Assembly (NCBI RefSeq): GCF_000002985.6
Contig: NC_003280.10
Span: 4,522,501 to 4,586,500, forward strand
Length of the DNA: 64,000 bases
From: Caenorhabditis elegans
Lineage: Eukaryota > Nematoda > Chromadorea > Rhabditida > Rhabditidae
Reading direction: 5' to 3'
Shown here: positions 1-64,000 of the stretch, one piece after another
Numbering within the stretch: the first letter of the stretch is position 1
Layout: every line of letters begins with the position of its first letter
Notes under the pieces: generated by a model
Told to the model about the DNA's origin: nothing
Databases searched by the model: none
What the model saw: only the letters and a program-made list of their open reading frames with translations
Program-made: the position numbers and the translations under genes

Positions 1-111
1 TTCTTATAAAGTCAGAATAATCGAAAATTTGCGAAAATTCAAGTACAAATAAGCTTGCATAAAATAGGTTATTACAATAATTTTGGGTTAGGTTTTTGTG
101 CGGGTAATATT

Positions 112-634
112 CTAGAATTGCCTCTTCTTCAGCTGGCGCTCCAGATTTTGAATCTCGTATTCTATCATAGCGACCTTGTGGCACCTTTCTTGCTTTTCTG
201 TAAATTAAAAATTAAATTTGGTTGAAAAATTTCCAGTTCCCTACCCAAGTCTTCGTTCTTCACTTTTTCCTTCCCAGTGTTGAGTGATAAGCTGGCACTG
301 ATGTTGCAACTGAGCGATACTTCGGGGAACTTTTTGAGGCATCTGAAATTTAGAATATTGGAAAATAAAACAAAAAATTTTAATTACTTTGACACAAAGT
401 TCACTCGACCGATTGCAGCACTGCAGACTCGATTTTTGATATCCGCGTTAGCCCAAAAACGAGAAATCGATGATCCCAAAAATGATGACGGCTGGGCAAT
501 GCACCTCGACCAGATATTCAACAGTTTTCCCTGAAAAATTAATATTTTAATTTAAAATTCAACTAAGAACGCACCTTTTGCACATTTCCAGAAGATTTTT
601 CCAGCGGTAGGCTAGATGGATTCGAGCTGTCCAT
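112..634 (-). CDS. Small coiled-coil-tailed protein, unknown function
   Basis: Four exons on the minus strand (634-575, 530-388, 342-245, 197-112) join in frame with GT..AG introns into a 128-aa protein. It starts MDSSNPSSLPLEKSS and ends QNLERQLKKRQF. A T-rich run ending in gcag just upstream of the ATG (about 692) looks like a trans-splice acceptor. The first half is Ser/Trp-containing and has no recognised domain. Residues about 95-128 are charged with heptad-like Leu/Ile spacing, consistent with a short coiled coil. There is no signal peptide or membrane segment. It is head-to-head with the gene at 1144, so the two may share a promoter. I do not recognise the family. The model rests on splice signals and phase only. 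Confidence 0.65.
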
Positions 635-1143
635 CGTTTTGAACCATTTCAAGTTGAACTTTGAAGCTGATGTTGCGAAGGAACAGAAAAATCTGCAAAA
701 AAATAAATAATTTTAATTGTTTAAAAAAAACAATAAAACTTGTCGTAAAATCAAATGCGGTGTCCGCAATTCTCACTGCATACCGTAGTCACAATCAAAA
801 TCAGAAAAAGAATGAAACGGTAATCAAATAAATTAAGCAAATATTTAGAAACACATTTAAAACTTTAAAAAAAATTGGTTCTAAAAATAATAAAACTTAT
901 TTTAAAATTAAATTTAAAATGTTCTTTTGCTTGAAAACCGCTAATTTCGACAAAAATAATTCAAGGCGCATCACTTTATCTTACTGCGCAGGTATCGACG
1001 CGAAGGATCTACAGTACCCTAGCCTCTAAAGATCTTTTAATTTCAATTTTTTTTGCTTTTTCTCCTGATTTTTCTCCTGATTTTTAACCGATTTTTTGTT
1101 AAATAAATTGAACATTTTCAGTTAATTTTCGTATATTGGTTAT
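635..1143. promoter_or_regulatory. Divergent intergenic region of two small genes
   Basis: The 509 bp between two divergent start codons must hold both 5' regions. It is AT-rich. It contains one copy of a dispersed motif with GGCGCA followed by GGTATCGACGCGAA (about 965-1002) that recurs near 43.7 and 43.9 kb, so part of it is repeat-derived. I see no clear TATA box. Confidence 0.35.
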
Positions 1144-1953
1144 ATGTCGAGTCAGCAGCAAGAATCGGAGGCGTCCGGCTACAACACGTCGGCTTCCAGT
1201 GAGGTATTTTATCATATTTCTAAAAATGAATATAAATTAATTATTATTGCAGTTTGGAAGTCTCGAAGACTCGCACCAATTTGTGAGCCCAGTCACCAGA
1301 CACGCGTCGAAAAGAAGAGCCGTTGAAAATGTAGTTTTTTTCTGAAAAAACCGTGAATTTAATTTTTTGTTAATTTTAGGTGGATCACTTGGACGAGTTG
1401 ATGAAATCATCGATGGTTTTGTCGCCAGAAAAGCGACTCCGTTTGAATACATCAAACGACTCGAATCTTGTGAGAAACACGGCTAGATCGCCTGATTCTT
1501 CTATGAATGGAAGGCCTCAAACAAGACGATCGACCTCCAGTGACATTGAAATTTCTCCACGTGTTCGCGCAATGCGCTCGACTTCCGGAAGCTCAATGGA
1601 TCTTGTCAGAACCGTCTCCTCGTTCTGCACCGATTCCATTTCCCCGAAATTCTTCACAAATCACGGATCGACGACAAGAAAACGCACAGAGAATGGATCA
1701 ATTTATTCAAGACACCGTCTCGGAGCCACATTTTCTCCATTGGTTGCCGGCGCGAAAAGAAAGATGGCAACGCCATCGCAAAGTCTTAAAAGACAAGAGA
1801 AACGTATGTTTTATCTATTTGGCTAATTGTTTTATCGTTTTTAAAAAAGTAATTTCAGAATCGCCATTGGAATCGAGACACGGCGGACTTCGCAGCCGAG
1901 GCACTCCACAGAGGAAACTTTTGCTCTGCGATCGTCTGAAGGTGCTGAACTAA
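1144..1953 (+). CDS. Serine-rich basic protein with many CDK-type SP/TP sites
   Basis: Four exons (1144-1203, 1253-1330, 1380-1803, 1859-1953) give a 218-aa protein. Intron phases are consistent: 0, 0 and 1. The sequence is Ser/Arg-rich and predicted disordered. It has many proline-directed sites, several with a downstream basic residue (SPVTR, SPEKR, SPRVR, SPKFF, TPQRK), an RxL-like KRLRL around residue 65-70 and a hydrophobic C-terminus RKLLLCDRLKVLN. That pattern fits a nuclear, cell-cycle-kinase-regulated protein, but this is inference and no domain is recognised. The penultimate exon is open in two frames; the frame chosen is the one that joins exon 4 in phase. It converges on the chemoreceptor gene that ends at 2134. 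Confidence 0.72.
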
Positions 1954-2133
1954 AGCGCTCACAATTTCCCACATCTCACATTCCTGAAACATGCCCGCTA
2001 ACTCATTTCTTTTGTAATGCTCGATGTCTGTTCTTTTTTATCCATCTCATAGTTAATTTTTAAGTTTAAGTTATGAACCCGTTTTGTTTAATATTTTCAG
2101 AAAAACATGGAGCCCTAAAAAACAAGAAAAACA

Positions 2134-5100
2134 TCAGTATTTCTTCGTCGGAGTCGATGGAGCCAAAGAATCCCACGCATTTTTGAGCTGGGACATCCTT
2201 CCATCCATCGTCTCAGTTCTGTTCGTATTCGTCATCTGGACGATTTGTATCTTTCGATGATCAGAAATCCACTTGGTACAGTAGATCACGCTGAGTGGTA
2301 GACATAATCCGCCATAGGGAATTGTCTGAAAACGGTGGACATGTGAGATGCAGTTGAAGTTTCAGACTTACGTAGATGCACAGGATAATATTATGAAAAT
2401 ACTCGTGCGGAATATCTCGTCTATAGTAGATAACAATAAGACTAGAAGCCACATAAGCTGTCATTGCAACAAATTGGAAAACTGATATGAGAGAGACAGC
2501 GAACGAGGAATTCTTGACTTCTTGGAAATTGAATCGAATTTTCAAATTGAAACTTTTCTTGCTGGATTTAAAAATTGAGAAAATGATAGTGAGGTTGGCA
2601 AGAAGGCATAGAAGAGAAAGGGCAAAATACATGCCAAGGGTGTATCTGAAATTGGGATTTTATTACTATTTCCAGATATTATAGAAATCGACGTGTGTTG
2701 AAAATGTATTGAAAATATTGAAAATGCTCCGCCTCCTAACCATGGGTCTCGTCACGTGGTGGCGAAGTGTCCCATTTTGGTTTGATCTTCGAAAAATGCG
2801 GGAGAAGAGACGCAGACTTTTTAACTGATTTCGCATGGTTAAAAGTGTGCTGACGTCACATTTTTCTGTGAGAAAAATTCCCGCATTTTTTTTTTAGATC
2901 AAGCCGCAATGAGACCGCCTGTCACCACGTGTCTCGTTAGGTACTTGGCGGCAAAACCAAAAGATCAATTTATAACGTTTTCAATTAGTTTCGCCGATTT
3001 CCAAAATTGTTTAGTCTTTTCGATTTCTGTATGTGAAAATAATAATTTTTTTAAAAATACATGTGAAATAAATTTAATTTCATTAATTTCAGCATCAAAA
3101 CCATGATTAATCAATAAATTTTTTGCATGCCTTCATAGAGGTGCACGGAATTATTCAGATGGGTCTCGGCGCGCTAAAAGTATGTGGTAGACCGTTTTTG
3201 ATTTTTTGCGGCATTTTTCAATCATTTTGCTTTTTTTTTGAGCTGGCAAATAGGAAACACATTTTCAAACTAATTTAAAAATTTTTTCAACAAAAATAGA
3301 AAGAAAATCACAAAATTTGGACAAAAATTCAATACCACAAACTTTTGCGCGCCGAGGCCCATCTTTATAAATCCGTCCGCCTTTAAGTAGAGACCTCAAA
3401 TTCAGGCGAAATTGCGATAACAAAAATTGCGTGAAAATTGACAAAACCGTTTGAATTTACGGTTTTGCCGCCAAATGCCTAACGAGACCCGCGTTTCCTC
3501 ATCGGGTTCAAAAACGGATTTTTTGCGACTCTATAATATATTTTAAAAATGACTAACAGCACTCTATCCAATGGAATATCCTTTTGCATAAAACACGAAG
3601 CCAGCTTATAACCAGTTGGTCCTTCCGAATAACTGTATATCGTTGTGGAAATACCAGCTGTCAGAGCAAACGCGTTCAGGAACAATCCTTGACGTTTGAA
3701 TGGCTTCAACTTTGGAACGAGAGGTATTATTCTGTCAATAATTCTAAATGAAAAATTAAAGTTTCGGGAACTTGGGGTTGAAAGTGTACCTTTCAATAGT
3801 AAGAGCAGTTTGAATGAAGCTCATGAGCATTTTGGCAGCTCCGACAGTCCACGTGATTGCATAGCATTCATATCCAGTGAACATAATCATAACAGGATCA
3901 TCGTAGAAGACCACGGAACGGTAAAGGGAGATTGCCTGAAAATATTTATGGTCTCGCCACGGTCTCATTTTAACAGTTGCTAAGGTTCATTAGGTGAGAA
4001 TATTTATTTTGTTTGTTTCTGCGAAAGTGCACTGATTAATTTCGTAAGATCATTGCTCACTGCTTCAGACTCTTCCCAGACACGGAAAAATGTTTCAATT
4101 AGTCACTTTAATTTATTTACTCGCTAACAGACATCACCAATTACACGACCCACCACTTGTGATTAACGGTCATTGTCTAGAAAAATAATAGCTTTTCAAG
4201 ATTAGAACTGGTTTTTTTGTTGGATTCCAGAATCTTGACACTAACCTGTAGAAAACCATAGCTAATGGCGTGAAAGTCCGCGTATACTATACTCATGAAA
4301 AGGAGTTGATGAGTCGATATATGGAAAACTGAACGACGGTATAGGACCTTGAATGCCTGGAATAAATAGTTTTAGGAAAAATTAAACATTTAAATGAATG
4401 GATTATTATTTTAGTGTTATTCTAGTATTTAGTACAGGAGTGAGCTTGGCAAATTCGGCAAATTTGCCGTGGTCGTCATACTCGGTAAATTTAAAATATT
4501 TTTTGGAGCTCAAAAAGTGCCAAAGTTAAAGGAAAAAACAAAGTTCACTGGTTTTCGATTGATCGTTTGTGTGCGGCAAATTTCAAAATTTACCGAGCTC
4601 AGCAAATGTGCCGCTCACCTTGATTTAGTACCTCACCATTTTTCACTATAGGCTACAATAAGTACGATCTCTGCAGTATTCAGTAAGTAATGTTTAGAAC
4701 AAGTTTGAATACTTCAGGTTTAAGAAAAACTCAGTTTTTTTTTTTGGCATTTTACGGCACTTTTTTAAATTCTTAGAATCTTTGATGTTTTGTTTTTGTT
4801 TTGTATTTTCTAAATCAAATAAATAGTTCAATTCCAAAGTTTGATAAGGAGTGTCTTGGCTTAAATTTTCAAGCAAAGATCAATTTAATTTTTAACGAGC
4901 AGAATGTCAAATAGTCAAAGATCCCAGAGAGGCAAGAATGTTTCAAAATAATTGTATACGTGGACGGCCATAGACCACATCTTTGACGGGTTTATGGTGG
5001 GGTGACGATGTGTCGACTAAACGAATACCCCCACTATATGGCTAATAATTCAAATATGTTGATTTTACGGGGTTCACCATTTGCCGTTTGTCTTTCTTGT

Positions 5101-5400
5101 GAGCATCTACGCGATTAAAATTATCTAATTTTTCAAATATAGTTTTTTGGAAATTCTTAAACGGTTTCTCAAACTTCTAACGATGTGATGTCAAAATCGC
5201 AATTGCCAGACTAAAATTGCACGCATCAGTGATATAAGTTTCGACATACATTTGCATTCAACTATATTTTAATCTAAAATCTTTCTCACCTTGCCGGAAA
5301 AGTACAGCGTCAGAATGCAAATTGATATCTGAAACAGTGCATTGCCACGGTATAGCAATGAAGTTCTGGCTGCCAATAGAGTTTCGGTAGAGTTATTCAT
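2134..5400 (-). CDS. Sra-family serpentine chemoreceptor (copy A)
   Basis: Six exons (5400-5290, 4356-4246, 3935-3790, 3743-3558, 2645-2372, 2325-2134) join in frame into 339 aa. Seven hydrophobic segments are visible. Sra-type marks include SVFHISTHQLL at the end of TM1/start of TM2, SLYR before a tyrosine-rich loop, IMFTGYEC at TM3, an ALTIER end to TM3, a single Cys in loop 2 (LASCF) and a final region with conserved Trp. Exons 2 and 3 are 111 and 146 nt, identical in length to the same exons of copies B, D and E. The N-terminal CASE-type Cys and the Cys before IMF seen in copies D and E are absent. Introns 1 and 4 are long (about 0.9 kb) and hold repeats. It is presumably a G-protein-coupled receptor of sensory cilia. 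Confidence 0.82.
2926..3498. repeat. Imperfect inverted repeat in intron 4 of copy A
   Basis: The sequence around 2926-2958, containing ctcgttagg then ttggcggcaaaacc, returns inverted at about 3454-3498. The arms are about 30-35 bp and enclose a second, smaller inverted repeat, so two foldback units seem to be nested in the intron. Confidence 0.6.
3137..3385. mobile_element. MITE-like foldback element, about 250 bp
   Basis: The left arm (about 3137-3188) contains gatgggtctcggcgcgc. The right arm (3333-3385) contains its near-complement gcgcgccgaggcccatc. Arms of about 50 bp flank a short AT-rich spacer. There is no coding capacity. The size and long terminal inverted repeats fit a nonautonomous DNA element. 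Confidence 0.55.
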
Positions 5401-7391
5401 TAAAGGTAGAACAAGTGGTAACGAAAGTCAAAATAAATAAATTAGTGATTTCGTTTCTTCTGATCAGTCAAGAACGTTATTCATCCGTAACTCGAGTCTA
5501 GCAAAATAACGATATATATATATGTAATCTAAGTTGAGTCAATAGAGGAGGTCTTCTGGGAGATGAGATTGACGCAAAATCATACGATCTGATACTTGGA
5601 TTTATGAAGTTTTGATTTTATGGAAATTGAACTGAAACTATATGATTAATCATAAAAATTAAAAAGTCAAAAGCGATTCTGCAAAAATAGAGCACTAAGA
5701 AATGAGTGAAAGGAAATATAAAAAGGATTACTGTATTATTGTAGGGGTACTGGAATTGTGTAGAAGTTCTGTAATAGTACTTTAGGGCTAATATAGGAGT
5801 ACTGTATGATCACCGTAGCGGTACTGTAGAAGCAGTGTTTTTCATTGTTTTTTTTTTGAAAAACATGAGTTTGTTTTTCTTTGAAGGGATTTTGTTATGG
5901 TTATTGGAGTAACATAGCCGGGATACTGTAGTCGTACTGTAGTTATACTGTAAGAGTACTGTAGTATTACTATTGTTTTCAAAAAAGTGAGTTTTTTCTG
6001 TTTTGAATGCATAAGATACTGTGGTAGTAGTGTAGGGATACTGTAAGATTACTGTGGTTTTGGAAAAGCAAAGAAAGTTCCAATCGTTTGAAAAGTTCAA
6101 CCAAATGACAAATTATTTTCCAGAAAAATACTTCTAGACTTTTTATACTTTTTTCCAGCCAATTATCTGGCATAAGAAAAATTTTCAGAGAAAGGAGACA
6201 GACATAATTCCTGAAATCATACGCATTTCAGGTTGGAATTGAGTCTCCGCTCAATAGAATCAAACCGCTATTATGATGAACTGCACTTGGGCCCGAGAGA
6301 CAAAATCGGGCATTTTTCTAATTTTTTTTGTAGTTTTAGACACAAACTTCAACTTAAAATACTTAGCAGACACGGAAATCAGAAAGCTTTCTGAAAAAAA
6401 TGCAGAAGAAGGAAAGCATATAGATCCATAGAAAATGACAAATCAAATGTTTATACGCTTGAGAGAATAAGTAGTGTCTAGTTTCAAAATTAGAATTGGT
6501 TCACTTGAAAAAATATGTCAAATTTTTTTTCTTGGTATTTAATGATATTACAAATTTTGCAAACTAAACCGTAAACAGACAAAATTTTCCCAAGATGTTT
6601 AGGTAGTTCTCAAAAATTACAAAAAGTGAGCTTTTCGTGCACATTTTTCTTAGAGCTTTTTAGCTTGCAGTTTTTCAAGAAATTGAATTTTTCTAATACT
6701 ATTTTCAACACAAATAAATTCCTAGGAAATGAGATATAAAAATACAATTTAATTCCTAATAGTAAGAACTATTTGAAAAAAAAAATTGGCTTGAAAAAAG
6801 CACAAGCAATTGCAATAGAGCAAGCAAAATTAACAATTCCATTTAAAAATCAGAAAAGATTTCAGATCTTTGGTATAGACAGGAATTTGGGGACCCTTAT
6901 CCATTAAAGCATTTCAAGAATTTTTAAGAAATATAATGCTGAAAATTAGTGAAAGTGGGCACGGTACGAAAAAAAGAAAGTCAGAAAAGTACAGGTGTTT
7001 GGGAAATTAATAAAACTTTTAAAAAAAGTTAAAAATTAGCGATATTCCATTTTAGGTCCTCCCAATTATTGGCTTTTGGTTTTTTAAATCAAGTTATTAC
7101 GTTTTTTTTTCGAAAATGCTTCTTTATTGCAGACTGAAAAAAAAAACGGAAAAACTTAAACTACATGGTTTTTCAGACAAAAAAACAAAAAAAGTTCCAG
7201 ACCAGACCAGGACTTTTTTCACCTGTTTTTTACTATTTCTAATTCAAAAATGCTTCTGACTAATGCTATTGTTATGCAATAATTCTAGAGTATTTTCTCC
7301 AATTCTACCGAATTCCAACCGAATTGCTACTTGGAGAAAAGCAATAAATATTTATTGAGTATGAAAAAAAAACATATTTCCAGCAAATGAA
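5401..7391. other. Intergenic region between receptor copies A and B
   Basis: About 2 kb of AT-rich sequence with no exon that can be joined in frame on either strand. Apart from the TACTGTAG cluster at 5725-6060, I see only homopolymer runs. The 5' regulatory sequence of copy A must lie at its left edge. Confidence 0.5.
5725..6060. repeat. TACTGTAG dispersed repeat cluster
   Basis: About a dozen degenerate copies of GTACTGTAG/GATTACTGTAG in this orientation, spaced irregularly by 8-25 bp. The same motif forms ordered units at 31.5-31.8 kb. The periodic stops and open frames on the other strand come from the repeat, not from a gene. Confidence 0.7.
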
Positions 7392-9464
7392 TTACTTCCA
7401 ACTATCCGAAAGTTTTGTAAAATATCCATCCTGAGTCAGTGATACTCTTGTCGCAGTGTTGATTCTTCGTTTTCTGCGATTCCCAATCCATTGAATGAAT
7501 ACTTTTATTTGAATAGGAACTAATAGAGTGGAGTATGGTGTTGTCTGAAAAATGTTCTGATTTTTTTGAATTTTAAAAGTATAGTAGTTCCAGTGAGGCC
7601 AAAATGACCAAATACCATAGTAAAACTTCTAAAATTTTAAAAATTTGTTTTGTCAAATATGTTCCAGTTTTTATACCACTCTAGGCACTTCAAAACTTTA
7701 CAGAAAATTCCCCACATCTGCTAGGCCTGCTAGTTAAAAAAAAACCACCAAACAACTCACATAGAACCACCTCAACAGGTTCGCATTCCCAAGTTCCGGA
7801 TTCGTCATTGACATATTTGCCAATACAAACATACTAATTGCATAAATTGAAGTTACAAACAATTGAAGCAATGAGTTCAATGAAACCGCCATTAGGGAAT
7901 GATGTTGTTCCACTTTCAGATATTGAGAGTTCAAATCATAGTTGATCTTCTTCCGGTCATTCCACGTGTACCACATCATCAGAAAGTCAAGGGCCGCACA
8001 ACAAGCAGATAGGATAGTGTATGACGTCAGATTTGTACTGAAAGTATACTTTGAATTGAATAGGACACTGATGAGCTACTTACGAGCACAGATTGATTGT
8101 TATATCTGTTTCTCTGAAGCAGCTAGTAGTTACAATTCCAGGATGTGGACCTTTTAGGTGTAAAAGACAGCCGAGTGCAAATGAGAGAATTACCTTTAAA
8201 ACGAAGCAATTTTTCACAGAAAAAAACCAGTGTTTGAAAAATCACTCAATTTTTGTAGCTATTTACAGCATTTTAACGGAACTAGGTTCAGTCAAACTTA
8301 CCGCTAAAATATTCAAGATTTCACCACGAACACCTGGATAGCAATGAAAATGTTTCCGGAACAAGATGACTATAATTCTGAAATCATATAAAAATACAGA
8401 CTCTGTAAAAAATTACATTCTCTGAAAAACCAACTAACCTATCAACATTCAGAGCGAGCTCAATGGCTATAAACAAAAACCGTACACATGAGTTCAAGAC
8501 GTGCTGGACAAAACATTCTTCACTTGTGAACATAATTGCTGTCATGTTGTCTGAATATGCAAACGATCGGTAGAGAGACCATGTCTGGAAATATTAGTAA
8601 TTAGTTTATTAATAACAATGGTAGGTATTTAATTTATGGCACCAAAACTCGAATTTCACTAGACAGGGAGATCTGATGTATAATCAAGGATCACCGGAGC
8701 CATTTTAATGGAATCTAAGTCCTGCCTGCCTACTCTTCAATTAGTTCAATGAGAGTTCTACTAGAAGTACACAAAGTAAGACATAGGTAAGTTTAAAATC
8801 AACACAACATTGAAGTTACCTCTATAATAGTGTAGGACGCATTATGCACATTTCCATATACCAAACTAGCAATAAGTAGATGCGTGATAGATTTACTGAA
8901 CAGTTGTTTCGACGTCAACTCACGGATTGCCTGGAATGAAACAGATTTTTACCGGATTGTTTTCGTTGAAAACTTCAAATACTTCACTTTGACAGTGTAT
9001 GTCATTGGTTTTATAAAAAAAATAGTTCAACTAGTAACATATAGGTTAAACCTTTTTTATATATTTGTAGTTGAACGTTTTTGACAAATTTGAAAATAAC
9101 TGAAGCACAAGCTATCAAAGTAAATAGTAGTCTAACATGACAAAATATCAAACTTAAGCTGGTCACAAGTTTTTAGATTTTTCAAGAATTACAGCGAAAT
9201 TTTTGGAATACATGAAAACTAGGTACATATTATAATGACCATCTTTTGCATAAAAGCAAGTACATCTCTTGAGAAGTTTTTTTTTTTTGGTATTTGCACT
9301 TCTAATAATCAAAAACTTACATGAATCGACAAAAACAATGCCAAAATCAAAACCAAATCGATATAAATCACATAAACTCGGAACGAAGTAGCTGTTCTCA
9401 AATCCCGAATGTATTCCATTGAAATTGGAATTACATTGAATGAGTTTTCCGCGTAGTCTTCCAT
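7392..9464 (-). CDS. Sra-family serpentine chemoreceptor (copy B)
   Basis: Seven exons (9464-9321, 8930-8820, 8584-8439, 8377-8302, 8193-8084, 8037-7761, 7544-7392) join in consistent phase into 338 aa. Sra-type marks are TWSLYRS, IMFTSEEC at TM3, TTSCFRETD in loop 2, NLLRWFY at TM7 and a tail with LSDSW. Exon 5 uses an unusual TTTTAAAG acceptor; the join is supported because it restores TM4 in phase. The intron after exon 4 lies at the same place as one in copy E and is missing in A, C and D. The N-terminus lacks the family Cys. It is predicted to be an intact receptor in sensory-neuron membranes. Confidence 0.82.
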
Positions 9465-11099
9465 TCGAGAAGCTCTGAAAATTAGATGGTCTAGGTGTTT
9501 CGTGAGAGGGAAAATGAGAAAAAACAGGGGAAGTGTAATTATAGACTAGATTTTCGTCCGGTGGTTTTGATTATTAATGGGAGCAAAAAAAACAAAAAAA
9601 TTGGGGATCATCTTTCAATGATCTACCCCAAGGGACAATAGTGAAATGAGAATATTCACGTAGAAAAATTCTCAATTGAGATAATGATTTTTTGGTTTTT
9701 GAAGAGTTTGGTTTGGTTCAAAAAAATTTAAAATTAATTGATAAATTAATCGCAAGACTGATTTAAAAAAGTTCGATCATGTTCTTTACCACTTGGCACC
9801 AAAGCTTTGATTGAAAATTTTGAAAATTTTTACACTGACAAAAAATACGACCACAATTCTCAAACTTTCGTATTTTCTGCTAAAATACGGAAAGTCGTAA
9901 GTTAATCTGCTTTTGAATTTTAACTTTCTGACTCGAATGTTTAAATTATAGGTATAGAATATGTTTTCAAAAACATACAGATTGTCAATTACTTTTCTCA
10001 CATTTTCTGAGTTTCAAATTTTCAAAGAACGATACTTATTAATCACGAAAGCAATGATATATTCATGAAAAAACATAATTCCTAGTAGATTTGAGATTCA
10101 GAGCGTCACAAGTTAAACCCATTGGTTTTTGGTTCTAGAAAAATAAAATGATGGGAAGTGACACGTAATGAAACATCTGAAGAATTTTAAACCCAAAATA
10201 AGAAGTTTAGAAATTGGGAAAAAATTTACATTATAACATTAACAAGCTTAAAATGTTGTGAAATTTAAGCAAGGTGGTTTGGATATTTCTTTTTCGACAA
10301 GTAAGCCAAACTTCCGCCTCAGAAATAATGAGCAGTAAAAAAAGTGCACTAAAATATATTGCAAAGCTTGATTTTTCCTGACGCTAAAGAAAATTAGAAA
10401 AATTATTTTTAAAAATTAACAAATGAAACCAGACTTTTTGGGGGTAAACATGATCTAACAAGCGCACTGCTGACCTCAAAAGCTTGGCTCTATAAGAATG
10501 AAAAATTTCTATTTTGTTTCGGTTTCAGTTGAACAATTAGTAGTTTTCAAGAATGCCGTTTTTAGTCAGAGCAATGTTCAGCTGGCTCATTTCTCAGAAA
10601 TAAGAACACAGAAACTTAAAGAAATGTGGCTTCTGCCTACGTGCCTGCCTATTTTCTTATTAGTATACATTTTTCAATTTTAGTACTTTGTTTAAAGTTA
10701 AATTAATCGTACTTTTATACCGTACCCGTGGAGGCAAGAAGCACGCGGATGTTGCAATAAAAGTAGACAGGCAGGCATTTCGGGTCAATAGAAATTTTAA
10801 GAAAAAAGTACGTTTACCCAACTTGTACCCAGTGCAATTTTCACATGAACTACTTCTAAAAAAACCCTAAAAACAAAAATTTTTGATACTTGAAAAAAAC
10901 TGAAAATACTTTATGAATTTTGTGAGAACTCGTGAAGCGTTAAACACGAAACAGAACTACAAGGGTGACTTTAGAGTTAATAATAGGTTGGAGTAGGATT
11001 TGAATAGAATAACAAAATTTTGGAAGGTGAATATACTCATATTTATAAAATTTACCAGGCAGGCAAGTTTTATGTCTGACTACCAAATCATTTAGAAAA

Positions 11100-11135
11100 G
11101 TTGCTAAATATGGAATTTCATGCTCTCTGAAATTG
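11100..11135 (-). pseudogene. Fragment resembling start of receptor exon 3
   Basis: On the minus strand a TTTCAG acceptor is followed by GAGCATGAAATTCCATA, close to the acceptor and first codons (EHIIPYLA) of exon 3 of copy C at 12803. Similarity fades after about 35 bp. A continuation of the same exon lies at 11.4-11.5 kb, so the fragments are out of order. Confidence 0.45.
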
Positions 11136-11389
11136 AGAACAGGTAGGCACGTTTTCCTGCCTGCCTAAAATAGAGTAAAAATTGTTTTCATAAACATTCA
11201 AATTAAACTAAGAATATCTACAAGCTACAACACTCGACTTGTTTCCTAAAACCCACGAAGCACGCAAGTGAAAATAACGGCGACTGGTGAGATAATTGAA
11301 TTTTGAAACAACATATTGTTTTCTCGAAAATTAATATTTCCTGAAAAACTTAACTGAACTTTTAAACCCTAAAAAATAATAGTTTTCAA

Positions 11390-11545
11390 ATCTCAAAGTC
11401 GTAGGTTCTTCTGGAACAATGGGATTATTGAGTGCCTGCCAGTCTGCCTACAAGTAAAAACTTACGTTCTTTGAGTCTCTTTTCATATATTATAAGAAAC
11501 AAAGAGCAAATTATTAAGGTTAGGCAAATTACAAGATCGAAAAAA
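11390..11545 (-). pseudogene. Receptor pseudogene fragment (exon 3, intron, exon 4 start)
   Basis: The minus strand matches copy C over most of exon 3 (ICSLFLIIYEKRLKE versus VCSLLLIIYVKKTQK), the following short intron with its embedded CCTGCC repeat, and the first bases of exon 4. No flanking exons can be joined, and the start of the exon is missing. It is therefore the remnant of a sixth family member or of a partial duplication of copy C. Confidence 0.7.
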
Positions 11546-12249
11546 CCAATAACAATCTGGCATAAAAGCAAAAGTTCAGATTGCAATAAACTAATTCTCT
11601 GACGGGGAAAAATGGGTGTTGGGTTGGTGTAAACCCAATATTAGGACAATAAACCAGTCGGACTGATGTTAGATCAAGGTTTGGTTTATTTTATTATGAC
11701 AAAAAGGTAAAGACATTTTAAGATGAAAGTTAAATTTCGGCGGAAACTTTAAAAGCATGTTAGTCGGGGAAAAGTATCAGAAAATCAATTTTAAAATGCT
11801 AGTTTTTATAACTTTAGTTGTTGTCCAATAAGTTTTTCATTCTGGGAACATTTTAAAAATTCGGAATTTTCTTTTAGAATATTCCAGAACTTTTTCAAAC
11901 ATTCTAGAGCATTTCCGAACTTTCCAGAAATTTTTGAGGCATTTCCACAGTTCGAATTATCTCAAATTCTAAAAAAAAGTGTTCTAAAACTTTCAGAAGC
12001 TTATGGAACTTTTTCAGCAAAAATTTGCTGTTGTTTGCTGATCAACTTGCAAAGCGTAAACTTTTGAAAATCTGGAAATTCCAAATAAATTTCTGTGAAA
12101 ACTAGACTATTGTTAACTCTTTTTAAATACTTTCCAGTAAAACCACGTGTCACAAGATTGACGAAATTAATTTTGCAGTTTTTTATAGAAGCAGACATCA
12201 TTGCGAACCAAATCACGGTGCGAAACATTTTTCAAAAAATCATCAAAAT

Positions 12250-14741
12250 TCATTTATTCCACATTACAGAAAGTTGTTGAAAATGACAACCATTTTCAGA
12301 TTTATTGACTTTTGTCATTTTTCGTATATGCATTTGTCTATTTTTCTTTATCCATGAAATATATAAAAATACGGCAGTGGGAGAAATAATTGCATTCAAT
12401 GGAGATGTCTGAAAACTAAAAGTTATTAATAAAGTTTCAATTTTTTTTCAAAAAAAACCCTTACATAAAACCATCCAATAATATTTGTATCATGAACATT
12501 TGGATTTTCAGCAGTAAGTTTTGCGAAAATCGTAAGAAAAGTGTCATAGAAGCAAAATAAAACCAGTTGAATAATTCCCAGAATTGCCACGGAAATACTT
12601 GAAACTACGGCTTCCTTTTTTGTATATTCAGACTCAATGTCGTACGTTTTTCTGGAAAAATTGAATTATTGAATGCCTGCCTGCCTTCCTACAATCATAA
12701 AATGAAAACCTACGTTTTTTGAGTCTTCTTCACATAAATGATGAGAAGCAAAGAGCAAACTATTGAGGTAAGACAAATTGCAAGATATGGAATTATATGC
12801 TCTCTAAAATACAACAATTGATTTTTTTTTGAAAGTTGTCGACAAAATTGCCGGAATTGAAAACTTCCGGCAACTCGGCAAACCGGTAAATTGCCGATAT
12901 GCTAAATTTGGCGGAAAAATGGAAATAGCCGAAATTTTTTGGCAAATTGTGGTTTTGCGTTTTTTTTTTTGGAAATTTCAGAAGGGCAATTATAATCGGC
13001 AAAATTGTACGCATATTTTTTCTTTTTTCATCTTTTTTACATTTTTTTTAATGAAAAGTAAGTAAATTCTATCAAATATAGAAAAATCGGAAAAAAATTT
13101 TCAAAAGGCAAATTACTCGAAAAACTTCGGGAAATTGATGTTTGGCAAATGGCGAAGTGACAATTTGCCGAAAATCAAAATTTCCGGCAAATCGGCAATT
13201 CGGCGAATTGCCGCAAAAAAAAAATGAATTTACGTTTTCAAGTCCAAAACAACATCGGATTCCCGGAAGCAACTTGTAGTCCTCATTCCATGAATTGGCC
13301 CAAGGAAATGTTGTTGAGCTGTGAATACCGTACTTGCAATTAACGAAAGTATGGCAAGAAGAAATCCATAATTTGCATGTGAAAATCTTTTACTGTCAAT
13401 CGTCACTGATATTCTATTAATAATCAATGCGAATTGATTGAATACTGTAACAACTTTAGTGAACTCATTAGTCACGTGGTGCGGCCAACATTCTTCACTT
13501 TTGAACATAATATCATTGGCAGTTTGATAGAAAAACGACCGGAATAGTGACCAGTTTTGTAGGAAGATATATGATAAGTTATGAATATTTATGAACACTA
13601 GATCAGTGATCAATAGACGGGTGGTTGAAGGATTGAAGACTTGTTTTGAATGAAGTTGGAATATTGCCTGAAACAAGGTGATGCATTACTTCTGAGTGTA
13701 TGGAAAGTTGGAACTTAGTCGAAACTTTTGGTATAGCGATGACCAATGATAAAATTAAAAATTCTCAACCTCCTGGAAGTTGGCAATAGGTAAGCTTTCA
13801 GCTGAAAATTGGTTTATCTACAAATTTTGCATCCGATATAAAATGCTTCTGAGAGCTAATATTGCTAAATTGCTCAGCCAAATAAATTAATAGGCAAACC
13901 CTCATTTACTAGCGTGCTCATTAACTTGAACGCTCAGTATCATTACATCAGTACGAGTACTTTGACTTTATCCCTAACCAACCCCTAACCAAATTATTAA
14001 TCTAAAATTCAAATTTTCCCAAACCACGCAAATCCTACAATAATAATACAATACAATAAGTACAACTCCTACAATACCTCGCCGGTATCCACCACCAACC
14101 CCCAACCCAAAACCTCTACAAATGCTGCAAATTCAAAAATTCCCAAACTACAGTAACCCTACCGTACGCCTATATTACCGCTTTTTTGAATTACAAAATT
14201 AGCATATTTTTACAAAAAATTTCATTTAAATTTTGAGCGATAGTGCAACAGGTTAAAAAACTTAAGCTCCAAGTTTATCAAAATGCACAAAAAAAAAACG
14301 AAAGCAAAGATAGCTTAGCAAACCTCAGAAAAAAAAACGCCATAAAGGTGGGAGATGGCAAAATTATAGACGTACTTGGCACATGGCCAATGCTACTTAC
14401 AGGCAGGCAACCTCCTTTCACTCTCTTTCAGGCAGGTAGGACATCGCCACACACTATATACTTGGCACACCGCCAATGCTACATACAGGCAGATGGCATA
14501 ACACCTCCCCTCTCACTCTCTTTCAGGCAGGTAGCACACCACCACATACTCCCTTTTCCTCATAAAGAAATGAAAGACCATTCCAGACCATCCAACACTG
14601 ACACTACAACAAAAAAGTCAAACTCACTAAGACTGTAACCGCCATAGAAATAATGCAGGAAGTATCTATAAAGTATACACTGAATCGGAAAACTTGAGAG
14701 GTTCGTACTTCGAGGATTTCTTTGTCAGAAATTATATTCAT
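12250..14741 (-). CDS. Sra-family serpentine chemoreceptor (copy C), intron-reduced
   Basis: Five exons (14741-14628, 13667-13234, 12803-12714, 12651-12465, 12408-12250) give 327 aa. The 434-nt second exon is the fusion of what are two to four exons in the sister genes: LQNWSLFRSF and IINRISVTID run through without introns. Family marks are IMFKSEEC, TTSCFRESD, EYTKKEAVVSS in the third inner loop and IIGWFY in TM7. The N-terminal Cys and the Cys before IMF are missing, as in A and B. It gained an intron after KKTQK that the others lack. Intron 1 (about 960 nt) and intron 2 contain repeats. Confidence 0.82.
12836..13212. repeat. GGCAAATTGCCG-type repeat in intron of copy C
   Basis: A cluster of TTCCGGCAA / TTGCCGAAAATC words in both orientations, of the same family as the clusters at 46.4, 47.9 and 63.3 kb. 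The palindromic core makes it open in several frames, but no protein is implied. Confidence 0.7.
14373..14552 (+). repeat. Two tandem copies of a ~90-bp unit
   Basis: Two units (14373-14459 and 14460-14552) each begin ACTTGGCACA, continue through CCAATGCTAC and a GGCAGG run, and end with CACTCTCTTTCAGGCAGGTA plus a CACCACA stretch. They lie in intron 1 of receptor copy C and create a spurious open frame on the plus strand. Confidence 0.7.
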
Positions 14742-16487
14742 TCTGAAAATAAGAAAATTTAATTTTTTACTAAAATGTAAATATTGGAAAAAAAATAGAT
14801 CAACCACATGCACAAATAATATGTGAAAAGGGGAACCTTGCAATTAAGAAATCATGTCTGTTTTCGGCAGGTTCTCTGTTTTTTAGATTTAATGATGCGA
14901 GTAGGAAAAACATGTGTTGTATTGTTTTAGGTAGCAAAAAATTCTGTCAAAAACAAATAAGTCTTCAGATGACGACTGTCTGTTGTAAAGTTAAATGAAC
15001 ACCAAAAAACTAAAGGAAGTTATGGTAATGAGGTGCGAAAGTATGATAGAACTTAGTGGGAAAGAAGTAGAAAATTTCCCAAGTTGTTGGAATTTTTAAA
15101 GTTAAAAAAAACAAGAAAAACAAATTTTGGAAGTAATTTTCTTGATACTACGATGCTAGATGCGTTTTTTGTGACGTAGAAATTAGTTTAAATTACAGAG
15201 TTTTGCAAACAAAGCGAAATATGTAGCTTTTTTTGCAGCAGCACAAAATCAGGTTTTACTTAACTGTCACCGTTCAGTTTTCACCTTTTTTTGTAAATCA
15301 AAAAAATCTACAAGCTCAAAAAGTTGGGTTTAAAAATTGATAAAAACATTTTTTGAACAATTTACGGAAAAAAGACAATTAAACTTTAGAATTGTCAAAA
15401 ATGGAAAAAAAAGTAAAAAAGATTATTTTTTTAGTCAAGGAAACGAAAAAAGAGAGTTGAATTTTTTGTTTTTCGGTTTCCAAAAAAACGAAAACGGAGT
15501 ATATAAGGTTTGTAGAGACAATTTCAAGACAATTTCAGAGAAGGGCAAACTTTTGAACAAAAGAAAATAACAAGAATATAAGCACGAAAATGAGTTCACA
15601 GTTGAAAAGATCTGGTGTCTATGTAGGGTATGTATTTTGTTTCATAAAAATCAAAAATTCAAAGTTTTACATTTTTGATCCACTAACAAAGGAAGTAATT
15701 AGAAGTTTTCCTTGAATGTTTCGTATTTGGCACTCGGTGATCTATGCCGAAATGCATTATCTATTATTAAATTGTGCTCTACTCAGAATGAGAAAAGTTC
15801 ATAACCTGACAAATTGTTGTTGAAGGCATGATCTGTCTATATGCCGTATTTTTGGTCAGCGGCCCGTATTTCAACTTTCACAGCTTATATCTATGTTGTA
15901 TTTATTTTAATCAAAAAAGAATCAAAAACTGACAAAATATTTGTTATTTATTTTTTAATTGTTTTGCAGTTAGTTACCAACTGAATCTACAAAATAACCC
16001 TATAAGGAAAAAAAAATAATATAATAAGGAAAAAAATAACGAAAAAACGAAAAATCTGAAGAAAATGCTTCCGATATGTGGGGTTACCATAACTACAGTA
16101 ACTCAGCACTAACATTACTAAAATTGAAATTTCCGTCCGAAACATAATTATAAATAATTTGAACTTCATCAATTTTAAAACTAACTGTAAGGTTCTTATA
16201 GTTAACTGGCAAATTTCGGTTGCCATTTTTAAATTCTTATTTCAAAGTAACAAAATTTTCAAAGAAAAAATCAGAAAAAAAATTATGCTAGCAAAAAGTT
16301 AAAAGAAACATGGACGGCATTTACTCACAGAAAATGGGAATATGATGGAACAAAAAATGTAATATGAAATTATAAAACACACATGACTGTTATTCGCGAT
16401 TTTCAAAAGATACTACGTTGTGATTAATACATATGAATCACAAAAAAGTTAACAGAAATACCGAAAAACTCAGGAAGTATGTTTTTG
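14742..16487. other. Intergenic region between receptor copies C and D
   Basis: 1.75 kb, AT-rich. The only coding-like stretch is the weak candidate at 15987-16226 on the minus strand. Nothing else could be supported. Confidence 0.45.
15987..16226 (-). pseudogene. Possible orphan membrane-protein exon
   Basis: A minus-strand open stretch with two hydrophobic segments and SYGNPTYRKHF, which resembles the end of TM7 plus the following NPxYR of other nematode receptor families rather than Sra. It has no clear acceptor or upstream exons, and the end is low-complexity Phe/Leu. It may be chance or a receptor remnant. Confidence 0.2.
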
Positions 16488-18231
16488 TCAGGATCCAACT
16501 TCAGTCACTCTCGCAGAATTCCATTGGTCTGCCAAACTTTTGAAATATGCATCTTGCATGTAATTTCCGGATTTTGTTATTTTTGTGTTCATAACTGTTA
16601 TTTTGTTTTTTCTTTTGATAGATATTCCGGTGTATGAAAGGATTATCGAACAAGGAAGTGCAAGGCCAGCTATCGGGAAGCTCTGAAAAATGTAAGATTT
16701 GATAATGCCTGTGACCATAGGCTGATAAGGTAAAAACAATTATTATAGGTTTCAGGAACAATATTCTTCCAGACTCTCACTTTAAAACGCGAAAATCTCA
16801 AAAAGAGACAATTCATTGGCGCGGACGGTCTAAAAAAAACTAGATCCGTTTTTTTTTCTTTCGAGATATTTAAATTTAAATCAAGTTACATATTCATAGG
16901 TTATAAAGCTAATTCACCTCTAAAATTCAAAACAAATAAACTTACATAAAACCAAAGCGCAACATTATTTCCATAAAACAATCCATCTGCATTTACGTAA
17001 ATGTTTAATACAATAAAGAATCCAAGAATATAAATCGTATAGATAAGAGTTTGCACAAAAGAAATGAAGGACACTATAATTGATGAGTTCATGTTACTTT
17101 TGTTATTATATCGAGATTTTAAATTGTAATCACCACTGGAAGTTTTGAAATTTGTTTTTAAAATAATTAACAAAAATATAAATAAATAAAACCTGTTCTG
17201 AGACTTCAAAAATTTCCTTCGATATCTAATCATTATCAAGAAATTGATTGGAAAACAAATCAAATCAAATCCAATCATTAAATGAATTAGGTAACTGAAA
17301 ACAAAATTTCCAATTAGGTAAAACAGTACAAACTCATACTTTATAGTTTCCATTTCGGGATAAATTTGTTGGAAGCAATTTGGATTATTGTATTGAGAAT
17401 ATGATGGCGGCCTGATCGCACTTGTAATAATAACAGACATTATAAAAGTCATAATGTTCAATGTTCCAGAGTTAATAAGATCCGAATTTGGGAGAAATGT
17501 TACAATTAGTCTGCAATTAAAAAGAGGGATTGGAAATTTTTTTTAACTCAACAATATTGTGAATATTCTATACTTTTCAATAGTAACTGCAAACTGAGAT
17601 GTAAGCAAAAGAACCCGCACAAATATTCCTATAACATAATAGGAAAAGCATTCACTTCCCTTGAACATTATTCCACAGGAATTGTTTGATTTTTCTATTG
17701 ACCGGTATAAAGACCAATTCTGGAAACAAACAAAAAATATTCACATAAAATACTGAAAGAAAGCATTCAAAACCGGACTCTTACCATTGTAAATGCAAAA
17801 TAGATATCATGAAAAATGTAATAATTCATACAGTAGAATAATAAGTTCCTTGTCGTTGTACTGAACATACTTTTTGATAGCATTATTTTGACCGCCTGAA
17901 ATTATCATGAAACTGGAGAAATGGATATAAACTTTAACATAGGTACAAAAATGCCTGCCTATACGCTTCAAAGTTTGTAATTTGAAATTTGAAGAAAAGT
18001 GTATTCACTATACATATATTTTTAACCAGAACTTATACTAGGATTGACTTTTAGACACAATTTAAAAATAAGATGGCTTACTTTTCTCGTGAATACCATT
18101 GTCAAAATTATCACCAAATTATGCAAAAAAATATTAAGTCGAGAAGAATAAGAAGTTCTTTCCCCAATTTCAAATTCTGAAGCACAGGAGGAGCCATTAG
18201 TTATAATTGGCAAAACGTCGGATAAATTCAT
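16488..18231 (-). CDS. Sra-family serpentine chemoreceptor (copy D)
   Basis: Six exons (18231-18082, 17895-17785, 17719-17574, 17510-17193, 17135-16946, 16682-16488) join in phase into 369 aa, the longest copy here. It carries the Sra N-terminal signature SSCASEFEIGERTS. Other marks are SNNSCGIMFKGSEC before and at TM3, TIEKLIVTFLP after TM3, NPNCFQQ in loop 2, KSRYNNKSNMNSS in the third inner loop, LWFY then ALPCSIILSY in TM7 and LADQWNS in the tail. With copy E it keeps the extra cysteine pair lost in A-C. The start used is the second in-frame ATG, closest to CASE; a longer N-terminus is possible. Confidence 0.85.
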
Positions 18232-19012
18232 TTTGAAGCAATCAATAGAAATTCTAGATTTTTCTATCTGAAAAAAAAACATGAAGATGAGTTGTCCAGA
18301 GGGAAATGTCTACAATATACATAAGTTGACAATAACAAGAAACGGAAAATGAGGAACAAAATTATTCTGTGAGTGGGATGAGTGATGAATTTTGAGTTAT
18401 TTCAGAGAACACCTTTTGAAAGTTAATGCAGATTTTTCGCATTTTTTTCCAAAAGTATACCAACTTCAAACCTTACAACAACAGTACTGATAAAAAATTA
18501 AAAAATATATATATTTCTGCATTTTTTTAAATGAATTTTTATTGAGAAAAATTGTCTCAACAATTGGAAAAAATGGTTTGTAACTTTTCCGAAATTACAG
18601 CAACACTGTGCCGCACCAATTTTTGCAATTTTTGTCTACAACTCGAAAATTAAAACGCAGGACGTCATACCCAGTCAAACCTTCTAGCTCTGGCTCAAAA
18701 TTTTGTCTGCACATTGAGTCATTTAATGTGATAATATAAATCCCTTGAGATCCTAGAATGCGATGGAACTAGTTTGAAAAATGTTGACAATAAACTGATC
18801 GTTGCTGTTAGGAGACATTTCTGACCAAAATTTAAAACATGATTCATCTAAATGAATAAACTAAAAACAAATTAAAACTGCAAAATGGAACTGGGAAATT
18901 TCAGTTAAAATTGGAATTTTTAAACGTGTAGTCCGGTGCAGCAACCTTTTTGTAGAATCATTCTGAATCTTTAACACAAAAATTAATTTTGAAAGAAAAT
19001 ACTTTCATAGAA

Positions 19013-19231
19013 CTATTGATTATCAGCTGATATATTTCCCTTGTGAACTCGCATAATGTCTCGGTTCATAAAATGTTTCCCTTTATTGTTTATTTCGTAG
19101 AACAAGATTCGTTGCGGAGTGACTTTATAGAAAGAGGGAACAGTCATGAGCTTCGAAAGTTTGATAAAAATACCTCCACCCAAGCAGGCAACTAGCGTCT
19201 TAAAAAATGTTTGTAACAATTTTGAGATCAA
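19013..19231 (-). CDS. Weak small ORF between receptors D and E
   Basis: A 72-aa minus-strand frame with a mixed, protein-like composition (FIKLSKLMTVPSFYKV, ending GNISADNQ). A ttttttttccag-like signal does not precede it on its own strand, and no partner exons are obvious. It could be a last exon or chance. Function unknown. Confidence 0.15.
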   Translation of the reverse strand: MISKLLQTFFKTLVACLGGGIFIKLSKLMTVPSFYKVTPQRILFYEINNKGKHFMNRDIMRVHKGNISADNQ

Positions 19232-19364
19232 CTTTTTTTCCAGTTCAAAGTGCTCCTTTAACGGTCCTCTTTTATTTTTGAATTAATTTTGCTTTCACGG
19301 ATAACTTAATAATTTAAAATAAATAACATATTTTATAACAATTTCTCAACTTTAGAACTGAAAA

Positions 19365-21168
19365 TCAACTTGAATTAATACAAACAACAGGAGCTGGAAC
19401 ATTCGGTGCATATCTATTCCCATATCCTTGACTCCATGATCGATCCAACTTGTCGAAATATGATTTTTGATTTTCATTTTGATTTTCTTTAGTCAACCCA
19501 TTAATCTTTTCTCTTCTCTGTAGTGAAATTATTTTGGTAGAAGTCAAAATAATTATTGGAAGGAACATGCACGCATATGTGTAGGTCTGAAAATAAAACT
19601 CGAGGTAGTTCAAATTAAACTGCAAACCTACATAACACCAAAGTACTACATTAGTAACTAATAAGGGTCCGATTACATCTTTCAATTTGATGACTGCATA
19701 GATAAGAATAGAATATAGCCCGAGAAAGATAATCTGAGAAACCAGGTACCAGGTAACCACCAAGGATGAGTTGATGGATTCTTGTTTTGACATTTGTACA
19801 GCCAGGTTGAATTTGTCTCTGAAATCCAATTTAAAAAAATCTTGCTCCACTTTGACAGCGCATATTTCGGTTTTTTTTTATTTTATCAAAAACTTGTCAA
19901 CTGGAAAAACATGTGAAAAATATTTTTCGATATTTTGATAGTAAAATATTTTCGATTAAGTTCAAGACAGTCAAGATATAAGCCGTCAAAGTAAAGTAAT
20001 TCAGGTGCAACAAGTTCTGCATAATATTTTCCAACACTGTGCTTCAGTTCATCATTATTTAACATCAATTGTTTCAGCCCCGTAAAAAGGCTGAAACAAT
20101 TGTAGTTCCATTTAAAGTGGTATTCTTATTCAGTACACATTTAAAAAATTTGCCGGGGACTATTTCAAGTGGGCCTATGTCCAAAGCGCACAGAGAAGAA
20201 GGAGCACAACAGAGATCCAGAAATATTTAAAGAAAAGAAAGTACGTAGGAAAACCAACTTCTTCAAATTCCTCCAACTGATAAACCATCCTATGGTATTT
20301 AGCGATAAACATATTGCAATAATATATAGGTAAATCATGATTTGAGTGGTCAATTCATCGATATTTCTGCCTTGTCTTTGAAAACAATTCGACTGTAGAT
20401 TATCATTTGGACCATCGCTAGTCATATACATACAGACCCCGACTGATACAAGTATCTGAAACTTGTTCCAATGTTGTCTGGTCCTTGATCATCTGACAAA
20501 CCGAGAGTATAAATAAAACGATTCCTCGTTGAGCGGTAGACTTAATACCAACATTGGAAAGTGTGATTAGTCTGAAAGCATAATTATTAGTTACTGGCGG
20601 GAAATATTCAAATTAATGCCTGTCAATAGTGATGGCGCAGTTTGTGCATATCATCAACAATCGAATGAATATGTTTGCAGTGTAAAATGGATAACATTCG
20701 TATTCGTTGAACATTATTTTGCAAGGTTGATCCCAGTACACCAGGGATCGTAGGAGAGACCAGTTCTGGAGTAATTTAATTTCTAAAAATGCTCAATAAT
20801 TTGGTTCAACTTTTTTCAGTCATGATAGGATTAAATGAAATTCCAAACAGTTGTGCTCAAAAAATTACCTGAATAAAACCATATAAAAATTCGTGAATAC
20901 TTCCAACTGCCAGACTTGCAACCAGTAAAACGAGAGTTGAATTTGGGAAAATTGACTTTGTGTATAGTTTTCTCAATACCTGAACTTTTGAGTTTATCAG
21001 AGCTTTTGGTTATAAGTATTCAATGCAACTTACAACAACTGTCAAAGTCCATGTAATAATTGCAATTATGTTATTTGTATAAACATTTGATTGAAACAGA
21101 AACGCCGTTCTGCCTATCATTTCATTTTCAGTAGCACATCTTTGAAATCCTGGAGTTGATACGTTCAT
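19365..21168 (-). CDS. Sra-family serpentine chemoreceptor (copy E)
   Basis: Seven exons (21168-21034, 20979-20869, 20765-20620, 20571-20502, 20455-20259, 19818-19632, 19586-19365) give 355 aa. Family marks are [88 protein letters not shown] and LDRSWSQ. Exon 3 must end at a GC donor (GACAG then GCATTA) to keep the family reading frame. A 46-nt intron after LFILS and a 45-nt intron after LWCY are inferred from alignment with copies B and D; the latter is a multiple of three and could be retained. It keeps the two cysteines lost in A-C. Confidence 0.8.
19886..20068 (-). other. Coding-like insert inside intron 5 of copy E
   Basis: A 60-aa open stretch (starting [16 protein letters not shown]) with protein-like composition lies wholly in the 439-nt intron. 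It is not compatible with the receptor frame and has no recognised homologue. It abuts the hairpin at 20066-20102, which suggests inserted DNA rather than an exon. Confidence 0.2.
20066..20102. repeat. Perfect 14-bp hairpin in receptor intron
   Basis: CAATTGTTTCAGCC (20066-20079) and its exact complement GGCTGAAACAATTG (20089-20102) surround a 9-nt loop CCGTAAAAA. On the minus strand the arm contains a TTTCAG acceptor-like word. No function can be assigned. Confidence 0.75.
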
Positions 21169-22837
21169 AGTTGACAAGATACACCTTTAATTAAAGTATT
21201 TTAAAAACACGTTTACGTTAACTGAAGGTATTGAATAAAACGCGGAAGTTCTATGATGATTGAAAACTGAAGTAGAAATTGCAAAAGTGCATTGATTTTA
21301 CTGGAACTTATTGTTCAAATTTGATTTAACGGAAATACGAGAAACAATATATATTTTTCCCAATTAGCAAAGATTAAAAAACTGACCAATCGAATTTGGC
21401 TCCAGCGAATCAAATGAGATTCTTCAGTTTTTTTTTCTTCTTATTTTTTTAAATAGCCTATCAAAAACCTAACGTACACATAAAAGCAGCAAAAAGCATA
21501 TGATAAGCTAACTACCTTCCGCATTTTCCTCCCCGTCTCTAATTTCTGATAAATTGCTAACTTCTAGCTGACTTATTCTATCTAATTGCAGGTTATCATC
21601 ACATGAACAAGGCCCTCTCGGATACATTTCCCGTTTTCTACTTGAAAAAACGGATGTCATTGTTATTGTTAAGTTTCGTATTAAACTATGATTTTTCATC
21701 AGACAATCGAATACAACAATACGATTTTAGATCAAACGAAACGAGTAACTATAAGTGTTTGGAACGAAACGAGATCGAGCGAAACGAGTAACTATAATGT
21801 GTTTTTTTATAGACATTTAAACTAGATATAAATGAATCAGACTACTATAAAGCGGATTTGTGTTTCTATTTTCGATCAAAAATTATATAATATGCAAGAA
21901 ATAAGTTCAAAATGGGGACATTCTTAATGAGATAGCCTCTAAAAAAAAATGCAATCTAATAGGCAAAATATGGTAAGCATAAACCCAAAAAAAAACATCT
22001 GGAAAAAAAAATCAAAAAATCCAAGATATGGGTGCAATCCCGACTTAATGAGCAGAAAACAACTTTTCAGGATACAACAATTCAGTTATGCTCTTACCGT
22101 ACTACTACAGTACCCTGATCCTATCCGAACACTAATTGTCACTTACCATTCCTTCAAGAGTCTATAAACTACAAAGACTACATATACTCCGAAGTAGGAA
22201 AACACGTAATAAGCGCTATCGTAAATAATTTTAAAAGTGTAAACTTTAAGACTGTAGGAATATTATGATTAGCTCTGGAAATTTTACTATAATTATTTGG
22301 AAAACAACGACCGAAACAAGTCAAAACTCCAAAAGAAATACTAACCATTCACATGAATTTGCACAAAATAGCGATGTTTCCAAACAAGCATAACCGACAA
22401 TCAAAACTAAATCTTAAACTTTCTAAATCTTAACCCAGTATATTATTTGTTCATAATAAAAAACATCAGATACCTTACAATCAGAAACAGCAGGAAAAAT
22501 CTGAAAATAAAATGTTCTACCTACCAGACAGAGCACAAAATGATGAATGATATTAAGGTAGTAATGTGTCTCATAGATACTTCAACTTCTCACTTGGGAC
22601 CTAGGAATCACACTAAAGTCACAGTATGTGTAAGCACGTGAGCACATGTAAATTCACGTGAGCAATAATGTATGGGGGAGGTTTGTGATTGGATTTCAAT
22701 AAGCACCCACTTTGTAGGTAGAAAATTTTTAACTATGCCTACCCCTAATCCTACGCCTGACTGGACCTGTTAAAATATTTCAGAACATTTTCAACATATT
22801 AGTGAAAATGAAAAAGTGCAAGGACGAATGTACGAGT

Positions 22838-22946
22838 ACGAAACCTGCCTACCATACCTACCAGCCTACCATGTCTACCTGCTCACCATGCCTAAATGTC
22901 TCTCATGCCTTCATGCCTATTATACCTGCCTGCCTACCTATTTCAG
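22838..22946 (+). repeat. CCTACCATGCCTACC repeat run
   Basis: About ten degenerate copies of a CCTRCCTACC word in tandem. This is the local example of the GGCAGGTAGG family that recurs at 25.6-25.8, 27.1, 28.0-28.2, 29.2 and 34.8-34.9 kb. Confidence 0.7.
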
Positions 22947-23509
22947 AAAATAACTATTTCAGAAAATTCTCCAAAATTGCTGTTCAATTTTTGTAACCTA
23001 TATCAGAAAAAAAAACTTCTTAAGCTCAAAATAGAGCGTTTCAAAAATTGCTTATTTCCTTTGAAATTAAAACATTCAAATTTTGAAAAACCATATCGTT
23101 AAAAAAGCACATAAAAGCTCTCCGGATAATGAAGTACCTTCAAAATGTGATTATTCACCGAGCTCTAGGCTAGATTTAATTGAATTCCAATTCATTTATT
23201 AGTCATTCACTTTTTACCCCCAAAAGGTTTAAATTTTTGAATGAAAATAGTGGTTAACATGTGATATTTTCTTCACGTTTGCACTTTTATTTACATCATT
23301 TAACAATGATCCCTTGTTTTTTCTTGAAGTGGTCACTGGAACAAAAAGTTATGATGAACTTTGGAAAATGGGGAGTGCAAAGAATAAGACCTTCCAGGGG
23401 AAAATAAGACCAAAATAAGACGATCATTTTTGTTCAGAAATAGTACTATATTCTTTTCAGAAATCTCATAAAACCAGGTATTTTATCAAAAAAAATATGA
23501 AAAATTCGA

Positions 23510-23860
23510 GGGAGCGCTATAGAAGTTGCACGGTCGTTTTTGAGACTTTTTGACCTAGTCCTCGTAGTTTTTGATATTTTTTGATGGAAATTTATGGGGT
23601 TATTCCAGTAGTGTCGGAAAATTAAAAAGTGTAGAAAAATTACGTCACAACCTTATTCAAGTATATAAAAACATGTATTTAAATACATTTGTGACGTCAC
23701 AAATGTATTTTAATACATTTTGCTACATTACTTGAATAACCCCATTACGACGGGGGGTTTTTTGACATTTAAAATCGAATGGCATTCACCGTTTCTTGGA
23801 AAAAAAATTGGGAAAGTACTGAAACTCGAAAAAAATAGGGAGCGCTATAGAAGTTGCACG
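23510..23860 (+). repeat. 23-bp direct repeats flanking a MITE
   Basis: GGGAGCGCTATAGAAGTTGC followed by ACG occurs at 23510-23532 and again exactly at 23838-23860. The palindromic element at 23596-23743 lies between them. Confidence 0.75.
23596..23743. mobile_element. Palindromic MITE with central CRE-like site
   Basis: Terminal inverted repeats GGGGTTATTC / GAATAACCCC bound a nearly palindromic AT-rich body centred on GTGACGTCAC with flanking AAATGTATTTTAATACAT words. A second member lies at 45318-45420. There is no coding capacity. Confidence 0.7.
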
Positions 23861-24607
23861 CACTGTATGAATCACAAACCTGGCGCTTTGTAAATTTTTC
23901 AGAACACAAAAATTCCATTTTTAAAAAATCCCCAAAACATTTTTTCCATTCCACCGGAGACCTCTGGAGATTTCTGGAACCTCAACATAATAGCAAACGA
24001 TTTCTTGATCTTCTAGTTACCATTATATCCTACAAAATCGTAAAACAATTCGTCCAATCTGCCACTCCCTTGATAGATTTTGTTTGACCATTGTGTTTCT
24101 GATTGTGAGTATAGTTTGATCTAAAGTCTCCAAAAAACCAAAAAAAACGTCGGTTTATTTTTTAACCTCGAAAAAAAGTGGAGACTGCACGCGGACAGTA
24201 ATGATATCAGAAAATCATTGTACGACGTCTAATTGGCGCCAAATTTAGTTGTGATTACAATTTGGGGAAATTTTTACTTTTATGTAAAATAGAAAATAGG
24301 CAACACGGAAATAATTTGAGAATTTTCGACATTTAAAATTGTATGTTTTAATAGGTCATTACAAAACATTTATCGACAACGGAGCACATTGAAATAAAAA
24401 AGTCAATCTGAAAATATTTTTAGGACACCTTTTCAGCGAATTGTTGAAGCATTGCCCTACTATAAGAGTATTACAAAAATGCCTTACTTAACCAAATGTT
24501 TCCAGTTTTTTCATTATATATATATATATATTAGTTTAGGGATACTGCAAGTTTTAGTAGTTTGCCCAAATTCACCACTTTTTCAAAACATCAAATACCA
24601 TATCAAA

Positions 24608-24892
24608 ATGTTTTCCCTAGACAAAAACAATATTCAATCCACCGTCGACCTTCTCAATTTCCACTTGAAATTCACACATGATGTTCAATTGTTTCTAGCC
24701 TTTCCCTTCAACCAATACATTTCAGTCGGCATCTACATATTCATTCGAGTATTTGTTTCTATTTCAATTCTCATGTCCTTTCTTTTTTCAATCCACCTTC
24801 CACTTTCCTCTCTCTTTGTTGCCATTTTAATTCTCATTTCAATCTTTTTTTTTCTCCCCCGCCTCGGAAAGTTTTACTTTGTTAACTTTTGA
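24608..24892 (+). CDS. Candidate 94-aa small membrane protein
   Basis: An uninterrupted frame from an ATG in AAAATG context encodes a polar N-terminal third (MFSLDKNNIQSTVDLLNF) and then two strongly hydrophobic segments (GIYIFIRVFVSISILMSFLF and SLFVAILILISIFFF). Pyrimidine-rich DNA makes such hydrophobic frames common by chance, and no homologue is recognised. It may be one exon of a longer gene. Confidence 0.25.
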   Translation: MFSLDKNNIQSTVDLLNFHLKFTHDVQLFLAFPFNQYISVGIYIFIRVFVSISILMSFLFSIHLPLSSLFVAILILISIFFFLPRLGKFYFVNF

Positions 24893-25622
24893 TACTCTTG
24901 GCCAGCCATCTGCCCGAATAGAAGTTGTTTGTTTGAATCAGTACGTGTGTAAAGCATTAAAATAGCCAAAATGAGATGTCTCGCGAATTTTGGCTGACCT
25001 CAATAACAATTACAGCAACATGCGGTGAGAGATGAGAAGATGAAGTAATTAAATTGAACGTGACGACGACAGATTGAATTGGTCAGAAAATTTATATTTT
25101 ATACGGTTTGTGTGAGCTCAATTGGCTCAAGTTTGCAAAATTTGACTGAAATTGACAGACTGGCAACTGGCAGAAACTGATTAAAAAATAACAATTTTGA
25201 AAGAATTTGGTAAATTTGCAAATTGCAGATAGTTATTTTATTTACGACAAAAATTGCATTTTTCTGAAATTTTGAAAGCCAAAAATTTTTCAAGAGATTG
25301 GACGGCATACAAAATTAGGCTGACGTGCCTGCCTAACTTTTCAGCCCTATTTTTAAAAATTGCAACCCCGTTTAAACTAAAACACAATGAATATTTTGGG
25401 CAGATAATATAGTAATCTTGCAAAAAAAAAATTGGCAAAACCCTGTTTCTGCAAAATTTCATCTAGATGATCAAAGATTAACCTTAATTTTTTCTAATTA
25501 TTGAGACGAATCATTGATGAGATTGATAGAACAATTTTCCAACTTTTATTCAAACGAAAAAAACATTTCAATGGGCAAAAAATGTTGCTCAAAACTATAA
25601 ATGTCTTTTCATAACGTTGCAA

Positions 25623-25833
25623 TGGTAGGCAGGCACTCTCTGATGCTAGCCTACCCGCCTGCCTATCTGCCTACCGGCAATGCATGGCGTTTTTGCGAAT
25701 TGCTATAAATGAATTGCTATAAATTCCTCAGTTTCTCCTATCAATCTTAAAAGGTACAATTTAAAAGTAGGCAACGTATGGCATGAGGCAGGCATGAGGC
25801 AGGCGTACGTCACGTTGAAGACAGGTAGGTAGG
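25623..25833 (+). repeat. GGCAGGCA/CCTGCCTACC dispersed repeat
   Basis: GGTAGGCAGGCA at 25.63 kb faces CCTACCCGCCTGCCTATCTG a few bases on, forming an imperfect foldback. More GGCATGAGGCAGG and AGACAGGTAGGTAGG words run to 25.83 kb. Confidence 0.6.
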
Positions 25834-25849
25834 CGTAATTTTCCCAAAA

Positions 25850-26164
25850 ACTTACTATAGAACTTCTTCACTACAATTTCAAAAACTCACCAACTTTTTT
25901 CCAAGAAACTCTACAACGTGGCCTTGTCAAACAAAAAATTCAAAAAACTGTCCCAATTAGACCTTCAACTGATAAAGACATTACCAATTTGCCGTTCAAC
26001 CCCATCGAAGACGAAACAACATTTGACGTCACCAAAAACGTTTCGACCAAAAATCTTTTCGTTTCAAGCAAAACACATAAATTGTGGTTCATTTGTCGAA
26101 TTGTTTCCGTGTGGAGATACCAAAATATCACTAGATTCTTCTGACCTTCAATATTTTAAGCTGT
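25850..26164 (+). pseudogene. Coding-like island, possibly a decayed gene
   Basis: One frame reads TVPIRPSTDKDITNLPFNPI and on through an acidic Thr/Val stretch to WFICRIVSVWRYQ. A second frame is also open and looks protein-like nearer the end (GSFVELFPCGDTKISLDSSD). The shift between frames and the lack of a start codon fit an old exon or pseudogene. No family is recognised. Confidence 0.25.
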
Positions 26165-27384
26165 AGTCTACAAGACTAGATGACCCGTGCTAATGACCAA
26201 GTAATTGCCAATTGAATAGGTTTCAGTTAAAAAAAAAGAACAATAGAAACTTCTAAAAGCTTTGCTTATCACTAAAAGTACGACACTAATAGTAGGAATT
26301 GTTGTAATTTCTTCCTTCACTTTTCATTTTTGCTTCTGTTCTGTAACATCATTTAATTCTATTGTCCAATGTGTTAACTCAATGATAAAAACTAGCTTCT
26401 CTTGATATTTTGTCAATTTGTTTTTAGGCAAAAGGTTCTGGTCCAGACAATATGTGGGCGTATGAAGGACACCTAGCAGGTTTCTTTTTTTTACTTTACT
26501 CTATAAAATGTAAGAAATGGGAAATGTTCTACTACTTTTTGATTCACTTTTTTATAGTGTTGATTAGTTAAAACAATAAGAAGCCAAAATTAAAATTTTC
26601 CAAATAAATTTTCCCCAGTTTTTTTTTCTGATTTAGAACTCACCTTCTATTCCGAATTCCGCAAAAACCGCTGTTGAAAAAATAATACCGGGCTCGAAAA
26701 AAATTCAGATATTTTTGTGTATTTTTTTGTTTAAATTCAATTTTTATTTAATTTCAAACGGAATTCTTTATATTTTTGTTTTTTTTTAAATATTTTTGCA
26801 TTAAATTTTTTTCAAAATGATTTTTATTCAAATTTCAAAAAATACTGAAAATTGAAACCGCTTTTGTAACTAAAAATTTAAAAAAAAATTCTGTCGAAAT
26901 ATTGTCTTTACAAGAATTAAGGTACGCAATTTCATGCGCCTACTTTGTGCCTACGAGCATACCTACTACCTTGTCTAATTTTTTAATGATTTTTTAGTCG
27001 ATGAAATAATGTACATAAAAACAAATTTTGAATTGCTGAGCTCTAGTTCAATAACTTTAAAAATGCAGTCGAATAGAAGTAGGTAGGTAGGTAGGCAAGT
27101 AGGCACAAAAACTTATCCGAATTCATAACCATAATGATTTTCCAAATATTTTAACCTAGACGAACCTTTGAATAAAAAAATCTATAATTTTCTTCTAGCT
27201 TCTTCAAAGATAATAAAAATCAGAATAAATTGTGAAAAAATTATAAACTGATTAACTCCGGCCTGAATTGATGTCAGCTGCCCATTTTTAATCTACCGTG
27301 ACTACCTAGATGGGTACATCTGTATTTTTGTAGCCATTGGACCTTAACTAGGCAAAACAAGTACCCATAATATCACAAATCAGC

Positions 27385-27643
27385 ATGTTTTCTCCGTCCA
27401 AACATCCTTGTTTTCATCGTAAAATCAGTCAGAAGGTATCACCAAAAACGTGTTGATACCCAAAAAAAATATATCAAAAATCAGTGCATAGAGTTCGACG
27501 AACAAACTCTAAACATTTATGGAACACGAGATTTCAAATTCAAATTACCCTACTTGTCAAATGAACCAATATCTTTAGCCTATCAACTCCCACTGATAAC
27601 TCAAATGAAGTCGTCGAGGACGTGTCGGCAATCGGCCGAATAG
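27385..27643 (+). CDS. Candidate two-exon small gene, 69 aa
   Basis: Exon 27385-27435 (MFSPSKHPCFHRKISQK) ends at a GTATCA donor. A 49-nt intron ending in AAATCAG follows, and exon 27485-27643 begins CIEFDEQTLNIYGTRDFKF and stops after RQSAE. The intron length and phase are typical for the genome. An alternative frame from 27571 (NEVVEDVSAIGRIANLQ) is also open, so a frameshifted or larger gene is possible. Function unknown. Confidence 0.3.
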
Positions 27644-28012
27644 CCAATTTACAAAACTCAATCATCAAGTTGCCAATCTCTTTTTACCCCTACCTACCCC
27701 GCCAAGGTTACCACATTCGGTTTGTTCTCCACTGTATATCAACCCGTGATGATAAAAAGAGAGTAGACCTATCTATTTTTTATTTCAAATTCTCCTCCTC
27801 TTTCTACTTGTTCGATTTGCCATTCGAGATGGAGAGGAAAAGAAATATAAAGAAAAAAGAAGGCGGGCTTGAAGTCGCCTCTTCAATTTGACAATATTCT
27901 TCATTTCAACAACCACCTGGCCACTTGTAGACTTACTTCCGCCCCCGTACTACTCTTCTGATCTGACCCTTTCATCTCGAATCGCACATGGTTTCAGTGC
28001 TTCATTTGAAGC

Positions 28013-28215
28013 TGCCTTGGTAGGCAGAGACATATTCAGGCCTTCGTACCTGCTCATTGCCTATTCAGTATATTTTAAACGTCAATATTTGGTATTTTCA
28101 CAGTTTAGGCTTACGCCGCCAGCTAAAAAAGTTCAAGCCGAGCCATAGGTTAGCAGTAGGCACGGATAAGGCTGCTTTGGTAGGCAGGTACGCGTAGGTA
28201 CCTGCCTACCGCCTA
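28013..28215 (+). repeat. GGTAGGCAGG dispersed repeat
   Basis: Several GGTAGGCAG words (28.02 and 28.18 kb) and an inverted CCTGCCTACCGCC (28.20 kb) frame a diverged duplication. CTCATTGCCTATTCAGTATAT at 28.05 kb resembles CCTACCGCCTATTCATTTAA at 28.2 kb, each followed by a TGGTATTT/TGGTTCTTGCACAG-type sequence. Confidence 0.5.
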
Positions 28216-28600
28216 TTCATTTAATTCTGACTGGAAATCTGATATTTGGTTCTTGCACAGTCTAGGTTGTTTTTTGAAAATTGTTCATTGATTTGCTGAA
28301 AGTTTAGCCTGTTCAGTTTAGGAGAAAGCACGCGTAGGTAACTGATTTCTTAATTCTCACTGTATCAATGCAATTATGCTTTATCCTTCTGACGCACGAC
28401 GTTCAGTCTCTAGTTAGTGTTTGTTTGTGATATTTCAAGCATCCGACATTTTACAGGTCTTTTTTTACAATTTACCTAATTTAACTTTTCTGCCAATTGA
28501 AACTTTTTTTTGTGAATTTTCGATTTTCTTTTTTTTAAACTTGTTTTTTCCCTTCTTTCCTTTATTTTCTCCTGCTTTCAGTTTTGATTTCCAGTTAAAA

Positions 28601-29410
28601 ATGGTGCAAATCTGGCAAATGGAGCCATACCCATGTGGTGACCCAAGACTCCCACATCATCTTTTCCCACCAAAGAAGATCACTCCAGATGAGTTGAGCA
28701 AGAGAACCGGAACACTTTACTGGAAGTTGGACACACTTGATCAAGTTGCTCTTGCCAAGCGATTGACAACCTTGAAGCTGGAGCATAGTTTCAAAAAAGA
28801 GGATATTTTCACTTTGGACGCCGAGACAACTGCTAACTTCGATGATAAGATCGAGGAGTTATTCGAGGAATCATCGGTTCCATTTGAGCAGGCAAGAATG
28901 ATCATTGAGGGTACAGCTTATTATGATGTGGAGGATAAGAATGGTCAATGGGTCCGTATTTTCTGCGAGTACGGGGATTTGATTTTGATTCCAGCCAACA
29001 CTTGCTTCAGATTCACAACCACACCACATGTAAGTGCTACAGTTTTTGAGGTAGTTTTGAAAAATGATAGAGAAAAGGCCATTAATGTAGGCGCCGAAAC
29101 GCCTGCTTCGTCTGTCTATCTAGACCGACCTCGTGACGTGAGCTGCGCTTTCTGTCTAGTACGGCGCGGAACCAAAAAGTGTCCGGCGGCAGATAGGCAG
29201 GCAGATGTCAGGCAGGTGCCTGACCCTGAAAACGCGCCTGCCTACTATAGAAGCTAGTCTCAACTTTTTTTTTTGAGAAAAAACTAAATACTGAAAATGT
29301 GATTTTTCAAATTTGAATTTTTTAAACTTTTAGAGACTTAAAAACCCTGGTTTTTTTTTCAGAACTTTGTCAAAATGCGTCGATTCTACAAAGATGAAGA
29401 TTCCGAGTAA
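28601..29410 (+). CDS. Acireductone-dioxygenase-like protein, predicted catalytically inactive
   Basis: Two exons (28601-29029, 29363-29410) encode a 158-aa cupin. [58 protein letters not shown] and MRRFYKD align with the methionine-salvage enzyme that oxidises acireductone. The metal site does not match. Where active enzymes have EHLHxxxE, this protein has ESSVPFEQA: both His become Ser/Val and the aligned Glu becomes Gln. The fourth ligand His, in PAGxxHRF, is Phe here (NTCFRF). The C-terminus is about 20 residues shorter than usual. The fold core is kept, so a pseudoenzyme with a binding or regulatory role is likely. The start lies just after a TTTCCAG that may be a trans-splice acceptor. 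Codon use is better than in neighbouring ORFs, suggesting steady expression. Confidence 0.9.
29095..29250 (+). repeat. GGCAGGCAG repeat in the dioxygenase-like gene's intron
   Basis: GATAGGCAGGCAGATGTCAGGCAGGTGCCTG and CGCCTGCCTAC words fill the end of the intron. They keep the exon 1 frame open for another 75 codons, which is a repeat artefact or, less likely, a retained-intron isoform. Confidence 0.5.
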
Positions 29411-31516
29411 CGATTCGCCCAACACAAAAACACCATAAAATCCCTAACTGACCTTTTTTCCTAAATTTCCAAACTCTGAAATCAAATCAGTTTGTACAAA
29501 AAAATTGTCTTGTAAACTTTTCAAACCAGGCCCGGTAAAAAAAAAACTAAAAACTTCTGAAAATTCCCTTCCCATCTGTCTTGTAAATAGAGCTCTCTTC
29601 ATCTCTATCTCGATATTTTCTTTCCTTTTTTATTATTTTTTTTTGCAACTAAAACTCAATAAAAAACCAATTTTCTTCGTCTTTCAACTTTGCACATTGA
29701 AACAGCACTGCTAAAGCAAAAAGAGATCAGTAGCAGATGGTCTCATCGATGAACTTATTGATAAGAAAAAGAGTAATAGTGTGTGAAAGATAGAGTACAC
29801 AGGGGTAATGATGTAAGGTTTTACTCGAAAAGTTGAAAAATGCACGGAATCATTGTGATAAGAGCATGGGTTAAAAGGGTTAAGAGAGATGAGGCAATAG
29901 TTGGCATTTTTAATGCATTTGCTGTAGTTTCAAGGTATTTCAATTAAGGTATACCAACTGTTTTTTTTTAATTTTACGAATAGTTTATCACAATTTTCGC
30001 AAATATCTTCGATTTGCATTCACCCTCTTGTAAGTCTTGTCAACTCCAACATAGATTGCCACAAAACAGGTGATTTTATTTGAAACGTTTTTATAGCCTA
30101 CGTCTGCCTTACCAACGACCTATTTTATTTTGGCATAAACTCGAAGGCTCTAGGCTTCAACAACTCATTTCTTAAAGATGGAGTACCAATATTTCCTTGT
30201 TACTACCGAATTTCCTATTGAAATGCTCTAAAATTATTTTAGAAAAAAGTTTTGGAAGCAGGTATACTTACAGCTTAAATCTCATATTCTGCAAAATCAT
30301 TACAAAATTGAGTAGTTTTGAGACATTTTGGGTATAGAAAACCAAAAGTCTCAAATTTCGAAACTCCACCTTTAATTCCAAATGAACTTTGATACTGTTT
30401 CTACCAATTTTCTTTGTCTTTTCTGTTTTCCAGAATAAATAAATTTGATAAGGAATCTTATCTCGATTCAGGAGAATTTATGTTGAATCTATGAATTTTC
30501 TGAATGGAAACTGATTTTTTTATTATTTTGTAACCAGTATCATTTGAAGTTCAAGTTAGAAACAAATCCGGTTTTATTTTAAAGTACTAGTTCGAGAAAC
30601 AATTGTTTGTTAGAAGAGAATGGCGAAGTTAAAGTTATTTTTCCCCTGTTCAATAGTTTCGTTTTGATTTTAACAGAAAGTATTTTTTTTTTGTTTTTTT
30701 CTATTTTAATTTCAAAATTTCTATTTTTTCAAGTGTCTTGACCGGAAACAAGAATTACCAACGCAAACTTTATCAGCTTATGGCTGAAAAATGTCATAAC
30801 ACATTTCATGACCCTTATCAATTATTTCAATAGTAAAACGCCCACAAGCAATGCAATATTCCTTCCGTGTTTATTGCTAAGTTGGTGAATATTTAAAGGG
30901 ACACGGAAGAAAGGAACAATCAGTTATCTAGTCTCAATTTTGTTAAATTTACATCCTTTAAGGTAATGAAACAACATTTTCGATTTGAAAAAAAAAAATT
31001 TTGATAGACTGTTTTCGTTTTTGAAAAGGTCGTCCTCTATAAAATATGAAACACTTTTAATTTTCGCCTTGTTGAATCAATATTTTAAAAGTTTAAATTT
31101 CTCTGTTAACTTGGCCGATTCTTAAAAAAAATAGCTTTAAAAACTAAACCTTATCGCCCGTAAGCACAAAACTTCCTTCATTCTAGGAGATTGAAACCTG
31201 CCTAAAATAATACTTTCTTTTAATGTACAAGGGGTTTTAGCTTATTAATCCAATTTTTAACAAAAAGTAGATGGCAGTAGGCAAGCTTGTACGCCTAATG
31301 GCTTGCCTCCGCCTATTATTATTAGATACTTGCAAGTTCTTCCTGTCGTTATATATAAATAAAATTTACTTCAACATTTAGCAGGAAGCGATCATAAACT
31401 AAAATCATCATTACTTATATATAAAAAAATACATGAGGGATGTTACAATTGTAGTTTGTAGTCTGTGACGTCACACCTGCAAGGTGTTTCCGGCTGTTGA
31501 AGGGATTGTGGGTTGG
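29411..31516. other. Intergenic region, 3' end and repeats
   Basis: It begins with the 3' UTR of the dioxygenase-like gene, with an AATAAA at 29658-29663. The rest is AT-rich. A TATTTAAAG at about 30.89 kb followed by a short spliceable-looking leader ending in CTTTAAG/GTAATG (30.96 kb) could be a promoter, but no coding exon follows. A GGCAAGCTTG/CCTGCC repeat is at 31.27-31.31 kb. Confidence 0.45.
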
Positions 31517-31850
31517 GGTTAGTGGTGGGATATGGTCGGGATACTGTAGTAGTACTGTAGGGTTACTGTAGGATTACTGTAGTTTTGGAAAAATTGACTT
31601 TTTGTCTTTTGAAGTGATATTGGTTTAAGGTTAGTGGTGGGATATGGTCGGGGTACTGTAGTAGTACTGTAGTAGTACTGTAGTAGTACTGTAGGATTAC
31701 TGTATTTTTGAAAAAAATTGGCTTTTCGTCTTTTGAAGTGATATTGCTTTGGGGTTAGTGTCGGGATATGGTTGGGGTACTGTAGTTGTACTGTAGAGGT
31801 ACTGTAGGAGTACTGTAGGATTACTGTAGTTTGGGAAAAATTGACTTTTC
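31517..31850 (+). repeat. Three ~120-bp tandem units with TACTGTAG clusters
   Basis: Units starting near 31517, 31635 and 31755 each read GGTTAGTG-TGGGATATGGT-CGGG, then three to five TACTGTAG words, then GTAGTTTTGGAAAAATTGACTT and TTTTGAAGTGATATTG. The third unit runs directly into the heat-shock-element array. Confidence 0.8.
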
Positions 31851-31880
31851 GTCTATTGAACGGATATTGGAAACTTTGAG

Positions 31881-32440
31881 AAAATTCCGGAATGCTCCAG
31901 AACCTTCTGGAAAATTCGAGAAAATTCTGGAATGTTCCAGAACCTTCTGGAAAATCCGAGAAAATTCTGGAATGTTCCAGAACCTTCTGGAAAATTTGAG
32001 AAAATTCTGGAATGTTCCAGAACCTTCTGGAAAATCCGAGAAAATTCTGGAATGTTCCAGAACCTTCTGGAAAATTTGAGAAAATTCTGGAATGTTCCAG
32101 AACCTTCTGGAAAATTTGAGAAAATGCTGGAATGTTCCAGAACCTTCTGGAAAATCCGAGAAAATTCTGGAATGTTCCAGAACCTTCTGGAAAATTTGAG
32201 AAAATTCTGGAATGTTCCAGAACCTTCTGGAAAATCCGAGAAAATTCTGGAATGTTCCAGAACCTTCTGGAAAATTTGAGAAAATTCTGGAATGTTCCAG
32301 AACCTTCTGGAAAATTTGAGAAAATGCTGGAATGTTCCAGAACCTTCTGGAAAATTTGAGAAAATTCTGGAATGTTCCAGAACCTTCTGGAAAATTTGAG
32401 AAAATTCTGGAATGTTCCAGAACCTTCTGGAAAATTCGAG
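31881..32440 (+). repeat. 14 x 40-bp minisatellite forming a continuous heat-shock element
   Basis: Fourteen exact-length 40-bp units read AAAATTCTGGAATGTTCCAG followed by AACCTTCTGGAAAATTTGAG. In each unit TTC and GAA alternate every 5 bp (positions 5, 10, 15, 20, 25, 30, 40), and the register carries across unit borders because 40 is a multiple of 5. Only the module at position 35 varies (TTT, TCC or TTC). Units 3-7 and 8-12 form a 200-bp higher-order repeat that differs only in the sixth/eleventh unit. Both strands are open in several frames; that is a by-product of the repeat. Confidence 0.95.
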
Positions 32441-32446
32441 AAAATT

Positions 32447-32511
32447 CGTGGTGAGACCCTTCGTGGTGAGACCCTTCGTGGTGAGACCCATCTTGGCGAG
32501 ACCCATAAGTT
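32447..32511 (+). repeat. Short CGTGGTGAGACCC repeats
   Basis: Three copies of TTCGTGGTGAGACCC and a diverged fourth (TTGGCGAGACCCATA) link the two minisatellites. Related GGTCTCGCCACG words occur at 3.95 and 41.1 kb. Confidence 0.75.
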
Positions 32512-33207
32512 TTGGCGGGAAATTCAAATTTTCTGTGAAAAATTGTGGCGGGAATTCAAAATTTCTGTGAAAAATTTTGGCGGGAATTCAAAATTTCTGT
32601 GAAAAATTTTGGCGGGAATTCAAAATTTCTGTGAAAATTTTTAGCGGGAATTCAAATTTTCTGTGAAAAATTTTGGCGGGAATTCAAAATTTCTGTGAAA
32701 AATTTTGGCGGGAATTCAGAATTTCTGTGAAAATTTTTGGCGGGAATTCAAATTTTCTGTGAAAAATTTTGGCGGGAATTCAAAATTTCTGTGAAAAAAT
32801 TTGGCGGGAATTCAAAATTTCTGTGAAAAATTTTGGCGAGAATTCAAAATTTCTGTGAAAAAATTTGGCGGGAATTCAAAATTTCTGTGAAAAAATTTGG
32901 CGGGAATTCAAAATTTCTGTGAAAAATTTTGGCGGGAATTCAAAATTTCTGTGAAAAATTTTGGCGGGAATTCAAATTTTCTGTGAAAAATTTTGGCGGG
33001 AATTCAAAATTTCTGTGAAAAATTTTGGCGGGAATTCAAAATTTTTATGAAAAATTTTGGCGGGAATTCAAATTTTCTGTGAAAAATTATAACGGGAATT
33101 CAAGTTTTCTGTGAAAAATTTTGGCGGGAATTCAAATTTTCTGTGAAAAATTTTGGCGGGAATTCAAAATTTCTTTGAAAAATTTTGGCGGGAATTCAAA
33201 ATTTCTG
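32512..33207 (+). repeat. 22 x 32-bp minisatellite with E2F-like core
   Basis: About 22 units of TTTTGGCGGGAATTCAAAAT followed by TTCTGTGAAAAA, with 32-bp spacing. A few carry base changes (TTAGCGGG, GGCGAGAA, AACGGGAA). TTTTGGCGGGAA resembles the reverse complement of E2F/DP sites (TTCCCGCCAAAA). Most units keep the core intact. Confidence 0.9.
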
Positions 33208-33213
33208 AAAAAA

Positions 33214-33349
33214 AATTCTGGAATGTTCCAGAAGTTTCTAGAAAATTCGAGAAAAGTCTGTAATGTTCCAGAACTTTCTAGAAAAATCGGGAAAATTCTC
33301 GAATGTTCCAGAATTTTCTAGAAAATTCGAGAAAAGTCTGGAATGTTCA
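33214..33349 (+). repeat. Diverged heat-shock-element units
   Basis: Three and a part units related to the 31.9-32.4 kb array, with TTC/GAA still alternating every 5 bp (for example GAATGTTCCAGAAGTTTCTA then GAAAATTCGAGAA). It appears that the 32-bp repeat expanded inside, or was inserted into, a once longer array. Confidence 0.85.
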
Positions 33350-33686
33350 ATTCCCTGAAAAAATTCAAGAAACTTCTGCGAAGTTCTAGAACCTTTCAAG
33401 TTTTGATACTCCTAGAATATTCTGAAGTTTTAAGAATTAAAAAAAAACAGAAATTGTTATAGATAATTTCCAAAAACGCTCGCCAAAAACTTTCGGAAAG
33501 GACCGGAAAAAGTCTCATAAAAGTTCCAGGAAACTTGAGGTTTTAAAATTGTAATTGCTTAAAATTAAGTATATAATATTTATGTTGCTCGAAAACTTCC
33601 GGAAAACAAGGAAAAAAACGTTCCATCTGCAGTGAAATGCTTAGAAATTTCAGAATTTGATTTTAATTTTGAGTACGCCAGTCGGA

Positions 33687-33716
33687 GCACGCGCTTCAGC
33701 GCGTGCGAACGGCTGG
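33687..33716 (+). repeat. GC-rich hairpin and CTGG end
   Basis: GCACGCGC-TTCA-GCGCGTGC forms a perfect stem in otherwise AT-rich DNA and is followed by GAACGGCTGG. This is the layout of a Helitron 3' terminus. On its own it could also be an unrelated palindromic repeat. Confidence 0.6.
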
Positions 33717-35073
33717 TTGGAAATACTTCTGGTTTCTGTTGTCCGCCACCAAATCATAAACACTTTTTTTCACTTTTCATCCCATCCACGTGATGTAATT
33801 TGTAATTTGATTTGATTCAAACTGTCAGGTATTTTTGATATCATATCGTTTAGGTATTTAGAAAACAATTAACTAGAAAATAGTGGTTCTCGACATGACG
33901 TCTCCTTTATTTTCGAAGGATTATTTGAGAATTGTAGTGGTAATGGGACGAAGTACAAGGATGATGACGCAAGTGAAATATTTTTTGAAAATTCTTCATC
34001 ACATCCTGCTCATATTCACAAAAATTGATCAAAACAGAACAAATCCCAAATTAAAAAAAAAATGTTGAAAATCGCAACATTTCTGACTCTCATTTTCTCA
34101 TTATCATTCTCGAAGGGTTTTTTGCGCGGTGCGGTGCCAAATGTTGCTTCCTTCTGCGTTCAATGATCTTTTGTGGCCTCGTCCATCCGCTCACTATTAC
34201 ACACATTCGATGCGATGCGGAGACATTTTGCAAGTCAATTTTTGTTTCTTAGTTTCTCTAAATCTCTATGTACTGTATGCGGGAAATTTTCGATCTCTAT
34301 TTCTCCGTCAGGAGAGCGATTTCATTTTCAGTCATACTGGAAATTTATTCAAAAAATTTTAAGAATTTATTTTATTTGGACACTTTTTTCAAAAAGTTTG
34401 TGATCCAAAAAAGTATCCGTTTTTTATCGGTTTTCGACTCCAAACATTTTGCAGATTTTTGGTGCATTTTTTTCTGTTGGAATAGGGCGGAGCTAGATGA
34501 GAAGCTCTGCATTTTTTTTGTGTAATTTTTATCTGCCATTTTGCAGAATTATTCTTCGAAAACTCTGAAATTCCACTTAGCAAAATTTTTAAAAAATTGT
34601 CAAAAAATTGTCAAAAAATTGTCAAAACTGTCAAAACTGTCAATATTAATTGGAGAAGTCTTGCTTTTTCTTTTAATCAAAATTTTTTTTCGAAAAATTG
34701 AGAAAAAATTCAAAAATTTCCCACAAAACGTATCTTATCTTAACCATCTCATGTAGGCACAAAAATTCTTACCTGCTTTTGAGGCGATCAACGCCTACGC
34801 CTGCCATCTGCCCACAACTTTTTTTTCACGTTTTTGCGGTTTTTGCTATTGAAGTTAGAGAATAAAAATGTCCTAATCTTTTCCTGCACAAGCATCTGAC
34901 ATTAGCACACAAAAAAAATAGATAGGCTAGCAGGTAGGCAACTAGGCATCTGCCTCGACACCTTTCATTTGACCACTTTTAATTTAGTATTTGCAATTGA
35001 TATTATACTTGACACCTCTATAGTTTGCAGTAAATGTTTACCCCCGTCGAACAGAATTTGGTTTTTTTTTTCG
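33717..35073. other. Intergenic region before the cytochrome b561 pair
   Basis: AT-rich, with runs such as three copies of AAAAAATTGTC at 34.6 kb and a GGCAGG-type repeat at 34.75-34.96 kb. Several overlapping short frames are open at 33.88-34.6 kb. Only the signal-peptide-like ORF at 34062 is listed, at low confidence. Confidence 0.45.
34062..34166 (+). CDS. Candidate secreted micropeptide, 34 aa
   Basis: An ATG in AAAATG context opens a frame with a good signal-peptide profile (MLKIATFLTLIFSLSFSKG) and a short tail ending SFCVQ. After the signal cleavage only about 16 residues remain. Another frame just downstream is Cys-rich. A missed splice could join them, but I see no clean donor. Speculative. 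Confidence 0.2.
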   Translation: MLKIATFLTLIFSLSFSKGFLRGAVPNVASFCVQ

Positions 35074-35099
35074 CTGATAAGATCAGCATCAAACTCTGA
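35074..35099 (+). promoter_or_regulatory. GATA-containing element shared by the cytochrome b561 paralogues
   Basis: GCTGATAAGATCAGCATC plus AAACTCTG lies about 190 bp upstream of the first cytochrome b561 ATG. A near copy is at 37743-37769 before the second. TGATAAG is the extended site of intestinal GATA factors in Caenorhabditis, so gut expression is a reasonable inference. Confidence 0.55.
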
Positions 35100-35288
35100 T
35101 TCACTATCACTTCACAGACTCCTTGTTTTGTTTTGACCAATGATTGGTCTGTCCGGAAGTAGTACAATTTTTTATTTGCTTATTTCTTTCAGTATATTTC
35201 CTTGTTTTGATGCAAACTGTACTGCTCCGCCTTGTCTCACACTGCACTATAAAAATATTGCTTGAAATCAAAACTGTATTTTTCAGAC

Positions 35289-37073
35289 ATGCTTCTCTTG
35301 TACTCCATCTTGTTCATGTGCATTTCTAGCCTGAGAGCTGCTCCAACTTGTGAACCAAATTCATTTTGCTATTCTCCAAATGAGTCTACAAAAGTTACGT
35401 TGACTAGGACTGGAGACAGCTTGAATTTAAGGATTTATGACGAAAATTCTGCTATTAGAAAAGTTCATATTTTACAGAAAGAGGTTTGATTTACTTGAAA
35501 TTGTTGGATATTAAGAAAATATGTTCCAGGGAAAAGATGTACTGGTTGATTGTACAAATAAAAAGGAGGATGGGAAAACCTGTGAAGCTCAGCTAACAGT
35601 AGATCAATTTGAAAAGGTATTTTACAACCAATATCAAAAAAACTTCACATAAATATTTAGAACCTCCCAATCTCCATCAAACTCTCCGATTCTCAAACTT
35701 CCGACCCAATCTCCCTTGAAGCACTCGTCCCACCAGCACAAGAAGGACTTACAAAACAGCAGAGAAGACAATTCTCAAAGGCACATGCGATTCTTATGAT
35801 CTTCGGATGGCTTCTATTTGTTCCATCTGGATTCTTGTTTGCAAGACTTGGAAAAGATCTTTTCAAAGAGCAAACGTTGTTCGGAAGTGCAGTGTGGTTC
35901 CAGGTACGTAATATTTTTAAAAAAATTTAAGCCTAAGCCTAAGCCTAAGCTTTCAAGTCATAGATTTTTAGATTCACCGAGCTGCAAATTTCATGGGCGT
36001 TGTTTGCATGTGTACCTCAATGCTATGCATCTTCATTTCAACTCAATGGACATGGAAGGGTACCGGATCAGGTTCGAAGTACTGGACAGAGGTTCACACT
36101 GATCTTGGAGTGATTTCGACGGTTTTGGCGGTGGCTCAGCCCATTAACAGCTTGTTTAGGTGACCACTTAAAGATGCAAGACACCATAAAATTGTGTTTT
36201 TTCTAGATGCGGACCCACTCATTCTCAAAGAATCATTTTCAACTGGGCACACAGATGTGTCGGAATTGTCGCCTACACTCTTGCTCTCACTGCCATCATT
36301 ATTGCAGCAGTGCAATTCAAGAGAATCTGGAATGAGCCACTCATGGAGCTGGTGCTTGTCTGTTTGCCAATTGCCATCTGTTTGGCGCTCACAATTGCTT
36401 TCACATTTTTGGAGAGTGATCGATTCCGAACAAAGGCTTCTTTTGGGGTGAGTAGTGGGATTTTAAGGAATGGTTAAGAAGGATGCAATGTTGGAATTAG
36501 TGGAAAAATGTTAACATGATAGTCCTAGAAATAGCTGAAGAGCACCTCTTAAGCATAGTTTTCTCAATTTTTATCAGCGAATTTAGGATCTTCGAATGAA
36601 GCAATTGAGAAACCGAAGAGAAAGAGAAGATGTTGACGAATCGGTATATTTATTTATTCTGTTTAGCACTAACATAATTCACATGGCATTTTTTTCAATT
36701 TCTAACTGTTAAAAAACACTAACTTTTTGGTTTATATGTTCAAAAAACTTGGGTTTCCGGTGATTTTTTCCCCAAAAAAAATTGAAAACAAAACAAACTG
36801 TAGGCGGAGGACTCGATGGTAACCCCACTCGTAACGGATACCGACTTTGACGAAAACTCGAAGCCAGTCAGAGAGCTCACGGTACTGTAGTGCTTATTCC
36901 TTTGTTGAATACGTCCTGAAACTCCTTAAGCAATTTGTGTCAATTATTAAAAACAAGAACATTTTCAGCCTCACATCTTGAAAGGACCTGCAGTGTTTTG
37001 GGCGATTGGAGTATTCTTCTGCATTGCTGTTGCGTTGTCACTTCTTGTCGTCAATGGATATAAAAATGTATAA
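35289..37073 (+). CDS. Cytochrome b561-domain membrane protein 1 (ferric-reductase-like)
   Basis: Eight exons (35289-35483, 35530-35616, 35661-35903, 35972-36159, 36207-36447, 36587-36643, 36804-36881, 36969-37073) give 397 aa. A TTTTTCAG two bases before the ATG suggests SL trans-splicing. The protein has a signal peptide, a luminal domain of about 120 residues starting CEPNSFCYSP, and then a cytochrome b561 core. Four expected haem-ligand His lie in KAHAILMIFGWL, WFQIHRAAN, EVHTDLGVIS and NWAHRCVG. A polar linker and a final membrane segment (residues about 365-385) follow. The family moves electrons across membranes, usually from ascorbate, to reduce ferric ions or other acceptors. An AATAAA is at 37175-37180. 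It is tandem with its paralogue at 37907. Confidence 0.92.
35929..35950 (-). repeat. Interstitial telomere-type repeat in an intron
   Basis: Three full and a partial GCCTAA unit, that is TTAGGC on the minus strand, the nematode telomere repeat. It sits in the 68-nt intron 3 of cytochrome b561 gene 1. Confidence 0.75.
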
Positions 37074-37174
37074 TTATTAATGGAATTTTGGAATCTCATC
37101 TAATTTATTGATTTTATTGAATACGGGTAGTTTCTGATAATTACTTTGCATTGTAAAAAAACAAACTTTGTATG

Positions 37175-37180
37175 AATAAA
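37175..37180 (+). terminator. Poly(A) signal AATAAA of cytochrome b561 gene 1
   Basis: Canonical AATAAA about 100 nt after the stop codon, followed by AT/GT-rich sequence. Confidence 0.7.
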
Positions 37181-37742
37181 CATATTGAACATCTAAGTGC
37201 TTGCGTTTTTTTAAACTCAACTTTGGTTGCGCATATCTTGGCTCTCTTTAGTTTTTATTAAAAAATGTCAACTACAGAAATATTTGTCAATTCTTTTTCT
37301 ATAGTTTTGTAGTTAATTGTTTATTGGTATCTTTAAAATCAACTGAGATACCTTTAAATGTGGAGCAATTGGGTGCGGTACTAATAGAAAACATGCGGTA
37401 AGTTTTTTTTTTGGTAATTAGTATGAATATCTTCAGTCAAATTTTTTTTTAACATTCTAAATTTTCATAAATTATTTCAAAAAATTAACAAAATATATAT
37501 GAAAACTGAAGTCTCTAGAAAAACTTAAAAATAACCAGACATTGCAAACTCGTGGTCAAAGTTTATTTATGTTAAAAAGTTATTATTAATTTTCATCGCT
37601 GTGGTAACCATTGGTTACCAAGAACATGACATCATTTTATTAATGTTTAAAAAACACGTCGATCCGCCTATTTTGATTTTTACCAAAAACTGATTTTCGT
37701 AATACCTCCAATAAGTCCCCCCAAAAAATGTACAAGATCAGT

Positions 37743-37769
37743 GAGATAAGATCAGTGTCACAAACTCTG
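37743..37769 (+). promoter_or_regulatory. Second copy of the shared GATA-containing element
   Basis: GAGATAAGATCAGTGTCA followed by CAAACTCTG, about 140 bp upstream of the second cytochrome b561 ATG. It matches the 35074 copy through ATAAGATCAG and AAACTCTG, with a one-base insertion between them. Flanking sequence is not similar, which argues for selection rather than recent duplication alone. Confidence 0.55.
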
Positions 37770-37906
37770 CGTCTCTTCCTAATCCACCACATTCCAGTTG
37801 CTCTCTTCTCCCTTTTGCGTCCGCTGGTCACTTGAAATACCAGTTCGATGATGACATTTCAAATGCCTATTTATACAAAAAGGAGAAAACACAAAGGTAG
37901 TGCAAA

Positions 37907-39969
37907 ATGTATCACTACTCTACTCTTTTTCTACTTGCCAGTGGTTTTGTATTTTCTACTGCAAAATGCCCGGCGAATTCATTTTGTTTTTCACCAAGTC
38001 GTGTGAATATCACAGTTACTTGCAATAAAAACGATGGATTCATGAGTTTGAAATGGAAAACAGAGGAAAAAAGGTCAGCAGTGAAGATATACAATGGGGT
38101 GAGATAATTTATCAACTTTGATTCCTCATTATTTTGGTTTATTTTGGAGATATCGATAAATGTTCAACTACAAACCTACAGAAAATATTTAACGAATCAG
38201 TTCAAGACAACTGAGATATGAGATGCCTCTTCTATTGATTTCGTTTTTTTTGCAGGTGAACCTTCTTGAATTTGTTTGCGGATTTCCCATTGGAAGCTCA
38301 AATATTGATGTCAAAACCTACAAACTAGAAACTTTGAAATCTGAAAATTTAACGTCGTGTGAGATTGATTTTTATCCGGGGGATGTTCTATTGATGGTAG
38401 GTGCCAGAAATATATCCTGTAATAGTTTTAATTTTTCAGAGTGAATCTTCAAGCTTAAAATGGTCCAACGAAAAGTCCGAATTCTTCAATTTCCATGAAA
38501 TTTGCAATCCGAAAATTGAAGGTCTGAGTAAAGAATTCAAACGATTACTTGTAAAATTACATGCAATTCTAATGATTCTCGGATGGCTTTTCTTTGTTCC
38601 AACGGGATTTTTATTTGCAAGATATGGACGGCAAGTGTTCAAAAATCATACAATTTACGGAATGTTCGTATGGTTTCAAATTCATCGAGCCTCAACTTTT
38701 ATTGGTGTTTGTTGTATTGTAACCTCGATTTTGTGCATTTTAATTTCAACAAATTGGACCTGGAAAGGTACTGGATCTGAAGCATGGTACTGGACACAAT
38801 GGCACACGGATTTTGGAACGATTTCTACTATTCTGGCATTCTCCCAGCCGTTGAATAGTTTGTTGAGGTAGATTTATTTTTGTAAAAAAATAGCAAAATT
38901 TTATACTTTTTATTTATTCCAGATGCCCACCTTCCAACTCACAACGTTCAATTTTTAATTGGGCTCATCGAATTGTTGGCCTTCTCTCCTACACTTTTGC
39001 TGGTAAGTTTCCATGACTAGAATTCAAACTTTTTATACAAATTAAGTGGCCGCAATCTACGTGGCTGCCGCCAATTATCGAAAGACATGGTCAGAGCCAA
39101 CAATGGAAATTGTGCTGACCAGTGTGCCGACCATTTTGTGTATCGCCACAGGATTCGTAGTTTTGTATTTGGAAAGCGAGCAGAGAAATGGGTATAGGGA
39201 AGTTGAAATGGTAAGATTTTTCAATTTGCATTTAAAGTTCTAAAGTTGGAATATCCTATGCAATAAGAACATTTCTACGAAGATCATACCATATCATGTT
39301 GCGAATCACATGAACCAGCAGTCCGTATGTAGTTTACTCCTACGGGCAATATAGGCCAAATCACTGGAGATTAAATGATTAATTTATTTTTATTTCAATT
39401 ATTGGCAACAAAAATTGATAATTTAGTATTAAAGAAGTGTGGAAAAGGGGGAAAAGTTTCTAAAAAAGTTAGTGATCCAAAACATAATATCTCATTTGTA
39501 AAACTAATAGTTTCGGTAAACAGTGAGAAAAATGAGTTTAAAAATGTTTTAAACTTGAATTCCCGCGCACAAGAAGTTTGAATATTTTTTGAGAATTTTT
39601 TTCTTAATTTTCAGAATTTTGTTGAATGTTCAAAGCACCTGAATTGCAATTTTTTGCATCAAATTTGAGAAAAAAAACTAGAATTTTTAAGGTAAAAAGA
39701 ACATGTTTTATTAAAATTTTCAAGCAAAAAATTCTACAAAAATTAAGACTAACTTTAACGTCACAAATTTTTCAATTCAACATTTGTAACACAAAAAAAT
39801 GTTCCACAAAAGACACAACTTACAGATCGAAAAATCCGAAAAAAATTCCAAAAAACCGGAGCGTCTTCAACTTATCCAAATCTCATGGATGTTCGCCGTT
39901 GTTGGAATCTGCTTCGGTGTCGCCATTTCATTATCTCTTCTGATTGCAAATGGATTCAAAAATGACTAA
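37907..39969 (+). CDS. Cytochrome b561-domain membrane protein 2 (paralogue)
   Basis: Six exons (37907-38098, 38256-38396, 38440-38867, 38923-39002, 39047-39210, 39826-39969) give 382 aa. It parallels gene 1: signal peptide, luminal CPANSFCFSP, His in KLHAILMILGWL, WFQIHRAST, QWHTDFGTIS and NWAHRIVG, and a last membrane segment ending IANGFKND. The splice into RCPPSNSQRS is at the same codon as in gene 1, while exons 3 and 4 of gene 1 are fused here. Exon 5 uses an AAATTAAG acceptor, chosen because it keeps FAVAAIYVAA aligned with gene 1. The 615-nt last intron has no supported exon. It probably has the same ascorbate/ferric-reductase type of activity. Confidence 0.9.
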
Positions 39970-40254
39970 TCACCTCTTTTTCAATGACAACTAATTCTCG
40001 TACCAACCACTTTTCTCTTTCTGACCTGACCTGCAATAATCCATTAAACGGCTGTGTGTGTCCTCTTTCTCACTTTATCACCAACTATCTCTTCTAGAAA
40101 ATAAATATATATTTTCTATATGTTTCTTCTTATAACAGAGTCTATACATTATTACATGCAATTCATCTTTCGCAACATTGACCGGCCTCAAAAAATCCGA
40201 TAAAAGTACAATGGTGACTGGTGTTCTAGGAAATAGGATTGTTATGATAGGGAG

Positions 40255-40282
40255 TGATATCTTATCTCTTTTATTATCACAG
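40255..40282 (+). promoter_or_regulatory. GATA-site cluster upstream of the DB-module gene
   Basis: GTGATATCTTATCTC and TTATTATCAC about 170-195 bp upstream of the ATG contain two or three WGATAR sites (on the minus strand GAGATAAG and GTGATAA). This fits intestinal expression of an abundant secreted protein, which is inference. Confidence 0.4.
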
Positions 40283-40450
40283 CCTGACCTCAATATGTCA
40301 GAGGTGGAGTCTTCCGGGTGACCCTTTAAATAGTCCGGGCCTTGACACCGATAGGCTGTGTATTCTTCATTTCTTCGATCTTCCACCTGTTGCAGTTTTC
40401 TTTTATTTTTCAAAGTTAACATATCTATATTCATAGTAATTAATTCTAGA

Positions 40451-40950
40451 ATGAACCGCTTCGCAATTCTCCTGGCTCTCCCACTTCTTGCTCTTGCTGC
40501 TACTCCAAATGAGAAGCTGAAGCTATGCTGTGCCACGTTGAAGGATGCCGATAAGGAGTGCGTCGATCGATTCTGTGACTTCAATGCTCTTTCTCAAGCT
40601 AACGTAAGTTGTCTCCTGAGAGCTAGTTGCGCGTCAATTCTGATGTATTTAGTCAGCTTACTAGAAATAACCATTACACGTTCTTATTTCAGATTCTGAA
40701 CTTCATGTCGACTTGCGGAGAGCGTGGACCAACTGTCGGAGAAATGTGGGATTGTGCTTCCCTCCGTCACAACCACGAGGACTGCTGCAAGAAGGCCGGT
40801 GTCTCTGGAGAATGCCTCAAGTACTGTACCGCTCATAAGGGAGCTCCATCCAACTATTTGGACTATGCTTTCTGTACCGAGAACTTCAACGAGATCCGTG
40901 ATTGCTTCTACAACCATTTGGACAAGAACGAGCCATTCAAGAAGCTCTAA
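40451..40950 (+). CDS. Secreted DB-module cysteine-rich protein
   Basis: Two exons (40451-40603, 40693-40950) encode 136 aa. A signal peptide (MNRFAILLALPLLALAA) is followed by a mature part with 12 cysteines, including KLCC, EDCCKKAGVSGECLKYC and IRDCFYN, the pattern of the nematode DB module (extracellular, function largely unknown). Codon use is strongly biased to C/G-ending optimal codons (TTC, AAG, GGA, CTC), unlike the receptor genes, so high expression is likely. A consensus AATAAA at 41010-41015 follows. A 168-aa frame on the opposite strand is its shadow. Confidence 0.88.
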
Positions 40951-41009
40951 ATGGAAATATAATAATTGAAATTTTCTTTATATTATGAAACGTGTATTTA
41001 ATAATATGG

Positions 41010-41015
41010 AATAAA
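41010..41015 (+). terminator. Poly(A) signal AATAAA of the DB-module gene
   Basis: Canonical signal 60 nt after the stop codon. Confidence 0.75.
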
Positions 41016-42515
41016 GATCAACTTGATGATAAAGTTAACAGTTTTCCAAGCTATTTTGTCTTTTGATTGGCTTGTCCGGAGTTCTGGAATTGCCAGTTCA
41101 AAGGCACATGATGTTTTTCCAAGTGGGTCTCGCCACGATCTCAGACATAATTGTCGTTACAGGGCCCAGTTTTCCAGGTGAAATAGAAAATATAGTTTAT
41201 GAAATTTCAAACTCAAAATTTCCGGTAGAAAGCCCGGATTTAGGACCTAGTTCCATGTTTCCGCAATGTCCTACAAAATTCCCCCATTTTCCAAAACTAC
41301 AGTAATCATACAGTACTCAATCACTACTTTACCCAAGCTACAGCAACTAACAACATAACTTTCCCAAGTTTCACGTCTCGCCTTCTTTCTCGTATTGTTT
41401 TGTTTTGACAATTTGAAGGAAAAAGCTGTTGAGTCGAGTGTTTGTCGGGGCGGCTCACACTGTAGTACAATAAGGCTTCACATGCGCCTACATAGGTAAT
41501 CGCGTGCACTTAAAACGGAAAGTTGCTCACGGAGAATAAGAGAGATAGAGGCTCGGCTGTTTGTGTTTGATCTACATCTATGAACCTCAAGATGGGCATA
41601 ACTTCAATATGTTTAGTTTAAAAATTTAACAAAATTAGGTTCGAACTTACTTTTGGACTATCAAATCAGACCTTTGCCATTTTAAGAAAACTGTTTCAAT
41701 ATGTTGAAATATATTTGAAATATATTTTTAAAATATTTGAAAATTGAAATATTTTTGAAATATATTTGTTTCGCAGTTTTCCAAAATTGTCTGAAATATT
41801 TTTAAAATCCCTGCCTTTTTTGACTCTGCTTCCAGAAAAGTCTATGAGGAAATTTTGTTAGTAAAAGCTCGTAAATATGTATTTCAACCTACCTCTGACT
41901 CAGAACTACTCGGAAGTATGACCCGAATGAGTCAGGAGCTTAAACTTTCACTTTCTTAAGAATCCCTCGAACGATAACCAATTATTTTTCTTCGTCGAAA
42001 ATTTTAAATATTCTCAAGAAATTAAAACGTGGAGGCCTTCATCAGAAGAAGAAGCACGCAACGCCTTCATTCGAATTTTATTACCAGTTCTCTGTTTCTC
42101 CCATATGTTACAAGTTGTGCAGATGTGTGTGCGCACGTTTGGCCCCTAGTAAAATGGTCGTAAAACTACGAAGGAGCAGACGGAAGCTCTCCTGCTGCTG
42201 TTGAAGATGATGACGTGGCACTTTAATTTACAATATTGTGTGCTCAGGAGGCTTCATGTTTGACAAGTACAACATCAGCACACTCAAGTTTACCCCATTT
42301 CTTTTCAAATGTTTTTGTTGTTTTGATTGGAAATGTCAAAATGGTGATTGGATTTTGGTTTCCAAAAAATATTTGGAATGCGATTTGCTCCATCAAATTA
42401 TTCAAACCAAAGTGTTTTTAATTATTTTTTTGGTCAAAAATCTATTTTGGACAGCTTTTGGCACTTAAATCGTGTAAACTTCTAACACTAAAAAAAGTTT
42501 CTGGAGGTGAAATTG
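41016..42515. other. Intergenic region after the DB-module gene
   Basis: 1.5 kb without a supported gene. It holds a GTGGGTCTCGCCACG word (41.12 kb), a low-complexity GAAATATATTT stretch (41.70-41.77 kb) and short open frames with no splice partners. Confidence 0.5.
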
Positions 42516-42587
42516 AACGGAAAATGGGAATTGAACCCCAGCCCTCTCCCATGCTAAGGGAGCGCTCTACCACTGAGCTATACCCCC
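42516..42587 (-). pseudogene. Broken tRNA-Ala(AGC) copy
   Basis: Reading from 42587 downwards, the 5' acceptor strand GGGGGTA, D arm, anticodon arm with AGC and most of the T arm match the intact gene at 42889. The T stem then lacks one C, and the 3' acceptor strand is replaced (TTTTCCG instead of TACCTCC), so the acceptor stem cannot form. It lies in the left arm of the inverted repeat at 42533-42951. Confidence 0.75.
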
Positions 42588-42951
42588 GACGAGTGATTCG
42601 GGTGATCAGGGCAAAAAATTTTTCGGTGGCTTATCACTGATACAACCAGATTATGTACCTGGTTGCAGAAGAAAAATATGTACAAGGTCTAAAAAAGTTG
42701 AGAAGCATACTACAGTATTCTTTAAAGGCGCACACTTTTCTGCACCCTATTAAAATTTTTCATTCGTCTCAAGACCATGTACCGTAGTTTTGCGTAAAAA
42801 TTACATGATTTTGCGGCCATCGCAGTTTCTTCTTATCAGTGATAAGCTATCAAAAAAATTTTTGCCCTGGCCACCCGAATCACTCGTCGGGGGTATAGCT
42901 CAGTGGTAGAGCGCTCCCTTAGCATGGGAGAGGGCTGGGGTTCAATTCCCC
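42533..42951. repeat. Inverted repeat with a tRNA in each arm
   Basis: Left arm about 42533-42641 and right arm about 42835-42951 are inverted copies that include the tRNA bodies and 50 bp of upstream sequence (CGACGAGTGATTCGGGTG). A 190-bp unique spacer separates them. Similarity stops inside the T arm on the 3' side. Confidence 0.85.
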
Positions 42952-42960
42952 ATACCTCCA
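42889..42960 (+). tRNA. tRNA-Ala (anticodon AGC)
   Basis: 72 nt folding into a full cloverleaf. The acceptor stem is GGGGGTA with TACCTCC plus discriminator A. The D arm is GCTC-AGTGGTA-GAGC, the anticodon stem CTCCC/GGGAG with loop TTAGCAT, and the T arm TGGGG-TTCAATT-CCCCA. A T-rich stretch downstream (AATTTTTTAG) can act as Pol III terminator. There is no intron. Confidence 0.95.
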
Positions 42961-45219
42961 AGAATTTTTTAGCGTTTGGTCACAAAACTTTCTTATTTTG
43001 TCTAGCGTTCACTAGAAAAAAAGAAAGTGCCGAAAAAACTTCTATCATCAAAATTGTAAACCGTTTTCTTAAACTTTCACCCACCATTAAACCGTAAATC
43101 TTTGTTATTTTTTTCCTCTAAAACAATCAACCAGTCAGCCGGTTGGCTACCTCCTAATCCCAAGTAAACCATGCATATTTAGTGTCAGGAATAACCCTAA
43201 TCTCCACCTCCACCCGGTTACAATTGGCGCAAAATCATCATTAACGTGGCTATTATGCGATTAGAGACCGCCCGTGTGAGTTGACTACGGGTCAGTCGTC
43301 CCCCACAATCATTGTTTCTTTACGACAATTAGGAAATCCGGTGCTGTTGGGTCAGATAGCAGAGGATTACCCGGAGGTGCTGATTTTTACCGATCTTAAA
43401 TTTATTTTATTGAATAATTTTATAGTTTTAAAGTGTAAATCTTGGTCTAACTGGAGCCCATGTTATGGGAAGATGCTCGTTAAACATTCCTGTCCGTCCA
43501 AAGGTACTTGACAGACATATGGCGTACATAACTTTTACTTTAGACTCTGTTGAAATGGCAGAAATGAACGGAAATACATTAACTGGCGCCGCGCACAACA
43601 TTATGTTGATTGCAACTTTTGAAAATGGGCTCGTTTAGCTATTGAGCACTCTTTTTTAAAAATGTTTGCAAGTTTCCCTGAAAAAATCAATAATTTCCAC
43701 AGTAATCTTGAAAGACGCAGCATTCATACTCTAGAGAGGGTATCGACACGAAAACTAGAAATGTCGTTTTTCAGCTTGCTTTATCGAAATTTGCTGTTTT
43801 TTTTTTGATTTTGCAAAGTTTTCAGATGTTCAATTAATTATTTTTAAATCAAAAAATAAGAAGGAATGAAAAATTGTTCAAATGTTTCTCTGAAAAAACT
43901 CAATAAATTAAAAACCTGATACCGTAGTCTTTAGAGGCGCATAGTTCAAGCTCTAGAGAGGGTCTCGACACGAAAGCTAGTACTGTAATTTTTCTAACTT
44001 AAAAAAAAATCTTTTTCTTTTGCTGTTTTCTTTTAAATTTTGCGTTTTTTCAAGTAATTTTCCTGTTAATATTTTAATTTTTAATTTTTGTAAAAGTAAT
44101 TTCGCGTAGAATCTCTGATTTAATCATTTTTCCTGTTATTTTTCTCATTTCTGCTTCTTTTCTTTTGTTTTTGTGTGTTTTCGTCCTCATAATACACTAA
44201 TTCCCTCAATAATTCTAGTTTTTGGCTTAAATTTTAAGTTTTCTAAAGTACCAGTTGTCATCGATAGTTGAGTTCACCACTTCAGCCGCCGCTTGGCGCC
44301 CATAAAAATTTTAACAAGCCAATTTTGTGTGTTCAGAGTTCTCCCCTTCAGCTTTTTTTTTGGCGTAAAGTGCTTCTGTTTCATGCTCATCTTTTTCATC
44401 TGTCGAGTGCTTTTGTTAAAAACTTTGAAAACGTACATTTTCGCCTATTTTTGTTCAATTTCTTCCGAATTTTAGATAGCTGTCGAAATTCTCTCTAGAG
44501 GCTTCAGAAGCAGTACGTTATGCATGTTTTCCACACGATTTGAAGGGGAAAAATGATGACGATTCGTCATATCCAATAAACGATTAATTGGCTTGAAAAC
44601 TGGCGGCGGCGGGCGACGACGGCATTCTGTGAAGCTTTCGTTTTTTGACCCATCTGATGTCGTCGGCTTTTTACCGTTAGAAAGTTTCTTTTTCTAGTGA
44701 CTATGTGAGGATTCTGGTAATTATTTAATGTGATTGACCTGTAAATTTAGTTCATTGCAACCATTTGAGCGATCGAACCTGACAGTTTTCTTCGAAATTA
44801 GGTTTTGCTCTAAAATGTTCGAGAAATACCCCCAAAAAGTTCCGGAAAAAAGGCTAAGATTAGTGAAAAGCTGTCGGAAATTGATTTTTATTAAATAATT
44901 GTCTGCTTTGGCTTATTTTAGTCGCTTTTCTCACTTTTTTCGTTTATTTGGGTATGTTTTAAGCCGGTAAGCAATCAAAAATTACCCATCGGTTCAAAAT
45001 GTACAAAAATCAACAGATAAGCTGCCATAATATGCAAAATCCGGCAATCATTCAATAAAAATCGATTCCCGGGCGAAAAAAAATTTGGCAAAATTGACTA
45101 TTTTAGCTGAAAGCAGCCTCTTTTTCAAATTTAAAACACCCATAAAGACATTTTTTGGGAGTGTCAAATCGTAAAATTCAGCCTTTTTTGATAAAATCTG
45201 TTCTGACAGTAATTAGCAG
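42961..45219. other. Intergenic, dispersed repeats
   Basis: No gene supported. Two copies of an element with CTCTAGAGAGGGTMTCGACACGAAARCTAG (43713-43757 and 43936-43980) are 223 bp apart. The rest is AT-rich with short chance frames. Confidence 0.5.
43713..43980 (+). repeat. Two direct copies of a ~45-bp motif
   Basis: GACGCAGCATTCATACTCTA... and GGCGCATAGTTCAAGCTCTA... both continue GAGAGGGT-TCGACACGAAA-CTAG. A diverged third copy is at 965-1012. They are dispersed noncoding repeats. Confidence 0.65.
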
Positions 45220-45551
45220 CAGGGCTGGGACCAAAAAAATTTTATACCAAAAAAAAATTTTAATTTTCAAAAAATCAAAAAAACCAAAAAATTTTGATGC
45301 TTTAATTGATTTTTAATGGGGTTAATCATGTAATGTTGCAAAATGTATTAAAATACAGTTATGACGTCACAACTCTATTAAAATACATTTTTTAAATGCA
45401 CTTCAATACAGAATAACCTCGAGTCGAGACTCGACACGGCAAAATTTTTTTTTAATTTTTTTGGTTTTTTGGTACCAAAAAACCAAAAAAAAAAACGATT
45501 TTTCGTCAAAATACCAAAAAACAAAAAAAAACCAAAAAAGTCCCAGCCCTG
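45220..45551. mobile_element. Foldback element with AGGGCTGGGAC termini
   Basis: AGGGCTGGGACCAAAAAAA at 45221 and TTTTTTGGTCCCAGCCCT at the right end read inverted (right end 45533-45550, adjusted for one base: AAAAAAGTCCCAGCCCT). The body is A-rich ACCAAAAAAA repeats. A second element (45318-45420) is nested inside. No coding capacity. Confidence 0.65.
45318..45420. mobile_element. Nested copy of the GGGGTTA MITE
   Basis: It starts GGGGTTAATCATGTAATG and ends GAATAACCTC, with ATGACGTCACAA at its centre and TTAAAATACA words on both sides. It is the same family as 23596-23743, diverged and partly shortened, and inserted in the foldback element. Confidence 0.65.
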
Positions 45552-46365
45552 ATTAGCTGCATTTTTGCCGATTTTCAACTTTTCAAAATCGTAAAAATTC
45601 CGAATATTCATGTTTTCAACAGCATAAGCTAATAGCAGGGAATGCCTGTATCCTCCGGATACGAGCGGATATCCATTCTTCTTCTTTTTCGTCATGTTGT
45701 TATTGTTGGTTAGTCGGCGGGCTCTTTTTTCTTCTTCTTCCCAGTAGGAGCCTAACCAAACAACAGTGCTCTCCATATCGGTGGTGTCTTCCCTAGAGAT
45801 ACATACTGTGGGAAAGGCAATTAGCCGTCTCTCTATCGGAAAATTGGGTGAGAACATGAAAAAGAGAAGAGCAATAAGACAATGATACTCGTCCTTTGCA
45901 CCCACTACGTTTCCACGATTATTAGCACATGAGATTGAGACAGTTAGGAAGGGTCTCTCTTACTCTGCTTCCCGTAAGACAGGTTGTCTGAATGACTCGT
46001 TATTATTCCCTTCTTTCTACTTTTTTGCCTACCTACTTATTCTCTTTGTTTGTTTCATTAAACATTCACCAATCGTCTTTTCTTTCGAGAAATTTAAATC
46101 GGACTGGAATTCGAATTTCTTTCAGGCATTTAGCCATCGATTTTCTGTGTTCTTTTGAATAGAATATTAGTGATTTACTAGTTTATTTTACTCTAAAAAG
46201 CTACGAATTTTTCCAAAAAATTTCACAAAATTGTACTTATCCTATGAATTTTCCTACATCTATTTTGAAAAGTTAGTAAATTCTATGAAAATATCTAAAG
46301 AAAACGGGAAAATTTTTCAAAATACACTGTTTAAGTGTGCTTGTCTTATAAAAAAGCCCTCTAAA

Positions 46366-46783
46366 AATTTCCGGCAAATTGGCAAACCGGCAATTTGTCG
46401 AAAATTAAAATTTCTGGCAATTTGGCGATTTGCAGAATTTGCCGAGCGTCAATTGCCGCCCCTGGTTGGAAGGGCGGCGAATATGTTGCCGACAAGTTCG
46501 ACAAATCGACAATTTGCCGGAATTTTCAATTTTCGGAAAATTGCCGGTTTGCCGGAAAATTTAATTTTCGGAAAATCACGGATTTTCCTGAAATATTCGA
46601 TTCCGGCAAATTTCTGATTTGCCAGAAAATTTCATTTTCGGCAAATTACCGATTTGCCGGAAAATTTCAATTCCGGCAATTTACCGGTTTCCCGGAAAAT
46701 TTCATTTTCGGCAAATTACCGATTTGCCGGAAATTTTTAATTCCGGCAGTTTGCCAATTTGCCGGATATTTTCAATTCCCGCC
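46366..46783 (+). repeat. GGCAAATTGCCG repeat cluster (1)
   Basis: About eleven units of roughly 33-36 bp, TTTGCCGGAAAATTTCAATT then TTCGGCAAATTACCGA. Overlapping open frames of 77-136 codons in three phases come from the repeat. Confidence 0.85.
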
Positions 46784-47916
46784 CACCCCTATATTCTATC
46801 AATAAATAATGAGGAAAAATATTTGAGAGAACTTACTAAACTAATCAAATAAATTCTTTTAGAAATTCGCAAAAGTTAGCAATTTACCAACTGAAATATT
46901 CGAATACCTTCAAATTGACAATTGTCTCACAGAAACCTACTAGCATCTACTATCCCCAGTTTTATTAATTAGTCTCATAAATGTTTTGTGTTGATCGATA
47001 GATACCCTTAACCTAATCAACACGATGACTAGCCCCAAAAGGTTCTTGTCTCCAAGTACACCAATAAATTAGGTTCTTTGCCCATTCTCGACCATATACT
47101 ATTGCGTAAAACATCAAAGCACCGGGGACCGACACGACGAAAGCACACAAACTTATCAACAACTATATAAAACATTTTTGATGATGATGATGATGATGAT
47201 GATTCCCCCTTGTATAGTCATGCTTTCTTCATAGTGGTCAATTGTGGAGAAAAATGGACGAAAAAAGGTGTTTTTCACACGCTCGATTGTCAAGAAGAAG
47301 TATCTATTTTTGTGATCGGGAGGTACGCGGTGTTCCAAATTACAACTAGTTGTTCTCCATTTTCCCTCATTTTTGTGTGTCTCCACCACCACTTGAGTCA
47401 GTCGCAAATCACCCCCCGACTTCGTCTATTCATCACACAGGTTACATAACTTTATTGGGATGGGCGTAGCGTTTTCGCTGATTATTATAATTATCTTTCT
47501 AGGTTCATCCTGAATATTATGGAAAATCTATCCATTCTAATATTCTTCTCGCACGCGGGTTACAAAGTTACGACCGGGTCGTAAATCTGTTGTGGTTATC
47601 CGTGTTTGTTTCGCAACACCCCCATCTTGAGGTTGAGGTTATCATTGTAAATCATGTTGCCACGAGATTTTTCGATACGATTAGTGAGGCTGGCAGTTTA
47701 AGATAATAGGGTTCTCACCCTCTCTGACATGGTGCAATCGACAGATTTTCTTGAATTCAAACGAGCGTGTGCGTTGAAGGAGTACTGTAGTTGTGGGATT
47801 TTCTTCAATTTTGTCTAGTTTTTTAAATAAAGTTTTTTGTATGTTTTATACATTTCCACATGATTTTCTATAAAATTTAAAGAAACCTATGAAAAATGGA
47901 AAGAATCCCAATGAAA

Positions 47917-48322
47917 ATTCGGCAAATCGGCATATTGCCGAAAAAGAAAATTCCCGGCAAATCGGCAAATTGCCGAAAATTAAAATTCCCGGCAAACCGG
48001 CAAATTGTCCAACAATGAAAATTTCCGGCAAATCGCCAATTTGCCAGAAATGAAAATTTTCCGACAAACCGGCAATTTGCCGAAAAGGAAAATTTCCGGC
48101 AAAATGCCGATAATGAAAATTTCCGGCAAATCGGCAAACTGCCGAAACTGAAAATTTCCGGCACATCGGTAAAATGTCCAACAATGAAAATTTCCGGCAC
48201 ATCGGTAAATTGTCGAAAATGAAAATTCCGACAAATCGGCAAATTGTCGAAAATGAAAATTCCGACAAATCGGCAATGTGCCGAAAATGAAAATTTCCGG
48301 CAAATAGGCAAATTGCCGAAAA
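47917..48322 (-). repeat. GGCAAATTGCCG repeat cluster (2)
   Basis: About twelve units of 33-37 bp, AAATTTCCGGCAAATCGGCA then AATTGCCGAAAATGAA. It is open in three minus-strand frames of 128-180 codons with no real gene. Confidence 0.85.
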
Positions 48323-49588
48323 TGAAAGAAAAATGGCAATTGACAGATTAGAAATATATTTCTCAACTAATTGGTAATGTTTTATCAAAATTATATCTAC
48401 TTATTCAGTTACCCAATTTTCAGTTTTAGTCATAATTAATTGTATCAAAAAGTTTACCAGCACCCGGAGTTACAGTACCTTTTCCGAATAATTTTTCTCT
48501 TTCTGCTAAATCATAAAAATTTGAAACGGTTATAAATTAAACCAGATTAGCTATGTAAATGGGCATCTTGTCTTTTGTCTCCTTCTTTCATGTTCCAATA
48601 ATCAAATCATAGTGACTTCTTCTTCTTCTTCTGGATTCATCCCTGTTAGAACACAACTAAGTGGATTCAATTCTTCTTCTTCATATGATCTACAGTTTCT
48701 AATAGTTGGCGCACTTCTCGTCCTCCCACAAGTAGATCACCGCCGCCGCTCTCGCATATGTTTTGCCCTCTGCCGCCCGATCGGGGGGCGGGGCCTTCAC
48801 TACGACCACCTGCCCCGCCCCCCAAAGGCCTATCTTTCTTGGTTTCTGCTGGGGGGTGCATCTGAGAAGAGAGTGTCCGGTTGACCCACAGAAGAGCTTT
48901 TCCTTTTTTCTCTATTTCTCAACTTTTTTCTGGAATTCATTTTTCATCATTTATTATTACTTCCCAATTTTTTTGCTTGTACTGGTTTTGCAAAAATTAC
49001 CCTATTTTAAATTTTTTTTTTGAAAAATTCCTTCCCACAATTCTGTACCACCATTTCAAATAAAAAAAATTAATAAAATTTTTCGCCGAGTTCAATTACT
49101 GTAAAAAAGTGAAATTTTTGAAATTTGAAAATTGTAATTTAAACATTTTCAAACTTTATAAAATTAAAAAAAAAAATTTTGAAGAAAATTTTCAAAAAAT
49201 GATTCATTTTTCGTATAAACTCCACTGAAAATTCATTTTTATAATTAAATAACTTTTTTTTTTGATTTTTTTAAAAATATCACAAATTTTCCTTTTTTTT
49301 GGATTTTTTATATAAGTTTGGAATTTTTGAATATAATTTTCTTCTTTTTTAACAAAAAACAAAACAAAAAATTCGGCGAAAGTCTTTTTGGAATTTTTCC
49401 CAATTCTCGTCTCCAAATCACCTTTTTTTTCTTTGCTCTTAATTTCTGAAAATGTCTTTTTTTTTTCATTTTTTTTTCTTAATTTTCACCAATTTTCAGC
49501 CCAAAAAAACGACACACCTCAAATGCATCAAAACTCGCGTCACTAAATCCACTAACCATTTTCAAAAGAACCCCCATTTTTCAAGAAA

Positions 49589-52500
49589 ATGCGGTTGTAC
49601 AATTCGCGGATTCTAAATCCCCACCAATCGATATTTATTCTGGTTCTACAGTGTCTGATCACAATCGTCACATCACATCAAGGTAAGTCAGAGAAAAAAT
49701 ATTTTACCTCACAGTCAAAAAAAGAAAAAGAGCAATCCCTGTGTATTGATGTATATACGTACTTGTTTGCGCACACACACACACAGTCCCCTCTTCCTTT
49801 TCGTGAATAGATTAACACTTTTGTTTTGGGGTACATGTCTCTTTGTACGGTGTGGTTTGGGAACTTGCTCAGGTACCACGTCCTTGGTGTGAAACCGGTT
49901 CGCGCAGTAGTAAAGAGCAGGCTGTATGTGTGACACTGTATTAGGTAGTTTGAATTCTTTCTTTCTCTCTATGATCTAGTTGCTGGTTCAAATTGCGTTT
50001 TGAATTGGCTTCGATTACTATTCCAATTGAGACTATTCTAATTTCAAGCCAGCCGATACGCAGCGACTTTGTGGCGCCACACCACGGCGCCTTTTTGGTA
50101 GCAATTAATTTAGAATTTAGGGGACCACCGGTCAATTTGCAAGTAGCTTTTACTTTCCTATGCTTCTTCTGCTGCTCCTGCCTAGAATAATAGATCATTT
50201 GCGAGGTGTGATAAGCAAAGAGAGATATTGGATATTCCTGAACAACTGTTTCTCACACGGAGCTCAGTCGGGAGCTGAAGCGACAAGAATCGCACCTTTA
50301 GACCCCTCAATTGAAGAATTCACAGATTTCAATGGGAAAAGATAAATGAGCGTTCAAGCGGCGGCGGCGGAGCTCTCTTTGAATTGAAAAATTGAAAATT
50401 GAAAATTGAAAATCTCGACAATGAGATGTTGAATAATTGAGAACAAGACGAGCAAGAGTCTCTCTTTATTATTTTTCGAACCACACATTGACATTTGAGA
50501 ACACTTCCTCCCGGCAACTGCCTAGAGAAGAAGCCCCCGGACCAATTTGTTTATACGGGATAGGTGTCGCCTGAGAGGGGGAGAGAGGTTTTTGAGTGGT
50601 GTACGCGGACATCCTACTCGGATTACCCTACTGTTCTGATTGACACGACACCTTTGAGCAGAAGCTGACAGGGTCCCGGGGTACTCTCGAATTCCTACCG
50701 TAGACCCGGTCAATATTGATGACTTGTAAACCTCGTCTCCTTCCCTTGCGCCTTCCAGAGATACAAATCTTTTACAAATCGGTTCCCCTTTTGGAAATGG
50801 GAACCCCCGCGCGCCTGGCGCCCAGAGATCCTTATCGTCGATGCATGCACCGTTTAGTCACCCCACCACCGCCACTTTTAACATAATAAATCACGGGAAA
50901 CATGCGTCCTTTTTTTTTGGAGGGCCGTTTTAAGTGTGAAGTCCTTTTGAAACCCTCTTCCGGCGATTAGTACCCTTTCGCGTTTTTTATTTGACGACGT
51001 GGTGCCTATTCAATTAGTACTAGCTTTTGGTGTGTGCGTGTGGTTCGCTGAGTTCAGGAAAAGTCTATCATTTTGGATGAATAAAAAGTGAGGGAGTTAG
51101 GCTTCTTTCCGCACGGGTTCTACCTGATAAATTGTCACGAACTCTTAGAGCCCAGCCCAGCCGCCAAGCAAATTAAGCGGATTCCGGGCGCGAGAAAAAA
51201 AAAACAAAACAAAATTTGCGCGCGAAAAATGAGCAAATAGTTTATCACCTCCTCCTCCCCCACCTCAAAGCGGAGATATTTTTATTAGTGAGGAAGCAGG
51301 GGGCGTCCTAGAAATTGAGATTGCCAACCAGACAAAAAAAACAGTTATCCCGGCGCTTGAGTGTATTGATGGACATTGCATGAATACAGTGTCAAGTGGC
51401 CATTCCTCCCTATTCATTTCCGAATTTCCGAACATCTTGAGATCATTGAAGTTTTTTTCCTGTGTGTGTTGGCCTCCCCGTAGACCCCGGGGCGCTGTTT
51501 GTATTTGAGACATCAGCATGCATATATATATCCTGCCTCGGAAAAATTTGTGGGCGAAAAACATTTGTGAAATTGGAGAATAGTGGGAACAGAAATGCAA
51601 AATAAGTATTTTTTTTTTCAGAAGTTCTCTTCGACTTGTCCAAAGTTGGATCGGATCTAAAATGGGACCAAGTCTCGCTGCGACACGATCGAGACGATGT
51701 GGTGAGTCTCCTTCCAATCTTCTAGAGTACACTTGAATTGGTTTGAAATTGAAAAGATGTAGGAAAAAGATGCGCTCGCTGGGGTCGGCGGCGGCAAAAT
51801 TGCAAAGAAACAAGTTGTTGTGTTTCCTACTCCCTCTTTTAGTAGTGAGTGACCCATGGGAATTTGGAATTTTTCTGAATTTTTGTGGAAGAAGAAAAAG
51901 AAAAAGAAGCATAGCGGCTTTTTTGTGCATATACATCTGATGAGGGTGAAACGAGAAGCACATTGGTTTAGTTGGGATGGGAGGAGGTTTTGCCCATCTC
52001 TAACAACTTTTTGAAAAGGGGGACAGAAATATGAGCACATCCGGGAATAGTTGATGGAAGGTCACTACATAGTGCTACATAGTAATTTGTGACATTGTAC
52101 AGTTATTAGTTGACATTAACATTGAAGAACGGCCGTTGGGAAGGAAAAGGGGGCTATTAACCCTGTGCTAGACTTTGCTAGACTAGACATACTTTTGGGA
52201 CGGTTTTATTCTTCTTCAGAATTTTTAGTTTGAAATTTTGAACTTCAACTCCCTTATCTTCTCTAGGAAAACTGAACACACAAAATAATCCCATTAACGG
52301 TGTTGGCCTGAATTGAATTCGTTTCATTTTTGCATTTCTTCTCTTCCTCCCATACACTTTACTAGGAAGACGCACACACGCTCGGACATATTCAATTAGT
52401 CAGTCGAGAGACGGTGTTGATATTGGTGTAGGAAGATGTAGATGAGAGGAGATGGAGGAGGGAGGGGGGAATAGAAAATAGAGCTAAAGTCTATTAAGAA

Positions 52501-54423
52501 CATGTCCATATGTTTCGTAGAGAGCTCTTCTGACTCCTAAATTGGGTTGTAAATTTACTAGTAATCGAAAAAGACGAAAGAGAAAGGCATGAATTTTGGC
52601 AAAGTCCTAAGTGACCTAGACCTACGCCTCAATATGCCTGCCAGCGGATGTTATATGTTATACTGTTTCTCTCCGAAGGACCCTCTCTGCAACAAGATGA
52701 AACATCCGGAGTCGTCATCACATCACCAATTTCTTTTCAATGACGACGACGACAAGTGTTGTTTGAATAGTGAAGAAAAGGGCCCCCTCCGTTATACCTA
52801 CCAAGTGAAGCGGTAAATTGCAACATGTGAAACTTGTCACTGTTTGAACACCTCTCTACACAGTGTTTTTATGGCTGACCTTGTACTCTCTTTTCGTAGA
52901 AGTGATAATGACCCTGTCATTTGACGCGCGCATCCATTAGGGACCCATGGTAGCCTGTAATTTAGAATGTGTCCGAAATTCCGGAGGCTCCACTAGTGCT
53001 CAGTCAAGTGTGTGGCTCTCTATTAATTAACAATATAGAATCAATTCATGCGTTATCTCAGTGTGCAACCAATAGACAACAGGTGTGAGATGGCTAATAA
53101 TCCACGAAAAGATTCGGGGGGAGCATTTGAAATGCAAATTTTTCACCCATATCCTTCGGAGCATTATGCTGCTGCTTCTGCTTGTTGTTGTTGTTGCTGA
53201 TTCAACTATTCAGACTCGGTGGCAGTTGACTCGACCAGAGTGACAAATGCGCGGTCTGGAGCCCCCCCCCCCCCTCGGGTTGAATAATGGATTGTTATAT
53301 GTCACAATTGTATTAATGGGTAATGGACCCTGGGCGCCTACTAGGCAGGTGTGACTGCATATCACCTAGTTGTGACTTGACTTAAACACGCAGGTGTATT
53401 CTACTATTCTACTCGTCACTGTATCGCCATCATCTTTGACGACAAAAGAAATTACATAAGAGATACACCACCTGGCCGGGCCGGCTGTAGAAACTCGTTC
53501 CGTTAGCTTCTGGATGCATGGAATAGTACATATTATTATTAATATTATGATTATGTGGCGTTGTATTGAAACAGAAACACTGGAAGAGAAGAACTGGTTC
53601 CTGTACATGTACTTTGTCGCTTTTGTCACTTTTTTTTAGAAAAAAAACGGAAAATCAAAAATAATGTGAGGTTTTGTGGTCGCGTTTAACTCGAAGAAGA
53701 TGATGATGATGATGATGTCTTCAGCATTGTGTGGTGACAAATTAGAGGACATAAATCAAGCGGGCTCTTCGAACTTATGAGCTTCTTCCCCTCCTTCACT
53801 CATCCCATCCACTACTAAACGGAACTAACTACTCTTTGACGATGAAAATGATGAGCTGATTGACAAGTGAGCATTTTCTCATGCCTGTGTCCCAGTGAGT
53901 GAGAAGAAGGGAAAACAAACATCATGGAAAATGGCTGAATGCGCGAAGAGAGGAGGAGAAGGCACACTTTGTCTTATGCTAATCCGCGCGGTAAACTCTC
54001 TCACGGACTAGGGAGACGGACGATCCGACGACGATGATGTTTTCAAGGGACTTGTTTCGTTTTCCCAAAGAACTGCTCAATGTGACACCACTTGAAAACG
54101 CGAAGAGGTGTCCTAATCTTCTCTTGTTCACCCATCTTCTTTACTACACGTTTAGAAAAGAGTAAGTAGGCAACTCAGAACACGCAGTGTCTTCACCGTT
54201 GAATGGTTTTTTGAGAGGAGGTCACACCCTGGTATTGTGTGTCTCTCCGTGTGTTCGAGAAATAGCGAGAATGCAGAAAAAGATGTGTGCATCATCCTCA
54301 TCATCGGAGAGGATAGTCTTCTCAATGCAACTTGTACACTTTATTTCAAAACTTTTCAAGGACAGCTACGTCTCCATACATATGTACAACTACTAGGAGA
54401 AGTTCCATATAAAATGAGTAGAT

Positions 54424-54463
<40 letters not shown>

Positions 54464-57400
54464 GGATTATTTTGGCATTCCAGAGAGAATGGACCACCCG
54501 TGTCTGTGTGAGTGTCCATCTAAAATAAGCGAGTGAAGAAGTTGTACACAAGATGTTTATCAAAAAGACGTAGTCATCATTGCGTGTGTGCGTCTGCCTC
54601 TTTTAGGAAGACTGAAGCCGGCCAGAGTGTGGATATAATGAAAAGTTGGTGGTGGGGTCCTTCCATTGTTCAAAAAGTTCCAAAAGTGGAGCCTAGCGTG
54701 CTGTTGCGCAATAATCAGAAAGCAGGCTCTTCTTGGAAATTTGGAAGGGATCTACAACATTAAAGGAGAACTAACGGTTCGAAGTTTTTGCTTAGATGTA
54801 CTGAAACTCAGACTTTAATCAGAATTTCAAAAAAAAAAGTGCCAAATTTTGCTCAAATCTGGAATTTCGGCAACTTCGCAGATGATTAAACTGAGTTAAT
54901 TTACCAAAATAATGGAATCTACCAAAAATTGGAATTTACCAATTTTTTCGAGAATTCCCATTAGGAAATTCACCCAGTTTTATTATGCTTAATCAAAAAC
55001 GCTACTCTTTCCTTAATGTTAGTTTATATTAATAAACAATGATGATGATGATGATGTGGCAGGTTACGGTATGACGCAACATGATATGCATGGACACATT
55101 ACGACATACGCTCTCTCCTTCTTCCGGTCAAACCGTCTGTGTTGCTCCTCCACCATATGTTTTGATTATGACATTTGACCTATATATATATGTAGTTACT
55201 AGTAAAGTAGTATACTCACTAAAAGAAGCAAAAGTACACAAAAAGGTGATGACTCTTCTACACTGCAAATGACATTGGTTTTGTTATGCATTCCAAATGT
55301 AAATGCAAATGTTTCCATTATTGTTGCTGCATGAACGAGTCGATGAAGGAATTGATTGTTTTATTCATTTTCTAGCGGGAATAGTAGAAGCTACTGCTGA
55401 TGCTGATGCAAAGTGGTGGTTGTAGTACTAACTAATAGAGATGGATTAGAGAGATCGAGAGGCGAAGATAAGGGCATTTACACTTGTAAATACCATATTA
55501 ATCCTTGATGTGACATGACAAGGAATAAACACAGTTCACTAATTAATTGCGGGAATTTATTCATTATTTGACGGGGAAAAGGCATCAGAAAATGTATAAA
55601 CGAATATGATCAATTTTCAGTGGATGGAAGAAACTTGGCGAAATCCAGCGGCGACAGACGAGAAGCACGCCAATCAGAGAGCCTACGTCACGTGTAATTA
55701 TGATATGATAAATCCGAGCAATTGGTTGTTCAGTCATTTTATCGAGGTTAAAACTGCGAGGAGGTAATTTTTTCTGAAATTTTTAATGAAAGATTGAATT
55801 TGAAAAAACTAGAAATGCTCCAAAAATTCTAGAAAAATGAAAGCTATATTAAAAATAAAAATAAAAAAAACTTAAAATGTTCGATTTTTTGGTATTTTTC
55901 TGAGAAAATTTGAAAATCAAAATTTTTAAAAAAATTTGTTATATTTCGATTTTTTTTTTGAAAATCGAAAAAAAAAATTATTGAAAAATGATCATCGGAA
56001 AATCGAGAAAAAATGCAGTAAAATTTTCCAAAAAGACAAAAAATTGAAAAATATACAGTAGTTTTGAAAAATTCGAAAAAAAAGAAAAAATTCAATTTTT
56101 TAAACTCGAATTAAAAAAAAACCAAAAATTTCAATTCTTCGGTATTTTCAACAAAAAAAAACGAAAAAAATAATTTTTAAAACTAAAATTTAACAAAAAA
56201 CGAAAAAAAAAATCAATTTTTCTAGATTTTCAACAAAAAATGTTTTAAAAAAAATCAATTTTTCGATATTTTCAAAGAAAAAATCAAAAATTTCAATTTT
56301 TCGTTATTTTTTACAAAAAATTTCAATTTTTCGATATTTTTTACAAAAAAAACTTTTTAAAAAATTCAGTTTTTCTAAATTTTCAACAAAAAAACGAAAT
56401 CCGTAGTGTACTTTCAAAAAGGCAATTTTTACAAAATTCGAGTGCACAAAAATTATAATAATTCACAGTTTTGAGAAGAAATATTATTTTTTACAATGTC
56501 AATTTTTTTTCAAAAAAGTGTTTAAAAAATCAATTTCATCGTTTCCAGAATCTACATCGAACTGCTCTTCAACACACGTGACTGTGATGCCTACTTGAAT
56601 CCCAAATCCTGTAAAGAAACATTCTCCGTGTACCTGAAACAATTCAAAACGTCTCGACCCGGATCTACAAAAATCGAGAAGGAACGATTTTCGGAGGATA
56701 TCGATAATTGGAAGAATATTGGACGGTTGGCTCGAAGTAATTCAAATATGACGACTGAAACTCTTGGAATGGAAATCGACTCGGACACGAAAACGATTAG
56801 AATTGCATTCGAAGAGCAAGGAATTTGTCTTTCACTTTTAAATGTCAAGGTTTGTTCGAAAATCATCTTTTTCTTGTTGTAATTCTTGTTGTAATTCCTT
56901 ATGGTTATGCAATCAACTATGCATAGCCATCATTATGATTCGGCCAGAGAGACACCATCATCTCCACTAATTTCGGGGTTTCGTGAGAGGGATACGCATA
57001 CCAAAATGAGACGCTTCTCTACATATGATTAGCGCGTGCATTGTGTTGTTGTAACCTTGTCAAAGTCGTGTTGCCCCATGTTTCGTGTCTCTTGGATGCC
57101 CCCGAGGGACCAATTGAAAGACAAAAAGAGATATGGATGAAGGCAGATATTGAAATTTGCATATCTTGACGAGTTGACTGACGGGACATGTTTTTGGAAG
57201 AGTAGAGGCGATTTGGATGATTTGTGACATACACTTTGACTCCTAAAAATCCCAACAGTTCACTGCTTTTTGCTATTTTGATCCAGAGAATCCTGAGAAC
57301 CAGAGAACGACTCTTGAGAATCCACGACGATAAGCGGTTTTTCATCCATTCAAATCAATCAGTCCATCCCATATATGGTCATGGTTTTTGAAGTGCGATT

Positions 57401-60400
57401 GTTCACACAGTTTCCACACACACACACACACACACACACACTCTTAAGTGGTCGGTTTTTGAGACAGTCTTCCTCCTCCGAATCTGTATGGATAGAGGTG
57501 TGAAACACGAGAGAGAGAAGAGCTTCTTGATTGTTTTGGCACCACCACATCTCAAGAACTCGGGCAAACAAATCCCCTCACACACGTGTACCTCACCCCC
57601 TCTCAAATAGGTGTCAAATGAGTTGGCAAACTGTTGTGTGTGTGTGTGTGAGGTGTGAGTCAGTGTCAATGTCACTCACCACCTGAAGAATAAATGTTTA
57701 CACATTTATGAGGACTTCTGGTATGTGTGCTGCTGGACCATCAAAATATGACAAGGGGTCACTAGCAACAGACGGAAGAAGTTGCGCAATCGTATGAAGA
57801 GCAACACAACAGGTGACAGTTAGCTGATGAGAAAACCCCAGGGATGCGCCATGTTGCTCCAAAGTTTTTTTAAAAATTGAAAATCAGTTCCAAAATATAG
57901 AAAAATTAGGATCAAACTAATAAAAGTTGCCATGAATTCTACTAAATGTCATGTTGCACCATGTTATTCCAAAATTGTTCGTTAGGGTTAAAATATAGAA
58001 AATCACTCGATTTATCTGAAAATAACATTTATTTCAACTGAAAGTGATTTTCTATATTTTGACACTACTAAACAATTTTAAAATAACATGGTGCAATATG
58101 ACATTTTGTAGAATTCACGACAACTTTTTATTAGTTTGTTATTAGTTGTTTGTTCCCAATTTTTCAGTACATCGTTGCAAGATTATGAGATATACCAACT
58201 TTTCTCGGCGTCGTAAAAATGTACGCGCATTCTTCATTCTTCCATAATATATCTCGTAAATGTGCGCATTTGATAAATTGTGACACACAGGGAGGGAGAA
58301 AACAGAGAAAACAGTTTGCGTGTGGTGTCTGATAAAATGTGTTGGAGAAGGACTTCCATTAGAGACACCACCTCTAATTCGATAATACCTTTGTTGTATT
58401 ACGCGGTTCTCTCTGGTAATGCCGCAAACAACATACACGCGCATGCGGAAGAGACTGTATGGTCTTCTTGAATTTCGTGCATTCTAATGGATGATGGTGT
58501 CAGGTGCATGACCTTTCGCGGCGATATTCAAAAAGAAATGCTCCCCAGAATGGTTTACAATGTTTACCGTTTTCGGGAAGACGACGATGAGGATAATAGA
58601 ATAATGAGTAAGAACATGCAACCCATCAGATCGGGTCAGCTGGCTTGCCGTATTGTATTGTTAACAATATATTTGAAAGGGTTTACGATGGGTCATACCA
58701 GAGATTCCTTGAGTCAAGGGACCCGAAAAACCGAAACAATCGGCAGCCCGTACCCTGGTCAGTTGGCTGCTTTTCACCTCATTCTTTGCTGACAATATTG
58801 TTAGTTAAAATTTACGACTAGAGAATTTGTCACCCATCTCTCTCACCACATACGCTTAGCAGTTGTTCATATGTCACACCTGGTATGACTTGCGGTCACT
58901 TCTTTCTGGGGTCCCCCTTCTTCTGGAAAGCGGAAAGGGCGGCGGCGGCGGCTTTTCTTTTTTTCTTCATCGCCCGCCGATTTGACTTCAAAAAGAAGGA
59001 AAATGATGTGGAAAAGCGAAAGTGAACATATAAACATAGAAGAACACCTGTGGAGAATTGGAAGAGAGGAGGCTTCACTAACTTCGACTTTATCGGTTTC
59101 TTGTTTCCCTTCCCGACCTTCTTCTTCGCCTCCATCTTGATTGGCGACATGATTGTTAGAGGGGGGACATACAACAGACAGTTACATTACCTCCAAGTGA
59201 GGGCGAATTTGCATTTCAATCAAAATGTCCTTGTACACTGGGGATAAAGTTAGTTTTGTTGCGGTTTTGGGTGGAAAAAACCCAGCGGATGGGAATAGAA
59301 ATCAAAGGAACTGACCGCGGAAGTCATAAATCTCTTTTTTTTTGAACGGAGGGGTTGCAAATAATGAGATCCGGAAGATGGTGATGGGCATATGGAAGAT
59401 TTGAAGGAATTCTGAAAAGAGCACTTTTTGCTCGAACGTAGCCCGACAACAGACCGAATTCCATAATGAATTTTCTTATATTAAATTTCTAAATATTGGA
59501 AGAAGTGCAAACTTCTGCTGAAACCTGAAAACCAATATTTTGGTAAATTCCAATTTTTTGGTAATCTCCTATTATTAGGTGAATTACAATTTTTGATAAA
59601 TTCCAATTTTTGGTAAATTCGAAAAATTGGTCGATTCCAACAATTGGTAAATACCAACATTTTGGTAATTGCCAATTTTGGTATATTCCAAAATTTTTTG
59701 GTAAATTCCAATTTATTGGTAAATTTCAAAACTTGGCAAATTCCACTTTTTTTGGTAGGTTCCAATATTTTTGAATTTGGATGCCTCTCAACCTAAAATA
59801 TACCAATATCAACGATTTAATGTGATATGTACGACGAAAAATGCAGAATTTGGCTTTTTTTTCAAAATTTTGAAATTTTTTTGAAAAGTATTCTAACGAA
59901 ACCCCCCCCCCCCCCCCCCCCATCAGCCTAACATGCCTTTTAATACCCCATTTTAATTCCATTTATTTTCAGATTTACTACCGAATATGCGACGAATTCA
60001 CCGATCAACTTGTCTACTTCCGACCACAAGTTACCGGGCCAAAAGAGACTGATATGGTCCGAATGAATGGTTCGTGTATTCCGAATGCGTCGAAAAAGAT
60101 CCCGGGAGTCGATTTGATCGGATTGTGTATGTCGACTGGAAGTGGTATCAAAACGTCTGGCGAGTGCGTTTGTGATAGTGGATATTCTCAAATTGCCGAT
60201 TCGAATGGAGCTCGGTGTGAGAGTGAGTTTATTTGTTTGTAGAAAATTATACAACTATGCCTGAATAGATATAACTAGAAAAGGTCCTATGTGTTTTCTG
60301 ACTTCTTTCGCGGAGGTATGCACACACACCTTTTCTTCTTCTCCAGAGTGGGGGGGGGGGTCCTCTGACTAATTGCATGTTTTTCCGGAGGGCACGGACT

Positions 60401-63400
60401 CAGCGGACCGTGAGAAGAGACAAGGAGAAGAACAACGGAGGAAGTTATTGTAATTATTATTATTATTATTAGTATTAGTTGGGATTGTATTATGGGGGCA
60501 ACAATAGGTTTAGCAAATATTTGACTATATTCCTGACTTTTGAATGGTTTTGGATTTTCTGGCAAGGTTTTTGTCGAATAGATTTGAGTTTTTCTGTATT
60601 TTCAGAGTTAATCGGTAGATCAAAATATTACCAAAAATACACTAGAAAAAACCCAGTTTCCCATGCCAACCATAAGTTATTCAACTCTTTCTCGGGATTC
60701 GACCTCCTCACAAATCTCTAATTAACTCCTCGGCTACACCTACCGATCCTAATTGGTTTTTACGACACACACCACCACCGCGGCGATGACTGCGTAATCA
60801 GAGCGGCTCGGATTAAAGACGACGCCTATATGCATACGGTACCCGAGCCTTATGGCTGGTAGACAAAAGCCCATTTAGAGGAGCAAGTCGTTAAAATTAC
60901 TGGTATTGCGCACTGAAACATATGGCTCGATAGGCATTTATGGGATTTTTTGAATGAATAATTTGTTTTGTTTCAAAAATCCCAGATAGAGAGAATGCCA
61001 GGTGGCGCCGCTTGATCCATCCAAATTTTCAAACAAAGATTCGAATCAGAAATGTAATAGTTAGATAGCCGTAATTCATCATGTTTTCCATACTAATTAC
61101 TATTAAGAAGTACCAAGAATTAGTAGAGATTCCTATATTAGATAAGGAAGGAGAGCTTTGTGATATAAATCTACTTTTCCTGCTGCAGCAGCTACTACTT
61201 CCCTTCCCATCAAAGATTTGTATCTAGAAGAGGGGTCTTTTTTGTTGGAGAACTGTCACCTCTAGTTATCGTATATGGAATTGACAGATGGGTAGGTGGT
61301 AGTGTCAATTGGTGTCGGCCACTTGAAAAGGGTGGAAGAAGCACCATCATATTGGCTCACCTGCACACAAGCTGCACCCATGCGCATCCACATGAGAATG
61401 TGAGAATGATATGGGTTGGGGGTATGTATTGATATGGAATTGGAATTTCGGAATTTGTAGATTTTTTGGAAGTTTTTGGATCATTGGAGTTCTACAGTAA
61501 CCTTAGGGATTTGAAATCAGCAAAAATTTCAAAAACTCGATACAATATTTCGAAAAAACGGAGGCACCACGAATTCAAGATCTGGTGAGATTCCGGATCT
61601 ACGATTTTCTGACCTGGCACCGCGCCAACACATAAGACGCCATTTTTCTCGAAGAAAACCGTGACAACGATGCTCCGACGTCGCGTGTTGTTAAGCGTAT
61701 TTTATGGAAGAAAAGTTTAAGAAACAGCGTTTTTCATCGAGCAAAATTGCGTAGATCCGGAATCCCAACAGATCTTGAATCTGTGGTGCCTCAAAAAACG
61801 AATAACCAGAGGGTCTACCGTAATCGAATCAAGTCAAATCTGGATTTTCCCTTCAATCTTCTATCTCCTAATCACCTATGCCTTCATTCCCCTTCTCTCC
61901 AACAACGAATAATAATTCACCGAGAGTCCAGTTACCCCTGGGATATATGGAGCCTGCTAACTAATTTTCAATTTGTGAAAATGGTCCAACAACACACCCA
62001 CGACACGAGTGCTAATCCAATTTATCCTTTGGCTCTCTCCGAAACGAAGAAAAGGACAAGTGACCTTAAGAAGAACGAGATGAGATGGAGAGTTGAATGA
62101 ACTCTCTCTCCGGAACAAATGAGATTGCGTAAAGTGTTGAGAGCTGTCTGATATGACATTGATAACGTCTATTTTGGCGGCGGGACATCAAAAAGAAACG
62201 CGCAATATCGGTTTATCTCGTGTCTCTATATGTGTTGTTTATGATGATGAGGAGAGAATGAAAAGGAATTGGTATGATAAATTGATTGGCCCGTTGTGTT
62301 CTAGATATATACTGAAATTGACCCGAAAAGTCCAATATTTGGGAAATTCCAATATTTTGGCAATTTCCAATAATTTGGTAATTTCCAATTTTTTTGATAA
62401 TTTCCAATATTCTGGTAAATTCCAATAATTTGGCAAATTCCATTTTTTTTGGTAATTTCCATTTTTTTGGTAAATTCTAATGTTTGGTAAATTCCAAAAA
62501 TTTGGTAAATTCTAGTATTTTGGTAAATTCCAATTTTTTTGGAAATTTCCACTATTGGGTAAATTCCAATTCCTTCGGAAAAAGTGCAAACTTCTGCCGA
62601 AACCTGACATTTGGCCAATTCTAATTTTTGGAAATTTCCAAATTTTTGGTAAATTCCAATCTGTTGGCAAATTCCAATATTCACGAAATGTGGATGCCTA
62701 TCAACTCAAAATACGGTTAATTCAACGAGCCAACACATTGAAATGCCTGAGAATTTTTTTCTATTAGGCGCAACTCATTAATGCTCCTAATTAAGCCTAA
62801 TAAATCTTCAAAAAGAGAATTCCGACGAGATGATCCCAGGTGTATTTGATTAGGATCATGATAGTCGTGGGGTCACCACAATTGGTTACATTTTACGACG
62901 ACCCTCTCTTTTCAAATTGTTTCCTCGATTCGGTTCGTTTTCAAATTGTGCACCTGTCGTCAGGCAGGCAGGCACCCGTCTGTCCCATCTCTCAGGTTTT
63001 CAAACAACACACACCCCACCACCACTTGACTGCTCTAAATGGGATTATCACGGAACGTTTGTGTGTGTGGTATACATACACAAACACATGTGCCCCGAAC
63101 GATGAGGAAAAGCGGAGAGGCGAGAAAAAAGGCGGTATTCCTTTTTTAAAGGCATGTGCCGCTGCCGCCGCCTGGAGGGGTCAAATAGAAAACAATAGCC
63201 ACTTTAATGTGGGAAATGAATACAGAGAGAGATGTATTAAGAAAATGAGGAAGATGGAATTATGACAAAGGACCATAAAATTGGGCTTTTTCTATCAAAA
63301 GGGGGAATTATTCCGGCAAATCGGCAAGTTGCCGGAATTGAAATTTCCGGCAAATCGGCAAGTTGCCGGAATTGAAATTTCCGGCAAATCGGCAATAATT

Positions 63401-64000
63401 GCCCATTTGCCAAGAAAAATAACAAATTTTGCACTTATTTAAAATTTCGGAATTTCAATTTTAATCGGCAAAATTGTACTATACATCTATTTTAAAAAAT
63501 AAGAAAATTCTATGAAAATATCTAAAGAAAACGGGCAAAAATTTTCAAAAAGGCACAGCTTTTATGTTCCGTCGTATGACAAATCCCTCTAAAAATTTCT
63601 GGCAAATTCATATTCGGCAAACGGCAAATCGGCAATTTGCCGAAAATCAAAATTTTCGGCAAACCGGCAATTTGACGATTTGGCGAATTTGCCGACAAAT
63701 CAAATTTGTAGATTCTAAGACCTTAAAAATTAAACATTAAAAATTATTCAACTTCCAGGCTGTCCAACGAACACGTACAAACCAAAAGGCCAATCCCTTT
63801 GCAAATCGTGTCCATCCAATTCGATATCTTCGGAAGCTGCCAGCTCTTGTCGCTGTCTTAATGGTTATTTCAGAGCAGAAGATGAGCTCATTTCGATGCC
63901 ATGCACTCGTAAGAACTTTCCCACCAATAACTCTATTTTTCCCGATTTCCCTCTCTTTTCAGAACCACCATCCCGACCGATAAAACTAGTGGCCAACGCG
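49589..64000 (+). CDS. vab-1: VAB-1-type Eph receptor tyrosine kinase, 5' part
   Basis: Seven exons are in the window: 49589-49682, 51622-51701, 55621-55763, 56549-56849, 59973-60222, 63759-63908 and 63963 to the edge. All junctions keep phase. Exon 1 codes a signal peptide ([20 protein letters not shown]). Exons 2-4 and part of 5 form the ephrin-binding domain: [59 protein letters not shown]. Exons 5-6 give the Cys-rich/EGF-like repeats ([30 protein letters not shown]). Exon 7 starts the first fibronectin III domain ([12 protein letters not shown]). The remaining ectodomain, membrane segment and kinase lie beyond 64000. Eph receptors bind membrane ephrins to guide cell and axon movement. Introns of 1.9, 3.9, 3.1 and 3.5 kb hold repeats and may hold enhancers. 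Confidence 0.93.
54425..54461 (+). repeat. (CA)n microsatellite in vab-1 intron 2
   Basis: Eighteen uninterrupted CA dinucleotides. Confidence 0.95.
57415..57650 (+). repeat. (CA)n and inverted (TG)n tracts in vab-1 intron 4
   Basis: CACACA at 57415-57442 faces TGTGTG at 57635-57650, so transcripts could pair over about 16 bp. Confidence 0.85.
57913..58138. mobile_element. Foldback MITE with ~95-bp arms in vab-1 intron 4
   Basis: The left arm (57913-58007) starts CAAACTAATAAAAGTTG and contains TGTTGCACCATGTTATT. The right arm (58043-58138) is its inverted copy with about 10-15% differences. The spacer is 35 bp. No coding capacity. Confidence 0.8.
59500..59800 (+). repeat. TTGGTAAATTCCAA repeat, copy 1 (vab-1 intron 4)
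   Basis: About 14 units of 16-20 bp around TTGGTAAATTCCAATTTT, preceded by GCAAACTTCTGCTGAAACC and followed by TGGATGCCTCTCAACCTAAA. Both flanking words recur in copy 2 at 62.3-62.7 kb, so the two are members of one element. Confidence 0.8.
59902..59921 (+). repeat. Poly(C) tract in vab-1 intron 4
   Basis: Twenty consecutive C, about 50 nt before the exon 5 acceptor. Length may be unreliable. Confidence 0.9.
61561..61792. repeat. Inverted repeat, 43-bp arms, vab-1 intron 5
   Basis: GAGGCACCACGAATTCAAGA... (61561-61603) and its inverted copy (61750-61792) match at about 39 of 43 positions and flank 146 bp that contain TTTTCTCGAAGAAAACC. It is likely a small DNA element. Confidence 0.75.
62310..62720 (+). 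repeat. TTGGTAAATTCCAA repeat, copy 2 (vab-1 intron 5)
   Basis: About 20 units like those at 59.5 kb, with internal GTGCAAACTTCTGCCGAAACC (62.59 kb) and a right end TGGATGCCTATCAACTCAAA. Open frames on the minus strand (up to 127 codons) are repeat artefacts. Confidence 0.8.
63313..63694 (+). repeat. GGCAAATTGCCG repeat cluster (3), vab-1 intron 5
   Basis: Three regular units (TTCCGGCAAATCGGCAAGTT then GCCGGAATTGAAA) and, after 180 bp, several diverged ones up to 63694. The 180 bp between them (TCTATGAAAATATCTAAAGA...) also appears at 46.28-46.36 kb, so the element has a conserved non-tandem part. Confidence 0.8.

Follow-up and report, generated by a model that had tools for sequence, protein, structure and literature searches.

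The window analysed here, a stretch of 64,000 nucleotides from Caenorhabditis elegans (C2:4522501-4586500, within a searched genome of 100,286,401 bases and 7 contigs), carries on its plus strand a Helitron-like element of 2309 bp (31408..33716) without a recognised replication gene, inside which lies a long array of heat-shock element (HSE) modules. The limits of the element were set by the end alignment of several copies, its termini, the pairing of 5' and 3' ends and an ORF scan. Helitrons are characterised by a 5' TC, a 3' CTRR with a hairpin ~10-12 nt upstream, and insertion between A and T with no target-site duplication. The element starts with TC (31408..31409, plus strand), common to the aligned copies, immediately after a host A at 31407, and terminates with CTGG (33713..33716, plus strand), which fits CTRR and is followed by a host T; terminus inspection located a hairpin with a perfect 8-bp stem (GCACGCGC/GCGCGTGC) and a 4-nt loop at 33687..33706 (plus strand), the element ending 10 nt past it. 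Copies elsewhere in the genome align to the window over 31408-33716 and diverge beyond both limits, and the flanks of several copies, compared by end alignment at filled sites only, have nothing but A|T in common at the insertion point. The exact 20-base 3' end occurs 41 times in the genome, with T as the next base in 41 of 41, and the exact 33-base 5' end 11 times, preceded by A in 10 of 11 (the exception is at C3:9533560). An exact 3' end follows within 4 kb downstream of 10 of the 11 exact 5' ends, delimiting elements of 866 to 3912 bp.

The internal order of the element, as resolved by TRF on the plus strand, is a 124-bp/11-bp TACTGTAG minisatellite (31542..31870), the HSE array, four copies of the 15-bp satellite TTCGTGGTGAGACCC (32445..32504), 22 copies of a 32-bp satellite (32510..33214) and a second HSE array (33216..33348), in which a module scan counted 27 modules, 85% of them perfect, and which is slightly closer to the other of the two unit types described below. 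A short TACTGTAG repeat, similar to the minisatellite in the 5' part of the Helitron, is also present at 5923-5971. An autonomous Helitron is expected to contain a Rep/helicase gene. No Pfam match to Rep/helicase was found in 10 of the 11 ORFs of at least 60 aa within the element, which is filed as a putative non-autonomous Helitron because the scanned ORFs gave no such match. Some of the repeat frames gave scattered above-cut-off matches to the unrelated Pfam families Thr_dehydrat_C, AvrRpt-cleavage, GETHR and GLTT, which we read as artefacts of stop-free repeats. A 334-aa stop-free frame runs across the array on the minus strand (31519-32523); its odd Pfam matches are likewise read as artefact and not as the sign of a gene.

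An ORF with an acireductone dioxygenase (ARD) domain (28418-29257, plus strand) ends ~2.1 kb to the left of the element, and an ORF with a DB module lies at 40627-40950 (plus strand). Among 30 ORFs outside the element these were the only two with a Pfam match, so that no promoter could be placed on either side. Rfam and ARAGORN returned two tRNA genes only, both at least 8.8 kb to the right of the element; they are tRNA-Ala (AGC) genes in opposite orientation, at 42517-42588 (minus strand) and 42889-42960 (plus strand). Satellites whose core is CCGGCAAAT-like and whose units measure 34-35 bp, by eye unrelated to the HSE array, are located at 46512-46779, 47910-48327 and 63311-63395. A diverged HSE-like run of 13 in-register modules, 7 of them perfect, overlaps a 20-bp tandem repeat at 11872-11936 and may be an ancient remnant of the family to which the HSE array belongs.

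An HSE array is defined here as at least three inverted nGAAn modules at 5-bp spacing. The array of the window (31870..32447, plus strand; ~580 bases) comprises 14 full 40-bp units, each consisting of four TTCNNGAA-type decamers, and a fixed 5-bp grid counted 116 alternating TTC/GAA modules in a single register, with no indel and no register break. TRF gave a period of 40 bp, 14.5 copies, 95% match and 0% indels. The unbroken register across tandem 40-bp units was correctly seen in the original prediction, and its estimates of ~112 modules and about seven perfect modules out of eight per unit were close, since 31881-32440 holds 111 whole modules (96 perfect, 15 with one mismatch and none worse) and the array averages 6.93 perfect modules of the eight in a unit. 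The GAA modules are 100% perfect and the TTC modules 72% perfect; in 12 of the 14 units TCC or TTT stands in place of the fourth TTC. Without any mismatch the array runs for 11 modules at most, and there are 69 overlapping perfect triplets. In 100 dinucleotide shuffles of the window, the longest run with at most one mismatch per module was 10 modules (mean 7.12) and the longest perfect run 4, and 1000 shuffles of the array itself likewise reached maxima of 10 modules and 4 perfect. With 116 modules observed, a chance origin of the register is ruled out.

Because TTC and GAA alternate, the register has a period of 10 bp, which requires a unit length divisible by 10 and not, as first proposed, by 5. 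The accompanying idea that helix phase is preserved holds locally and fails over 580 bp: the DNA helix turns once in ~10.5 bp and the repeat measures 10.0 bp, so the modules drift slowly round the helix. Within the array, two 200-bp blocks of five units each (31925-32124 and 32125-32324; together 31925..32324, plus strand) differ by one base in a block comparison and are a segment duplication. In sister insertions these variants (TCC, TTT and, in most insertions, TGC) recur in different orders, and in a copy on C4 the variant modules recur in a three-unit cycle. The best explanation of the register is that 40-bp units were duplicated entire, which preserves it automatically; a long register therefore requires no selection for HSF binding.

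Relatives of the array were collected by a DNA search of the genome (at least 144 matches; 40 of 278 candidates scored), in which an exact six-module pattern has 1554 forward-strand occurrences. The comparison set consisted of 38 merged stretches totalling 295,141 bases, the 64-kb window included, chosen by array or module-pattern match and thus not a genome-wide census; the close relatives C4:12022549 and C3:9534154 lie outside it. Removal of opposite-strand duplicates and of arrays whose consensus was more than 6 bases from both unit types reduced 100 arrays to 58 non-overlapping ones with 954 units, and the references used for the two unit types are three bases apart. The relatives carry the same kinds of satellite as the element in the window. 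In unit number, 24 of the 58 arrays exceed the window array, seven equal it (14 units, itself included) and 27 have fewer, and in perfect modules per unit it ranks fifth of the 41 arrays with at least 10 units, tied with the fourth. Other copies hold runs of 284 and 259 modules, practically none of them worse than two of three bases, and a score tolerating a few poor modules extends to runs of 349, 320 and, on chromosome V, 508 + 1087 modules. The longest array, on V, has 201 units (C5:7916948-7925028; 65 + 136, entered in the counts as two rows); its module runs, longer than all others observed, occupy C5:7917023-7925016 (24-8017 of stretch L036) and are separated by a break in the register. 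The array in the window is thus ordinary among its relatives, neither the longest nor the densest. The exceptional character ascribed to it in the original prediction is not supported, and it is essentially no denser than other copies, one of the two outcomes named there as refuting the prediction. Uniqueness is ruled out by the dozens of Helitron-borne arrays in the C. elegans genome.

Helitron-borne HSE satellites are already known from print as regards the longest array, the 40-bp family, the Helitron link and HSF-1 binding (PMC4595182, PMC6927752). The family Cele_Fam_7_40 of Subirana et al. (2015) is described as a Helitron satellite with a unit of ~40 bp, a multiple of the palindromic GAANNTTC decamer (PMC4595182), and by this description the window array belongs to it, as it is likewise built on the decamer AGAANNTTCT. 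Table 1 of that paper lists V:7916946 with 8052 bp and 40 x 201 (PMC4595182), in agreement with the 65 + 136 = 201 units counted here, and the CENP-A score of this array, 0.636, is the lowest among the rows of the satellite table examined. Neither heat shock nor HSF is named in the main text of the paper. Garrigues et al. (2019) reported HSE clusters within Helitrons of the same genome, namely HelitronY4_CE, Y1_CE, Y1A_CE, Helitron1_CE and Helitron2_CE (PMC6927752). Their HelitronY4_CE copy upstream of nhr-247 lies at C5:15320317-15322912, where the published primers have one match each, 2.6 kb apart. It shares the satellite order of the window element and differs from it at one position in the first 24 bases, but its 3' hairpin is another one, its first HSE block is short and worn, its 15-bp units are numerous and its second HSE block is long. 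The older satellite literature is said to include La Volpe (1988) on the family RcS5.

The placement of the array within a Caenorhabditis Helitron, at which the original prediction hinted, is borne out by the termini of the element and by the published class of Helitron HSEs (PMC6927752). According to that study, 61.4% of genomic HSEs (11,527 of 18,766) are located in Helitrons, eight HelitronY4_CE copies hold more than 100 HSEs, and heat raises both HSF-1 and Pol II at Helitron HSEs as a class. Helitron1_CE RNA was reported to increase in heat under HSF-1 control (PMC6765114), and Helitron deletions upstream of fbxa-215 to change thermotolerance (PMC12062965). The HSEs of the hsp-16 and hsp-70 promoters are also alternating 5-bp modules bound cooperatively, four to five in number compared with 116 in the window array, and the DNA-binding domain of worm HSF-1 was cooperative on most multimeric HSEs tested, with up to five domains (PMC9148306). 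As binding is published for Helitron HSEs as a class, the window array most likely binds HSF-1 in heat like other copies. Taken together, there is good reason to regard the locus as a Helitron-carried 40-bp HSE satellite that was lengthened by unit duplication and is loaded with HSF-1 in heat, a reading held with high confidence. The array most likely moved to the locus inside the transposon and would later have been lengthened and reshuffled through whole-unit duplication; upon heat, by analogy with the published copies, it is most likely occupied cooperatively by HSF-1 trimers, and the loaded HSF-1 may recruit Pol II and turn nearby sequence heat-responsive. A large number of sites is no guarantee of strong binding, since the HSE-rich col-88 Helitron was less occupied by HSF-1 than hsp-70 and Helitron-HSE genes bear more repressive chromatin marks (Garrigues et al., PMC6927752). 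The ~2.1 kb that separate the ARD-domain ORF from the element also weigh against strong local effects.

Such repressive marks also agree with a passive origin, in which the satellite is transposon debris that merely resembles HSEs and sits without effect in silent chromatin; this is possible, though somewhat doubtful. Module variation was examined in arrays of at least five units (16 of type A and 26 of type B), each variant being counted once per array, with low power. Purifying selection on modules received no significant support in this low-power permutation test on 16 + 26 arrays, the events per position being 5.96 in modules and 6.94 in spacers for type A (P 0.20), and 7.71 and 9.56 for type B (P 0.23). 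Among module positions, the G of GAA has the most events in both types (8.75 and 14.0), contrary to what constraint on HSF contacts would give; the G and C positions contacted by HSF are as variable as spacers and so lend no support to selection for binding. In the longest array, moreover, the fourth TTC is intact in 0 units and one other TTC in just 15-28%. Against the debris explanation, modules tend to change less than spacers, though not significantly, and the fewest changes fall on the two As of GAA (2.75 to 3.5 events per position), as either constraint or a low mutability of A would produce. It is also opposed by the published gain of HSF-1 and Pol II at Helitron HSEs in heat (PMC6927752).

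Rather less probable is that the arrays act jointly as a sink, titrating HSF-1 off promoters under stress. The 58 arrays together offer 6030 perfect modules, a total of which the window array is a small share. According to a review, preferential binding to Helitrons represses the activity of HSF-1 in germ cells under heat stress (PMC9737000, its reference 68); that reference is taken to be Edwards et al. (2021). Decoy action has been suggested for sites borne by transposable elements (PMC8896005); the terms decoy, titrat- and sink are nevertheless absent from the Helitron HSE study itself (PMC6927752).

Beyond the reading of a Helitron satellite loaded in heat, it is conceivable, albeit improbable, that Helitron HSE satellites are the DNA scaffold of HSF-1 granules and that their self-complementary RNA feeds dsRNA foci. 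HSF-1 would then polymerise along the arrays, including the copy in the window and the 8-kb array on V, and transcription through them would yield self-complementary RNA and hence heat-induced dsRNA foci. The self-complementarity arises because the TTCNNGAA modules are palindromic. Folded as RNA, the window array reached -264.7 kcal/mol against -138.5 +/- 6.7 in 100 shuffles and its other strand -277.8 kcal/mol, with -100.5 and -115.3 kcal/mol for flanks of equal length; the 32-bp satellite gave -202.7 kcal/mol on one strand and -99.6 kcal/mol on the other, and four other HSE arrays -182.4 to -274.3 kcal/mol. From these folding energies, a transcript through the array would be largely double-stranded. 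Human satellites II and III are different repeats, pericentromeric and with no Helitron, and the worm HSE arrays are, unlike them, short and scattered. In human cells these satellites are bound by HSF1 in heat, within nuclear stress bodies (PMC6453478, PMC9737000). The DNA sites of the worm HSF-1 granules were termed unknown (PMC6453478), the granules reform at similar places (PMC9737000), and heat-induced dsRNA foci partly overlap them (PMC6453478). Yet the heat-induced foci persist in a hypomorphic hsf-1 mutant (PMC6453478), dsRNA recovered in heat is reportedly enriched in translation-related and downstream-of-gene transcripts, and neither Helitrons nor transposons are named in the dsRNA-foci paper (PMC6453478). 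Granules, foci and dsRNA are not mentioned in PMC6927752, and a link between Helitron HSEs and HSF-1 granules appeared in none of the open-access matches listed, as far as their accessible text goes, which leaves its absence from print unproven. An assembly artefact as the source of the array is unlikely, because full-length relatives occur elsewhere in the genome.

For the biology of C. elegans, the single locus adds little, Helitron-borne HSE satellites being published. Taken as a family, the arrays contradict the statement of a review that worms are without satellite repeats (PMC9737000), and they are obvious candidates for the binding sites of worm HSF-1 granules. If that were true, satellites spread by transposons would do in worms the job that satellite III does in human cells.
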